A stretch of 64,000 nucleotides of DNA from positions 32,800,001 through 32,864,000 of the forward strand of contig OX485809.1 of NCBI GenBank assembly GCA_950295325.1, in the 5' to 3' direction. Origin of the DNA: Polytrichum commune (Eukaryota; Streptophyta; Polytrichopsida; Polytrichales; Polytrichaceae). The notes under the pieces are model-generated. The model searched no databases. It saw nothing but the letters and a program-made list of their open reading frames with translations, and was not told the DNA's origin. Made by a program: the position numbers and the translations under genes. Below, piece after piece: positions 1 through 64,000 of this stretch. Position 1 is the stretch's first letter, and each line of letters opens with the position of its first letter.

Positions 1-15
1 AAATTGTAGATGCAC

Positions 16-3000
16 CTGAGCCCAGAATGAAGCTTTGTTGAGCCAGTTTTCGAGGACTTTCTCCCTAAAAGGGAGAGACGATGGAAATCTATTCTTATCT
101 TTGACATCGGCAGGGGAGTTCCACCAACGAAGCCACTTGGCCTTGAAGTGGGCATCGACATGTGCAGTGGCCACCTTTTGAAGTTTTTCGATTGTCATAT
201 CAGTGACGAGGAAGGTGGAGAAATGACGGTCAATCTGCCACATACAACAGTGAAAAGGAAGAAAGAGATATGAAGCACGACAAGATTAATAGGAGAATGA
301 AAGACTAAATGAAAAAACAAAGATAGGAGAGGCACCTCGTTGAAGAAATCATCACCGTTGTCCTTGTGGGCAACGGAAATGAACTTCTCAAAGTTCCGAG
401 AACGAATGCTTTTGATCAACCTATCCTGGGCTTTTGTCATAGCCTCCCAAATATCAGTCGAAGATCTCTGAGCCTCGGGAGTGGCCTCACGGTATAACCT
501 TGCGGCCGTATTAGCCGCGTTTGATATCTCCCTCTGAAACAAAAAGAAAAGCATAAGGAACGCACATAAACATGGGAGAAGCAAACTCAAGGAAAAATCA
601 CCCAACATTTACCTTGTATAAAAATATGACGAAGACGTCTAATGTCAAGGGATACCAAGTAGGATTCTTCTCCATCTTGGACTCACACATCTTGTAGTCC
701 GCAACGGAAAGGAGGTCTTTAAACTCCTCTAGCCTCATCTTCCCAAACGTCCGAATACGAAGTAACTTGGCGGGTAGGTTGTCCTTAACATGGTCATGTT
801 CCGTGGACCTAAACAGATAAAATGTTAGAAGATAAAATGCGAAAAAAAAAGATAAGCTTAAGAACATCAAATATCGAACTCACCAGTTGATGTCATTCAT
901 AGCATTAATGAAGATGGCTGTGCAATTTCTTGGATCCACCAGAATACAATCAGCAGAGATATGCCAATCTTTGTCCAACGGGTGATGATTGTTGATGTGC
1001 CTCCACCAAGCTGTCAACCGATGGTTCCCCTCCCACACGTAGAACATTTTGCCAACAAAGCCAACAAGGTCGGAGTCTCCTTGGAGAATGGCATCAAACT
1101 CTGCATTGGCCTCTTGCCATAATGGACTCCAAGAGGCCTTGATGTCATCGGATACATCAAGGCCCTCGTCGAGGTTGTTGTATGGAGAGACGTACATAGC
1201 TCGGTCACCATCACGATAACCCATCACGAACTCATTCTCCAAACGAGCAACATCAACGCCGTTGATAGGACGAACAAGAGGAAGACAACGCAAGCGACAC
1301 GATGGAATAGGGAAACGAGATTTCCCAAGAGGTTTGAATCGAACCCGTTGAATCACGGTGTTGGAATCTTGTTTCTGCGATCTCCGTACCAAAAGCTCTG
1401 TCTCATCCGGGTTCGACTCATCTAGAGGTTTTAGGCAGTCGGATACAACCGGAACATCAATCTAAAAGGAAAGAGAAGCACAACATAAGAAGACAACAGA
1501 AAAACCAAACATACAAGAAGCCGAATAAAACATTGACACACAAAAGAAAACCTCCAAAAGTTCAACGAATCAAACACCTCTCCCTGTGAGACGTCATCAA
1601 GAGCCGCAACGAGAGCCTCAGGAGGCGAAAAATGAACATTGACATCCTCCATTAAATGCACCCGTGATACAGTAAGAGCCAAAGCCTGCGATGCCTGCAT
1701 GCACAATATACATACCATGAAAATGTGACTAGATCCTAACCTGGAGTACATATATTAATCAACAGCCCATTGGAAGTTGTGATTATCCCACATTAACTCC
1801 AAAAACGAGAGGGTGCCAATGTCCCATGGAACTGAATCTAGGACTAGTACTTGAAAGTCCACATTCTGTCACCCTCTCGGTTCCGAGAGGGTGCCCAACT
1901 ATGTATAAACCAGAATCCATATAATAGAACTCAATCCAGAAATTCAAGACTAGTCCTCCATAGTGGGTGCCCAACTATGTATAAACCTGATACCAGATTA
2001 TTAATGTCTTTCCAGAAATTCAACACTAGTCCTTCAAAGTCCACATTAGCAAGCACATGGAGGTTCCTGATTTCCACATATTAGTTCTAATAGGCCAGAA
2101 ACTTGACTCAAGGCTTGACTTCATAATCAAATATCATGCCCCTTGAGGTCCCTGATTTCCACATATTACCTCTTATAGGCCAGAAACTTGACTCAAGGCT
2201 TGACTTCAAAACTCATAGACCAGCCCCTTGGGGTTCGTGATTTCCCCACCATATTCCTATATTGTGACTACACACTCCACTTTCTGTCACCCTCTCGGAA
2301 CCGAGAGGGTGCGGAATATGTCTAAACTTGATACCATATTCTAATTCTCATTCCATAATTCTTATACTAGTCCTTCAAAGTCCACATTTTGACACCCTCT
2401 CGGAACCGAGAGGGTGCCAAACTATGTATAAACCAGAATCCATATTATAGAACTCAATCCAGAAATTCAAGACTAGTCCTCCATAGTCCACATTTTGACA
2501 CGGGTGCCCAACTATGTATAACCCTGATACCATATTCTAAATTTCAATCCAGAAATTCAAGACTAGTCTTTCAAAGTCTACATTTGTAACCAATCCGAAC
2601 TAGTTGGATACAACCAACCCCTTTCTACACATACAACACTTACACAATTAAGATGAAATTCTGGTCCCTTGGCCAACTTGAAACACCCTATCCTAACTAC
2701 TCTACAAAATCCAACCCCTACCTACACAAACAATCCTTTCAACATAGGCTCAAAATCTGGTACTTCAAACAACCAAGCCAACTAGTTGGATACAATCAAT
2801 CCTATCTACATATACAACACTTGCAAGATTAACCTTAGTATCTGGTCCACATAGGCCTTCCCCATGACCCTCTTGGATCCGAGAGGGTCCATTCCTTCCA
2901 CATTCATAACCAAGCCTAACTAGTCACATATCATATAGTCAAACATTAGGCCTAAAGAGAGGGTGTCCATGTGACTTATTATGTACACAAACACATACTC

Positions 3001-6000
3001 TCACATATCACATACCCAAAGAAATACCTCGAACATCCTTCAAAGCTAGATCCCAAAGCAAAATATGATGTGGGGATCCCACCCCTCCACCACCCTCTCG
3101 GATCCGAGAGGGTCCCTACCAAGAAGCCCCTAGAAACTTCATAGCATCATAACTTTCTCATACATTCTTTGATTTTGACAAATGACCCCTTCATCTTCAT
3201 CTACATTTCTTGTAGATGCGAATGGACTACTCATTTGCCACATTCAGGCAAGTACTGAGGAAGTTATGCCTATTCAAATCTAGGTCCCAAAGCAAAATCT
3301 GATGTGGGGATCCTACACCTCCACCACCCTCTCGGATCCGAGAGGGTGTCTATGTGACTTATCATGTACACAAACTTATACTCTCACATATCATATACCC
3401 AAAGAAATACCACACATCCTTCAAAGCTAGATCCCAAAGCAAAATATGATGTGGGGATCCTACACCTCCACCACCCTCTCGGATCTGAGAGGGTGTCTAT
3501 GTGACATATCATGTACACAAACACATACTCTCACATATCACATACCCAAAGAAATACCTCGAACATCCTTCAAAGCTAGATCCCAAAGCAAAATATGATG
3601 TGGGGATCCCACCCCTCCATCACCCTCTCGGATCCGAGAGGGTCCCTACCAAGAAGCCCCTAGAAACTTCAGAGCATCATAACTTTCTCATACATTCTTT
3701 GATTTTGACAAATGACCCCTTCATCTTCATCTACATTTCTTGTAGATGCGAATGGACTACTCATTTGCCACATTCAGGCAAGTATTGAGGAAGTTATGCC
3801 TATTCAAAGCTAGGTCCCAAAGCAAAATCTGATGTGGGGATCCTACACCTCCACCACCCTCTCGGATCCGAGAGGGTGTCTATGTGACATATCATGTACA
3901 CAAACACATACTCTCACATATCATATACCCAAAGAAATACCTCACACCTCCTTCAAAGCAAGGTCCCAAAGCAAAATCTGATGTGGGGATCCTACACCTC
4001 CACCACCCTCTCGGATCTGAGAGGGTGTCTATGTGACATATCATGTACACAAACACATACTCTCACATATCATATACCCAAAGAAATACCTCACACATCC
4101 TTCAAAGCTAGATCCCAAAGCAAAATATGATGTGGGGATCCGACGCATGCACCTCAAGCTTGCCAAACATGGAAGGTTTTATAAGAAACTCCCTACCAAA
4201 CTCATTTGAATTAAAGGATAACTCTATTACCCTAGTAAAATTTTCCGCCCTATCCCTAATCCCTTCGGCTACTTGCCTAAAATTTAAAAATTGGCTCGGT
4301 AAATATCCTAAAATATGATGCCTCAACCGGCTATATTGCCGATATTTTCTCATTTCAACCGGTCGATTTCCGACCTTTCTACTTTTAAGTCAGTACCTCG
4401 TCTGAATCATTGCAAACTCATTCGGAAATCTTCAAAAAAATTCAGCTGGCTCGTAACTAAAGTTCGGTACTCCCCATTCATTGTGCCCAACTATGTATTA
4501 ACCTGAAAGTATATTCTAAAACTCAATCCACAAATTGAAGACTATTCATCCAATGTCCACATTTGGACACCCTCTCGGAACCGAGAGGGTGCCGAACTAT
4601 GTATAAACCAGAATCCATATTATAGAACTCAAATTCAAGACTAGTCATCCAAAGTCCACATTTTGACACCCTCTCGGAACCGAGAGGGTGCCCAACTATG
4701 GATAATCCTTATACCATATTCTAAATATCAGTCCACAAATTCAAAACTAGTCTTTCAAAGTCCACATTTTGACACCCTCTCGGTTCCGAGAGGGTGCCCA
4801 ACTATGGATATACCTTATACCATATTCTAAATCTGAATCCACAAATTAAATACTAGTCTTTCAAAGTCCACATTTTCACACCCTCTCGGTTCCGAGAGGG
4901 TGCCCAAGTATGGTTAAACCTTATACCATATTCTAAATCTCAATTCACAAATTCAAGACTAGTCCTTCAAAGTCCACATTTTCAAGCACATGGAGGTCCC
5001 CGATTTTTCACATATTAGTTCTAGTAAGCCTGAAAGTAGACTCTAGGATTGACTTCATAATCAAATATCAAGCTCCTTAAGGTCCCTGATTTCCACATAT
5101 TTGCTCTTATAGGCCAGAAACTTTACTCAAGGCTTGACTTAAAAACTCCTAGACCAGCCCTTTGGGGTTCCTCATTTCCACATATTAGTTCTAATTGGCC
5201 AGAAACTTGACTCAATGCTTGACTTCATAATCAAATATCAAGCCCCTTAAGGTCCCTCATTTCCATATATTAGCTCTTATAGGCCAGAAACTTTACTCAA
5301 GGCTTGAATTCAAAACTCCTAGACCAGCTCCTTTGGTTCCTGCTGTCCCCACCATTTTCCTATATTGGGCCTAGGCACTCCACTTTCTATCACCCTCTCG
5401 GAACCGAGAGGGTGCAGAGCTATGTCTAAACCTGATACCATTTCCTAAATCTCATTCCAGCATTCTTATACTAGTCCTACAAAGTCCACATTTTGACACC
5501 CTCTCGGAACTGAGAGGGTGCCCAACTATGGATAATCCTTATACCATATTCTAAATGTCATTCCAGAAATTCAAGACTAGTCCTTCAAAGTCCACATTAG
5601 CAAGCACATGTAGGTTCCTGATTTCCACATATTAGCCTTAGTAAGCCTCTTACTAGACTATAGAATTTACTTAATAATCAAATATGAAGCCCCTTGAAAA
5701 CCATATTTTCCACATATTATGTCTAGTAAGCATTAAACTAGACTCTAGGAGTGACTTCATAATAAAAAATCAAGCCCCTTAAGGTCCCTGATTTCCCCAT
5801 ATTAGCTCTTATAGGCCAGAAATTTTACTCAAGGCTTGACTTCAGAACTCCTAGACCAGCCCGTTGGGGTTCCTCATTTCCACATATTAGTTCTAATTGG
5901 CCAGAAACTTGACTCAAGACTTGACTTCATAATCAAGTATCAAGCCCCTTGAGGTCCCTCATTGCCACATATTGGTTCTAATAGGCCATAAACTTGACTC

Positions 6001-7737
6001 AAGGCTTTACTTAAAAACTCATAGACCAGCCCCTCTGGGTTCCTGATTTCCCCACTATTTTCCTATATTGGGCCTAGGCACTCCACTTTCTATCACCCTC
6101 TCGGAACCGAGAGGGTGCAGAGCTATGTCTAAACCTGATACCATTTCCTAAATCTCATTCCAACATTCTTATACTAGTCCTACAAAGTCCACATTTTGAC
6201 ACCCTCTCGGTTCCGAGAGGGTGCCCAACTATGGATAATCCTTATACCATATTCTAAACTTCAATCCAGAAATTCTATACTAGTCTTTCAAAGTCCACAT
6301 TAGCAAGCACATGTAGGTTCCTGATTTCCACATATTAGCCTTAGTAAGCCTCTTACTAGACTATAGAATTTACTTAATAATCAAATATGAAGCCCCTTGA
6401 AAACCATATTTTCCACATATTATGTCTAGTAAGCATTAAACTAGACTCTAGGAGTGACTTCATAATCTAAAATCAAGCCCCTTAAGGTCCCTGATTTCCC
6501 CATATTAGCTCTTATATGCCAGAAATTTTACTCAAGGCTTGACTTCAAAACTCCTAGACCAGCCCGTTGGGGTTCCTCATTTCCACATATTAGTTCTAAT
6601 TGGCCAGAAACTTGACTCAAGACTTGACTTCATAATCAAGTATCAAGCCCCTTGAGGTCCTTGATTGCCACATATTAGTTCTAATAGGCCAGAAACTTGA
6701 CTCAAGCCTTGACTTCAAAACTCCTAGACCAACCCCTTGTGGTTCCTGATTTCCCCACCATATTCCTAAGTTGTTCCTAGACACTCCACTTTCTGTCACC
6801 CTTTCGGGTGCCGAACTATGTCTACACCTGATACCATCTTCTAAATCTCATTCCAGAAATCTCAAACTCACTTGTTCTTGAGAAGCCTTGGCCTTGGCCT
6901 TGGCCTTCGAACATGGGGATGCCTTCCTCCTTGCCTCAGCTGACCCTTCCTCTGAACTGCCGAACTCTCTCCTCCCTCCGACCTACCCTAACTCCCTCCG
7001 AACTATCTCCTCCCTCCTACCCTAACTCCCTCCGAACTCTACTAGGTCTGCGGCTAGGGTTTCCTCTCCCACTTGGTCCCCGCCTAGTCGAATGCCGAGA
7101 GCCTACTTGCGGAGGACACTATGACATTAACCTACATTTTCTTTGTCCCTCTCGGTTCCGAGAGGGTCCGTTCCTATACTACCCTCTTTCATGATGAACT
7201 CATTTAAACAAAATGAGAACTTCCTACAACTACCTGTCTGGTTAACATTCATTTTATGGGTCATTTTCCACATCCAGTCAACATGCACTTCATGAAGATT
7301 CACATTACATACCTCAATTTCAACATGTCATTTTCCATATAACCAAAATGTATATCTGACCCTCGTGCATCAAACCCTAAACCCATACTTACATTGCTTA
7401 TTGTGTCTTCTTTTGTCTCCTCCTCCGATCTGCTCGTGTCGGAATTGCTTCGTTGCTCGCTCTCTCCCATCGATGGTTCGCGTGATTCACTGTGCTCCCG
7501 TTCTTCCTCTATCCGTTCCAGCTCCTCGTTCCTGCTATATGTCCCTATCTCGTCCTCTCCGCCCGTCTTGCTCAAATCTGTTGGTGGCTCACTTCCCTGA
7601 GTACAAGTTTGCTCCTTCTTCCTAAGTTCTCTCCGTCGCCTCTGTTTAGAATTGCTAAAACTCGTGCCTCCCTTTCTTTTCTTCCTCTTTCTTCCAGGAT
7701 CGGCAGTGGAGACTTGACTATTTCCTGGTTCCTTCAT
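16..7737 (-). CDS. ParB/sulfiredoxin-domain protein of element 1 (3' part outside window)
   Basis: I infer a spliced minus-strand gene with exons at 7392-7737, 6872-6982, 1578-1694, 884-1461, 613-808, 337-533 and 16-234. It continues past the left edge. Introns are GT-AG and phases agree at every junction. The first exon has a lysine/arginine-rich tract (GRKRKKRKGG) and then a Glu/Ser-rich acidic tail, as in a nuclear protein. Exon 884-1461 carries the ParB/Srx-like motif VWEGNHRLTAW, after conserved segments shared with element 2. The remaining exons match element 2 in order; the last ends in NKASFWAQ. The methyltransferase part seen in element 2 would lie outside the window. All visible exons are open. 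ATG 7737 is the first ATG of the open frame. Whether exons 6872-7737 belong to this gene or to a separate small one rests on phase agreement in both elements, not on transcripts. Confidence 0.6.
1695..6871. repeat. Palindrome-bearing tandem array of element 1, intronic
   Basis: About twenty copies of a palindrome, CACCCTCTCGG then two bases then CCGAGAGGGTG, lie between 1.87 and 6.8 kb (e.g. 1870, 2288, 2393, 3089, 3331, 3621, 3856, 4568, 4668, 4768, 4878, 5391, 6090, 6198). One more outlier is near 7147. The middle bases are AA, TT or AT. Three kinds of unit alternate: about 105 bp (2.3-2.6 and 4.5-5.0 kb), about 145 bp (2.9-4.13 kb) and about 100-bp units mostly lacking the palindrome (5.0-6.8 kb). 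Larger blocks are duplicated: 3.02 kb recurs at 3.55 kb, and 5.37 kb recurs at 6.07 kb. The array sits between exons 6872-6982 and 1578-1694 of the ParB-type gene. Confidence 0.85.
4141..4485. other. Non-repetitive island inside the element 1 array
   Basis: This stretch interrupts the array and matches none of its repeat units. It contains overlapping short open frames on both strands (about 60-80 codons) with no recognisable motif. It may be an insertion or a surviving piece of the original intron. Confidence 0.4.
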
Positions 7738-8061
7738 GTGTGCGTCCCGGTTTCCCAATACTCGTCTCTCTCCTATCCTCTTCTATTAGGGCATCGCACT
7801 CACATAATAACTCGTTCCTTTGCTTGTATTGTTCTTTATATTGCCAGTGCTTGAGGGTTAGGGTTTCCCTATTTCAGGCAGCCGTCCCATTTTTTCCCTT
7901 TTTGGCATCCTTTCCCTATTCTTTTTATATAAACATTACTTCTACGTCTTCTGTTCCTTCGGTGATGGACATGGTGTCATCACAACGTTTGTCTTCACCA
8001 TTCTTCCCCTATATAAATCTTTGCATCTTTGTTCATTTACGTTTGTATTTTCTCTGCCTTC
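7738..8061. promoter_or_regulatory. Shared divergent promoter region of element 1
   Basis: About 325 bp separate the inferred ATG of the minus-strand ParB-type gene (7737) from the first ATG of the plus-strand transposase (8062). TATATAAA boxes in plus orientation lie at 7926-7933 and 8010-8017, the second about 45 bp upstream of the transposase ATG. The sequence is pyrimidine-rich. Divergent transcription from one spacer would couple expression of both genes; this is inference from arrangement. Confidence 0.45.
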
Positions 8062-11000
8062 ATGTCTTCTACCTCAATGGCCGAAATTCGTTCTCATGGC
8101 ATCGGCGTCCCTATTCTCTTCCCCATTGATGCACAGGGTATTGCTGTTGTCTCGGAGCGTCATCTTTGCATTAGGTTCTCTCTTCAAGCTGATACAGTAT
8201 GGGTAGAGCGTGAGATCTTCGATCCTGATACTGGATTGCTCGTTCATACCTTCCATGAGTCCTCCAAGCTAACTGACAATGGCAATGTGTGGGAGCTTGG
8301 CGCTGGACAGTATAGGGTTGTTGGCTAGCCAGATTCTGAGATGAGAGTGTCAACAGAACTCCTTGCTCCTCTTCAATCTTCCACTGCTGACTTTAGCACA
8401 CCTCCGGTAATAAGTGTCAAGTCCGAGCCTGACATAGAGAATGTTGTAGACTTGTCTGATTCTTCGACTGAAGATGTATCTGTGAAAAATGTTGCTGTTC
8501 ATGATTCCCCTTCTTTGTTTCCCTCTGATTCCTTTGTAACGCCTTCTCCTTCTCGCTCTGTGCCTTTATCTCCTTCGGTCCCATCTACCTCTAAACCTCC
8601 ACCAGTGCATAAGGCTGCTGTTCATGATTCCCCTCCTTTGTTTCCCTCTGATTCCTTTGTAACGCCTTCTCCTTCTCGCTATGCGCCTTTATCTCCTTCG
8701 GTACCGTCTACGTCCAAACCTTCACCACCTATTGTTCAATGTCTTCGTCGTCTTGGTTCTATACCCGGTAGTAAAAGTGTCCTCAAGAAAATAGATTACG
8801 ATAAAATCAAAATCCAAGAGGTTAATCACCTTCCCCCTCGTTTCGATGGTACCCAGTTATTTGTCCTCCCTGCACCAGAAGTCTCTTCATCTCAATCCAG
8901 GGCCAAGTCCATGGACGGCATGGACAAGCAATATGATGGCCATGTTTGGACGAGAACGCAAACCACCAACATCACAAACGATGTTGGCCTTGTATTTCGT
9001 TCCTCTACCTGTGTTGGCCATCTCCAATGCCAAAACCCTACTTGTGATTACCTTCAACGCGCCCATCGTATCTCTCAGGTCAACGACACGGAATTTGATG
9101 GTTTCACTACTCAGCCTTTCCCTCTCTCTGGCATTGTGCCATCCGGATCTACTCTTGTGTGCAGGATCTGCAAACAACCTCCCAAATGCATTGCACTCTG
9201 CGAGGCGAAAATTTTCTACGTCCATGGGAAGAATTTCTCCCAAAGAGCCTGCATTCATATCGGAACTCATCAACATCCCGTGAAGGTTGGAGACTGCAGA
9301 CACAGTCGGAAGCGCATCAATGCTCTTCTCGAGGAGCACGTTGAGCGTACGCCTCAAGCCACGCACAACAAGATCGTCCTTGAAGCCAGCAAGGACATAG
9401 TTGGTGAGTTCCTCCTTTCCGAGGATAGTGACATACACCGTCTCCTCTCCCTAAAGGAGCTCGAACCTGTGTTTGAGAGTTGTAGAGAGTTGAATTCCCC
9501 AAACCTTCGTTCTAAGGTTACCTCTTTCAAATTTTTGCGGAGGTTCGGTGTTATGGATGGCATCGCTAAGCTCCGAGGAGTTAGCAATTGGGCCTACGTC
9601 CAATGGAACCAATTCCCAGGACAAGGTGACGATGCCGACAAGGTGTTCGTCTTCAAGATGTCGGAGGTTGGTCCTAGAAGCGGTGTGGATTTGGTTCGTC
9701 GGATGCAACCAAGTGGGGACCTTGAGAACGCCTGGATTATGTCCGATCACGTCAAGCGGGTCAAAGGGTGGACCACCATGGCCGCTCATGTGTATGATGG
9801 GACTTATCAACGGGTCATGACCATTTCATGTTGTGATTTCCAATCGGAGGATAAGGATGCCCAAGTGCTCTTTTGGCAGAACCTCAACCACGTCATGGCC
9901 CGCCACGGTATCCCGCATCCAACGTTCATTGGCTTCATGGCGGACAGTGCGCAAGCAAATTGGAACGCTGTGCGCATTGTGTATGGTTCAGGAGATCCCA
10001 AAATTCCAATGGAGGGCCGTGAGCGTACTTGTTTTTTTCATTGGAAACAGTCGCTCGAGAAACATACGAAATCGTACATAAAGCATGAGTTACAAGACCA
10101 ACATAGACACCTTTGCCTTCAATATTGCAATGCGTCCTCTATGGCAGAGGCGGAGACTAGGTATCTAGCTATCAAGGCTTGGTGGGCATCATCGAATTGT
10201 ACAAGTGAGGACGGTCTCAAACACCTCCAACTCTGGCTTGCTTTCTGGCACTTCCGCTACCTTCAATGGGGTGGTTTCATGGAATTGGTACATCCCCTTC
10301 ATGCTTCATTATTCTTTTTTCCTGGATTTAGTTTCCTCTCTTTGTGCTCCCTCTAATACTCCCTCTGCACTCTCCAATCAGGAAAAGGTTCTGACTCAAG
10401 ACCAGTTGGCCGAGATGCCGTCGTGCAATCTTGCGGAGTCCGTCCACAACAAGTGGCTTCAGGCATCGGGCAACAAGGGTGGAGATTTATACGTGGCTAC
10501 GGTGGACGACTACATTCGCGCCTTCCTACAAGTTGTTGCATACTACACATTCCTTAAAGGTGGTATTGGCGGAGATGGTCCAAGCAAAGAAGAACTCAAG
10601 CTCAGGGGTGCTCAACGTCGAGCTCAGCGTACTGGCGACCCCACAGTGTTGCAGAAGGTCTTGCTCGACATGCCCGGTGGGGAAGAGTTTTGCACTCGCG
10701 ATCCCCACCTTGAGGGCGCCGAGGTGTTTGGATCGCAGAAGCGAAGACCAAACACTCCAATTGGTGATGATGGCGAGACCCACCGTCCCGATACCGTGAA
10801 CTTCTCTCGCCCTCCCCCCGGTAAGCGAGTCACTCGCTCTCAACCTGCATCACTGCCTACTATCATTGAGGAGTCTTCCCCCTCTATACAAGAGGTTCAA
10901 GTGCCTTCACCTGCAGGACTTGGTTTCCAGCGTGTCACCGCCGTGCAAGAAACCAAAGTAGATGTCTCTCTTTGGCATATTGCTCGCATACCCTATACTT

Positions 11001-11823
11001 CTGGGAAGTCTTGTTGGGCTAATCATGCGGGCATGAAAAAACAATGCACCGCAAGAATCGTCACCCATAACAAGAGCGTCCCTGCGCCCACCTACACCGG
11101 TATGTGGCATCATTACAAATTCCAATCTATGAAGCGCACGGATTTCGTCTTCTGCCCGGACGACATAGAGCGTTGCGTAAAGGGCCCTCGTCGGAAATGG
11201 GTCATGCCGTTCTTTGATGGTAAAGAGAAACCTCCCATTCCCCCAATTTGGCCCGTCAAGATTGGTACCAACCTCACCCGTTCGGAGATCTTCACCCTTG
11301 AGAACGCAGGTTTTCAACTCCCACCTAAGGAGCGCATCTCACCGACTCCGCTCCCCCCCTGGATATGTCTGGAATCCGTATTCCGGAATTCCCAGACTTC
11401 ATCCCTCCGACAAGATTGTCCAAAGTTGTTCGGCGATGCACCAGCGCACCTTCGGCAAAGCAGAGGCAGATGGTTGCCTCTGCTGAAGCTATGCATGGTA
11501 CTGTTCTGAAGTTAACTATGATCCCTCAACCGGGATTTGGTTGCATTATCTCACTGCAGTCCAAGTCAGAACCCCAACCCCCCATATACCAGGTGACAGT
11601 GAGTTCTTATCCAGAGTGCAATTGCGCGAACTTTGTGGATATGATTTCCAAGTTCGGCCGCAAACGCAATTCTTATCTCAATTGTAAGCATTTGTATTAC
11701 ATCTTCATCAAGGTTTCTAATTTAGATCCAGAAGTGAATTTGTTCATTCATGCCCCGACATTTAGCTTCAATGAAGTCAAACTCATCCTCGAAGGGGGTC
11801 TCTTGACACAACCTACTTCTTAG
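8062..11823 (+). pseudogene. MULE transposase of element 1 (nonsense plus frameshift)
   Basis: This is a Mutator-like transposase, which cuts and rejoins DNA at element ends in the nucleus. ATG 8062 or 8076 (MAEIRSHG, the start conserved in element 2) opens a roughly 85-residue N-terminal domain of unknown family. A Ser/Pro-rich linker with a 40-residue tandem repeat follows. Next comes a Cys/His region like the WRKY/GCM1 zinc folds of MULEs (CVGHLQCQNPTCDY, CRIC, then HIGTHQHPV). The DDE core shows D in VYDGTYQRV, D in MADSAQANW, the CFFHW motif and E in CNLAESVHNKWL. The C-terminus has an intact SWIM finger (CNC ... CKH, near 11,620-11,690). One intron is 10,288-10,381. Breaks: in-frame TAG at 8326-8328 where element 2 reads through, and a frameshift near 11,350-11,365 at a run of seven C. 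Either could be a sequencing error; if neither is real, the gene would be complete. Confidence 0.8.
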
Positions 11824-11906
11824 AATTCATATTTGTCTACCTATATATTGTGCCCTAATAGATGTACCGATTGTGGACATCATGTATACTCATAAGTGTC
11901 TGCTAT

Positions 11907-11912
11907 AATAAA
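11907..11912 (+). terminator. Possible poly(A) signal of element 1 transposase
   Basis: AATAAA about 85 bases after the transposase stop codon. Confidence 0.4.
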
Positions 11913-12020
11913 GATGATCTGATGGATTCTTATTTATTCCATTCAAAATGTTTTATTACAATACAAAATTGTCAAGTGACTTCTAGTTCAAATTGGAGGT
12001 GCTACCTTTGTCTATCATTT

Positions 12021-12527
12021 CTACTTCCGTTTTGCAATTCTTCTATATGTATCATCGTCCCTTCTTGATGGAGGTGGGCCCGGCCGAAACAAATCCATGT
12101 ATGGGACCGTTTTATCCTTTAGTTGATCCTTCAATGGAAGATGATGCGGCTCACTTCCTCTCATCCTTTGCCGAAACGACATAGACTTTGAAGATTCCCC
12201 TACTTCAGTCACCTCATCATCCATGTTCGTCGTATTCTCTTCATTCACAACAGCGACTTCATTCACACCAGCGTCCTTCTCCAGCACATCAAAATGCCAC
12301 CTAACTTTTTTTGTGTTTTGTTTCTGCTCCTCCTGCATCCTCCACCTCCGGGCTTGTGTAGACTGCGAAAATGGAGTGAGGTCGTAATCATCACTACATT
12401 GATTTCCAGCACGTATGTCACGTTCCGGCGATGGAATAAAAGGAACATCGGGATCTCCTAGACTTCTAATTTCATTTTCCCATCCTAGGCCAACAAACGT
12501 TTTTCTCTCCTCTCCCATTGTGTGCAT
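12021..12527 (-). CDS. Unrecognised 168-residue ORF of element 1
   Basis: This open frame lies tail-to-tail with the transposase, just inside the right end of element 1. The ATG at 12,527 gives about 168 residues; a second ATG is nine bases on. The product is hydrophilic and mixed-charge, with an acidic middle (EENTTNMDDEVTEVGESS) and a basic end (RRIAKRK). There is no signal peptide, membrane segment or known motif. Element 2 has no counterpart at the same place. It may be a captured host fragment or an accessory gene. The length without a stop is notable but not proof of coding. Confidence 0.4.
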   Translation of the reverse strand: MHTMGEERKTFVGLGWENEIRSLGDPDVPFIPSPERDIRAGNQCSDDYDLTPFSQSTQARRWRMQEEQKQNTKKVRWHFDVLEKDAGVNEVAVVNEENTTNMDDEVTEVGESSKSMSFRQRMRGSEPHHLPLKDQLKDKTVPYMDLFRPGPPPSRRDDDTYRRIAKRK

Positions 12528-12989
12528 GCGTCTATACAAGACTCTAACTTATGTCCTAATATATATTGAGTTCGAAGATAATGTCTTCGACCACAAACAA
12601 TAATTGTTCGACTCACACATAGGACAAAGACAAAAGTAATAGAATAAAATCGGAGCAAGTTGGCTGACCTTTATATTTTTATTGACTCATTCTTCAATTA
12701 TACAAACTTCGATATGCTTATTTTTGTTTGTTCTTTCCATGGATCATCATTGATGTTAATCATATACTTATACGTTTTATTTTAATGCTATTTCATTTTA
12801 GCACTTCCCGGTTCCGAAATGTAATGAGACCATTTCAAATATAGGGCCTTGTGAGTTAGATTTGGACCTATACATTCCACGGAAATAGGTCAATATTTTT
12901 TTACTATTTTTAGTATATTCTGGAATATTCGAAGCATATTCCAGTCTTTTAAAAAATCTAAATTTGGTCTAAGAAGTTTGCTAAATTTA
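12528..12989. other. AT-rich sub-terminal spacer of element 1
   Basis: No gene or clear repeat is visible. A stretch near 12,885 (CCACGGAAATAGG) resembles one near 29,195 in element 2, consistent with both being sub-terminal element sequence. Confidence 0.35.
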
Positions 12990-13060
12990 ATCACTCTCTG
13001 CTATCCGCTCTCCACATCACCGCTCTAAGCTCTTCGCTCCCCGCTCTACGCACACATACA
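12990..13060. repeat. Right-end iterons of element 1
   Basis: On the minus strand this reads as 7-bp-spaced copies of GAGCGG/GAGCGA/GAGCTT, the same design as the TGAGCGG iterons at both ends of element 2. A TAAATTT-containing flank is also shared. It is probably the transposase-binding end of element 1. Confidence 0.5.
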
Positions 13061-13209
13061 AGTGTCGTCCTGGTATTGACCCATATTGTTTGACTTTTTC
13101 TCAACTTGTAATACTAGCCTCAACTTGTACCAAACATATGAGTGGCATAGAAATTTTAATATCATTGTTGATAATTTGCATAGATACCAAGAATTTGTGG
13201 CATCCATGT

Positions 13210-13218
13210 AGGTTGAAG
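13210..13218. repeat. Left target-site duplication of element 2
   Basis: AGGTTGAAG, identical to 29,410-29,418. Nine bases is the usual MULE target duplication. The tenth base (G) also matches. Confidence 0.85.
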
Positions 13219-13275
13219 GGGGGAGTGCTATCTTGTGAGCGGTGAGCGATGAGCGGTAATTTGTGAGCGGTGAAG
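13219..13275. repeat. Left terminal inverted repeat of element 2
   Basis: It starts with GGGGGAGTGCTATCTTG and continues as TGAGCGG, TGAGCGA, TGAGCGG, a spacer, then TGAGCGG. Further GAGC motifs continue to about 13,475. It pairs with the right end at 29,325-29,409. Confidence 0.75.
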
Positions 13276-13888
13276 AAAACAAAATATTTGGTAATAGGAC
13301 CCCGAATATCCTATAACCGTGGCCTAAAGAAATAATTTTTTAGGGTTCAATAATAAGAAGATTGGGGAGGACAAATAATATGAATGCTAGATTGCAAGTA
13401 GTGAGCAATGAAAAAGACCAATATGTACACGACTCGGGGTTGCTAGTATGTGAGCATGCGAGCGTGAACATGTGAGCCTTCAATTTTTTCCCGGTTATGG
13501 TTTGTAAATCCGTTGGGGGCCTATGACTGTGGAATTACATGTAAGGGTCTATAGTCCAAATGAACAACAAATGAGAATGTTGCTATAACAATTTTGTACT
13601 AAAAAATGAACTAATATACATTTAATTGTTGAGATAATAATAATGTAATTGGAGACAATGTGTAAGCAAACTCATGTTGAAAACAAGTGTAGCATGTTAG
13701 AATGTCTCACTATAATACACATCAATGTAAAATTTATATACATCATAACACCATCATGAGGGTGACATTTACGAAGTCCAAAACATAAAGAACAACAAAA
13801 ATGGATTGTAGATATAAATCGGGTAGTAGATTAAAATTGTTGAAGTTCTTGGAAATCAAATTTCAAAAATCAAATCATGAATACAAAC
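13276..13888. other. Left sub-terminal region of element 2, no gene seen
   Basis: AT-rich sequence with scattered GAGC motifs at 13,395-13,475. It would hold the 3' UTR of the methyltransferase gene. No other gene is supported. Confidence 0.4.
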
Positions 13889-16800
13889 TTAAATATCGTC
13901 GGACTCAGATGCACTGAGTTCAAAATAAGTACATATTCTAGTATCGTAATATCTACGAGGTGAAGGTGAAATTGAAGGTGAAGTAGATGAAGCATTAGCA
14001 TAAGCTTCAGCTAAAGCCTCAGCATACACATGGAGGCTCTGAGGACTAAGAGAGGGGCTTCTCAATAATCCACGGTGCCGATAAAATGACGAGATTTGTA
14101 TCGGCGATGGATTCATCCAACTACAAACAACAAACCATGTATTAGAATATGTAACAACAAATTAGAATACAAAATCTAGAATTTGCAATTGAAGTTGTTG
14201 AGAAAAAAACAATGAAAAAACTTACTCACATATGTTAAGAAGTGCGGCGTTTTCTATTGGAGTATCATCATCAAAGTCCATACCATCGTATGAGGTATTA
14301 TTTGTAGGTGTTTGAAGAGGTTTTAGTACCTCATCAAAGAGTTCGGCATCACTTTCTAATGCTAGAATATGACGATTGGATGAATGAGCCGCTCTAATAG
14401 AAGAACCTGGATGAAGCAAAACATTAATTAAAAAAAAAACGAATATTGAAGTATGAATTAAAAAACATATGAACGAATAATTGGATACTGTAATATATAA
14501 TACCTGTAGAAGCAGTCATGTCTGCCACAATACCGCCTACAGGACTCAAACCATGAACAAATAACTTCATTAAAACTTCAGACTTCTCCTTTGCACCCCT
14601 CCATGGCTTGCCATCTCTTTGTCTACATAATTGAGTTTCCATAGTAATAGAGTTGAAGAGAACGTCATTTGTGGCTAAATCGACCTCAGGAATTGAAGGA
14701 TGCATGGTGATCAGAAGTTCTTGAGGTTGCCTCGCAATGGGAATTGAAAATGATCGAACCAATAACAAAGCCTTGAACTTCAAAGTCTGAAAGTCAATAT
14801 AAAATTAAAATTAAAAAATATACAACACATAAAAACAAATTCAAATATGAACCAATCAAAATGAAATGTCATAATTGCTACTTACATTTTTGGACGGATT
14901 CATAGGATTTGCCAAGTGCAAGGAATTAATGATAGTCCACTCATCCTTGAATTTTGAACTTATAGTTCTTGAAGAATCCTGCCACTTCTCTCTTCACGGC
15001 AGAACTGTCAGGATAAAACAAAAGGAATGCTTCATCATCATGAAGATAGGTAAGAGCAAATGCCATCAATATGTTGAGAAAACTTGGAATGTTGGCATTC
15101 CAAGGGGGAATTTGAGATGGCGGATCCGAGACACCTGGAACCCGAAGACCATCTGGGTAATCCGCAATAATGGGGTCCACAACAGGTTTCTTTTGCAATT
15201 GGCCATCAAAAAAAAATTGTCTACCTTCACCAACCTACAAAGATAAAATGTAAATATTACAATTCATGAATAAAGACGACAATTAAAAATAAAAAATGAA
15301 ATAATGTAACAAAATACGAGTGAAACTTTATAAAACTTGAATAAAGTAAAAACTGTAAAATAAAATGAACTCACCTTTGATAGAAAAGCCACAATGTCGT
15401 CATATGGTGCACGAAATGTACCTGTTTGCTTCTTATCCTCGATAATCCTCACAAAAGAATCATTCAAGATTAAATCCGAAGATGTATGATTTGCAGGTAA
15501 AGGAGGCAAGATATTCATCATACCTCTAAGCTTGGAAGGCATATCCAAGGTAGGAGAAGGGGTTGTTTTCTGCCGCTTTGAAGTATGAAACGTTGCCTCT
15601 AGATTTGAAGAAGGTTCAGTAACTACAAGGTTGTTGAGACTGCTTTGAATTGGAGCATCCTCATCGCTATCATGAATGAGGAGGATTGGTCTTTTAGGCT
15701 TAGACTTTCTTTTTTTGGCATTTTGGCTGCATCCTCATCCATTTAGAGGGAACAATTTTAGTTGTACCCTTGAGGGCGGGTTGAATGGAATCTCGAAGGG
15801 CAATATCAAAAGTGGGAGGTGATTTAAGAGGACAATCCAAATACCACCCACATTTTTTTAAATGCACAGGATCCCAAGATTTCATGATCCCCTCTGTGAA
15901 CATGCATTCTTCACTTTCGATATCCAAATAATTAGCCAAAAAAATGGGAGATTTGGAAATGGTTTTCGCAGGAAATAAGACATATTTGAAGTACCTATAA
16001 AACACCCTTCGCATGGCCGGATAAAAATTGAGTTGCTTGTCAATGTTATGATTTTTGTGAACTCCCTTATTCACACCGAATTCACGAAAAAATGCAGTAT
16101 CCCACAATGATATGCGCATTGCTTCCACATAATCAAAAATAGTGGGCAAAGGATCCATACTATTTGGAAGGTAGTTGATGGACACATGCATATCAGCCAC
16201 AGTAGCATCAAAGAGCTTCTCGGTCTCAATAGCCAACTGCCAAATACAAAATAAAAATTAGAAGAATTAAATGATTGAAAAAATATTAAAAATAAATTAA
16301 AAACATAGACCAAAAATAAATGAACCAAACATAATAGAAGGACAAAAATTATCACCTGAGCCCACCAAGTAGCTTTATGAAGCCACTTAGGAAACTCTAT
16401 ATCATTGAATTTTGGTTTTGGAAACTTGAGAGCCTCACGAAGAGCAGGTGAACTGTTCCACCTCTCAAGCCACTTAATCTTCATAGTTGTGTCCATTGCC
16501 AAAGTTGCTAACATCCAAAGTTTTTCTTGAGTCATCTTAGGGTTCTTATCGTGAGTTTCATAATGAGACTTCACCTGCTCTAAGAACATAGGAGAATGTT
16601 TAGGATTCGCAATGGGAAGTTGTTTCTTCAATTCCGAATGAGAAGTCAATCTCACCCTCTCAATAGCTTTGGAAACAAATTCATCTACTGCACTCGAAGT
16701 CCAATGCGCAGGATCAGGATATTTCTCATAAAATTTCCTTTGAGCAGTAGCAGCAGTATCTCCCAACTCTTGCTACACCAACGAAAAAACATATAAGAGT

Positions 16801-17984
16801 ATGAATAATCACACACTACAAAAATAAGATGCAATAGAAAATATAGTTATAGAAATCGAAATAAAAAGAAAACAAGAAAAATATACAAGAAAACAAAAAT
16901 CGTGAAAAACAAATACTTCAGAAAAAATAACCTGGTATAGAAATCCATTAAGAGCCTCAACAGTCAAAGTAAACCAAGTCCTATGTTTGGATTTTTGTTT
17001 CGCATCAGCGGTAGTAAGATCTTCTTTGGAAACAAGTTTCTCAAAATATGAAAGTGGTTGTCCAGCAATGCTTTGAATGCGGAAAAGCTTATGAACAAGA
17101 TTGGTATAAACATGGGGATTTTGGTTCCTCCTGTCAAAACAAAACATCCAATGATAAGCCAATGAAAAGAGATATACAATAAAAAAAAAACTAAAAAAAA
17201 AACCAAATGAACCGAACAAATAAAATGAGAAGAATGAAGTAATTACGAATTGACTTCACGTAAAGCTGCCAACATGGTTGCAATATCTCCTTTGACGTCC
17301 AAAATAATACTTTCAACAGCATAATGCCAAACCGGATCATGTGTGTGATCTCGATTAATAATGTGCAACCATGCTTGCAAACGGTGATTTCCGTCCCACA
17401 CCATGAACATTTTGCCAGAAAAAACTTTGATTTCCTCATCAGCTTGCAATATTTTTTCAAAGGCATCATTAGCCCTCACCCAATTTTCACTCCAAGATTC
17501 AATGATACTATCGGTAACATCTACTGTTTTCCCCTCATTGTTTTCCAAGGCCACATAAAAAACCCCATTGCCCTCCATATAACCACAAACAATAAAATGT
17601 GCAGCCAGGTTCATAACGTCATTTTTAAAAAAAAGCGTTACAACAGGCAATGCAATCATTCGACATAGTGGAATGTTGAGTTTTATTTTGCCCTTGGTTG
17701 ATACCTCAACCATTCAAGATGGGAAGATGTGTTGACAGTTTCTTTCTTAAAAAATGCATGCAATTGCACCTCCAATTGATCTTCAGAAAGAGGTACAACT
17801 TCCAAATCTAAAGCACAAAATATATCACACATTTGATAAACAAAAATAAATCAAAAGAAATATATACATAGGAAAGAAATCACATATGCAAACTAAAACA
17901 AAATGAAAAAACATTAAAGAAAGTAAGAGCATACATAAGAGAGAAAACCACATATTCCCCAAAAGTCTAAATTTTGAATATGGG

Positions 17985-20900
17985 TGGCTGTTAACGGCCA
18001 CTCTTCTTGGAGAAAAAAAAATGAAGTAAATGAATGCATACACACATGCATGCATACATGTAAAAACAAAATTTGAAATATGAATAAGGGTGGCCGTTAA
18101 CGGCCACCTTTATTGAAGAAAAAAAAAATGAGAGAAATGGGTGTATACATGTAGAAAGAAACCCTTATGAACAAAAATCTGAAATGAGAATAAAGGTGGC
18201 CGTTAACGGCCACCCTTATTGAAGGAAAAAAAAATGAGAGAAATGGGTGTGTATATGTAGAAAGAAACCCTTATGAAAGAAAATCTGAAATGAGAATAAG
18301 GATGGCCGTTAACGGCCACCCTTATTGAAGGACACAAAATGAGAGAAATGGGTGTATACATGTAGAAAGAAACCCTTATGAAAAAAAATCTGAAATGAGA
18401 ATAAGGGTGGCCGTTAACGGCTACCTTTATTGAAGAAAAAAAAAATGAGAGAAATGGGTGTATACATGTAGAAAGAAACCCTTATGAACAAAAATCTGAA
18501 ATGAGAATAAAGGTGGCCGTTAACGGCCACCCTTATTGAAGGACACAAAATGAGAGAAATGGGTGTGTACATGTAGAAAGAAACCCTTATGAAAAAAAAT
18601 CTGAAATGAGAATAAGGGTGGCCGTTAACGGCTACCTTTATTGAAGGAAAAAAAAATGAGAGAAATGGGTGTATACATCTAGAAAGAAACCCTTATGAAC
18701 AAAAATCTGAAATGAGAATAAATGTGGCCGTTAACGGCCACCCTTATTGAAGGACACAAAATGAGAGAAATGGGTGTATACCTGTAGAAAGAAATCCTTA
18801 TGAATAAAAATCCGAAATGTGAATAAGGGTGGCCGTTAACGACCACCCTTATTGAAGGAAAAAAAAATGAGAGAAATGAGTGTGTATATGTAGAAAGAAA
18901 CCCTTATGAAAGAAAATCTGAAATGAGAATAAGGATGGCCGCCCTTATTGAAGGACACAAAATGAGAGAAATGGGTGTGTACATGTAGAAAGAAACCCTT
19001 ATGAAAAAAAATCTGAAATGAGAATAAGGGTGGCCGTTAACGGCGACCTTTATTGAAGGAAAAGAAAATGAGAGAAATGGGTGTAGACATGTAGAAAGAA
19101 ACCCTTATGAAAGAAAATCTGAAATGAGAATAAGAGTGGCCGTTAACGGCGACCTTTATTGAAGGAAAAAAAAATGAGAGAAATGGGTGTAGACATGTAG
19201 AAAGAAACCCTTATGAAAGAAAATCTGAAATGAGAATAAGAGTGGCCATTAACGGCACCCTTATTGAAGGAAAAGTAAAATAAAAAAATTGGTATATACA
19301 TGTAGAAAGAAACCCTTATGAACAAAAATCCAAAATGTGAATAAGGGTGGCCGTTAACGGCCACCCTTATTGAAGGAAAAAAAAAATGAGAGAAATGGGT
19401 GTGTACATGTAGAAAGAAACCCTTATGAACAAAAATCCAAAATGTGAATAAGGGTGGCCGTTAACGGCCACCCTTATTGAAGGAAAAAAAAATTGAGAGA
19501 AATGGGTGTGTACATGTAGAAAGAAACCCTTATGAAAAAAACATCCGAAATGTGAATAAGGGTGGCTGTTAACGGCCTTCCTTATTGAAGGACAGAAAAT
19601 AAGATAAATGAGTGTATACATGTAGAAAGAAACCCTTATGAAAAAAAATCTGAAATGAGAATAAGGGTGGCCGTTAACGGCCACCCTTATTGAACGAAAA
19701 GAAAATGAGAGAAATGGGTGTGTACATGTAGAAAGAAACGTTTATGAAAGAAAATCTGAAATGAGAATAAGAGTGGCCATTAACGGCCACCCTTATTGAA
19801 GGAAAAAAAAGAAAAAGAAATGGGTATATACATGTAGAAAGAAACCCTTATGAACAAAAATCCAAAATGTGAATAAGGGTGGCCGTTAACGACCACCTTT
19901 ATTGAAGAAAAAAAAATGAGAGAAATGGGTGTGTACATGTAGAAAGAAACCCTTATGAAAGAAAATCTGAAATGAGAATAAGAGTGGCCGTTAACGGCGA
20001 CCTTTATTGAAGGAAAAAAAAATGAGAGAAATGGGTGTGTACATGTAGAAAGAAACCCTTATGAAAGAAAATCTGAAATGAGAATAAGAGTGGCCGTTAA
20101 CGGCGACCTTTATTGAAGGAAAAAAAAATGAGAGAAATGGGTGTGTACATGTAGAAAGAAACCCTTATGAAAAAAAATCTGAAATGAGAATAATAGTGGC
20201 CATTAACGGCACCCTTATTGAAGGAAAAAAAAATTAAAAAATGGGTATATACATGTAGAAAGAAACCTTTATGAACAAAAATCCAAAATGTGAATAAGGG
20301 TGGCCGTTAACGGCCACCCTTATTGAAGGAAAAAAAAATGAGAGAAATGGGTGTGTACATGTAGAAAGAAACCCTTATGAAAAAAAAATCCGAAATGTGA
20401 ATAAGGGTGGCTGTTAACGGCCACCCTTATTGAAGGACAGAAAATAAGAGAAATGGGTGTATACATGTAGAAAGAAACCCTTATGAAAAAAAATCTGAAA
20501 TGAGAATAAGGGTGGCCGTTAACGGCTACCTTTATTGAAGGAAAAAAAAATGAGAGAAATGGGTGTATACATGTAGAAAGAAACCCTTATGAAAAAAAAT
20601 CTGAAATGAGAATAAGGGTGGCCGTTAACGGCCACCCTTATTGAACAAAAAAAAAATGAGAGAAATGGGTGTGTACATGTAGAAAGAAACCCTTATAAAA
20701 GAAAATCTGAAATGAGAATAAGAGTGGCCATTAACGGCCACCCTTATTGAAGGAAAAAAAAGAAAAAGGAATGGGTATATACATGTAGAAAGAAACCCTT
20801 ATGAACAAAAATCCAAAATGTGAATAAGGGTGGCCGTTAACGACCACCTTTATTGAAGAAAAAAAAATGAGAGAAATGGGTGTGTACATGTAGAAAGAAA

Positions 20901-22685
20901 CCCTTATGAAAAAAAATCTGAAATGAGAATAAGGGTGGCCGTTAACGGCGACATTTATTGAAGGAAAAGAAAATGAGAGAAATGGGTGTAGACATGTAGA
21001 AAGAAACCCTTATGAAAGAAAATCTGAAATGAGAATAAGAGTGGCCGTTAACGGCGACCTTTATTGAAGGAAAAAAAAATGAGAGAAATGGGTGTAGACA
21101 TGTAGAAAGAAACCCTTATGAAAGAAAATCTGAAATGAGAATAAGAGTGGCCATTAACGGCACCCTTATTGAAGGAAAAGTAAAATAAAAAAATTGGTAT
21201 ATACATGTAGAAAGAAACCCTTATGAACAAAAATCCAAAATGTGAATAAGGGTGGCCGTTAACGGCCACCCTTATTGAAGGAAAAAAAAAATGAGAGAAA
21301 TGGGTGTGTACATGTAGAAAGAAACCCTTATGAACAAAAATCCAAAATGTGAATAAGGGTGGCCGTTAACGGCCACCCTTATTGAAGGAAAAAAAAAATG
21401 AGAGAAATGGGTGTGTACATGTAGAAAGAAACCCTTATGAAAAAAAAATCCGAAATGTGAATAAGGGTGGCTGTTAACGGCCTTCCTTATTGAAGGACAG
21501 AAAATAAGATAAATGGGTGTATACATGTAGAAAGAAACCCTTATGAAAAAAAATCTGAAATGAGAATAAGGGTGGCCGTTAACGGCCACCCTTATTGAAC
21601 GAAAAGAAAATGAGAGAAATGGGTGTGTACATGTAGAAAGAAACGTTTATGAAAGAAAATCTGAAATGAGAATAAGAGTGGCCATTAACGGCCACCTTTA
21701 TTGAAGGAAAAGAAAGAAAAAGAAATGGGTATATACATGTAGAAAGAAACCCTTATGAACAAAAATCCAAAATGTGAATAAGGGTGGCCGTTAACGACCA
21801 CCTTTATTGAAGAAAAAAAAATGAGAGAAATGGGTGTGTACATGTAGAAAGAAACCCTTATGAAAGAAAATCTGAAATGAGAATAAGAGTGGCCGTTAAC
21901 GGCGACCTTTATTGAAGGAAAAAAAAATGAGAGAAATGGGTGTGTACATGTAGAAAGAAACCCTTATGAAAGAAAATCTGAAATGAGAATAAGAGTGGCC
22001 GTTAACGGCGACCTTTATTGAAGGAAAAAAAAATGAGAGAAATGGGTGTGTACATGTAGAAAGAAACCCTTATGAAAAAAAATCTGAAATGAGAATAATA
22101 GTGGCCATTAACGGCACCCTTATTGAAGGAAAAAAAAATTAAAAAATGGGTATATACATGTAGAAAGAAACCTTTATGAACAAAAATCCAAAATGTGAAT
22201 AAGGGTGGCCGTTAATGGCCACCCTTATTGAAGGAAAAAAAAATGAGAGAAATGGGTGTGTACATGTAGAAAGAAACCCTTATGAAAAAAAATCCGAAAT
22301 GTGAATAAGGGTGGCTGTTAACGGCCTTCCTTATTGAAGGACAGAAAATAAGAGAAATGGGTGTATACATGTAGAAAGAAACCCTTATGAACAAAAATCC
22401 AAAATGAGAATAAGGGTGGCCGTTAACGGCCATCCTTGTTGGAGGAAAAAAAATGAAGCAATTGAGTGCATACACGAAGAAAAAAACACATATGGAGAAG
22501 AGTCTGAAATTTCAAGGACAAAAAATTTAAGGAAATGTGTATATATTTGAAGAAGAAACACATATATTCAAAAATATAAGATGCAACAAAGGGTGGCCGT
22601 TAAGGGCCACACTTTTAGATGAAACAGACTACAACTCAGAAGTGGGCATCATAGAAAGGGTGGCCGTTATCGGCTACCCATTTGG
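17985..22685. repeat. Roughly 111-bp satellite with 32-bp palindrome, intronic
   Basis: Roughly 40 head-to-tail units of about 111 bp. Each is centred on GTGGCCGTTAACGGCCAC, which in good copies extends to a perfect 32-bp palindrome (arms AATAAGGGTGGCCGTT and its complement). The rest of the unit is AT-rich with an A-run and CATGTAGAAAGAAACCCTTA. Some units have decayed arms (e.g. GGCGACC, GACCACC). The last two, near 22,590 and 22,660, are degenerate. The array lies between exons 22699-22864 and 17247-17807 of the ParB-methyltransferase gene, whose phases join correctly. Confidence 0.9.
18955..22340. repeat. 1,905-bp higher-order duplication in the satellite
   Basis: A block beginning near 18,955 recurs 1,905 bp later, with the same order of unit variants to about 20,430 and 22,340. 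This is about 17 monomers. It shows recent segmental duplication inside the array rather than unit-by-unit homogenisation. Confidence 0.8.
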
Positions 22686-23819
22686 AAGACAAACACACCT
22701 TCATTTGAGTCGCTTTCCGGAGTTGCAGCTTTTTTGTCGCTCTTGCTCGTTTTGTCTATCTGCCCACGTCGCTGCCTGGAACTTGTACCAGCGTCTGCAT
22801 CCTCCATGGTGTGCGCTCTTGCTGCTTGTGTATGTTGTTGCCGCCGCACTTCGAAAGAGGATGTCTGAAGACATTACGAAGAGTATGGCTTCAAGAGATT
22901 AGGGTAAGTCGGACTCTAAAAAAAAAAAAAAAAAATGGTAGATTTCAGTCTATGGAATCTTTACTATAATTTTTTCAAATATCCTAATTAATCTCCACAA
23001 AAAATCTAGTGCATAGATTTAAGCCTTGCCATTCATTCAATTTTTTTTTCAAGATTATTGGAGATAATTTCAATTTTACATAAATCGTCAAAGTCTACTA
23101 AAACTAATATGGTTAGATTTCCTGCATAAAATCTTCATGTTTTGAAGATTTTAGAAGAATCTAAGATGTTCTAATTGTTTTTTGGCTCTAAAACATGCAA
23201 AATAAAATTATTTTGTTCATGCTATATACCGTTGGAATCGCATTTTCGGTGTGCACAATATAGTATACATTATATACCTCTAAATTTATTTTTATTTTAA
23301 ATTTCTTCTCTTATCATTTCTTTCGTTCAACTTACCTCCAATTCCGCCTCAGAAGATTGTTCTTCTTTTTCGTATTGTGTGGCTTGCTCTTCGTCGATGT
23401 CTTTATCATAATCTTCTTCGTCTTCCTCCTCTTGATCTTCTTCATTGCATTCAGAGACGATATATGGTTGAGATTCACATGTAGGAGTTTGGTGTTCGAA
23501 GACATCTTCCGTTATCATTTCGCATGCCACAATATCTTTGTACGTCAAATTCCTTGTTGTACATGATAGGTCCACTCCTTTCATTCGAGGAATACGTCTA
23601 TTCATTCTAGCCCTTAACAATTATCTCTTACTTGAAAAACGAAAGCTATTTTTTCGCCTACTTTTTTTTCTACCCTTCACTGGAGTAACCACTGCTAACA
23701 TGAATAAATGACGTTCTTTTATATTTAAACGCATTCAGCTACCCTCTGCACTACATTGTTACTCTTAACAACATGCATTTCATGGATGTTAATAATGATT
23801 CGGCCACTAAATTTATGAA

Positions 23820-23943
23820 CTCCAAACAGAAGCCACGGTCTCAGCATAGATAGGGAGGCTTCGTGAAGGTGATGGACTTGCTAGAAATTTTGGTTCTTCA
23901 AAAGAAGATCGCCAACGTCACATTACTACCACCTGACAACATA
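23820..23943 (-). other. Stray copy of the methyltransferase last exon
   Basis: On the minus strand the frame reads SPSPSRSLPIYAETVA. This resembles SPSLSPQSLHVYAEALA of the last exon at 13,889-14,120, and an AG acceptor-like site precedes it. It lies upstream of the inferred first exon, so it is a displaced fragment or the tail of another gene copy. Confidence 0.5.
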
Positions 23944-24898
23944 GATGTGTTAATACCCATCATAATCCAACTAAATACATACATAATATAATACAAATAA
24001 AAATTATACAATCAACCATATGAATATTTCGAACAAGATAAACAAACAACATCTTGTTAAGGAATACATAGCAAAATAATTTCAAATCAAACAATTTCAG
24101 AAGCTGACTTACCTTTTTGTTTCTTCTGTTTTGTGAACTCGTCTTCATTTCCGACTCCGAAATACCATCGTCTGCATGCTCTCTGCACCTTCATCGTCCT
24201 CCGCCTTCCTATGTCTTCTCTTCTGCCTCACTAGCGTTCTCTCTACATGTTCCACTATCATTGCTGTCTATGATATATCTTCTACCACTTCACTTTCATA
24301 CATTTATTTAGTGTTTAGAGCTCACTTAAACCTGACGCACATTACGATCATCAGTGTTGCAATTGGCGTCCAATGATTAAGTTGTTTTAACGCGTCTTTC
24401 ACTATGTTTCTATTTTTATTATATCCGCCAAATTTATCTGATATCCCAACCTACCACATTGACTTTGTTCTATTTATAATGGCCAATCATTTACTTTGCC
24501 GGCCAATTTTAATTGTTCCTGCATCTACATCCAGCCTATACAATCGTATTTTAAAACTCTGCCAACTTGTTTATTATTTGACACCGTTTTCTCCATGATA
24601 TCCGTGCCCGCATTTCTCCCCTGTGATAATCTTATATTAGACAACTCCTTTGTGGGTTCAAGTTTCCTATGGCTTAGTTTCTAAAGGAGATATTTTTTGG
24701 GATCTGGTTTAGGATTCTATGTCTTCATTGCAAATATTATCTGTCTACTATTATGATCTGTCTCCTTTTGTATTATTGGATGCTATGGTATCACCTTTTT
24801 TTATTTACATCCATTATTATATTCTCCATCATTCAATACAAAAGCGATGTTGATTTAAGATTATTGTCATGTGTTGTTTATCTTTTCCTTCTTCTCCA
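23944..24898. promoter_or_regulatory. Divergent spacer upstream of element 2 transposase
   Basis: This AT-rich spacer precedes the transposase ATG. A minus-strand piece at 24,111-24,200 ends in a good donor (AAAAAG then GTAAGT) and encodes basic residues (SQNRRNKK), so it may be a further 5' exon of the ParB gene. No clean TATA box was identified. Confidence 0.3.
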
Positions 24899-27800
24899 TG
24901 GCTACCATTAGAGCTCACGGATCTTTTGTTCCCTTCATTTTGCCACTTCAAGATGATGGTCATGTCAATGTCTCAGAGGATTTGCTTAGTCTGAGATTCA
25001 ACCTCCAGATAGGAACCATGTATTTAGAGCAGGAGATGTATTCTGCAGATGGAGAGGTGTATGAAACGGTTTTGGTTCAAAAAAACAACACCGAGGTTGG
25101 TTTTATGTGGATCTTAGGACCTGGTTCATTTAGGGTAATAGGTCTTTCTGAATCTCAGATGCAAGCTTCAACAATCATCTTGACAAACGAATCCGGTACA
25201 TCCACCGTTCAAATTTCATATGTCGCACCTGTTAAATTTGAACCCATTGATGACCGTGTGTTTGTGCTATCAAATTCGGAAGATGACATTTCTGCATCTG
25301 TTGATATTTCAAACACATCGCCGTTTCCATTTAAAAGTCTTCATTCCACTTCTTCACAGCTTCCTATACATGTAGCCAAATCTCCATGCGGTCCTATGTA
25401 CAAGAGTTTGGTTCCCAGCTCTCACATTCTCAACGTCCTCCACTACACCCTTCACCTTCATCTATAGGGTTGACTATCGTTGATGCTTTGAAGCTTACAA
25501 AGTCTAGAAGAAGATCAAAGTCAAATCTTGCATCCATTGATTTTGATAGTATAGATGTTCATGATGTCAAGTACTTACCATCTTCTTTTAATGGTGATGT
25601 TTTGTTTCTCTTATCCCCTGTGACACTTAAAGCTCTAAGTACGTATGGCCGCTCAATGGACGGCATGGACAAGATGTGCGACGGTTACCCTTGGTGCACC
25701 ACCAAAACCACCAATATCCAAAATGATTTTGGATTGTCCTTCTGGCGCTCCACTTGTGCTGGTCATCTCCAATGTCCTAATGACTACTGTGATTACATGA
25801 ATCGCAATGGGGGCCTCCGGAACAACACTGAATGGGCCGGTTCAACTCCTCTCCCATTTGTTGTGGGTAATGTTCCTCATTCTAGGTCCACTGTCGAGTG
25901 TAAGGTATGTCGTTCCACATCTGTGTGCATTGCTTTATGTCATGTTCGAATCCTATACATCCATTCCACATCTGTTGGAATGTCCAGGGCTTGCATTCAT
26001 ATTGGTGTACATGATCACCCTGTGGCCAATGGCACATGCCGTGAGTCATTGGACATGGCATACCAGTGCGTTGCAAATAAAGTATTGAAAACACCCACAG
26101 CCAAAAATTCAGCCATAGTTATGGCAGCAAGCAAACAATTCTTGGCCGATTACCTTCTCAAATCTCCCGCAAATGTCGAAGGCCATCACTTGTTTGGTTC
26201 ATCCCTAGAGGTCGTCATGGACAAATTCAGCACTTTTGCGTCCCTGAATTGTCGTAACTTTGTATCCGGATCAAAGCGTTTTTTGCGTAGTGGAATGGGA
26301 ACTATGGATAGTATTATGGCATTCAAAGACCACTCTGCTTTCAAGTTCGTCCATGGTAGTTGGTTTCCAGGGCAGTCAAAGGACAAAGTGTTTGTTTTCA
26401 AGATGTCTGTAGACCTTCCAGGTAGTGGTGTGGAGCTTGTGAAGAGGATGCAAGTCGGTGGGGACATGGAGAATTCATGGATTATGTTTGACCATGTCAA
26501 ACGTTTGAATGACTGGACGACCATGGCTTGCCATGTGTACGACAGTCGATACTATAAAGTGTTGACTATTGCGTGTTGTGACATGCAATCTGAAGATGGT
26601 GCAGCACAAATTCTCTTTTGGGAAAATTTGAATAATGTCATGGCAAAAAATGGTGTACCAAACGTAAACTTCAAAGGGTTTATGGCTGATAGTGCTCAAG
26701 CTAATTGAAATGCGGTGAGGGCGATTTACGAGGATGGTGATCCAAGTCTACCCATGGTTGCACGTTAGCGTATATGTCTTTTCCATTGGTCTGCGAGCTT
26801 GGATAAGGTGATCCAAAAGTATATCAAACCATCCTTGCAGTTTCAACACAAGCAAATATGCAAGGATTACAAAGACGCAAAAACGATGGACGACGCCGAG
26901 ACTAAGTATCATGTTATTTGTTCTTAGTGGTTGTCATCCGGAGCTGCCTCAGAAGAAGGCATCCTTGGCCTTTTAGAGTGGTTGGGTTTTTGGCACTTTC
27001 GTTACAAACAATGGGGTGGTCATATGCTATTTGTAAGTACATATCAAATTTCATTCTTCAATGTCATTCATTTTTCTTCCACTGTTATATATATCTTCTA
27101 TTTTTCTTATCCTCATATTTGTGTGTTGTTCATAGGATATGACAATAGAAGAACGTGCGGAAATGCCAACATGCAACCTTGCAGAGACTGTACACAACAA
27201 ATGGCTCCAACAGTCCGGCAACAAGATAACTTGTTTATATGAAGCTACAGTGGACGAGATGATTCGTGCCTTCATGCAAATTGCAAATTACCGGACATGG
27301 TTGAAAGGGGGGTCTGATGGTAAAGGTCCTGATCCGGCATCCTTGAAACTCAAAGCGGCTGCCAGGTGTGGAGATCCAGAAATATTGGCCGATGCCATGA
27401 AGTCTTATCCAGGGGCAGAAGACGTCAATATGAGAGATTGTGCATTGGAAGGGTCAGAGCTCTTTGGTTCCACCAAACGCAAACTCAACCTACCACCGGG
27501 TGCTGATTGTGACTCTCATCGACCCGACAAAGTGAACTATTCCATTCCTCGTCCCAACACCCGAGCAACTCGTCAACGCATAGAAGAATCGTTGAGTTCT
27601 GCAATTCATGGTATGGCTCATACTACATCCGTGTTAGAGACTGATTGTCTTGCTTCTAAGTGGCACATTGCAAGATTGCCACCCAACTCAGCCAAACGTT
27701 GTTGGGCACTGCAGGCTATTACAGGGACTATGTGCAATGCCAAAGTCGGGACTGGGAAACATGACACACCTGCTCTAACATACAAAGGGCTCAGGAAGGA

Positions 27801-28503
27801 ATTTCGCTCTCCCAACAATGTGGAGTATGAATTTTGGTTTTGTCCTGATGACATCAAACGTTGTGTGAGTGGCAGTAAGAAGAAATATGTGTTGGATTGG
27901 CCTATAGTACCCAACACGTGGCCAGTGAAGATAGGTACCAATCTATCGAGAGAGGAGGTTTTGGCACTTGAAGATGCTGGATTTCAACTACAGCAGAGGG
28001 AGGCAAGGTCTCCTCGTCGTAGGCTTTCAACAATCGCAACTCTTCCCATTCCTCGCTCGCATTTTTCTATGTCACCAAACCCAGACGCCCACCCTACATT
28101 CAGATTTGGGAAGACAGTTTGTTGTAATCCAACAGCATCTCTGGCGGATCACAAAAACAAATGGGAGAGCGCCGGACTCATGGAAGGTTACTATGTGGTT
28201 GGGGTCACTGCCATTCCATATCCGAGCTTTGGAGTGATAATCAACATTGTTTCCAAGCAGGATATCACCTACCATGTCACAATTGGCGATATCCCGCATT
28301 GCACATGTCCAGATTTCACGAAAATGTCCTCTCATGCATTGGGAAAGAAAGGAAAATGGGTGTATTATAAACATCTTTATTATGTGTTTAGATTTTTGTG
28401 CAAGGTGGATTACGAGAGTGATAAGTTCATTTATGCACCTACATATACCTATAATGAGGTCATGCGACTACTTGAACTTGCTGGTATTGTAGAATGTGAG
28501 TAG
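24899..28503 (+). pseudogene. MULE transposase of element 2 (multiple stops)
   Basis: It has the same architecture as the element 1 transposase: N-terminal domain starting MATIRAHG, a Cys/His region (CAGHLQCPNDYCDY, then HIGVHDHPV), DDE core (D in VYDSRYYKV, D in MADSAQAN, E in CNLAETVHNKWL) and a C-terminal SWIM region. The intron is 27,033-27,135 with good GT-AG ends. Breaks: a frameshift between 25,386 and 25,467, and in-frame stops at 26,706, 26,767 and 26,926. Two of these stand where element 1 has Trp, as expected of G-to-A change. The SWIM finger has Tyr in place of the third Cys (CTC ... YKH), again one G-to-A step. It cannot encode full-length transposase. The sequence remains easily aligned to element 1 along its whole length. 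Confidence 0.85.
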
Positions 28504-28639
28504 TATTGCAAGTGTTCTATTAAGCAACATATATTTGAATGTCAATAAATGACATGTTTTGGTTTGGATTATTATAATAAAAATTAGCAGTGGACTGAAA
28601 GTATTTCAAATGATTCAGTAACTTCATTTTTATTTAGAC

Positions 28640-28965
28640 TGCGACCCAACCATGTGTGGTTTGATTGATTCACATGGATAAATAATAACACGTTTCTAAA
28701 AATAATTAATAGTTAAGAAGATTCTACGCACATCCGCGTAGTAACGTCTTCTTGGTATCCGCCTATAGATTATTCCTGCTTTATCACTAGCTCAATTTGG
28801 GATAGCACCAGTCAATGTAACCAACCGGATTCGAACCCGGGTTGATCTAGACCTAATACCAGTCTCTTACACAACTTGCATCTACAAGCGGATGTCTCAA
28901 AACCTAGTAGCTACCTACATATTCACTATTTCTAATATATAATTTTCTTTCTTTTGTAGATTATG
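28640..28965 (-). mobile_element. Possible tRNA-derived SINE or tRNA-like fragment
   Basis: On the minus strand GGGTTCGAATCC (28,832-28,845) is a perfect RNA polymerase III B box, and TAGCTACTAGG near 28,915 is a weak A-box candidate. The T-arm does not pair fully, so this is not a functional tRNA gene. It separates the transposase 3' end from a duplicate of that end. Confidence 0.3.
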
Positions 28966-28969
28966 GGCC

Positions 28970-29200
28970 TTTATTCAACCCGTGAGCAGTTTGAGTGGCT
29001 CACAATTATGGCACCGACATATATGTATAATGAGGTTATGCACCTACTTGAATTTGCTGGTGTTGTAGAATGTGAGTAGTTGTACAAGTGCTAGTTGTAG
29101 CTACATGTATAAGGATGTCAATATATGACATGTATTGGTTTGAATTATTATAATAAAAATCAGCAATGAATTGAAAGTGTTCTAAATGATCCATGGAAAT
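28970..29200 (+). repeat. Duplicated 3' end of element 2 transposase
   Basis: The stretch containing TATAATGAGGTTATGCACCT and the following stop and 3' flank repeats 28,430-28,620 with about 10-15% difference. The reading frame ends in the same residues (GVVEC versus GIVEC). It is a non-coding tandem remnant. Confidence 0.8.
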
Positions 29201-29324
29201 AGGGCCCTTTCACTTGTGCTTCATTTAAAATATTGGCAATTTATAATTGAAAATATGCAATTAATTTGTCAAAATTTTGGTTGTAAACCCTAAACCCGTG
29301 TGTCTTTACTAAATTTGGATTCAT

Positions 29325-29409
29325 TGCTCATATGTTACTGCTCATTGCTCATGTGTTACTGCTCACCGCTCACCGCTCACTGCTCATCGCTCATAAGATA
29401 GTTTCCCTC
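29325..29409. repeat. Right terminal inverted repeat of element 2
   Basis: Reverse complement: GAGGGAAACTATCTTATGAG, then a run of TGAGCGA/TGAGCAG/TGAGCGG iterons interrupted by TAACACA and TAACATA. It pairs with 13,219-13,275. Confidence 0.75.
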
Positions 29410-29418
29410 AGGTTGAAG
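29410..29418. repeat. Right target-site duplication of element 2
   Basis: AGGTTGAAG, identical to 13,210-13,218. Confidence 0.85.
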
Positions 29419-32400
29419 GTAAAATCGTTGGGAACCCATTATAGTTTGGAAGGTTTTTTTTGTAGTGTATTTGACCCCGGATTTGGCATCCAAGACCCGT
29501 GATTAAAATCCTATACTTGTTGGGTGGTCACACGATGACATGTCCAATTGTTTGCATGAATATTATCCGCCACATGGCATCATTTAAAGTCTTGGGAGGC
29601 TCTTGGAGCTCTCTTCCCAAACAAAATCATCAAGGTCGGCCTGGCAGGGTTAGCTTCTAAATGCATATGGGGTCTTCTATGACTCAAAGGCACATATATG
29701 CTGTTGTTTGTGTATTTTACCTAGTATCCAAAAAATTTCAATTCTAAAGTAAAAGTTACATATGCTAATGAAACATCTTCCGTCAATTTTGTTGTTGTTT
29801 TCAAGTTAATATATTGAGCGGGTTAAGGACTTTTTACATGTTATTATATGTGGGAAGGGAGTTGCTCTGTCCATTTAGGTCATATGTCCGAGCTGACATT
29901 AATTAGCATGCTAACAAATCTCGCAACGACACCTCACCAAACCAATGCGTAGTATGGGCTAAATAGTTTTTAAAGGTTTCACATGTCAACACCTAATTCT
30001 ACATAGCAAAATATGACCGATTGGGCTGAGATTTGTGTGAGAGCATGTTTGAAAAGCACTCATTGCTGGGATTTCCCAAATCATTTTTCTAAGTGCCCAT
30101 CCATTTAGTTGAATATTTGAGTTCATTGGAGGCAACTTTGAGGCTTAGGGCATTGCAAGCATTGGAAAGCAATCAAATTTCGAGTAGATTGTTGACATTG
30201 TTTTTGAAATGCATTGGTTTTGAGACAATGAAGAGTTTGATCATCGCTTTATGCAAAATTCATTCATTTCATTTGATAGAGAACTTGTCATTTTTGTCAT
30301 TCCAAATTAAAGTTGCCAATGTTGCTAGTTTCATAGTACATAAAAGTTTATTACCTACGTAAGCATGACATGTGGACATCCACAAAATTTTGTAGACTAC
30401 AAGATGCTCACAATTGAATTTGATAGTAAACATGTGTTGATCTCCTTCGGAAATTGCTTCAACCCACTTGACTGGATTCTTTTGTTTTCACCTTACTAGA
30501 TTGCCAAGTGCATTTCAAAGTTCAACTGGGATGATTCCACCATAAAGCTATGGGAGTTAGGTTTTTACTAGAAGATTGTTTTCCCACGAGTCCTAAGCCC
30601 ATGCATTGATCAAGATAGATAAATTAAAACATCAACTTCCCTTGGAGGAAGTATGAATGAAGAGCCTCTTCACCCGCATGCTATTGCCCCCTTTTAGGGC
30701 GAAGCTCTATTGACAATCGCCTATAAAGTAGATGGGCTTGATTCCATCACTCCTCTTCAAAATTGAACACCAAAAATACATGTATTTCAAAGAGAATGAA
30801 ATACCTGCTCAAAATATGATGATCATTATGGACTCAACAATGAACACATTGGAAGAAGGGAAGGGGAGGGGAGGGGAGGGGAGGGGCTATACGACCCATT
30901 TTGATGAGCACGAGAATCCCCAACTTTGATGAACATAGTCAACAAGACACTCATACGAGCTCCAAAAATTATGACGAAAGCGGCCTCGACTTCAATTTGG
31001 GGATTTTGCTACACATTTCGTACTTATGACCGCGTGCTTCATATCCTAGGACACGTGGGCTGGTCAGAGGAAAAAAGTAACCATTTAAGACCCATCCACC
31101 TTCTACGAATCCCACATTCGTACCAGCAATGCTCCAGCCATTCCATGCTGGCAAAAAGCTGATCGGCATCAATTCCATCCTTCTATGCAGTGGCAGTGAG
31201 ATCTTGTCGTAAGAAGTTAAGTTCGAGCACAGCAACCCTCGTGAGGTAGCTGGGAATGAAGGGACCGGTCGAATGAATTAGAGCATGGACGCATTGGTGG
31301 TCTGAATGTCAGGTAGATGATGCACGACCCTCAACTTAGGACTATGTACTCATCACTCTTGAGCTGCTTGAAAAGCGCCCCAAAAGTGCTCTGATACAAT
31401 GCATGAACAGGGGAGAACCGGCCGCTTACTTTAGTTTATGGATGAATCGGTTGAAGTTGAAGACTTCAGGGAAAGTTACAGACCGTTTTAGAGGAATCTA
31501 GTATAAAGTGTAAGTAAAGAAAAAACCTGAAAGATTGCAACTGGTAATCTGTTGGGCTTGGAAACACTAGGATTTTCGACCGATTATGCCCAAGAATCTC
31601 CCTGGAGACTGCTCCAATACTCGAGGTAGATGGGTCATAAGTGGTCGCTCGTTTCTTCTGACTAGCCCACTTCTCTGAGGACATGAAACACACGATTGGT
31701 ATGAGGTGGTTAGCAAATCCAAGCCGAGGCCACTTTCCTCCATAAATTTTGGAGCTCGTATGAATATCTTATTCACTGTCAAAAGTGCTCATTAATTGGT
31801 CGTATGGGTCTCCTCAATTATGTTGAGCTTGAGCCTAGAATGGTTGTCGTATATATTTTGAGCATGCACTTACATCTGTTTTAAACATGTGTGTTTTTGG
31901 CTAACCACATGGATGCCAGTTGCAAAAGGGCCCAATTAAGATACATAATCAAATCATGCACATCTACTTAAGTGATCGTGTCCAACAAGACATTTGTCAA
32001 TCCTCACTCAGTGAGCTCACTAAGTTATGTGTGCACATTGCAATGTAAGATAGACGTGTCCTCCTTAGGGCAATATTTTTCAATATTGAACCCTTATTGT
32101 GGGAGATTTTCAACGCTCAGATTTTTTAGTTACTTGCAAATGTGTGGAGGAGATAAAAAATTCAATCCAATACCAGTCCTAGCTTGAAAAATTTGGCCAG
32201 CCTAACTTCGTCACCCCACTTAGGAAGGAAATTACAGGCAGAGGGCTGAACTTAAGTCTGTAAGTGAGTGCATGAAGTTCTTCATCTGTTATGAGCTATG
32301 TGTTCCAGAAACTTGAGCTGTAATCTACAGTACTTAAAAGCTACCTAGCAGTACATGCCATTTCAATTTCTAATGTGTCAATTTACATGTGATTTAAAAT

Positions 32401-33050
32401 CCTTCACAAGTCGACTACGTGTCAAATTCTAAATTGTGCGTGTCAATGGACATGCATTCCTGTTTGGGCACAATTTTTTGCATGTCAAATGTCGGAAACT
32501 TGCAAACAAACTGTCAAAATTTCACTCAGTTTGGAAGTGCCCACAATCAGGGCCTCATGCCTAAATAAGGTAGTTTGTGCATCTAGCAGAAGTGAGCCTT
32601 AGCGCTAGTTACACATGAACCGGTTGAGTTTGAAAAATAACCGGTTCCAGTTCAAGACTGTAGGAAAATTACTGATCATCCAAGAGGAATTCGTAGAAAC
32701 ACACTTTGAATTAATGAAGACAAACCAAAAGATGTCAACATTGGACTCAGAAACACTAGGATCTCGATCTGACTATGCCCAAAAAACCTCCCCAGACACT
32801 GAAATGTGCAGCAGCCTGCAATTAAGTAAGGTAGTAATATGTTTCCAAGCCTGGTGAAGTTGTTGAAATGCTCCACTAGTTCTGTTACAGCATTGGACTT
32901 TTAGCAGCTTTGAAGTGATTTATGTTCGACCCACTGTTGTTGGTCACTCTCCAACCAAATTTTTTAAGTTACAGCTGACTGTACGTAGATATACCCATAT
33001 TGTTGAGCTGCTCTCTGTGCAACTTGAAAGGCACCATCAGCCCTGCCTAG
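29419..33050. other. Gene-poor interval with repeat fragments
   Basis: No convincing gene. An open frame at 30,093-30,362 (89 codons) has no known motif and is probably chance. A (GGGGA)n run lies at 30,857-30,886. Stretches at 31,395-31,600 and 32,580-32,800 are diverged single copies of the AACCGGTT-rich repeat found at 46.6-47.6 kb. 31.0 kb resembles 41.9 and 50.1 kb, and 31.8 kb resembles 50.4 kb. Confidence 0.5.
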
Positions 33051-33051
33051 G

Positions 33052-33660
33052 ACGATCACAATGCCATGAGATTGCACAGAAACGTAATAACTTCTGCACC
33101 TTGAAGCTTCATAAACAGTTGCTGCACCAATCATAGGTAGTGTTGTATTCAAGCTGCGTAAGTACTTGGAATGGTTTCCAGCGATGTTATTGGACTCTCA
33201 CCAGGTTCGAAATGGTTCACGTGTACAAGAACCATGGGTCGTTGCCACCGGCTCTTTGGCATTACAAGGTACACTTTACGTTCACATATTTTAGGAACGA
33301 TTTAAGTATACGAGGTGCGATCGTGCCATGAGATTGTAGAGAAATGTCAAAGTTGTGGACTTTGAAGTTTCAGAAACGGTTGGTGCGCCAATCATGGGTA
33401 GTGTTGTATTCAAGGCTGGGGTAAGTTATTGGAAAGGTTTCCAATAATGTTTATTGGAGGACTCTCGTCAGCGTGGAAATGATCGTCACCGGTTCCTTTT
33501 CAACTACAAGGTAGGTTTCAAGTAGCCAATCTTAGAAACGGTATATGTTCACAAGGATCATGCCATGAGATTTGAGAGAAGTGTAATAACTTCTGGAGTT
33601 TGAAGTTTCAAAAACGATTGCTGCACCAATCATCCGAGGTAGATTTTAGGTATCCATGCC
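33052..33660. repeat. About 2.4 copies of a 260-bp tandem repeat
   Basis: Units begin near 33,052, 33,328 and 33,560 with GATCAYAATGCCATGAGATT-like sequence and continue through a GTGTTGTATTCAAG segment. Units are diverged. No coding frame is conserved. Confidence 0.65.
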
Positions 33661-35690
33661 AAAACTATCCATTTCTAAGATATGGAACCCTAAAAATATA
33701 TCTTGTCATGACAAAGAACCGGTGGCGACAACCCATGATCCTTGTCGTGTGTATATAATGTCAAAATATGGAATTTGTGCACTATTTCAGTCAATGTGCG
33801 TGATTCTCAATGTAGTTGTAGATGATTCTGGTTGGCATTGAGTAGTAGTTTGATTGATGATGTCGCTCTGCATAGCATTACAATAGACAAGCAAATGGCG
33901 AGTTGGTTCTCTGTTTAATACCAAGATACAAACTTTTTGTTTACTAATGTAGAGTTACAAATGTTGGCGCAATAAGAGGGAATCAACACGAAGGAGCAGA
34001 CCTCCCATTCATCCAACATGAAAAGCCTGAAATAGTATGAAGCCCGGAGGCTACTTCTTAAAGTTGATTTGGCACTGGAATTCGTCTTGTACAAGTCATA
34101 TGGGATGAATTGGCCACAAACCTATAGGGGATTAAGATTTGACGTTGGATAGATGAGAGTTGCTCGTGTAATATGCAATAATTCCCTCTCACTTGCCATA
34201 GCTACATGGTCCATCAATCCTATTATGAGAACCATGGCTTAGACACCCGTGCTCTTTGAGTTGGGCCCTCACCAATACTAACTCAAGTAAAGGGGTTCTA
34301 GTAAAAACTTAACTCTTATAAAATTATGGTTAATGGTCTGAGATTTAACTTCTTCATTTTGGTACAGGGGCAAAGCGCATCCTAAATGGATCCCTTTAGA
34401 CTATATTAGGGTTTAGGTGAAAAACTATTATGAAAGAGATATAAGCAAATGAGATAAAGAACCCGGTTCCCTTGGTTCCCATGTTTTAACATCATTTTAC
34501 ATTAAAATTTCTTTTATTCACATTTCATATGTGAAAGTTACATATGGACTTGTTAACTATGGACTTATACATGTGCGGGACCCACCATATTACGCATTTA
34601 TTATTGCTATAATATGAAATTTTGGGGGTCCAAGAGTGTCGCATTAACAATGTCATAGTCGTATTATAAAGGTAGATTCTAACTAGAAAGTTTAGTTTAC
34701 ACAATTTGTGTCATTATATCAAGGTTGTTGTGTTAAAGCAGTAGGATTGTACATAAACTACCAATTTTAAACACTACACGGTTGTTGACATTGATATTAC
34801 ACCCTAACCTCTGTATTGCCACCCTCCATAATGTCACTCCATCTCTTATATCCTGAAACCCTAAGTAATGGATGTGCTCAATTTCCTTCCCATACAAAAC
34901 ATTACTCTAATGATGAGTTGTGTTCATGGGCCCACAACAGATTCGAGAATATAGCCTCCAGATGCCAGATTCCCAATGCTTCAAACAAAATTTGAAGTCA
35001 AAGCAACTAAACATAGCTCATCAGCTGAGTAATGTTTATGTATATCATAGGTTTTGACATTAAAATAATCCACCAATGAATTCAAACCATATGCTCGCAC
35101 GTACACATCATGTTGTCGTGATCCTTGTAATCATTGCAATAATGACTTTGTTTTATTCCATAATGTCACATGCTACACTAATTCTCTATTATCACACATG
35201 CATGTTAACACTACAAACCTCCTTAATATCACATGCACTTTGGTTCCCACAGGGATGATATTAGGGAGATTAGGGTGTACAACGGTGCACAACATTCAAT
35301 TGACAGATTTGTAACACATGGCAGAGTTACTTCGAAAATAAATTAATGAGTGTCTCTGGCATCGACTCTTCCTTGATGATAAACTTCAAAATTTCAGACT
35401 TCAATCAATATTGAAGTAACAGACTTCCTGAAGCAGAAAAAAGTACTTTAACGCTTAAAATCCTGAGAAATTTAGAGTGACACCAAATCCTCCTAGACTA
35501 ATTCGAGGAATCTTCTATAGGTGACACAATTCACGATGCAATCTGATTTTAAATCCAGATTCCACCTGTCCAATTCTTTGACTATACATCGGATCATTGA
35601 AGTCAAGGGAGCTGACAAATGGAGCCATTCTCCTTCACTTAGATGTCGCGAAGAAGGAGAAATTATCAATTGAGTACAGTCGATGAACAT
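33661..35690. other. No gene seen
   Basis: AT-rich sequence downstream of the KCS gene. Only short unconserved open frames are present. Sequence near 34.6-35.2 kb has weak internal repeats around AATGTCA. Confidence 0.4.
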
Positions 35691-35693
35691 ACA

Positions 35694-35699
35694 TTTATT
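35694..35699 (-). terminator. Possible poly(A) signal of KCS
   Basis: AATAAA on the minus strand, about 120 bases after the KCS stop codon. Confidence 0.45.
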
Positions 35700-35820
35700 C
35701 CCTTTCGATTGGACCTTGTACATGTCTTTTGATGGGTTTGTGCAGTTTTGATAGAGTTACAGAATGTTGGATGAGCATCCTGGATAGATACATTGCTGAA
35801 GTTGCTTTGAAGTTTGAAGT

Positions 35821-38800
35821 TTAGATGGATTTGAATTCCGCAACGTGGACAGGCAGCTGATCGATGCAGTCTGCCCATGGCGAAATTTGGGGCCGCTTGA
35901 TGTTGCGGAGCGATTTCCACACCGCGCTGTTGCATTTGAAGCCGGAGCCAAAAGCAATTTGCCATACGCGGTCTCCTCTTTTCACTCGGCCCTTGGCCTC
36001 CAAGTATGCTAGCTCGTACCACAAGGAGCTGCTGGATGTGTTGCCAAATCTGCACAGACAAATTTCTTAATTAGGAAAGGTGTGGGTATCGAGAATTGAT
36101 TGGATAGGATTAATTTGATAGGGTAAAGGTTGGCAATAATTGTATGTGGATGTGTTAATTGTATGTGGATGTGTTGCCAGACCTATTCAGACAAAGTTTC
36201 TAAGAAAAGCTTGTGCCGAGAGTTGATTAGAATTCGATAGGAGAGGATTGACTGGTTGAAGCTTTGCAAGAATTGTATGTGGATGTGTTGGTATATTTGC
36301 ACAGACAAGGTTTTTTAAAAAGGTTGTATCGAAAATAGAAAGGAAATCAACAGGAGAAATTTGACAGGGTAAAGGTTGGCAATAATCATGTGTGGATATG
36401 TTGCTAAATCTGCACAGAGATGCCTCTTAGAGAGGTTTTAGGTGTCGAGAGTTTATTGGAAATCCATAGGAGAAGCTTGACAGGGAAAAAGCTGGCAGAT
36501 TACGATAGTGTGTTGCATGTCTCTCACCTGTACAGAGTCATCCTTGATGGCTCCATGTGCTCGGGGCTCAAATCCAAATTCTTCTCAAGCTCGTCCAATA
36601 CAGCTCGCCCGCCCGCGTGGATGCAAAAATGCTCGAAAGCGAGCTTGAAGTCCGGGATGTAGGGTTTTACTTGCATTTTGAACAGTTTCCGGCACACAAG
36701 TGTGCCGAAGAAGAGCAGCTGCTCGGAGAGCGGCAGCACCAACGGCCCCAGAGTTGTGATGTTGGCTTTCAATGCCTCACCTGCAATTGCCATGAGATCC
36801 TTCGATAGTGAAACTCCAATGTTCCTCTTGTCGTCCTCCTCTTGGAATACGCACCTGCAACATTGCCATGGCCATCAGTCAAAGGACTCAATGGCAAACC
36901 TACCTGAACCTCGCAGTTGAATTAGAGCTCGAGTTGAATGCTCGAACTTTGCGGTTTTCGGGAGATTGATATTTCGAATTGACAAACTTTTATTCAAAGC
37001 TCAATAGACACGGCCATGCTCAAAGTGAGAGATTCAAGGCCGGAATGATACTAAACAAAGAATCATTATTCATGACAACTCTATGGAGCATTCATGGCAA
37101 GCCAAAGAATATTTGAGAGCCCATTGGCTTCGAACCCACAAAAGGAGAGGGAGCTCTCCACAATTTCTAACCCAAGCTACCCAATGGAGGTACTAGGCTT
37201 GAGAACTTGAAGTTTTGGTCTTATAGAGATTGAGAGCTTGAATCTTTTGTTACCGGACTTACAATGCTTAGATGGTGCCCCGATGGATCCCACGTGGAAT
37301 GACGACAAGGTTTCTGTCAAAAACCTAAGCTACCTCCATGAGATAGCTTAGGAATCGTCGAGAGCTTGAGCTCTTGTTTTGTGGGACCCCAAGTCAATGA
37401 GCTTTCAAGCGTGTTTTGGCTTGCCATAAATGCTTCTTCGTTACTATTATCCCCCCCTGGATCTCTCACGTTGAGCATGGCCGCTTCACACTTGCTCTTA
37501 CTTGAACTAATTTGAGCTTGTAAATTGGTCAAGCTCTCAATAACTTGAGCTTTGAATGAAAGCTTGTCAGCTCCAAGTATCAATCTCCCGAAATCGAGAT
37601 CCAAACTCGAGCTCTAGTGTGAAGGGGGCTTGAGCAGTAAGAGTTTGTGAGTGTCCAACAAATTTGCAGTGAAATTACATTCTGGTGGCCCCACAACAAG
37701 TAGGGCTAATCCCGAAGTTGTACCTGAAGCTGCGGTCGTCGGCGCCTTTGTGAGTGCGGACGGTGTGAAGAAGCTGGTATTTGGACCTGCGACGGTCTTT
37801 CCTTTTGTTGGAAAGGAGAATTGCAGCGCTACCCATTCGGAAGAGGCAGTTGGGGACAAGCATGGAACGCTCGTTGCCATTGTACCAGTTCAGGGTGATG
37901 TTTTCCGTGCTCACAACTATGGCGTAGGAGCTCCTGCACACCTGCACGTCATGGTCGAATCATCCAATTTGGACGTCCACTCTGTTTCTGGTCGCGAGGA
38001 TCAGATCAAGAAAATGAAACCATTGAAGAAATATAAAAACCATCAAATCAAGACATTCTACGTTCTCCTGTATCAGTTGCGAGCGCTCTTCACCGAAAGA
38101 ATCAGAGAATTGTCACGTAGATTAGTGCACATTGTTCCCCGTATGTGACGACCATGAACGAGTCATAGCGAGCTTACAAATGCAGGAATTTTTCATTGGT
38201 GATGGAAGGGGAAACCGCTAACCTCCTTCTATAATACCCCGCTTAACACCCCCCCCCCCCCCAAATCCCCTGCCACGTATAGCTTGAAATTGTCAATTTT
38301 CAAGTCAAATTCGAATTTGAGCTTGAAATTCGATCCAGAAAAGGAGGATCCAAGCTGCACTATCTAATACGTCACATGTAAGGGTCCAAGTTCTTTCACC
38401 TTCGGACAACAAACTTGCAAGGTTGAGCTTGAGCTTCTATGTGGCAACCGCACGAGGCACAAAACAATCAGCATTGGAATTGAGTGGAAACAGATAGACA
38501 CCTGCATGCAAGACACCCTTGCCAAGGAAAGGTCCAAGCAGCTATGGACTCAAGACTGGAAACAATCAAATGCTTCGATGCAAGATATCCTTGGCAAGCA
38601 AGGTCCAAGGAGCAATGGAAACAGGCAGACACCTGTATGCAAGAAATGCTTGGCAGGCAAGCTGGTCGTAGGAGATATAGAATTGATCGGAAACAGATCA
38701 CAAACAGATAGATACCTGCAAGAGATCCTTAGCAAGGTCGATGGCGATGACACCAGCGCTGCACCCCATGCCACCGAGGTTGAGGCTCTTCACATTACCT

Positions 38801-39528
38801 CGCATCTTGTAGTGGTTGATGATCATGGCGGAGAGACTCGGGGTGGGGTTAAAGAGGCTGCAGTTGACCACCAGCACACCTACGTCCTTAGGCTTCACCC
38901 CCGTCTTCCCGAACAGCTCATCCAGGGCACCGAACATCACCATCTCCGCTTCCAGCCTCGCCTCCTTCATACAAGGGTAGGCCGGCAGGGCGATGATGGA
39001 TGGAGGGAGATACGTCTCTTCTCCAACACCGGACCGCTCCATGATCCTTCGCTGAAACTCTAGAGTTCTCTCCGTGAAATTGCCTGATAGCCGGCTATGG
39101 CTCATGAATATCTCGCGTGTCACCTTGAGGTTGTCCGCTGGCTTGAAGCATGCGAAGTCCACGAGGTAAACAGGGCGCTTCCTCGCCATGAACCATGCCG
39201 TGGCGAGGAACACCAGCAGGCCGGAGCAGGCCAGGACCAGCATGTGGTTGTATTGCACGTGATGGTGCCATATGTGCACTAGATCGTAGTGGCCGAGCGA
39301 GGTGATCTCCGCACTCGCGGCCAGGACCAACACGGGGATGGTGAGCAGGTAGACCGCGTGTGTGATGAGGTAGTGGTAGCCGAGCTTCACGTACTTGAGG
39401 TTGACGGAGTGTAGGAAGTCCGGTAACGACTTTCGCACGCGGATGGAGATTGTGAACAGGCCCGTTGTGGAAGTGACACCTTTTGGCAGAATCTCCGTGG
39501 ACAGCGCTTCCTCCTCCAGCTGCGACAT
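35821..39528 (-). CDS. 3-ketoacyl-CoA synthase (FAE1/KCS family)
   Basis: This enzyme condenses malonyl-CoA with long-chain acyl-CoA, the first and rate-setting step of very-long-chain fatty-acid elongation in the endoplasmic reticulum. Four minus-strand exons join in phase: 38716-39528, 37724-37941, 36528-36854 and 35821-36049, giving about 528 residues, normal for the family. Two N-terminal membrane segments are visible (around [15 protein letters not shown] and [19 protein letters not shown]). The active-site Cys is in [10 protein letters not shown], His in [12 protein letters not shown] and Asn in [12 protein letters not shown]. The [11 protein letters not shown] and [13 protein letters not shown] motifs are also intact. 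The start is ATG 39,528; an upstream in-frame TTG has no support. No stop or frameshift interrupts it. Nothing nearby is functionally linked. The exact chain-length role (wax, suberin, sphingolipid) cannot be read from sequence. Confidence 0.95.
36050..36500. repeat. Tandem repeats in KCS intron 3 carrying acceptor copies
   Basis: About four diverged units of roughly 115-120 bp. Each contains a version of the exon-4 acceptor region, for example ATTTGGCAAC preceded by CTGTGCAG at the true site (36,050) and CTCTGTGCAG plus ATTTAGCAAC near 36,405-36,420. Copies near 36,185 and 36,295 are degraded. Confidence 0.7.
36925..37614. mobile_element. MITE in KCS intron 2
   Basis: A roughly 690-bp element has 11-bp perfect ends GAGCTCGAGTT and AACTCGAGCTC and a TA on each side. 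Inner arms also match (CGGGAGATTGATA near both ends; GGCCATGCTCAA). It encodes nothing recognisable. A TA target and long imperfect arms fit a Tc1/mariner-type foldback MITE. It accounts for most of the 869-bp intron. Confidence 0.75.
38490..38715. repeat. Tandem copies of the exon-1 donor in KCS intron 1
   Basis: Three diverged copies (near 38,497, 38,566 and 38,627) of the sequence across the exon-1 splice donor precede the true site at 38,715/38,716. On the minus strand two of them keep the CAG-GTGTCT form of a donor. Confidence 0.7.
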
Positions 39529-39569
39529 CTTAAACTCCTTCGCAGACTTCCCCAAGTCACTCAGCCTGC

Positions 39570-40085
39570 CAACTTCGGGGACAGCTCGAGGAAGGGGTGA
39601 TCTTCGTGTTTACAGAGTCTTCTTCACATTGTAATTTGGTGGAGTTGCATTGATATGTCGAGACGTGACAACAGAAGATGCGGCCAAAGCTCCTCGCTAA
39701 TAAATTCCTGCCAAACTCGGGGACAGGTCGAGGCTCGGATGATCTTCTCTACAGACTCTCTCCAATGTGTCGAGGTGTGACAAGAAAAGATGCGGCCTAA
39801 GCTCTTCGTAAGTATGTAATCAACTCTAACTTCGGGGACGGCTCGAGCTGGAGAGGGTGATCTTCTTGATTACATAGTCTTCTTCAAATATCACTTCGGG
39901 TGCAGCCGCAATAATGTGCCGAGGCGTGACAACAAAAGATGCGACCAAAGCTCTTTGCAAGTGCCTGCCAGCTTTCGGGGACACCTCGAGGAGGAGCGGG
40001 TGATCTTCTTGTTGACAAATTCTTCTTAAAATTGCAATGAATCGGTGAGTTGCATTGATGTGCCGTGGCGTGACAACAAAAGATG
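39570..40085. repeat. Four tandem units upstream of KCS
   Basis: Four diverged units of about 120-140 bp start near 39,570, 39,705, 39,825 and 39,965. Each contains TTCGGGGACAGCTCGAG-like and CGTGACAACAAAAGATG sequence. They lie in the 5' UTR or proximal promoter of KCS. Confidence 0.75.
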
Positions 40086-40206
40086 TGTCGTGGCGTGGTC
40101 TCTTCAGCTCCGGCTCGACGTCACTGCAAGCTGATTTGAGATTGGCACCGAGCCAACCTAAACCAGAGAGAATGCAATGCACCGACAGAACTAGAAACAC
40201 TTGGAT

Positions 40207-40214
40207 TATTTATA
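40207..40214 (-). promoter_or_regulatory. TATA box, probable KCS promoter
   Basis: TATAAATA on the minus strand, about 680 bp upstream of the KCS ATG. If used, the 5' leader would contain the tandem repeats or a 5' UTR intron. Confidence 0.4.
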
Positions 40215-40297
40215 CAGTGAATGGAAACCACAAAGTACAGGACCTCCAAGAACGGCAAAAATCTTCCACCTAGCTGCCGACAGCGCCTCTCCCTCTC

Positions 40298-40321
40298 ACA
40301 CACACACACACACACACACAC
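40298..40321. repeat. (CA)n microsatellite
   Basis: About twelve CA dinucleotides. Confidence 0.95.
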
Positions 40322-41227
40322 AGAGCAGACTGCTCGAACAGTCCGAGGTAACAGCCTTCGTTCCAGAAAGCTCAGCTGAAACTTACAGCTAGCAACAGCA
40401 ATCCAACAAGTTACTCCCTACGACAAGAAACTCTAAAGAAGCCAATGTCCGCTACCAGATCCCTTGCAAGTGCTCCCATAGAGCAATCGTGCATGCAATA
40501 CAAGAAAACCTTGACCGATCGATGAGATGATTCAACCTTAAATTCCCGAGCTTCTCGGAACTCTTCAGCCGTCTGAAGCCGAGCCATCTGATGATTATCA
40601 TCTGCCGCCAGCCAGTCTGTCTGCCTGCTGTGCTCTAAAGAGCAAACATGCAATGCGCCAAAATTACAAAATGTCAAGCAACAGATAATGTTGAGTAAAT
40701 GAATTACAGAGTCAGGGACAGTGGATTGAGTTGCGCCTCCGAATTAAACAGGATTTGTAAATGCAATTTGTGCATCTGTGAGGTTAGACCACCGGTACAA
40801 GCGAAGCTTCCCGGTCGGCTTGCCTCGCCATTCAAAGCTCCTCTGTCCTTCTTTATGGCTTCCCAACAGCACCTTCACTACATTACTGTACCCGCGAACA
40901 ATAGTAAATGAATGTTATTAAGTAAATAACTTCACGTAAGCAATTCCGCATAAGTGTGGTACATGTGTGATAATGGAGTGATTTAAAAAAAATTGAAAGA
41001 AAAAAAAAATTGAAATTTGAAGTTACACTGAATGGTAAGATTCTCTCCCAACCCATATTCACAGCATAGGTTAATTTATTTATGATAATTTAATGACAAA
41101 AAAAACTTGAGTATAACGAGTGTTTCTTTTCAAGGAACTCAAAACCGTGTCCCTCTAACTAACCCTCATCACGCTGAACTCCTCAATGATGATAAAGTAA
41201 CTCCTCTCGCACCTAATCATTACAATA
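40322..41227. other. Upstream flank of KCS, no gene seen
   Basis: Only short open frames without motifs. It may contain distal KCS promoter sequence. Confidence 0.35.
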
Positions 41228-41412
41228 AATATTGCATTTAGTGTCACTTACTATTTGGAATTACGCAATGCTATAACTATTTTATGTATATTTCATTTTT
41301 TGCCAATGGAGGTCAAATTGGTTGTTTGGACATTACAGAACATTAACATAGGTACTTGGTCAAAATTACATCGATAGTAAAAAATAAATAGCAAGTGACA
41401 CTAAATACAATG
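41228..41412. mobile_element. Short MITE, copy 1
   Basis: Inverted ends ATTGCATTTAGTGTCACTT and AAGTGACACTAAATACAAT enclose about 150 bp containing TTGGAATTACGCAATGCTAT. A diverged copy is at 57,062-57,285. Confidence 0.7.
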
Positions 41413-42055
41413 TTTGGTCTTCCAACATTGGACAAAATTAGAGAATGTCAACTACATGTATGGAACTTCACGGCTTTGGGAGACTCCATAACCACCTTGA
41501 TCCCAATAAGATTGGGGTGGTTATTAGAAATGAGTTTTGTACCATATGTTATACACATATATATATTAGATGGATCCAAGAATTTTACTCAAGTCCCTTA
41601 ATGTAGACAACCCTTATTTGGTTACTTTTCTTATTAGGATGAAAGTTACATATATCTAAGTGGTATGTGCTTTGGTGTTGCCCCGCGAACGGATTACGAA
41701 AAATGCGTTTCATTTAAGAAATTAGACTGCCTATTAAAAAAATGGTAACCATTCTAGGCTTAGTAGTCAACACAATTGGCAGGGATGAGGGCTTACATAA
41801 CCGTTTAATGAGCACGATATTTCTCACTTTGGTAATGCGTAAGATATTCCCATGAGCTTCAAAAATTATGAGGAAAAGGGCTACGGCCTCGATTGAGATT
41901 CCCTAGCCCATCTTGTACTAATAATGGCATGAACTTCATGTCCTAGGAAAACGAGCTAGGTGGAAAAAGTAACATTTATGACCCACCTACCTTATTCTAA
42001 CCACAACTTGCTCTTACATTAAAGGTATGCGCGCCTTACTTGGTTCCTTTTCTTA
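41413..42055. other. No gene seen
   Basis: Single-copy-looking sequence. The part near 41.86-42.0 kb resembles 31.0 and 50.1 kb, suggesting a diverged dispersed repeat. Confidence 0.35.
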
Positions 42056-42954
42056 GGGCCGGTTTACACTATGGACCATGAAGTTGTCCCATGATCGGTT
42101 GCTGAAGTCGTCCCGGGACAACTTTGGTTTACACTAGAGAAAAAATGGCAGAGGGACCATGGAGGTCGAGGTCCCCAAAATATAAATTTTAAAGCCTAAG
42201 AAATGCACTGACATGGTCCAACGGGTTTTGCGGTAAAAGAGGCAAGAGAGGTGGTCTGGTAGGAACAGGCAAGGGCCCATCAAAGAAATGCCATTTCAAT
42301 AACTTTTTAAATAAATACACCCTCTATGTGCCTTAATTACATTAGAGCCCATGAGACATACCAGCATTGTCTTGCCCTACCCCTTAAACCGGCTCCCACG
42401 GGTTTCACCAAACAACGTGGGATATCTAAACTCAAGAATTCAAGTGCACATTTGTTTTAAATTCTTGGTTTACCAACTGCAATGTTTGGAATTCTGGGGC
42501 TTGTAATATACCGTTGGAAAGGTCTTGAAAATACCTTTCCAACGGTATATTACACACTCCAAAATGTTTAAAACATATAGTTGAAAAATGAAAAAGAAAA
42601 ATCTGTAGTCGTTTAGTGACTGTAGATCAGGGTGGTCAAAAGAACCGCAATGGGAAACCTTCTAACACTAATTATCAAAGAATTGAAAATTAGCGTTGAG
42701 CAAGGTAGGGTGGTAACATTAAATATAATCAAACACTAAATATCTTATTTAGTGTAGTGACAACACAAGGTACATGTCACATTTAAATTACATTGAACAT
42801 GTACAAATTAAATCGCTCGTTTTTTTTGTAAAAATTATTGTGAGAAGATTTGCAAGCCACATCTTTGACACATGAAGTCGGACCATGAAGTCGGACCATT
42901 GACAAAGGCCATCTTCCATGGTCCGACTTCATGGTCCATAGTGTAAACCGGCCC
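42056..42954. mobile_element. PIF/Harbinger-like MITE
   Basis: Perfect inverted ends begin GGGCCGGTTTACACTATGG and are flanked by TTA on both sides. A 3-bp TTA duplication is the Harbinger hallmark. The interior has no coding capacity. A fragment of the same family (ACCATGAAGTTGTCCC) is at 48,311. Confidence 0.8.
42503..42553. repeat. Perfect 21-bp-arm hairpin inside the MITE
   Basis: GTAATATACCGTTGGAAAGG plus T on the left pairs perfectly with the right arm across a 9-base loop. A transcript would fold into a stable stem. Confidence 0.9.
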
Positions 42955-43707
42955 TTAATCACATTCTTATGTTTGAGTTGTATGTGGATAGATGTGGATC
43001 TATGAACGGACATCCAAAAGAGATGTGTTTGAAAGGGGTTGGCTAGGACATAACATTTATGAACATAAAGAGCCGCTTTGCCAACCCGGGCTCTATACAA
43101 GGTAACCAAATTAGAGTGGATATTTTGCCCATTTTTGGGATGAGTTCGCATGGCATGTGAGGTGGCGAGTATAAAGGACATGAGGAGGGAGGAGGGATTA
43201 TATGGCGCTGCAGCGTGCGACCTACACCCAGCCATTGGGGCAAGTGCGAGGCCGCAATGAGGGCCACTTCACACACGAGACTGAGAGCCCATGACCATTA
43301 CACTTCAAGCACTCTCATTGGTGGAAAAGGCGGAGCCTGTCCAAGTTCGCTTCACACTACGCTCGAGGGAGCAACAGAGTATGTGAATGCAAGATGGATG
43401 TAAAGTCGACATGGATTCCTACATGGCATCGAACGGGTCATGTTTCATGGTCACTTGGACTATTTTCAAAAACCACCTCTTGGAGGTAGGTCTAACACAA
43501 AAGCGGGAGACCATGACACTGCAAACACTCACAACCGTTGATTTATTTTATTTTATCATGTGTGAGGACCCGCATGAATAGAATTTCGTTGAAATGGCAT
43601 TTGGTCGAGGCCCCGGTTACATAAGGCTTCACACTACACTTGAGGGTGCGTGACCACACTACATGCTTTTGGAGGTGTGTTGGGACAGCCAAGTGAAACG
43701 GCCTCCA
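42955..43707. other. No gene seen
   Basis: Short open frames on both strands with no motif and no repeat structure recognised. Confidence 0.35.
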
Positions 43708-45356
43708 GTGCAGATCTTGGTGGTACAGTAGTAGAAAATTTTCAAATGAGAACTTTGAAGACTGACTGAAGTGGAGAAAGGTTCCATGTGAACAGAAATT
43801 GGACATCATGGGTCAGTCGATCCTAAGAAAGAGATGGGGCAATCCTGTGTCAATGGTGGTAGTAGCAAATTCCTCAAATGAGAGCTTTGAAGACTGATTG
43901 AAGTGGAGAAGGGTTCCATGTGAACAGCAATTGGACTTCATGGGTTCGTCGATCCTAAGTAAGAGATGGGATAGGCAATCCTGTGTCAACGGCGGTAATC
44001 GAAAATTTTCAAATGAGAACTTTGAAGACTGATTGAAATGGAGAAAGGTTCCATGTGAACAGCAATTGGACTTCATGGGTTCGTCAATCCTAAGAAAGAG
44101 ATGGGGCAGGCAATCCTGTGTCAATGGTGGTAGTAGCAAACTTTCAAATGAGAGCTTTAAAGACTGATTGAAGTAGAGAAGGGTTTGTATGTGAACAGCA
44201 ATTGGACATCATGGGTTCGTCGATCCTAAGAAAGAGATGGGGCAGGCAATCCTGTGTCAACGGCGGTAATCGCAAATTTTCAAATGAGAGCTTTGAAGAC
44301 TGATTGAAATGGAGAAAGGTTCCATGTGAACAGCAATTGGACATCATGGGTTCGTCGATCCTAAGAAAGAGATGGGGCAGGCAATCCTGTGTCAATGGTG
44401 GTAGTAGCAAACTTTCAAATGAGAGCTTTGAAGACTGATTGAAGTAGAGAAGGGTTCCATGTGAACAGCAATTGGACTTCATGGGTTTGTCGATCCTAAG
44501 TAAGAGATGGGGCGGGCAATCCTGTGTCAATGGTGGTAGTCGCAAATTCCTCAAATGAGAGCTTTGAAGACTGATTGAAGTAGAGAAGGGTTCCATGTGA
44601 ACAGCAATTGGACATCATGGGTTTGTCGATCCTAAGAAAGAGATGGGGCAGGCAATCCTGTGTCAATGGTGGTAGTCGCAAATTCCTCAATTAAGAGCTT
44701 TGAAGACTGATTGAAGTAGAGAAGGGTTCCATGTGAACAACAATTGGACATCATGGGTTTGTCGATCCTAAGAAAGAGACGGGGCAGGCAATCCTGTGTC
44801 AATGGTGGTAGTCGCAAGTTCCTCAATTGAGAGCTTTGAAGACTGATTGAAGTAGAGAAGGGTTCCATGTGAACAGCAATTGGACTTCATGGGTTCGTCG
44901 ATCCTAAGTAAGAGATGGGGCAGGCAATCCTGTGTCAATGGTGGTAGTCGCAAATTTCTCAATTGAGAGCTTTGAAGACTGATTGAAGTGGAGAAGGGTT
45001 CCATGTGAACAGCAATTGGACATCATGGGTTTGTCGATCCTAAGAAAGAGACGGGGCAGGCAATCCTGTGTCAATGGTGGTAGTCGCAAATTCCTCAATT
45101 GAGAGCTTTGAAGACTGATTGAAGTGGAGAAGGGTTCCATGTGAACAGCAATTGGACGTCATGGGTTCGTCGATCCTAAGTAAGAGATGGGGCAGGCAAT
45201 CCTGTGTCAATGGTGGTAGTCGCAAATTCCTCAATTGAGAGCTTTGAAGACTGATTGAAGTGGAGAAGGGTTCCATGTGAACAGCAATTGGACGTCATGG
45301 GTTCGTCGATCCTAAGTAAGAGATGGGGCAGGCAATCCTGTGTCAATGGCGCAATG
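43708..45356. repeat. 136-bp satellite, about 12 units
   Basis: Head-to-tail units of 136 bp contain TTCCATGTGAACAGCAATTG and TCGATCCTAAG. Later units are nearly identical and early ones more diverged. Minus-strand open frames across it are by-products: 136 is not a multiple of three and the same peptide recurs in shifting frames. Confidence 0.95.
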
Positions 45357-46369
45357 CACATCGAGTATCGAAAAGGGGATCGGATCCACTCGGCAGCGGC
45401 CGGTAACGTGGCCAAATCTAGAGGCGCCGGTGAGGGCCCTGGGAAGAGTTATCGTTTCTTATTTTCTTATTAACGGCCCTCCCGCCCTGCAATCGGAGTA
45501 CCTGGAGATGGGGTCCAGTGGCCGGTAAAGCACTGCACATCTTACGGTGTCCTGGCTGCCCGTGCAAATCTGGAAGAGCAATTACTGATGGAGCCCGGCC
45601 GTACTCAGAACCGCATCAGGTCTCCAAGGTGAACAATTGCTACTGTTCTCCCTCTTTAGTATGACACGTGTGGGAAACACACACAAAAAAAAAATCTCGT
45701 ATTATCAGGGTGTCGTCTTCTCATTAATATGACTAATGGCGTAAGGTTGTTGTACTATTGATGGAATACGAAAACATAAGTAATATGAGCTTAACAATAT
45801 TATATACGAAGAGTTTAAGCGATACGGATGGTATGAAATAATGACTTATAATTCCAAACAGATACAAATATTCTCAAGAACTCTTGAAATAGGAGTTCAA
45901 AAATCTCTGTTGTTGCCTACCCAAGTTAGCAGCTGTCATCCCATTTGACTTTCTTATTAACTTTTGAGAACGAATAATCTCATTAACACCAAAATATAAA
46001 GAGTTCTTTAATAAGGAACTATACAACAATGATGCATGACGTTTAGCATCAAGGTATTGGTCATACTATGTCACCCGTGTACAAGGCAACATACTAGGTA
46101 GGAGGCCACTCCAACCCTAACCATGTCTATTCTACACTAGTAACCCTGATTCTCATCAAGCTCCCAATGGTAAGTGAAGTTCCCAAGTGAAACTGGATGT
46201 ATTTCAGATGTACATAACATAGATGAAAGGAATTGTAGCATTAACCTACCTCTTTAATATGACAAAACGAAGATTCTAAACGTCGCGTTATCGAGTGTGG
46301 TAGTTGTATGAAAGAGGGAGTTTTGAACGAAAAAGTTTGGTCACGCAACAATGTGTCGTGATATTGAGG
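45357..46369. other. No gene seen
   Basis: Unique-looking sequence after the satellite. Several TCGTATTA/ATTAATATGAC motifs recur and resemble sequence at 34.6 and 46.3 kb, suggesting a decayed repeat. Confidence 0.35.
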
Positions 46370-46370
46370 G

Positions 46371-46440
46371 TGTCATATAAACAAGTGTTGTATAAACAAG
46401 TGTCGTATAAACAAGTGTCGTATAAACAAGTGTCGTATTA
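46371..46440. repeat. 15-bp minisatellite
   Basis: Four to five copies of ACAAGTGTCGTATAA. Confidence 0.9.
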
Positions 46441-46590
46441 ATGAGGCTAGACTGTAGTCCATAGAACAATGTGGGTAAGGGAAGTCGGCAAAACAGCTCC
46501 GTGGTCTCGGGGAAAAGGATTGGCTCTGAGGTCGGGCCTAGGGGTTTGCGGCCAGACCCCCTAGGCTGTCGGTGGTCTGCCCGAGCTGCC

Positions 46591-47640
46591 CGTGACCGGG
46601 CTCGGGGAGAACCGGCGGTTAGTACCAGATGAACCGGTTGAGTTTGAGAAATAACCGGTTGAAGTTCGAGACTTCACCTCAAAGGAAAGAAAGCCAAACC
46701 GGAAGATGATGTCAACATGTACCCGGTTGGGTTTAGAATCACTCGGATCTTGACCGACCATATATGCCCACAAACTTCCCGGGCACTCGTACGAATGAAC
46801 AAAGTTATAAGCTTTCTTTCTATTGCTCTATTTATCCACATATATAGGTTTTCATACACCACTTCTCGGGAAGAACCAACGGTTAGTAAAAGATGAACCG
46901 GTTGAGTTTGAGAAATAACCGGTTGAAGTTGGAAACTTCAGGAGAATTACCGATCATTTTAGAGGAATCTATGGAAGAATATACCTCAAAGGAATGAAAG
47001 CCAAACCGGAAGATGATGTCAACATGTACCCGGTTGGGTTTAGAATCACTCGGATCTTGACCGACTATATATGCCCACAAACTTCCCGGGCACTCGTACG
47101 AATGAACAAAGTTATAAGCTTTCTTTCTGTTGCTCTATTTATCCACATATATAGGTTTCATACACCACTTCTCGGGAAGAACCGGCGGTTAGTAAAAGAT
47201 GAACCGGTTGAGTTTGAGAAATAACCGGTTGAAGTTCGAGACTTCACCTCAAAGGAAAGAAAGCCAAACCAGAAGATGATGTCAACATGTACCCGGTTGG
47301 GTTTAGAATCACTCGGATCTTGACCGACCATATATGCCCACAAACTTCCCGGGCACTCGTACGAATGAACAAAGTTATAAGCTTTCTTTCTATTGCTCTA
47401 TTTATCCACATATATAGGTTTTCATACACCACTTCTCGGGAAGAACCAACGGTTAGTAAAAGATGAACCGGTTGAGTTTGAGAAATAACCGGTTGAAGTT
47501 CGAGACTTCACCTCAAAGGAATGAAAGCCAAACCGGAAGATGATGTCAACATGTACCTGGTTGGGTTTAGAATCACTCGGATCTTGACCGACCATATATG
47601 CCCACAAACTTCCTGGGCACTGGTCATAATAGCCCGCTTC
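46591..47640. repeat. Tandem array of a 280-290-bp AACCGGTT-rich repeat
   Basis: Four units share GATGAACCGGTTGAGTTTGA, ATAACCGGTTGAAGTT, TACCCGGTTGGGTTTAGAAT and CTTCCCGGGCACTCGTACGA. Diverged dispersed copies are at 31.4, 32.6 and 58.1 kb and, inverted, near 53.7 kb. No coding frame persists. It could be part of an LTR or terminal region of an unidentified element. Confidence 0.85.
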
Positions 47641-49269
47641 TCTTGTGGTTGTGACTTTACCTGCTCCCACATGCTACACGGACTTGAACAACATGCTGAG
47701 TGGAAATGATCATGGAGAAGAATTTCAACTTTTTCCACTTTTGTATTAAATAAAATAGAATAATGCAAACTTTGCTATAAATATCCATCACTCTTGACAT
47801 TGCAACTTGAAGGAGTGTGAACCCGAGGGGTTATGAAAAGGTAGAAAATCAGAGAATGGTGAAATAAGTTGATTCGGGCAGAAAGAGTGGCTTGAAACTT
47901 TTTTGCAATAATTTTTAGCGATGGAGTAGAGGAAATGATGAGGAATGCAAGTTTTTTAATGTAAATTTTTTATCATGATGTAGATAATTGGTTACATTTT
48001 TCTAAAGAGCCAAGTAAGTCAAACCTCTTACTTGAGTAATAGAGTCTCCCTAATTTGAGCATCAAAATATCCTACTTTGCATGTGAGTGCACACAAAGTT
48101 GTTAACGTAATGGCACTTAATAGTGATCCCAAGGTGGTGTGAAGCAGAACCTATCCAATCAATCACTAAATCTAGCCTATCATCGCATCATTTTCGGGCC
48201 ACCACTTTTACATTAGCCATTTGGGTTCCACACAAGAATCCTTCTACTCCTAGTCCGATGCACCAGCAGTGGCCATTCACCATTTTCGATTTTTTCTACC
48301 TTATCTCATGGACCATGAAGTTGTCCCATATCAAATGATTTTTTTTTCTTCCCATGGTCACACCTCATGGTCACAACTTCCATGGTTATAATTATGAAAA
48401 ATGTGATTTTTAAAGCCTTTGGGCCCATCACTAGGTGTCAACGAAATGTGAACCAAGAGGAGCGACTACTATAATATGCACCAAAAATGGATGTGCTAGT
48501 TTTTTTGAATATATGCCTAGATAAGGAGTTTTGGATTTATTTCATGGTTTATCTTTCCCCTTCTTTCTCTCTTTCTTTCCTCTTAACTATAGTAATGATT
48601 GGCAACAATAAATAAATAAAGAAAGAAAATGACATTTCTCTACCATGGTCCCTTGACTTTTGTAGCTAGAGCACCTCTTTTGCCTACCTCGCCGCAAAAC
48701 CTATTGCCCATGGCCGTGGATGATGTAGCCCTTAAAATGGGCTTTCTGAAGACCTCACATAGCATTATTGAGATTGTTCTAAGGGCCATGCACATATGAT
48801 TCTTGCATCTTAGCTTCGGGTCCATAGATTCATGCTCCCTCAATCTAAATGTCAAGGGTGTAGATTGGGTTGAGCCACCTACTACAACACGGGGCTTTCA
48901 AACAGTGTTGTCAACAATCACTTGGATGAATGTTAGTGGCCTATGTTCCGCCTATGATATATATGGGCATGCTCTGCCTATGTTTTAACGCAAATTAGAA
49001 AAGTGAACAACAATACCCAACTAAAAAATGTTTCACTAGCTTCGTGGTCACTATGACATTTTTTGTCTTGCTGTGAGCCGGAGTGATTGAAGGACGAGTT
49101 CAACGGCCAATCACATACTTATTTTAGGAGAGCAAGGAACGTCTTCGTGATCTATGATGTTTGATCCTCTTATCTGTCGAATGGTTGGAGCTTTTGCCGT
49201 GACAAAATATGTGTTCAAAAGAGACCAAATCTACTCCTCCTACAATTCCACGGTGGTACACTTAATAGG
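47641..49269. other. No gene; Harbinger MITE fragment near 48.31-48.67 kb
   Basis: Contains a decayed relative of the 42.1-kb MITE (ACCATGAAGTTGTCCC at 48,311; ACCATGGTCCCTTGAC near 48,643). No other feature is supported. Confidence 0.4.
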
Positions 49270-49271
49270 TA

Positions 49272-49561
49272 CTCTCTCTCTGTCCCAAAACGATTGTCCG
49301 TGTTCCTAACTTTAGTGAGATTAAGGCCTGCTAATCATTGACTAAGTAGTTGTAAGTGTCACTCTTAAAATAGAAAACAACAACTACACCGAAACGCCCC
49401 CCAAAGTTGTGGTGTCGAAAGACTTCTTGATGATGACAATTTGACATGAAAATATTTGACTTTGAGCCTCAAATTTCTAGCCTCAAATTAGGGGGATAGT
49501 ACAATCATTTTGGACAAAAGAATTAGAAAAGTAGGACAATCACTTTAGGACGGAGGGAGTG
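49272..49561. mobile_element. Stowaway-like MITE
   Basis: The ends read CTCTCTCTCTGTCCCAAAAC on the left and, reversed, CACTCCCTCCGTCCTAAAGT on the right, followed by GATTGTCC in both arms. This is the CTCCCTCCGTCC signature of plant Stowaway (Tc1/mariner) MITEs. TA flanks the left end and TTA the right. Confidence 0.65.
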
Positions 49562-50899
49562 TTAGGTAATAAAGGTGCTAGAATGGATGAAATTCATTGC
49601 ATGTGAATGATTACCTATTAATTTGGTGAGTAATGTCAATACAAATGGTTCGCAGTCTATGTGTCGGCCTCATGGTCCTGCATGTCCATGCGAATGCCAT
49701 CTCAACAGTGTCAGGAATCAATTTATTTATGGCCTTCAGGCTTCCCTTATGCTGAAAACCTAAACGTTGCTCCAAATGCTAAGGTATGTGGGTACCTAGT
49801 ATTTGCTTTGTTTTCCATGTTCTCCAACTCCCACCAATTAGACTTAAACAACAAAACTCACGGTGTTGCATTAGCAAATTTACGATGAAATGTATGCAAA
49901 AACCGGACTGAAAATCGGATCTTCCTTGATTTAGTTGTGGTCTTCTTGGAAGTGCATGTTTGTAAGTTTTTAAATTGGATACATAGGTCCTCCCAACTGT
50001 GTTCATTATGGATTGTAGAATAATTATTAGTATTTGGAGACGTAGTCCAATCTTTTTTAAACATGCATCTTTATGATGTTTGTTTTTTGATCCTCCCCAA
50101 ATCACATACCAACCAAATATAGGAGTCCGATTAAGAAAAAGGAGCCACTTGAGACCCATCCACCTTAACCAAACTAAGTTAAGATAGACCTGCCTTAAGT
50201 GGATGCTTTCCTCTCCGCACCCCCTTCTCATACTAGGATATGAAACACGCAATTAAAGTGCGATGATTACTGAAACCAAATCGTGCATGTAGGCATTTGG
50301 ACCATAATTTCAAAGCTTGACATGTGAAATTTGTATCCATTGTCAAAGTGAAGATGTTGCAGCTTCTTGTTCATTTACTGGGTTTTGCCAATCATGTTGA
50401 CTATTGAGCCTAGAATGGTTAGCATATTTTGAGCACGGAATCTAACGGGTTTAAAACGCATGTATTCTTGGTGCCAATTATTAGATTTACACCTAATCAT
50501 ATATCACTTAAATATAGGTATCCAGATTGTTGTTATGTTCAATTTAGGCACATCTACCTTGGATTACCTTCTTTGTTGTTGGTTTGGAATTGCATAGATG
50601 TTTCTCCAATAATTTTTTGCCCCGTCACTCCTACCCACCTTACATGCAACTTCTAGAAGCAGAAGTTAACTAATTTGCTAAGTCGCCAGTTAAACCATAG
50701 AAATTGATGAGCCATGTTGTTTTTAATGTTGTTTCTATAATTCTCTGCATGTTGGCTGCATTAGGCACAATGAGAATGTCATATGATATTTTGTTTGTTT
50801 CATTTAAAGTGGAAGTTGGCAACAGGCTGCAAATTCTCCTTCAAATTCGGAGCCAGGTCTTAAGGGCGCAGGCGAGACATATAACAGATGTGTTGGCAA
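49562..50899. other. Diverged dispersed repeat, no gene
   Basis: 49.88-50.20 kb aligns in direct orientation with 55.04-55.35 kb (both contain CGGA[TC]CT and a long AT-rich tract ending in AAATATAGG). 50.38-50.46 kb resembles 31.80-31.90 kb (GAGCCTAGAATGGTT). No coding frame is supported. Confidence 0.5.
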
Positions 50900-52400
50900 T
50901 GGCATATTAAGGTAGATGTGCCTAAAGTAACCCCAACCTTTAAGCAATACCTAATACATTTCAAAAAGTGTCAAGAAGTGGTGTGATGGTGCATTAAGTA
51001 AGCCAAAAGATTTCCAAAACCACTATTCGTATGCGTTATTAAGTATATAATAACATCACATTGGTCTATCATAGTGGTGGTGTAAGAAGGATGTAAGAAC
51101 TGTTTGAGAAGAGCGCCAACATTGGCCAAACATTATGGCTAATCTACGATCTAACCGCATAACGAGGTAGTGTAAGAAGTGTTGTACGAAGGTGAACAAT
51201 ACCCTCATTCAGCAAGATAGATGAGGCTAATGTGGACACCTCTAGCTTTGTAGAATCATCCAGCCGATGAATTCGAGCATTAGAAGCTTGAGCATGTCAA
51301 CAATTACAAATCACAACCAAAGAATTTGAAATCGCCGAAATCGGAGTTGAGGAAGGTGTTGATCTAGGCTCCAAAATCATAGATTCTCTACTTCCCAATG
51401 CGGTGTTATAGGGGAAGGGGGGGGGGATTCTTTTACCATTCAATGTTGTGTAAGTGGGCAACATCGTAAGCAAATCCTACATGGGTCATTTTCCAATGAA
51501 AACCAAGTTTTATGCCAATATTGGTTGTATCATGTCTCTAAAGTGGTCACATGTAAGATACAATGTTGCTGAATTGTTTTTTCATTATCGAATACTCATA
51601 ATATACAAGTTGGTCGGCACCTCACAACCACATGCCGCCTCCCAATTTGCCCAAGTTGCCGCCTCTTAATTTTCCCATCTCAGACACAAAAATCAAGCGT
51701 GTTATAGCTCAGTGGATAGCACTCCTCATTATGGAGGATGGTGGGTGTACTTTGATTTTTGTGAAGGTGACTAACCCATACATCATCATCAAGGTGGTGG
51801 TTAAATCACCATGTCTTACTCACCCACTGAACTAAAGCGACTATATTGCCGAATATGAGCCAAAAATAGGTGTTCAATTTAGGAAGCTCACCGAATTAGC
51901 CTCATCTACCTTAGACGACTCTTCCATGTTATAAGGTTGATTTTGAGGTAGCCTATACATATTAACAATCCAACATTGATGGACCCCGCTATGTGACATG
52001 GCGACACCAAACACCCAATGTTGCATTGCACTTTCATGATTTATGGAGGTCCCAAAAAACTACTATTGAAACATTTTTTTAGTGGGCAAGCATGTTTTTC
52101 AAACATTGCTAACCTGGTAGGTTTATTTTCTTGAAATTCTCCAAAATTTGTAAGAAACCCAAAATCAACCCTAAACCCTAAACCTGGAGGCATCACTTCA
52201 AGGGCCACTTACAAGTTTCAGCCACATACATGGCATTTGATGCGGAGTTAGTTCAATGTGACATGTCAAGCCATGTCACCTTGTTGGGTTTTTTCCCTAC
52301 CCTTTTGTCATTTTTTCTAGATGTAATCAGGTTTTTGACGTTAGAATTGTTTTATTGTTTTTGGTGTAATGTGGTCTTATGAAGCCAAATGAACAACACT
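50900..52400. repeat. Inverted repeat pair, left member
   Basis: This aligns in opposite orientation with 56,130-56,930. Landmarks are CAATCCAACATTGATGGACC (51,965) against the reverse of 56,510-56,550, and GCGCCAACATTGGCC (51,110) against the reverse of 56,680-56,700. It carries about 0.7 kb (51.2-51.93) missing from the right member. Confidence 0.65.
51200..51925. mobile_element. Insertion with inverted ends inside the left repeat
   Basis: It is absent from the matching place at 56.57-56.63 kb. Ends share ATAGATGAGGCTAAT (51,217-51,231) and ATTAGCCTCATCTACC (51,895-51,910). It contains a tRNA-like D-arm (TAGCTCAGTGGATAGCAC) near 51,705, without a matching B box. Confidence 0.45.
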
Positions 52401-55400
52401 GATGATCAAGGGATGCTCTTTGCAAACGTGGAGTGATGAGTGTCATGTGAGCGCTTATATGTATTGTTGCATACATTTTAGGGCATTATCAAGACTTCGA
52501 TGAGAAGCATCAAAATATTTTGAAATTTTGACTCAAGAATCAATTTCATTTCATTCATGTTGAAAACTCGACTGACACCCCCCCCCCCCCAAATGTTTGT
52601 GGCCTATTCATCTCCAATGCGATCTCCTAGACCAATTAGGAGTCTATGAAGCTATTTCCAGTGTCAAATCAACTTTAAAAAAATTAACATCTAGACTACA
52701 TATTATGTCAAGGTGTTTGTTTCTTTTGTTATTTCATGAGAAGCATGTTGGACCCGACTGTGTTTTTGGGGGATACATGTGAATGCTTGGTATCAATTAT
52801 AATCAACACCAAGGTGGTATCGATCATAAAACATGAATATGAATATCAAAATTGTCATACCAATCAACCGTGAATATCAAAATCGATATTCGCTAGGTAT
52901 CATGTCAAGATGAGTAAAAACCTTCGTATACCCGAGTTGTTATTTGGGTCAATACTATACTAAAGCACATCTTTCATACTACTAGGACGATTCTTAACCT
53001 AGTAGGCAAGGATTCTTGCATGGTAACAGACCCAAATAGGAACGAAAACAGAAACACCGTCAAAAATTTGCATAGTACCCAATTCGATCGTATCGAGAAA
53101 TTGTGAAATCTTCATCGTATACAAATACCCGGATGGTTTTTAAAAGAAAGCAGACGACAGTACCCACACCACCACTAAGTTAACTGGACCCTCTTGGCGC
53201 CACTGTTGAGGCGACGAAATGAATTCCATTCGACAGCTCAAAAACAGTAGAATGCCAGCAGCTGCCTGTGGATGCTGCTGCTGCTGCTGATAGTCAGCAC
53301 TGGCAAGTTACCTTACCTCGTGACAGTGCCATATTATGGTTGTTTTTTTATTTATTTTTTGTCTCTGTTTCCACAGCATTCATGGTGACAAGAGTGGAGG
53401 TCCAATGTGGTCCCTGAACACATTCGCAAGCCTGCCAGCCAGCAGAGGTCCACTGCACCTTGTCGCTTAGTGATCTGTAAGGTTCTCACTCCAGGGGGGG
53501 GGGGGGGGGGGGGGGGGCACCATCTCCTCAAGTGTACGTATATAACTTTGTCCGTGTTTCCGCAGCATTCATGGTGACAAGAGTGGAGGCCCAATGTGGT
53601 CCATATATCCGCAAGCCTGCCCTGCCAGCAAAGCTCCTTCTTGGCACTTAGTGTATGGTGCAGAGTCCACAGATGATTTTGGGCATCATTGGTGAAGAAC
53701 CTCATGATTCCACGTCGAACCGGTTACATGTTGACATCTTCCGGCTTCTCGATCGTTATCGATTTGAGGTGTATTCGGTAGATTCCTCGAGAACGATGCG
53801 TGATTTTCCAGAGGTCTTGAGCTTCAAGCGGTTCATCGGTAGCTCGAGGGTCTTGGTTCTACCTGTTCATCGGTATGGTGCTCAATGTGAGTGCAACATC
53901 TTCTAAAGCAGTACAAGATCGAAATAATGGATCGGAGTATTGATGAACTAAAAATACAGTATTTACAAGGTATGTACATATGTATGTACAAGGTTGTCTG
54001 TCATGGTCCGCGATCATGAAGAAATAAATAATACGCAGAAACTGGAACATGGGTCCGTTGATCTGTCAAACTACCAGACTTCAAGGGAAGAGTACTCTTG
54101 AAAGGTTCTCAAGTCATCAAAGTGGACACTGTGACTGGCGGCAGCCGGCTTCAATGTTGCCGCAATCTTGTAAGACAAGGAAATTAACAACAGTATCGAC
54201 TCTTAGTAGTTGTTCGCTGGTCTTTAGAAATCAAGTTGCACAGCACGGCTGCGTCGTTCTCTGATCAATGATGCAGGCATTTGAGCCGACTATCGTCAAC
54301 ATTTCTTTGGATCGGTGACTTACATGTAGAAGCCGACTCGATATTGAAGGTGTGGAAACAAAATAATCATCATTCCAACAAAATTTGAGAAGATCCGCCG
54401 GCGGTCGTAACAGTTGAATTTGTGTAGTTGGGGTAGCTAGTGGAAACTTGGATTACATGATGGATGTGGCCCTTGGATATGAACATACATACATGTACAA
54501 AGTTGGAAGGAAAAAAAAAAACGTGCCTGAATTTGAATTTTCGAATTTGGAGTTCATATGCCTCTTCTAGAGGTGGTCAAAGTTCAATAACTAGGTGATG
54601 GGTGTCGTTCATATTGAACTTGAATGCCATTTTTGGAGCCTGTTTGCTTCGGGGTGTTGCCCAAACCTCTAAAGAGAGCGGAATTTTATAGTGGACAACA
54701 CCCACACGTATGAAACCTTGTTGCCTCCTTGCTCGAGTCTTTGTGACCTTCTACGAGGATCATATTCACCTTGGAGCATCGTTCTCCTTCATATCAAAGC
54801 AAAATCCAATGGGACTTGCACCTATTTAAGAATCACCATGCCACGTGGGAAGCCCAAGTGATGGTGCAAGGTGGCAGTCTAGAATACTCTCATGGCAAGA
54901 AATGAGTCCCCCTCAGGTCAACCGGGGGCAATTAAGGGTTAAGGTATGGGGGTGTTAAGTGGCAACTCATTTTTTCTCGTTCTCCTTCTTTTGTTGACCA
55001 ATGTTTTTTACCTCTTGAAGTTTGTGTTCTGTACTCAAATTTTAACAAAACATCGACAAAAAGCCCGATTTGAAAATCGGACCTCTCTTTATTTAGTTAT
55101 AATTTTCATTGGAATTGCACGTATGTTGATTTTGTAAGTGATTAGGTACATAGCTTAGGTTTCTAATTGTGTTTTATTGAGTAGTTGTAGAATAGTTAAT
55201 AAATTTTGAAGATATGGTGCAATCTCTCTTATACATGTGTCTTTATGTGGTGTATGTCCTTAGATTTGTATCTCTACCACACACCATACAAATATAGGTG
55301 TTTGTTTAAGAAATTCAACCGAACAACACCTGCATAGTACCTTATGTCCAACATTTAAAGTTTGCTTCAAGATTTAAAATACTTCAACACTTCTCACCAA

Positions 55401-56129
55401 AGTCATTATAAAATACTAACATGAGTGACATATATGCAACAAGTAAATATGGGTGCAAACATGGTACAGTGGACCAAAAAGTGCTCATGTATCTTAGAAC
55501 CATAGTGTTTTTTGTCAAACTCCTAAAAGTAATAGCAAAATGTTGTCTAAATTGCACATTTTACATGATGACCTCTATTTTTGTGTTAAGTACTCCAATG
55601 TAGAATACCAAGATGAGACCTTTAAAACTTATCATTAAAATTAATTCCCAATAGAAAATGGCCAGTTGTAGTTTTGGATATAAATTTCATGATTTTAACT
55701 TATTTTGAACTTGGTTTTTTTAATTTCTTGAATTCATTACACACTTGAGGTTATCATCAAATATTTTGTAAATGCTCATTAATTTAATGTAATGTTTTCT
55801 TGTTTTGAACAATTCTTTTATAATTACTTGTTCAATATGACCACTTGCACACCCACTTGCATTGTCTTCTAAAACATGTAGAATTTTTTGAGATTATTTT
55901 TATCAACACAAATTGCTTGGCTTTGTAGATCAATATGTTTCTAAAGTTTTTATGGTTCTTTCAAAAAACTCAAAGTTGGTATAATGTTTTGAATCACTTT
56001 CACTTGAACATGTGCAAAGGTCAAGAGTTGTTCACTTTACCGTGCTTGCCCCATGTAATTTTCACAAGACACTCATCACTCCACTTTATGCAAAACCATC
56101 CTTTGATCATCAACTTCAGTATATTTTTG
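52401..56129. other. Repeat remnants, no gene
   Basis: A diverged 190-bp tandem pair lies at 53,369-53,690 (GCATTCATGGTGACAAGAGT in both). Homopolymers: C run near 52,578, G run near 53,493-53,516. A (CTG)n tract is near 53,276-53,290. 53,700-53,890 holds an inverted relative of the 46.6-kb repeat. 55.04-55.35 kb matches 49.88-50.20 kb. No coding region is supported. Confidence 0.5.
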
Positions 56130-56930
56130 TTATTTTAAAAAGCACTTGGCTTCATAGGACCACATTGCATTAAAAATAGTAAAGTGGTTTTATTCTTAAG
56201 AACCTAATTTAATGTGAAAAACAAGCCAAAAAGGTAGCCAAAAAAAACCCACATGGTGACGTTGCTAACCGGTCACAAACAACTCCACATCAAATGCCAC
56301 GTATGCGGCCTAAGCTTGTATGTTGCCCTTCAAATGACACCCACTTCATTTTTGCGAATGTTGGGTTTCTAACAATTTTTGGAGAATTTCAAGAAAACAT
56401 CTTGGGTTAGCAAATGGATTTAAAATGTCCCCATCTAAAAATATTTCAAAAAATAGTCTCTTGGGACCTCTACAAAGCTTGGAAGTATAGTGCAACATTG
56501 GATCTTTGGGTGTCACATAGGGGGTTCCATTAATGTTGGATTGTTACATGAAAACCACCTCAAAATCAACCTTATAGCGCATAAGTTTTCTATTAAATGA
56601 TACCATTGTTTATTTATCTTTTGTATAATACTTCGTACACCCCCTCATTAACCGGGTAGATCCTAGACTAGCCACAATGATTGGCCAATGTTGGTGCTCT
56701 TCTAGAATTGTTCTTACATCCTTACAATGTGACTTTGATAGGTCAAAATGGTTTCAATTTGCGGATAACACCATAGATGAATAGTGGGATATATCATTGA
56801 CTTGCTTAATGCCCCGTCACATTCACTCGATGATACTTTAAGGAAGAATGATAGAGGGGTCGCTTTAAAGTTGGTGTTACTTTTAGACACACCTACCTTT
56901 AAAATCATCTTGATGGTCCAATTGGAAGAA
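56130..56930. repeat. Inverted repeat pair, right member
   Basis: Reverse-oriented relative of 50,900-52,400. Landmarks include TTCATAGGACCACATTGCAT (56,151) and CATGGTGACGTTGCTAACC (56,253). The members are too diverged to be recent. Confidence 0.65.
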
Positions 56931-57061
56931 CTTAACACTTGAGACTACGGCAAGTGTAACCTTGTACTGCCAAGTGTTGTCTAAATGGATGAGAAGTAGA
57001 CTTACACTTGCATGCAACAATTCTCTCTCCACAAGAGTGAAGCAACATTCAGCTCACAAAC

Positions 57062-57285
57062 TACACTAAATATGATATTTAGTGTGACTTATTATTTGGA
57101 ATTACGCAATGCTATATCTATTTACTGTACATCTCATATTTTACCAACAAATGTTATAGTGGTAGTTTGGGCATTATAGAACATTGACAACTTTACTTGG
57201 TAATAAAATTATTTCAATCGTAAAGAGATATAGCACCGTGTAAATCCAGATAGTAAGTCCCACTAAAAATCATATTTGTTGTACT
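57062..57285. mobile_element. Short MITE, copy 2
   Basis: Relative of 41,228-41,412: begins CACTAAATATGATATTTAGTGTGACTT and shares TTGGAATTACGCAATGCTAT. The right end is more diverged. Confidence 0.6.
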
Positions 57286-58074
57286 GCACCACACATCAAT
57301 ATTGCTCATAAATCTCATTGTTACAATGAGTGTTTTTTTTTTTTAATTTTTTTTAAGACAAAAGGCCGACATGCCAACGCCAAAGCACATGAGACGGTTG
57401 ACCACCTGGCAAATTTTCCGTCAAGCAGAGAGAAAATTTCACAGCTGAGAATCAAACCGAGCTTTAAAGTGAAGATCTAGCATGTGTTTCCTACCCATGA
57501 TGTTTAAGTTCAAAGGTGCCAAAATCGTCATTTTAGGCACCAAGCTTATGTGTATATACTATCTTCAGACTCTTCTTTGCACCGATCTTCATTAGCAATT
57601 GACAGTGAATTCCATTGTACCCTCGGGGGGGGTAGTCATTGGTTGGAGTAGCAATATACGTGCGAACAAATGATAGGGTATTTTAAAAACATGGGGGCTA
57701 AAAATTATAAATGGACTTAAGAGTAATATAGGGTATCAAAAATGGCAGTGGACATCTTTAAAGTACTATAGGGTATGGAATAATAGGTAATTTGGAATTA
57801 TAAGTAATGCAAGCCATTTTTTTATTTACCCAAAGTAGAAATTTACATAATGATAGTATGTGAAAAAAAAAAGAGAATTGAAAGTAATACCCCCCTATAA
57901 AATAGTGGTTGTTCGCACCTATATCCTTAACTTTTTAACACACTCCCCCCCCCCCCCGAGATTGTACCAAAGTAGCACTTTTTGAAAGTATATATACAAA
58001 CATTGTAAATAAGGATTCAACGGTTTATTGATAGATGACGCAAAACTTACATCATGACCCGAACTATGTCCGCG
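57286..58074. other. No gene seen
   Basis: Contains T and C homopolymers (57,330; 57,947) and no supported feature. Confidence 0.35.
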
Positions 58075-58280
58075 AAGAACCAGCGGTTAGTTGCAGATGA
58101 ACCAGTTGAGTTTGAGAAATAACCGGTTGAAGTTGGAGACTTCGGGAAAATTACCGATCATTTTAGAGGAATCTATAGAAGAATATACCTCAAATGAATA
58201 AAGCAAAACCGGAAGATGTCAACCATGTAACCGGTTGGATTTAGAATCACTAGGATCTTGACCGACTATATATGCCTGAA
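58075..58280. repeat. Dispersed copy of the AACCGGTT repeat
   Basis: Contains GAACCAGCGGTTAG, AACCGGTTGAAGTT and CTTGACCGACTATATATGCC, matching the 46.6-47.6-kb units. Confidence 0.85.
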
Positions 58281-59376
58281 CCCGAACATGAGATGACAAT
58301 GGTGGACATTCTAAAAACAAATATGTACTTATTGAGGAAGATTCAGGGTGTTGGGTTATTGGGTTTTGGGTGAGGAAATGGTTTGAGCATGCTCTGTTTT
58401 AGAGGAACTTAAATATTGACCACCAACACAAAGTTTTCATAAGTAATTATCAAGCTTTATCCCGGAGGGGTCACTTCCATGTTTTAGAAAACTACATGAG
58501 AACAAATTAAGGGTCCACTTTAAAGTTGCAGCGTACAAAATATAAAACAAACATTTCTAACAAAGCTCAAGTTATATATTGAACTCCATGATATAAATAA
58601 ATTAGGGTGTTACAAATTGGTCTTGTTAGAGAAGTTTTAACACTAACATACGATAGGGTTCGGTAGGGTGTGGGGTTAAAATAATATATATAAGGGCTCC
58701 ACACCATGGATGAGCACCATTGGATGACATCCCATGGATGTCTCTTGGTAGTCATATGTAATTTATTGGGTTGGATGCGGGAAGGGCTCCCAACATATTT
58801 GTACATTTTATTTGGCTTTGTGTATTCCCATTTAGGGTTTGCGGGAGCTCTTCAAAGTTTTCTTGTTTGTGCAAACTCCCACCATCTTGCAAACTTGGCA
58901 AATGTTTGATGTTTGATTGTTGACGGTCAAGTTAACCCCTTCGGGTGGATTTAAGTCTAGTAGTCCCTGTGAAGCTTTCGGAGAAGGGTAGTCTTGTGTG
59001 TAAGCATAGCTTCTTGGTTGAACCCGTCGGATGACCTATTTGGGATTGGGGTCCAATCAAACGGAAATGCCAATTTCGGCTCTTGAAAAGAGTTCCACCA
59101 CAAGGGCAACACCAATAGGTGTACATGCATAGTTGTACGCCTCATGTGTGCCCATCTCAAGCTTCATCTTTCCTATTTTCAATTTTTTGCTTGCTTGGTA
59201 TATGAGTAGGGTTTAGGGTCTTGAATTCTTGTTATGATTTCTCACTATTTTTGGGGAATCATTGTCAATGCAGAGGAAGGGGGTGACATCAACATGAGGC
59301 ATTCGTATGAGCAACACCAACTGCAACTCAAGTTACTCAATTCTAGTGAGGTTGTTGGTCACAAACCAAGTTTACA
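58281..59376. other. No gene seen; flank of decayed frame
   Basis: Possibly the upstream part of the degenerate element that holds the open frame at 59.4-60.07 kb. Minus-strand frames near 58.93-59.16 kb have no motif. Confidence 0.3.
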
Positions 59377-60069
59377 ATGTCTTTGAAATTGAAATTGTTC
59401 TCACTTGCTAATGCCTATGCTAGTCCATAACTCATTGGATCTTGCGAGTGTGTTGATGGCAACACATACACAAAATTTAGACCACTACTTGAAGGTATCC
59501 ATATTGTAGATTGGCCCTTCCAATCCTTTAATATTGAGAGTAGATGCATGATTAACTGCAAGCTTGAGGGGCTCAATAGAGTTTTTTCAAATGTATATGT
59601 TCTGCCACTAGCTTAACAAAACCTTGAATCTAGAAAGTGCATGCATGTGGTTGACCTAGATTTTGTTTATGACTCCCAACAAACTCTAGAGTGCATAGCA
59701 AAGGAGGTTAAAATCCAAGATCTTACCCCTGTTGATGACTCTGACCAATCATTACCTCCACCTACTGGTTCTAGATCTAATGGTTAAAGCATTAACCATA
59801 TGGAATTTAATATGAAGTCCACATTGGTGAGTGTTGAGCTTATGGCTAGATACTTGTTGGCCAAAGAAAAGCTTAGGAAATATCTAAAACTAATAACCCC
59901 AAAGGATTGCCATTGGCAATTGAGGTCTTTGGGCCAAAATTTTGTGGGTGTAGTAAAGGTATATTGTGTGGAGTGTTGTAAAGAATTTGGATCCACCACT
60001 GGAGATCGTTTCAAGAACATGATCCACAACCTCTTTGCCAAAAATACAATTTTATCACCTCATGTCTAA
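59377..60069 (+). pseudogene. Decayed ORF of unknown family
   Basis: From ATG 59,377 one reading frame stays protein-like for 230 codons, broken only by stops at 59,428, 59,614 and 59,785. The last part is open (MEFNMKSTLVSVELMARYLL onward). It has four nearby cysteines in VYCVECCKEF and a tail NMIHNLFAKNTIL. The alternation of Cys and aromatic residues hints at a small zinc-binding module of a transposon protein, but I do not recognise the family. Confidence 0.45.
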
Positions 60070-61109
60070 CACACATGCTTGAAATTGGTGTTGAAGAAAA
60101 GGAGTCTAGTTTGGTGATCATCCCCAATCACAAGCCTCTAAAGGGAAGTCTATTGTCTTGACCGCATCTTACCATCAAGTACAAGTGGTTGAAGGCATTC
60201 ATATATAAATTGTAATGAATAAAACTAGTGCCAATGATGTAAAAATGACAAAAAATCAATTAAATTCTAAAAAAAATATTCATTTGCTCTAGTTGGAAAT
60301 CATGAATCAAAGGAACTCACGTCATGTCAGGGATTTGGGAGACAATCAATGAGTATGTAAGCAACCAATATGTGCATAACGTGGGTGGGTTCAAGAAAAA
60401 TTATTGCTCATCAAAGCGACTCAAGTTTACGGTTGTTATATGAACCATTAGTTCAATCAAGTGTCATTGAGTTGAAGATTCTGCGGGATGCCCTATAAGA
60501 TTCTTACCATGATGTGGAGGTGAAGTGCAAAATTGTTTTGTTTTAAGGAAATGTAGGATTACAAACCTCTTGATGCTCGTTGAATTGTTTTTGGTAGGAT
60601 TTTAGGCAGAGGTTGTGGCAATGTTTTGGCATATTATATAATTAAGAGCATTGGGGTTAGGGTTTGGACTTTTTGTCTTAAGCATAAAAAGATGGATGTT
60701 GTGTATTGAGTGGTTTGAACCACTTGAAATGAACAATGAAAAAATTTGCTTCATGTCTAAATGTGGAAACCCTAAACAAATTTGTGATTGGTGTGGGTTG
60801 GTTGCGTTCTAATGCTGCATGTATGTATGCAATTTTGTTTTTCAACATAAATTTTGGAAGCATTTACACGTGTTTTTAAACACAAGCATTTTATCACCAT
60901 TTCCATGTGTGTATGTATTGAATGAATAGAGTGCATATTATTAGGTAAATTGTGTACATGTTGTGTTGATGTGTTGATGTGTGAATTATGATCTTGTATG
61001 TTTAAGTCTTAGATTTCACATGATATCAAAAAAATCATAATTTATAATTATTATATACCCATGTAAATAAAGAATAAATACCAAGTTAACCGACCCATAG
61101 GGTTTAAAA
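60070..61109. other. No gene seen
   Basis: AT-rich. The first 150 bp may continue the decayed ORF in another frame. Confidence 0.3.
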
Positions 61110-61119
61110 AAATAACGAG

Positions 61120-61690
61120 TGTTGGAAAATTACACAATAGTAGGGTCCACAATATTTATTTTCTCCATTATTATAACCCCCCTGCAAGTTACTACTATAG
61201 GTGACAATCTCACATAGACTTTCAGTCGGAATTGTCAACTCATGCCAACACGGTTGATTGTGCAACAACTGGCATAATTGCAATATGATGTTGTCACGGT
61301 ATGCGGCGTCGGCGGCCACACCTTATCCGTTGGGTTTCATCCATTTAGATTTGGATGGATGAATCTTAGTTGTGGAGAGGACGGCTCCTAAGTGAGGAGC
61401 CTCCTCCTTGGCTTGGCATTCTTACCAAGTCAAGTCTTGTGAGTGAGTGTGTGGAGAAAACTTGTGTGAGGTGAAGATTGCATGTTTTTGCAATAAATCT
61501 TGAGTTCTTCTCCCCTTTCTTACACTCTTGGATTTTCCCGTGGTGGAGTGAGAAATACCTTGACTCATTGTGTGCATTTGAAGAGAGAAGTAGAGCTCTT
61601 GCAAGGGTTTGACTATCTTTCTTCTCTATCGAGGTGTGTTGTTTATGTGTGAATTTGCTATGGTTTAGTGTTGTTTGTTAGTGGTGGTTG
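61120..61690. mobile_element. Possible Copia-type LTR remnant
   Basis: The stretch begins TGTTGGAAAATTACACAA and contains AATAAA near 61,492. It is followed by TTGGTACTCGAGCTCCAGTG, which resembles the tRNA-Met primer-binding site of plant Copia elements. No matching second LTR or pol sequence is in the window. Confidence 0.35.
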
Positions 61691-62644
61691 GTACTCGAGC
61701 TCCAGTGACACACGATCGTTATTTACACAACAATGTCTTATGAGCACCTCTTATGCACTTGCTTGTAATTCAATGCCAATGATTGCATTACAATTTTGAA
61801 TTTAAGAATTCTAAATGTACAATGTTAGCTAGGGCACAACATTAGGTGACTCAAGTATCTATAACTTATTGTGTTAAAGTTTAAGCTTAAAATTTTCAAG
61901 TCACTTATCCCTAGCTACTTAAAATTCTCCTTAGACCCGCATTTTTTTGGGTTTTAATTTTTAATTTTTTTTAATTTTTAGTATAAAAAACTTTCAAAAT
62001 CATCCCAACACATGTTCAAAATTGTTTCCATTTTCATTCAAAACCAACTTTGTTTTCTCTCAAAAGCATCGTACCAAAACCAACATTGTACTCAATAAAT
62101 AAATAAATAAAAATTGTGTCCAATGATTCTTATATGTGGGACTAACTCCAATATGTGTGTGTGTGTATAAAACCCACTTTTAGACTCAATTACATTCTAA
62201 TACAATTATTTAGACTTAATTACATTCAATCACACTTAATTGGTTCAAATGTGTATGAATACTTTGTGAAAGTAGAAGGTATTAACTAAACTATTATAAA
62301 ATAAAGACAATAAAAATAAATCATTAATTTAATTTTCATTTTAGAATGACAAAGACATGTATCTACCTCCCCCAAAAAGCTCGTAGGGGGAGGTTTAATG
62401 CCTGCCCTATTTCACACTTAATACCGCATACAATAATTTTACTTGATGGCACCATTGCACTCACTCGTTGATGAGTTAAAGATGAAAAATAGGTGTTGTC
62501 AAAAGGAAGGTGTTACTTTAAGGCCTCATTACCTTAGCTTAGCTTCATGGAGCACCAAACATGGACATTTTTGAAAGGGGTTAGAATCCGTGTTGCTCCC
62601 AATTTAGAATAATAGCATGGAGACCAATTGCAAACCGACATCAA
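61691..62644. other. No gene seen
   Basis: AT-rich sequence with short simple repeats such as (GT)n near 62,154. No feature supported. Confidence 0.35.
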
Positions 62645-62760
62645 CTACACTAACTATCCTAATTAGTGTGTATTTTACATTCTCATTAAACAGGTATAGT
62701 GTTGCATAACTCCGAATGGTAACATACACTAATTGGGATAATCATTGTACATTGTTGATG
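62645..62760. mobile_element. Short MITE related to the 41.2-kb copy
   Basis: Inverted ends CTATCCTAATTAGTGTGTAT and ACACTAATTGGGATAAT enclose GTATAGTGTTGCATAACTCC, a reverse relative of the MITE core at 41.3 kb. Confidence 0.45.
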
Positions 62761-64000
62761 AAAATTTTGCATGCTCCATATAAAAGTGTTGAAACATGCG
62801 AACTTGCTTGAAACCCTTTTGAAATTCTAGCTTTTGTGAGTTGGCAACATGCAACGTATCTTTGATATACACACTAATTCATGTTAAGTTATGCGCCTTT
62901 ATGGTAGAAAGACCCATTTCCAATTACCCCTCCCCCCAAAAAATAAAATAAAATAAAATAAAAAATATATATATATAATCATAATACATAAAGTCTCCTA
63001 GAGCTATGAAGTTTCACACATGTAGTCAACATGATGGAACAAGTAAGTTACGAGGGCATGGATTTGGTACCTTTAAAAGGGCCTTGATTGTACTCAAGTT
63101 TTTGTCTCCCAATTAGTGGAAATCGGTTGCTAGTATGTTGTTTATGTGGGTTGGGAGAGAATTTTGCCTTTCAAAATTTACAGTAATTTCAAAGCTTGGA
63201 AATAAATTATGATTTTTTTGGGTCAATTTTTGTGATATCAATTTCCATTCTAGTGAAAAACCACTCTCGTATCACACCTTACTTCACTTCTGTGAAATTG
63301 CTTACGTTGACCAAAATGGGTTTGTCTACCTTACCTGGTGACATGTCATAAACAGGTCTAAGAATCTTGGACTCAACAAAGTTATTTATGAAGTCCCTCC
63401 AAGAGGGATGAAACCATGGGAAATATTTATAAGAGTTTGTTAGCTCGTCATGTGTCAGAGCCTATTTTGAAAGTTGGGTGATATTTTTGGGAACTCTTCT
63501 AGCAATGTCAAAAACTTTGAGAAAACTTTAGGATTTAAAACAAGATATGTTAATGGAACCCGTTGACTTGAATCCCTAATCAGCCTATGCAAGGCTAGCT
63601 TGGTCCACCCATTGTAGTAGGACCCCGGGGGGTGCACCTTTCATAACACATACGAGTATACGTGAGTGCACAATAGGGGTGTTAATTTGAACTTTGGTGT
63701 ACTACATATACATATGCTACACAAATTGGAACTCGTAGTTATGTACATGTGTGAAGGACCTCTAAAAAACATGCAACATTTCTACTTGTATAATAGTGTC
63801 ACTAGACTTTATGGGATAAGTATGTGATATTGGATGAAACTAGGATGACTAATTTTCCCATCGCCTTATCTCATCCAGGCATATATGGAAGAGGCAATAT
63901 TAGGGTTTTGGAAGGGGTAGTTGAGTTGAGAACAAGGCCACTTCTTACTTAGGGCTGCAAGAAACGGGCCATAACATTATTCAAATGATGGTCGTTGTTC
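62761..64000. other. No gene seen
   Basis: Contains an (AAAAT)n/(AT)n tract at 62,937-62,978. The open frame at 63,455-63,637 has no motif. Confidence 0.4.

What the first reader, a model, noticed from the sequence alone, without database searches (positions are those of the whole stretch)
13219..29409. Large plant MULE carrying a ParB-methyltransferase gene and a palindrome array
A complete element with a 9-bp target duplication and inverted ends encodes, besides a MULE transposase, a ParB/Srx-methyltransferase fusion. A second, diverged element (1-13.06 kb) has the same order. Conservation across diverged copies argues that the cargo belongs to the element and was not picked up once. I know of no described MULE family with this set. 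It may be a self-marking or self-segregating transposon; that function is inference.
Basis: partly seen in the sequence, partly recalled or inferred. Interest (0 to 1): 0.92.

Follow-up and report, generated by a model that had tools for sequence, protein, structure and literature searches.

The report
Plant jumping gene carrying DNA methyltransferase
A 16-kb plant jumping gene carries, besides its transposase, a bacterial-type gene that joins a ParB-like domain to a DNA methyltransferase and sits beside a long array of palindromes, so it may mark its own DNA to escape silencing; similar proteins are already known from algal transposons.

Summary
Window 13219-29409 (16,191 bp) lies between a 9-bp target duplication and imperfect inverted ends. 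It has a minus-strand ParB/Srx-methyltransferase gene, a 44-core palindrome array of about 106-bp period and a plus-strand transposase. A diverged second element (about 1-13.06 kb, left part outside the window) has the same visible order with a different palindrome. Structure prediction puts the first domain in the ParB/sulfiredoxin fold and the transposase core next to ISCth4 (IS256-type, from recall the bacterial cousins of MULEs). The methyltransferase rests on profile matches to its SAM-binding half in one decayed copy; its catalytic motif is unsettled. Relatives are abundant: 351 ParB-exon and 84 transposase clusters. Protein conservation at near-saturated synonymous divergence argues for long co-residence, not one-off capture. 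Both window copies are broken. [quoted passage not shown] What looks new is a land-plant MULE carrier with a gene-proximal palindrome array. I favour a VANC-like, array-addressed anti-silencing factor (inferred). Self-segregation is not supported. Genome-wide co-occurrence could not be tested.

The parts
13210..13218 (.). left copy of the 9-bp target site duplication AGGTTGAAG
13219..13256 (+). left inverted end, rich in GAGCGGT-like units
14049..17807 (-). ParB/Srx-methyltransferase gene of the complete element, about 8 exons seen, about 972 codons (the very N-terminus is uncertain); three apparent frame breaks in A-runs
   Evidence: exon layout read by eye; tblastn back to the window
17246..17695 (-). 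ParB/Srx-fold exon with the conserved GKMFxVW(E/D)GNHR motif
   Evidence: 351 clusters; G 118, N 119, H 119, R 114 of the 120 listed; fold modelled on the second element's exon, with this one in the alignment
14225..15234 (-). methyltransferase domain exons; motif I GGIVADMTASTG abuts the intron at about 14.5 kb; putative motif IV SDPPSQIPPW
   Evidence: phrog_3008 E=1.6e-5, phrog_6952 E=7e-3, phrog_67 E=0.03; PF01555 E=0.015, below its Pfam cut-off; motif IV by eye
17977..22684 (.). array of 44 palindromes, consensus AATAAGGGTGGCCGTTAACGGCCACCCTTATT, about 106-bp period
24898..28503 (+). MULE-type transposase gene (decayed: stops where relatives have W, and a frame break)
   Evidence: consensus of relatives
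29372..29409 (-). right inverted end
29410..29418 (.). right copy of the target site duplication
883..1392 (-). second element: ParB/Srx-fold exon, 40% identical to that of the complete element; downstream exons run to window position 1
1870..7168 (.). second element: 19 cores CACCCTCTCGGnnCCGAGAGGGTG in at least four unlike flanks (by eye); none elsewhere in the window at 5 mismatches or fewer
8077..11823 (+). second element: transposase gene (an in-frame stop in its first exon where relative P0001 reads W)
   Evidence: core 8743-10275 modelled
12985..13075 (-). second element: probable right end, with GAGCGG-like units resembling the ends of the complete element in a local alignment without control; exact end not fixed

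Best explanation
This is a large MULE-type cut-and-paste transposon of a land plant with two long-resident, divergently transcribed genes: a transposase, and a ParB/Srx-fold protein fused to an amino-type (N4/N6) DNA methyltransferase. Proposed working (inferred): the ParB-MTase binds, probably as a dimer, the element's own palindromes, which lie just upstream of its gene in the divergent intergenic region, and methylates DNA there, so that the array and both promoters stay open despite host 5mC/RdDM silencing. The array would be a family-specific address, as with VANC proteins of Arabidopsis VANDAL elements; the palindrome differs between the two elements, as expected if binding specificity and array diverge together. 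Shown: element ends, gene layout, predicted fold of the ParB and transposase cores, a methyltransferase SAM-binding half, conservation, arrays. Inferred: binding, base modified, anti-silencing outcome.
Against: Within the 44-core array the palindrome is hardly better kept than the rest of the unit (0.93 for the 32-bp palindrome, 0.92 for its 22-bp core, 0.90 for the rest), only 2 cells show a symmetric change, and many units have lost symmetry (up to 21 of 44 at one pair), so selection on symmetry is not shown there. The putative catalytic motif reads DPPS, not the usual DPPY/F/W (recalled), in the single decayed copy visible, so activity is open. No Pfam ParB model matches. ParB Foldseek E-values are modest: best 0.02, none at or under 0.001. 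No sequence or data link the protein to the array. 4mC in rotifers accompanies silencing, not its opposite (PMC8885841, abstract).
Confidence: 0.42

Rival explanations
1. The ParB-MTase is an autorepressor or copy-number controller: it binds the array at its own promoter and limits expression of both genes; methylation is lost or secondary.
For: The array begins about 0.2 kb upstream of the first coding sequence seen of the ParB-MTase gene in both elements (by eye); KorB, described as a transcriptional repressor, is among the fold matches; motif IV is atypical.
Against: A methyltransferase half with a recognisable SAM-binding region is retained. Dozens of sites over about 5 kb are more than an operator needs (inference).
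Confidence: 0.2
2. The methyltransferase couples transposition to replication or marks copies, as Dam methylation does for Tn10 (recalled): hemimethylated ends or arrays are preferred by the transposase.
For: An element-borne DNA methyltransferase next to a transposase; palindromes suit symmetric methylation (inference).
Against: The palindromes are central, not at the ends; the ends carry a different repeat, GAGCGGT-like units.
Confidence: 0.12
3. The array is a transposase-binding or purely structural (expanding satellite) region, and the ParB-MTase acts elsewhere.
For: Plain tandem expansion explains the uniform 106-bp array and its lack of selection on symmetry.
Against: Both elements have unlike palindromes at the same place, and in the second element one core lies in several unlike repeat units.
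Confidence: 0.15
4. Passive gene capture (Pack-MULE-like): the ParB-MTase was picked up once and has no role.
For: MULEs capture gene fragments often (PMC6431247, passages); both window copies are decayed.
Against: Constraint between deeply diverged copies; GNHR kept in 114-119 of 120 relatives; 351 clusters.
Confidence: 0.06
5. Partition or segregation system.
For: ParB/Srx fold plus a palindrome array recall ParB-parS.
Against: An integrated nuclear element needs no partition (inference); no ParA match in the 17 of 19 large ORFs scanned; the fold is equally that of sulfiredoxin and SbnI.
Confidence: 0.03

Closest known systems
Sola1-1_Ec32 giant transposon of Ectocarpus with a ParB-MTase (PMC12477816, passages read), and the green and red algal cases it cites (Iyer 2011 and Petroll 2025; neither read; the second is not held)
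   Same: ParB-like domain plus N4/N6 methyltransferase in a protein of about 1000 aa (1104 there, about 972 codons seen here), encoded opposite to the transposase of a giant DNA transposon
   Different: Sola-1, not MULE; brown alga, not land plant; no palindrome array is mentioned in the passages I read; sequences not compared
VANDAL elements with VANC anti-silencing proteins (PMC5735166, passages; PMC10398659, abstract)
   Same: An accessory protein beside the transposase and short binding motifs in tandem repeats of noncoding DNA, with motif and protein diverging together
   Different: VANC is not described as ParB-like or as a methyltransferase in what I read; its motif YAGTATTAY is not a palindrome; homology not tested. 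That VANDALs are MULEs is recalled
ISCth4 transposase (IS256 type; its kinship with eukaryotic Mutator is recalled)
   Same: Predicted catalytic-core fold
   Different: Only about 8-11% sequence identity in the structural alignments; eukaryotic N- and C-terminal parts
N4CMT of bdelloid rotifers (PMC8885841, abstract and outline)
   Same: Bacterial-type amino-methyltransferase acting on eukaryotic transposons and tandem repeats
   Different: Host gene fused to a chromodomain, serves silencing
TET/JBP-carrying DNA transposons of fungi (PMC12730594, listing and start of abstract only)
   Same: DNA transposons that carry a DNA-base-modifying enzyme
   Different: Oxidase, other transposon lineages

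Membership tests
MULE (Mutator-like) superfamily | about 9-bp target site duplication next to inverted ends | tested here: met
   complete element only
MULE (Mutator-like) superfamily | IS256/Mutator-type RNase H-like core with D, D and E | tested here: met
MULE (Mutator-like) superfamily | Pfam MULE/Transposase_mut match above cut-off | tested here: not met
   no such match in 45 relatives at E<=1 (45 of the 84 were scanned); best is PF00872 at E=0.038, 13.3 bits against a cut-off of 21, for L001, with a chance family (Beta-lactamase2, E=0.07) close behind. I read this as a limit of the model and say 'MULE-type'
MULE (Mutator-like) superfamily | C-terminal SWIM zinc finger (CxC...CxH) | tested here: inconclusive
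   pattern visible by eye in L001 and the second element; no Pfam SWIM match at E<=10
ParB/Srx fold superfamily | fold | tested here: met
ParB (CTPase clamp, parS binding) | CTP binding and parS-type HTH binding | not testable with these tools
   only the N-terminal fold was modelled
amino-type (N4/N6) DNA methyltransferase | SAM-binding motif I region | tested here: met
   one copy only
amino-type (N4/N6) DNA methyltransferase | catalytic (D/N/S)PP(Y/F/W) motif | tested here: inconclusive
   DPPS in the one decayed copy; motif recalled, found by eye
transposon ParB-MTase accessory proteins (Ectocarpus Sola1 kind) | ParB plus MTase in one gene opposite the transposase | tested here: met
   against the description in PMC12477816
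transposon ParB-MTase accessory proteins (Ectocarpus Sola1 kind) | sequence homology to the algal proteins | not tested
VANDAL/VANC | VANC homology and demethylation of targets | not tested
   only the layout was compared with the papers
Pack-MULE | captured host fragments and no transposase of its own | tested here: not met
   transposase gene present, though decayed; conserved cargo

The most novel reading that the evidence does not exclude
A land-plant transposon family that writes its own non-5mC mark (4mC or 6mA) on a private palindrome array, addressed by a ParB-fold domain, to shield itself from host silencing, with array and protein co-diverging between families.
Probability: 0.3. Interest if true: 0.88.

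Novelty: new variant of a known kind. Interest (0 to 1): 0.62.

Why it matters
It extends transposon-encoded ParB-methyltransferases from algae to a land-plant MULE-type element and pairs them with a concrete candidate target, the palindrome array. That makes the open question 'do transposon-borne methyltransferases mark their own element, and does the mark fight or serve silencing?' testable by calling base modifications over two kinds of array. It may also bear on the contested reports of 4mC and 6mA in plants.

Tried and rejected
Pfam gave no ParB or MULE assignment for single sequences, for 97 ParB-exon members or for 45 transposase relatives. In one search three of 97 members matched DndB at E<=1 (best 0.0059) and two DUF6551, which is suggestive, but unrelated families such as RMP1 (6 members) matched as often. 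NCBIfam gave chance-level hits. PDB by sequence gave nothing useful. tblastn in phages: chance hits. Viral contigs: none. GTDB genomes: none for ParB, one locus, L001, for the transposase. The whole 972-aa protein had no relative at E<=1e-3 among the 7994 scored candidates; I think because the database holds exon-sized ORFs, since the exon query found 351. A conserved third gene between array and transposase was looked for and not found.

Contig lengths as fingerprints: P0053 (transposase) and P0138 (ParB) both list a longest contig of 674,632 bp, so probably one contig, but its size makes this weak evidence. Of 18 transposase and 17 ParB contig lengths over 50 kb only this one is shared. The ParB list was typed by hand: 70 of the 120 listed rows, the rest being contigs under 50 kb.

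CpG: observed/expected runs from 0.34 (second element's array) to 0.89 over 13 stretches, with 0.58 for 29.4-64 kb; no pattern that I can use. A paper on 6mA across eukaryotes (PMC12695648, passages) has no occurrence of 'moss', 'land plants' or 'Physcomitr'.

Literature: listings shown were 2 of 2 papers, 20 of 31 (15), 20 of 100 (17), 20 of 25 (18), 1 of 1 (24), 20 of 25 (77), 10 of 92 (84), 12 of 126 (96), so absence from print is weakly tested.

Full report
What is there. The element at 13219-29409 (16,191 bp) is flanked by AGGTTGAAG at 13210-13218 and 29410-29418; that 9-mer occurs nowhere else in the window on either strand. Its ends are imperfect inverted repeats that share CTATCTTRTGAGCGRTGAGC and run into GAGCGGT-like units. 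The window has no N. From the left: a minus-strand gene of about eight exons seen (about 17.81 to 14.05 kb), an array of 44 palindromic cores from 17982 to 22679, 33 of 43 spacings being 105 or 106 bp, and a plus-strand transposase gene at about 24.90-28.50 kb. The second element (about 1-13.06 kb) shows ParB exons, an array and a transposase in the same order and orientation; its left end and methyltransferase exons are outside the window. tblastn with the ParB-MTase and a transposase relative finds no further copy of either gene in the remaining 34.6 kb at E<=0.01. A FAE1_CUT1_RppA gene (PF08392, E=1.1e-71; from recall, 3-ketoacyl-CoA synthases of plants) fits a plant host; the species was not identified.

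Decay. Both transposase genes have stops or frame breaks where relatives read through, and the ParB-MTase gene has three apparent frame breaks, each in an A-run, which could be decay or sequencing error. In 40 of the 44 palindromes tabulated, 56 of 82 changed cells are C-to-T or G-to-A (my count; cells, not events), as expected of formerly methylated DNA (inference).

Cargo or passenger. Between the elements pS is 0.73 for the ParB exon and 0.81 and 0.78 for two transposase exons, while pN is 0.42, 0.40 and 0.40 (146, 433 and 346 codons). Both genes were thus held by selection during a long joint divergence. This speaks against one recent capture. It does not prove that every copy carries both; the survey that would do so needs the host genome, and the genome search did not answer 14 identical requests.

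The arrays. In the second element one core, CACCCTCTCGGnnCCGAGAGGGTG with nn = AA, TT or AT, occurs 19 times (0-3 mismatches outside nn) in at least four unlike flanks from 1870 to 7168 and nowhere else in the window at 5 mismatches or fewer. That is what a binding site looks like. In the complete element the palindrome is part of an ordinary tandem repeat: it is hardly better kept than its surroundings (0.93 against 0.90), with 2 symmetric changed cells in all and symmetry lost in up to 21 of 44 units at one pair. So the case for a binding site is good in one element and neutral in the other. Both arrays use units of about 106 bp; the second element also has units of 76 to 170 bp. Both begin about 0.2 kb upstream of the first coding sequence seen of the ParB-MTase gene (by eye).

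How it may work. I favour an element-specific DNA-binding and DNA-modifying protein that keeps its own element expressed, as VANC does for VANDAL elements (PMC5735166, passages; PMC10398659, abstract). Binding, modification and outcome are all inferred. A self-repressor, a replication-coupled mark, or an array that serves the transposase are live rivals. Partition is not.

What is known. [quoted passage not shown] it proposes that they may bind and modify their own transposon. I saw no MULE or land-plant case in the listings, which are capped and cover open-licence papers only. [quoted passage not shown]

Noticed in passing
23330-23620 (-) and 7300-7758 (-): Charged minus-strand ORFs lie between array and transposase in both elements but are not alike; could be exons of a further gene, or upstream exons of the ParB-MTase gene with the array in an intron.
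   Followed up: partly
28435-28617 and 29011-29193: The 3' end of the transposase region is duplicated within the complete element (82% identical).
   Followed up: no
43728-45349: Twelve copies of a 136-bp tandem repeat, 93% alike, in the flanking DNA; holds a 150-codon minus-strand ORF.
   Followed up: no
L001 (CADCWO010000080.1), 1-4101: A contig filed in a GTDB cyanobacterial MAG (AVDCRST_MAG81) encodes this eukaryotic MULE-type transposase in two exons: probable contamination.
   Followed up: partly
38698-39555 (-): FAE1_CUT1_RppA gene (PF08392), pointing to a plant host.
   Followed up: partly
proteins P0159 and P0164: Two different ParB-exon proteins list the same longest contig length (344,070 bp), so several copies of the family probably share one contig.
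   Followed up: no
1751-7200: The second element's array is the most CpG-poor of 13 stretches compared (observed/expected 0.34).
   Followed up: no
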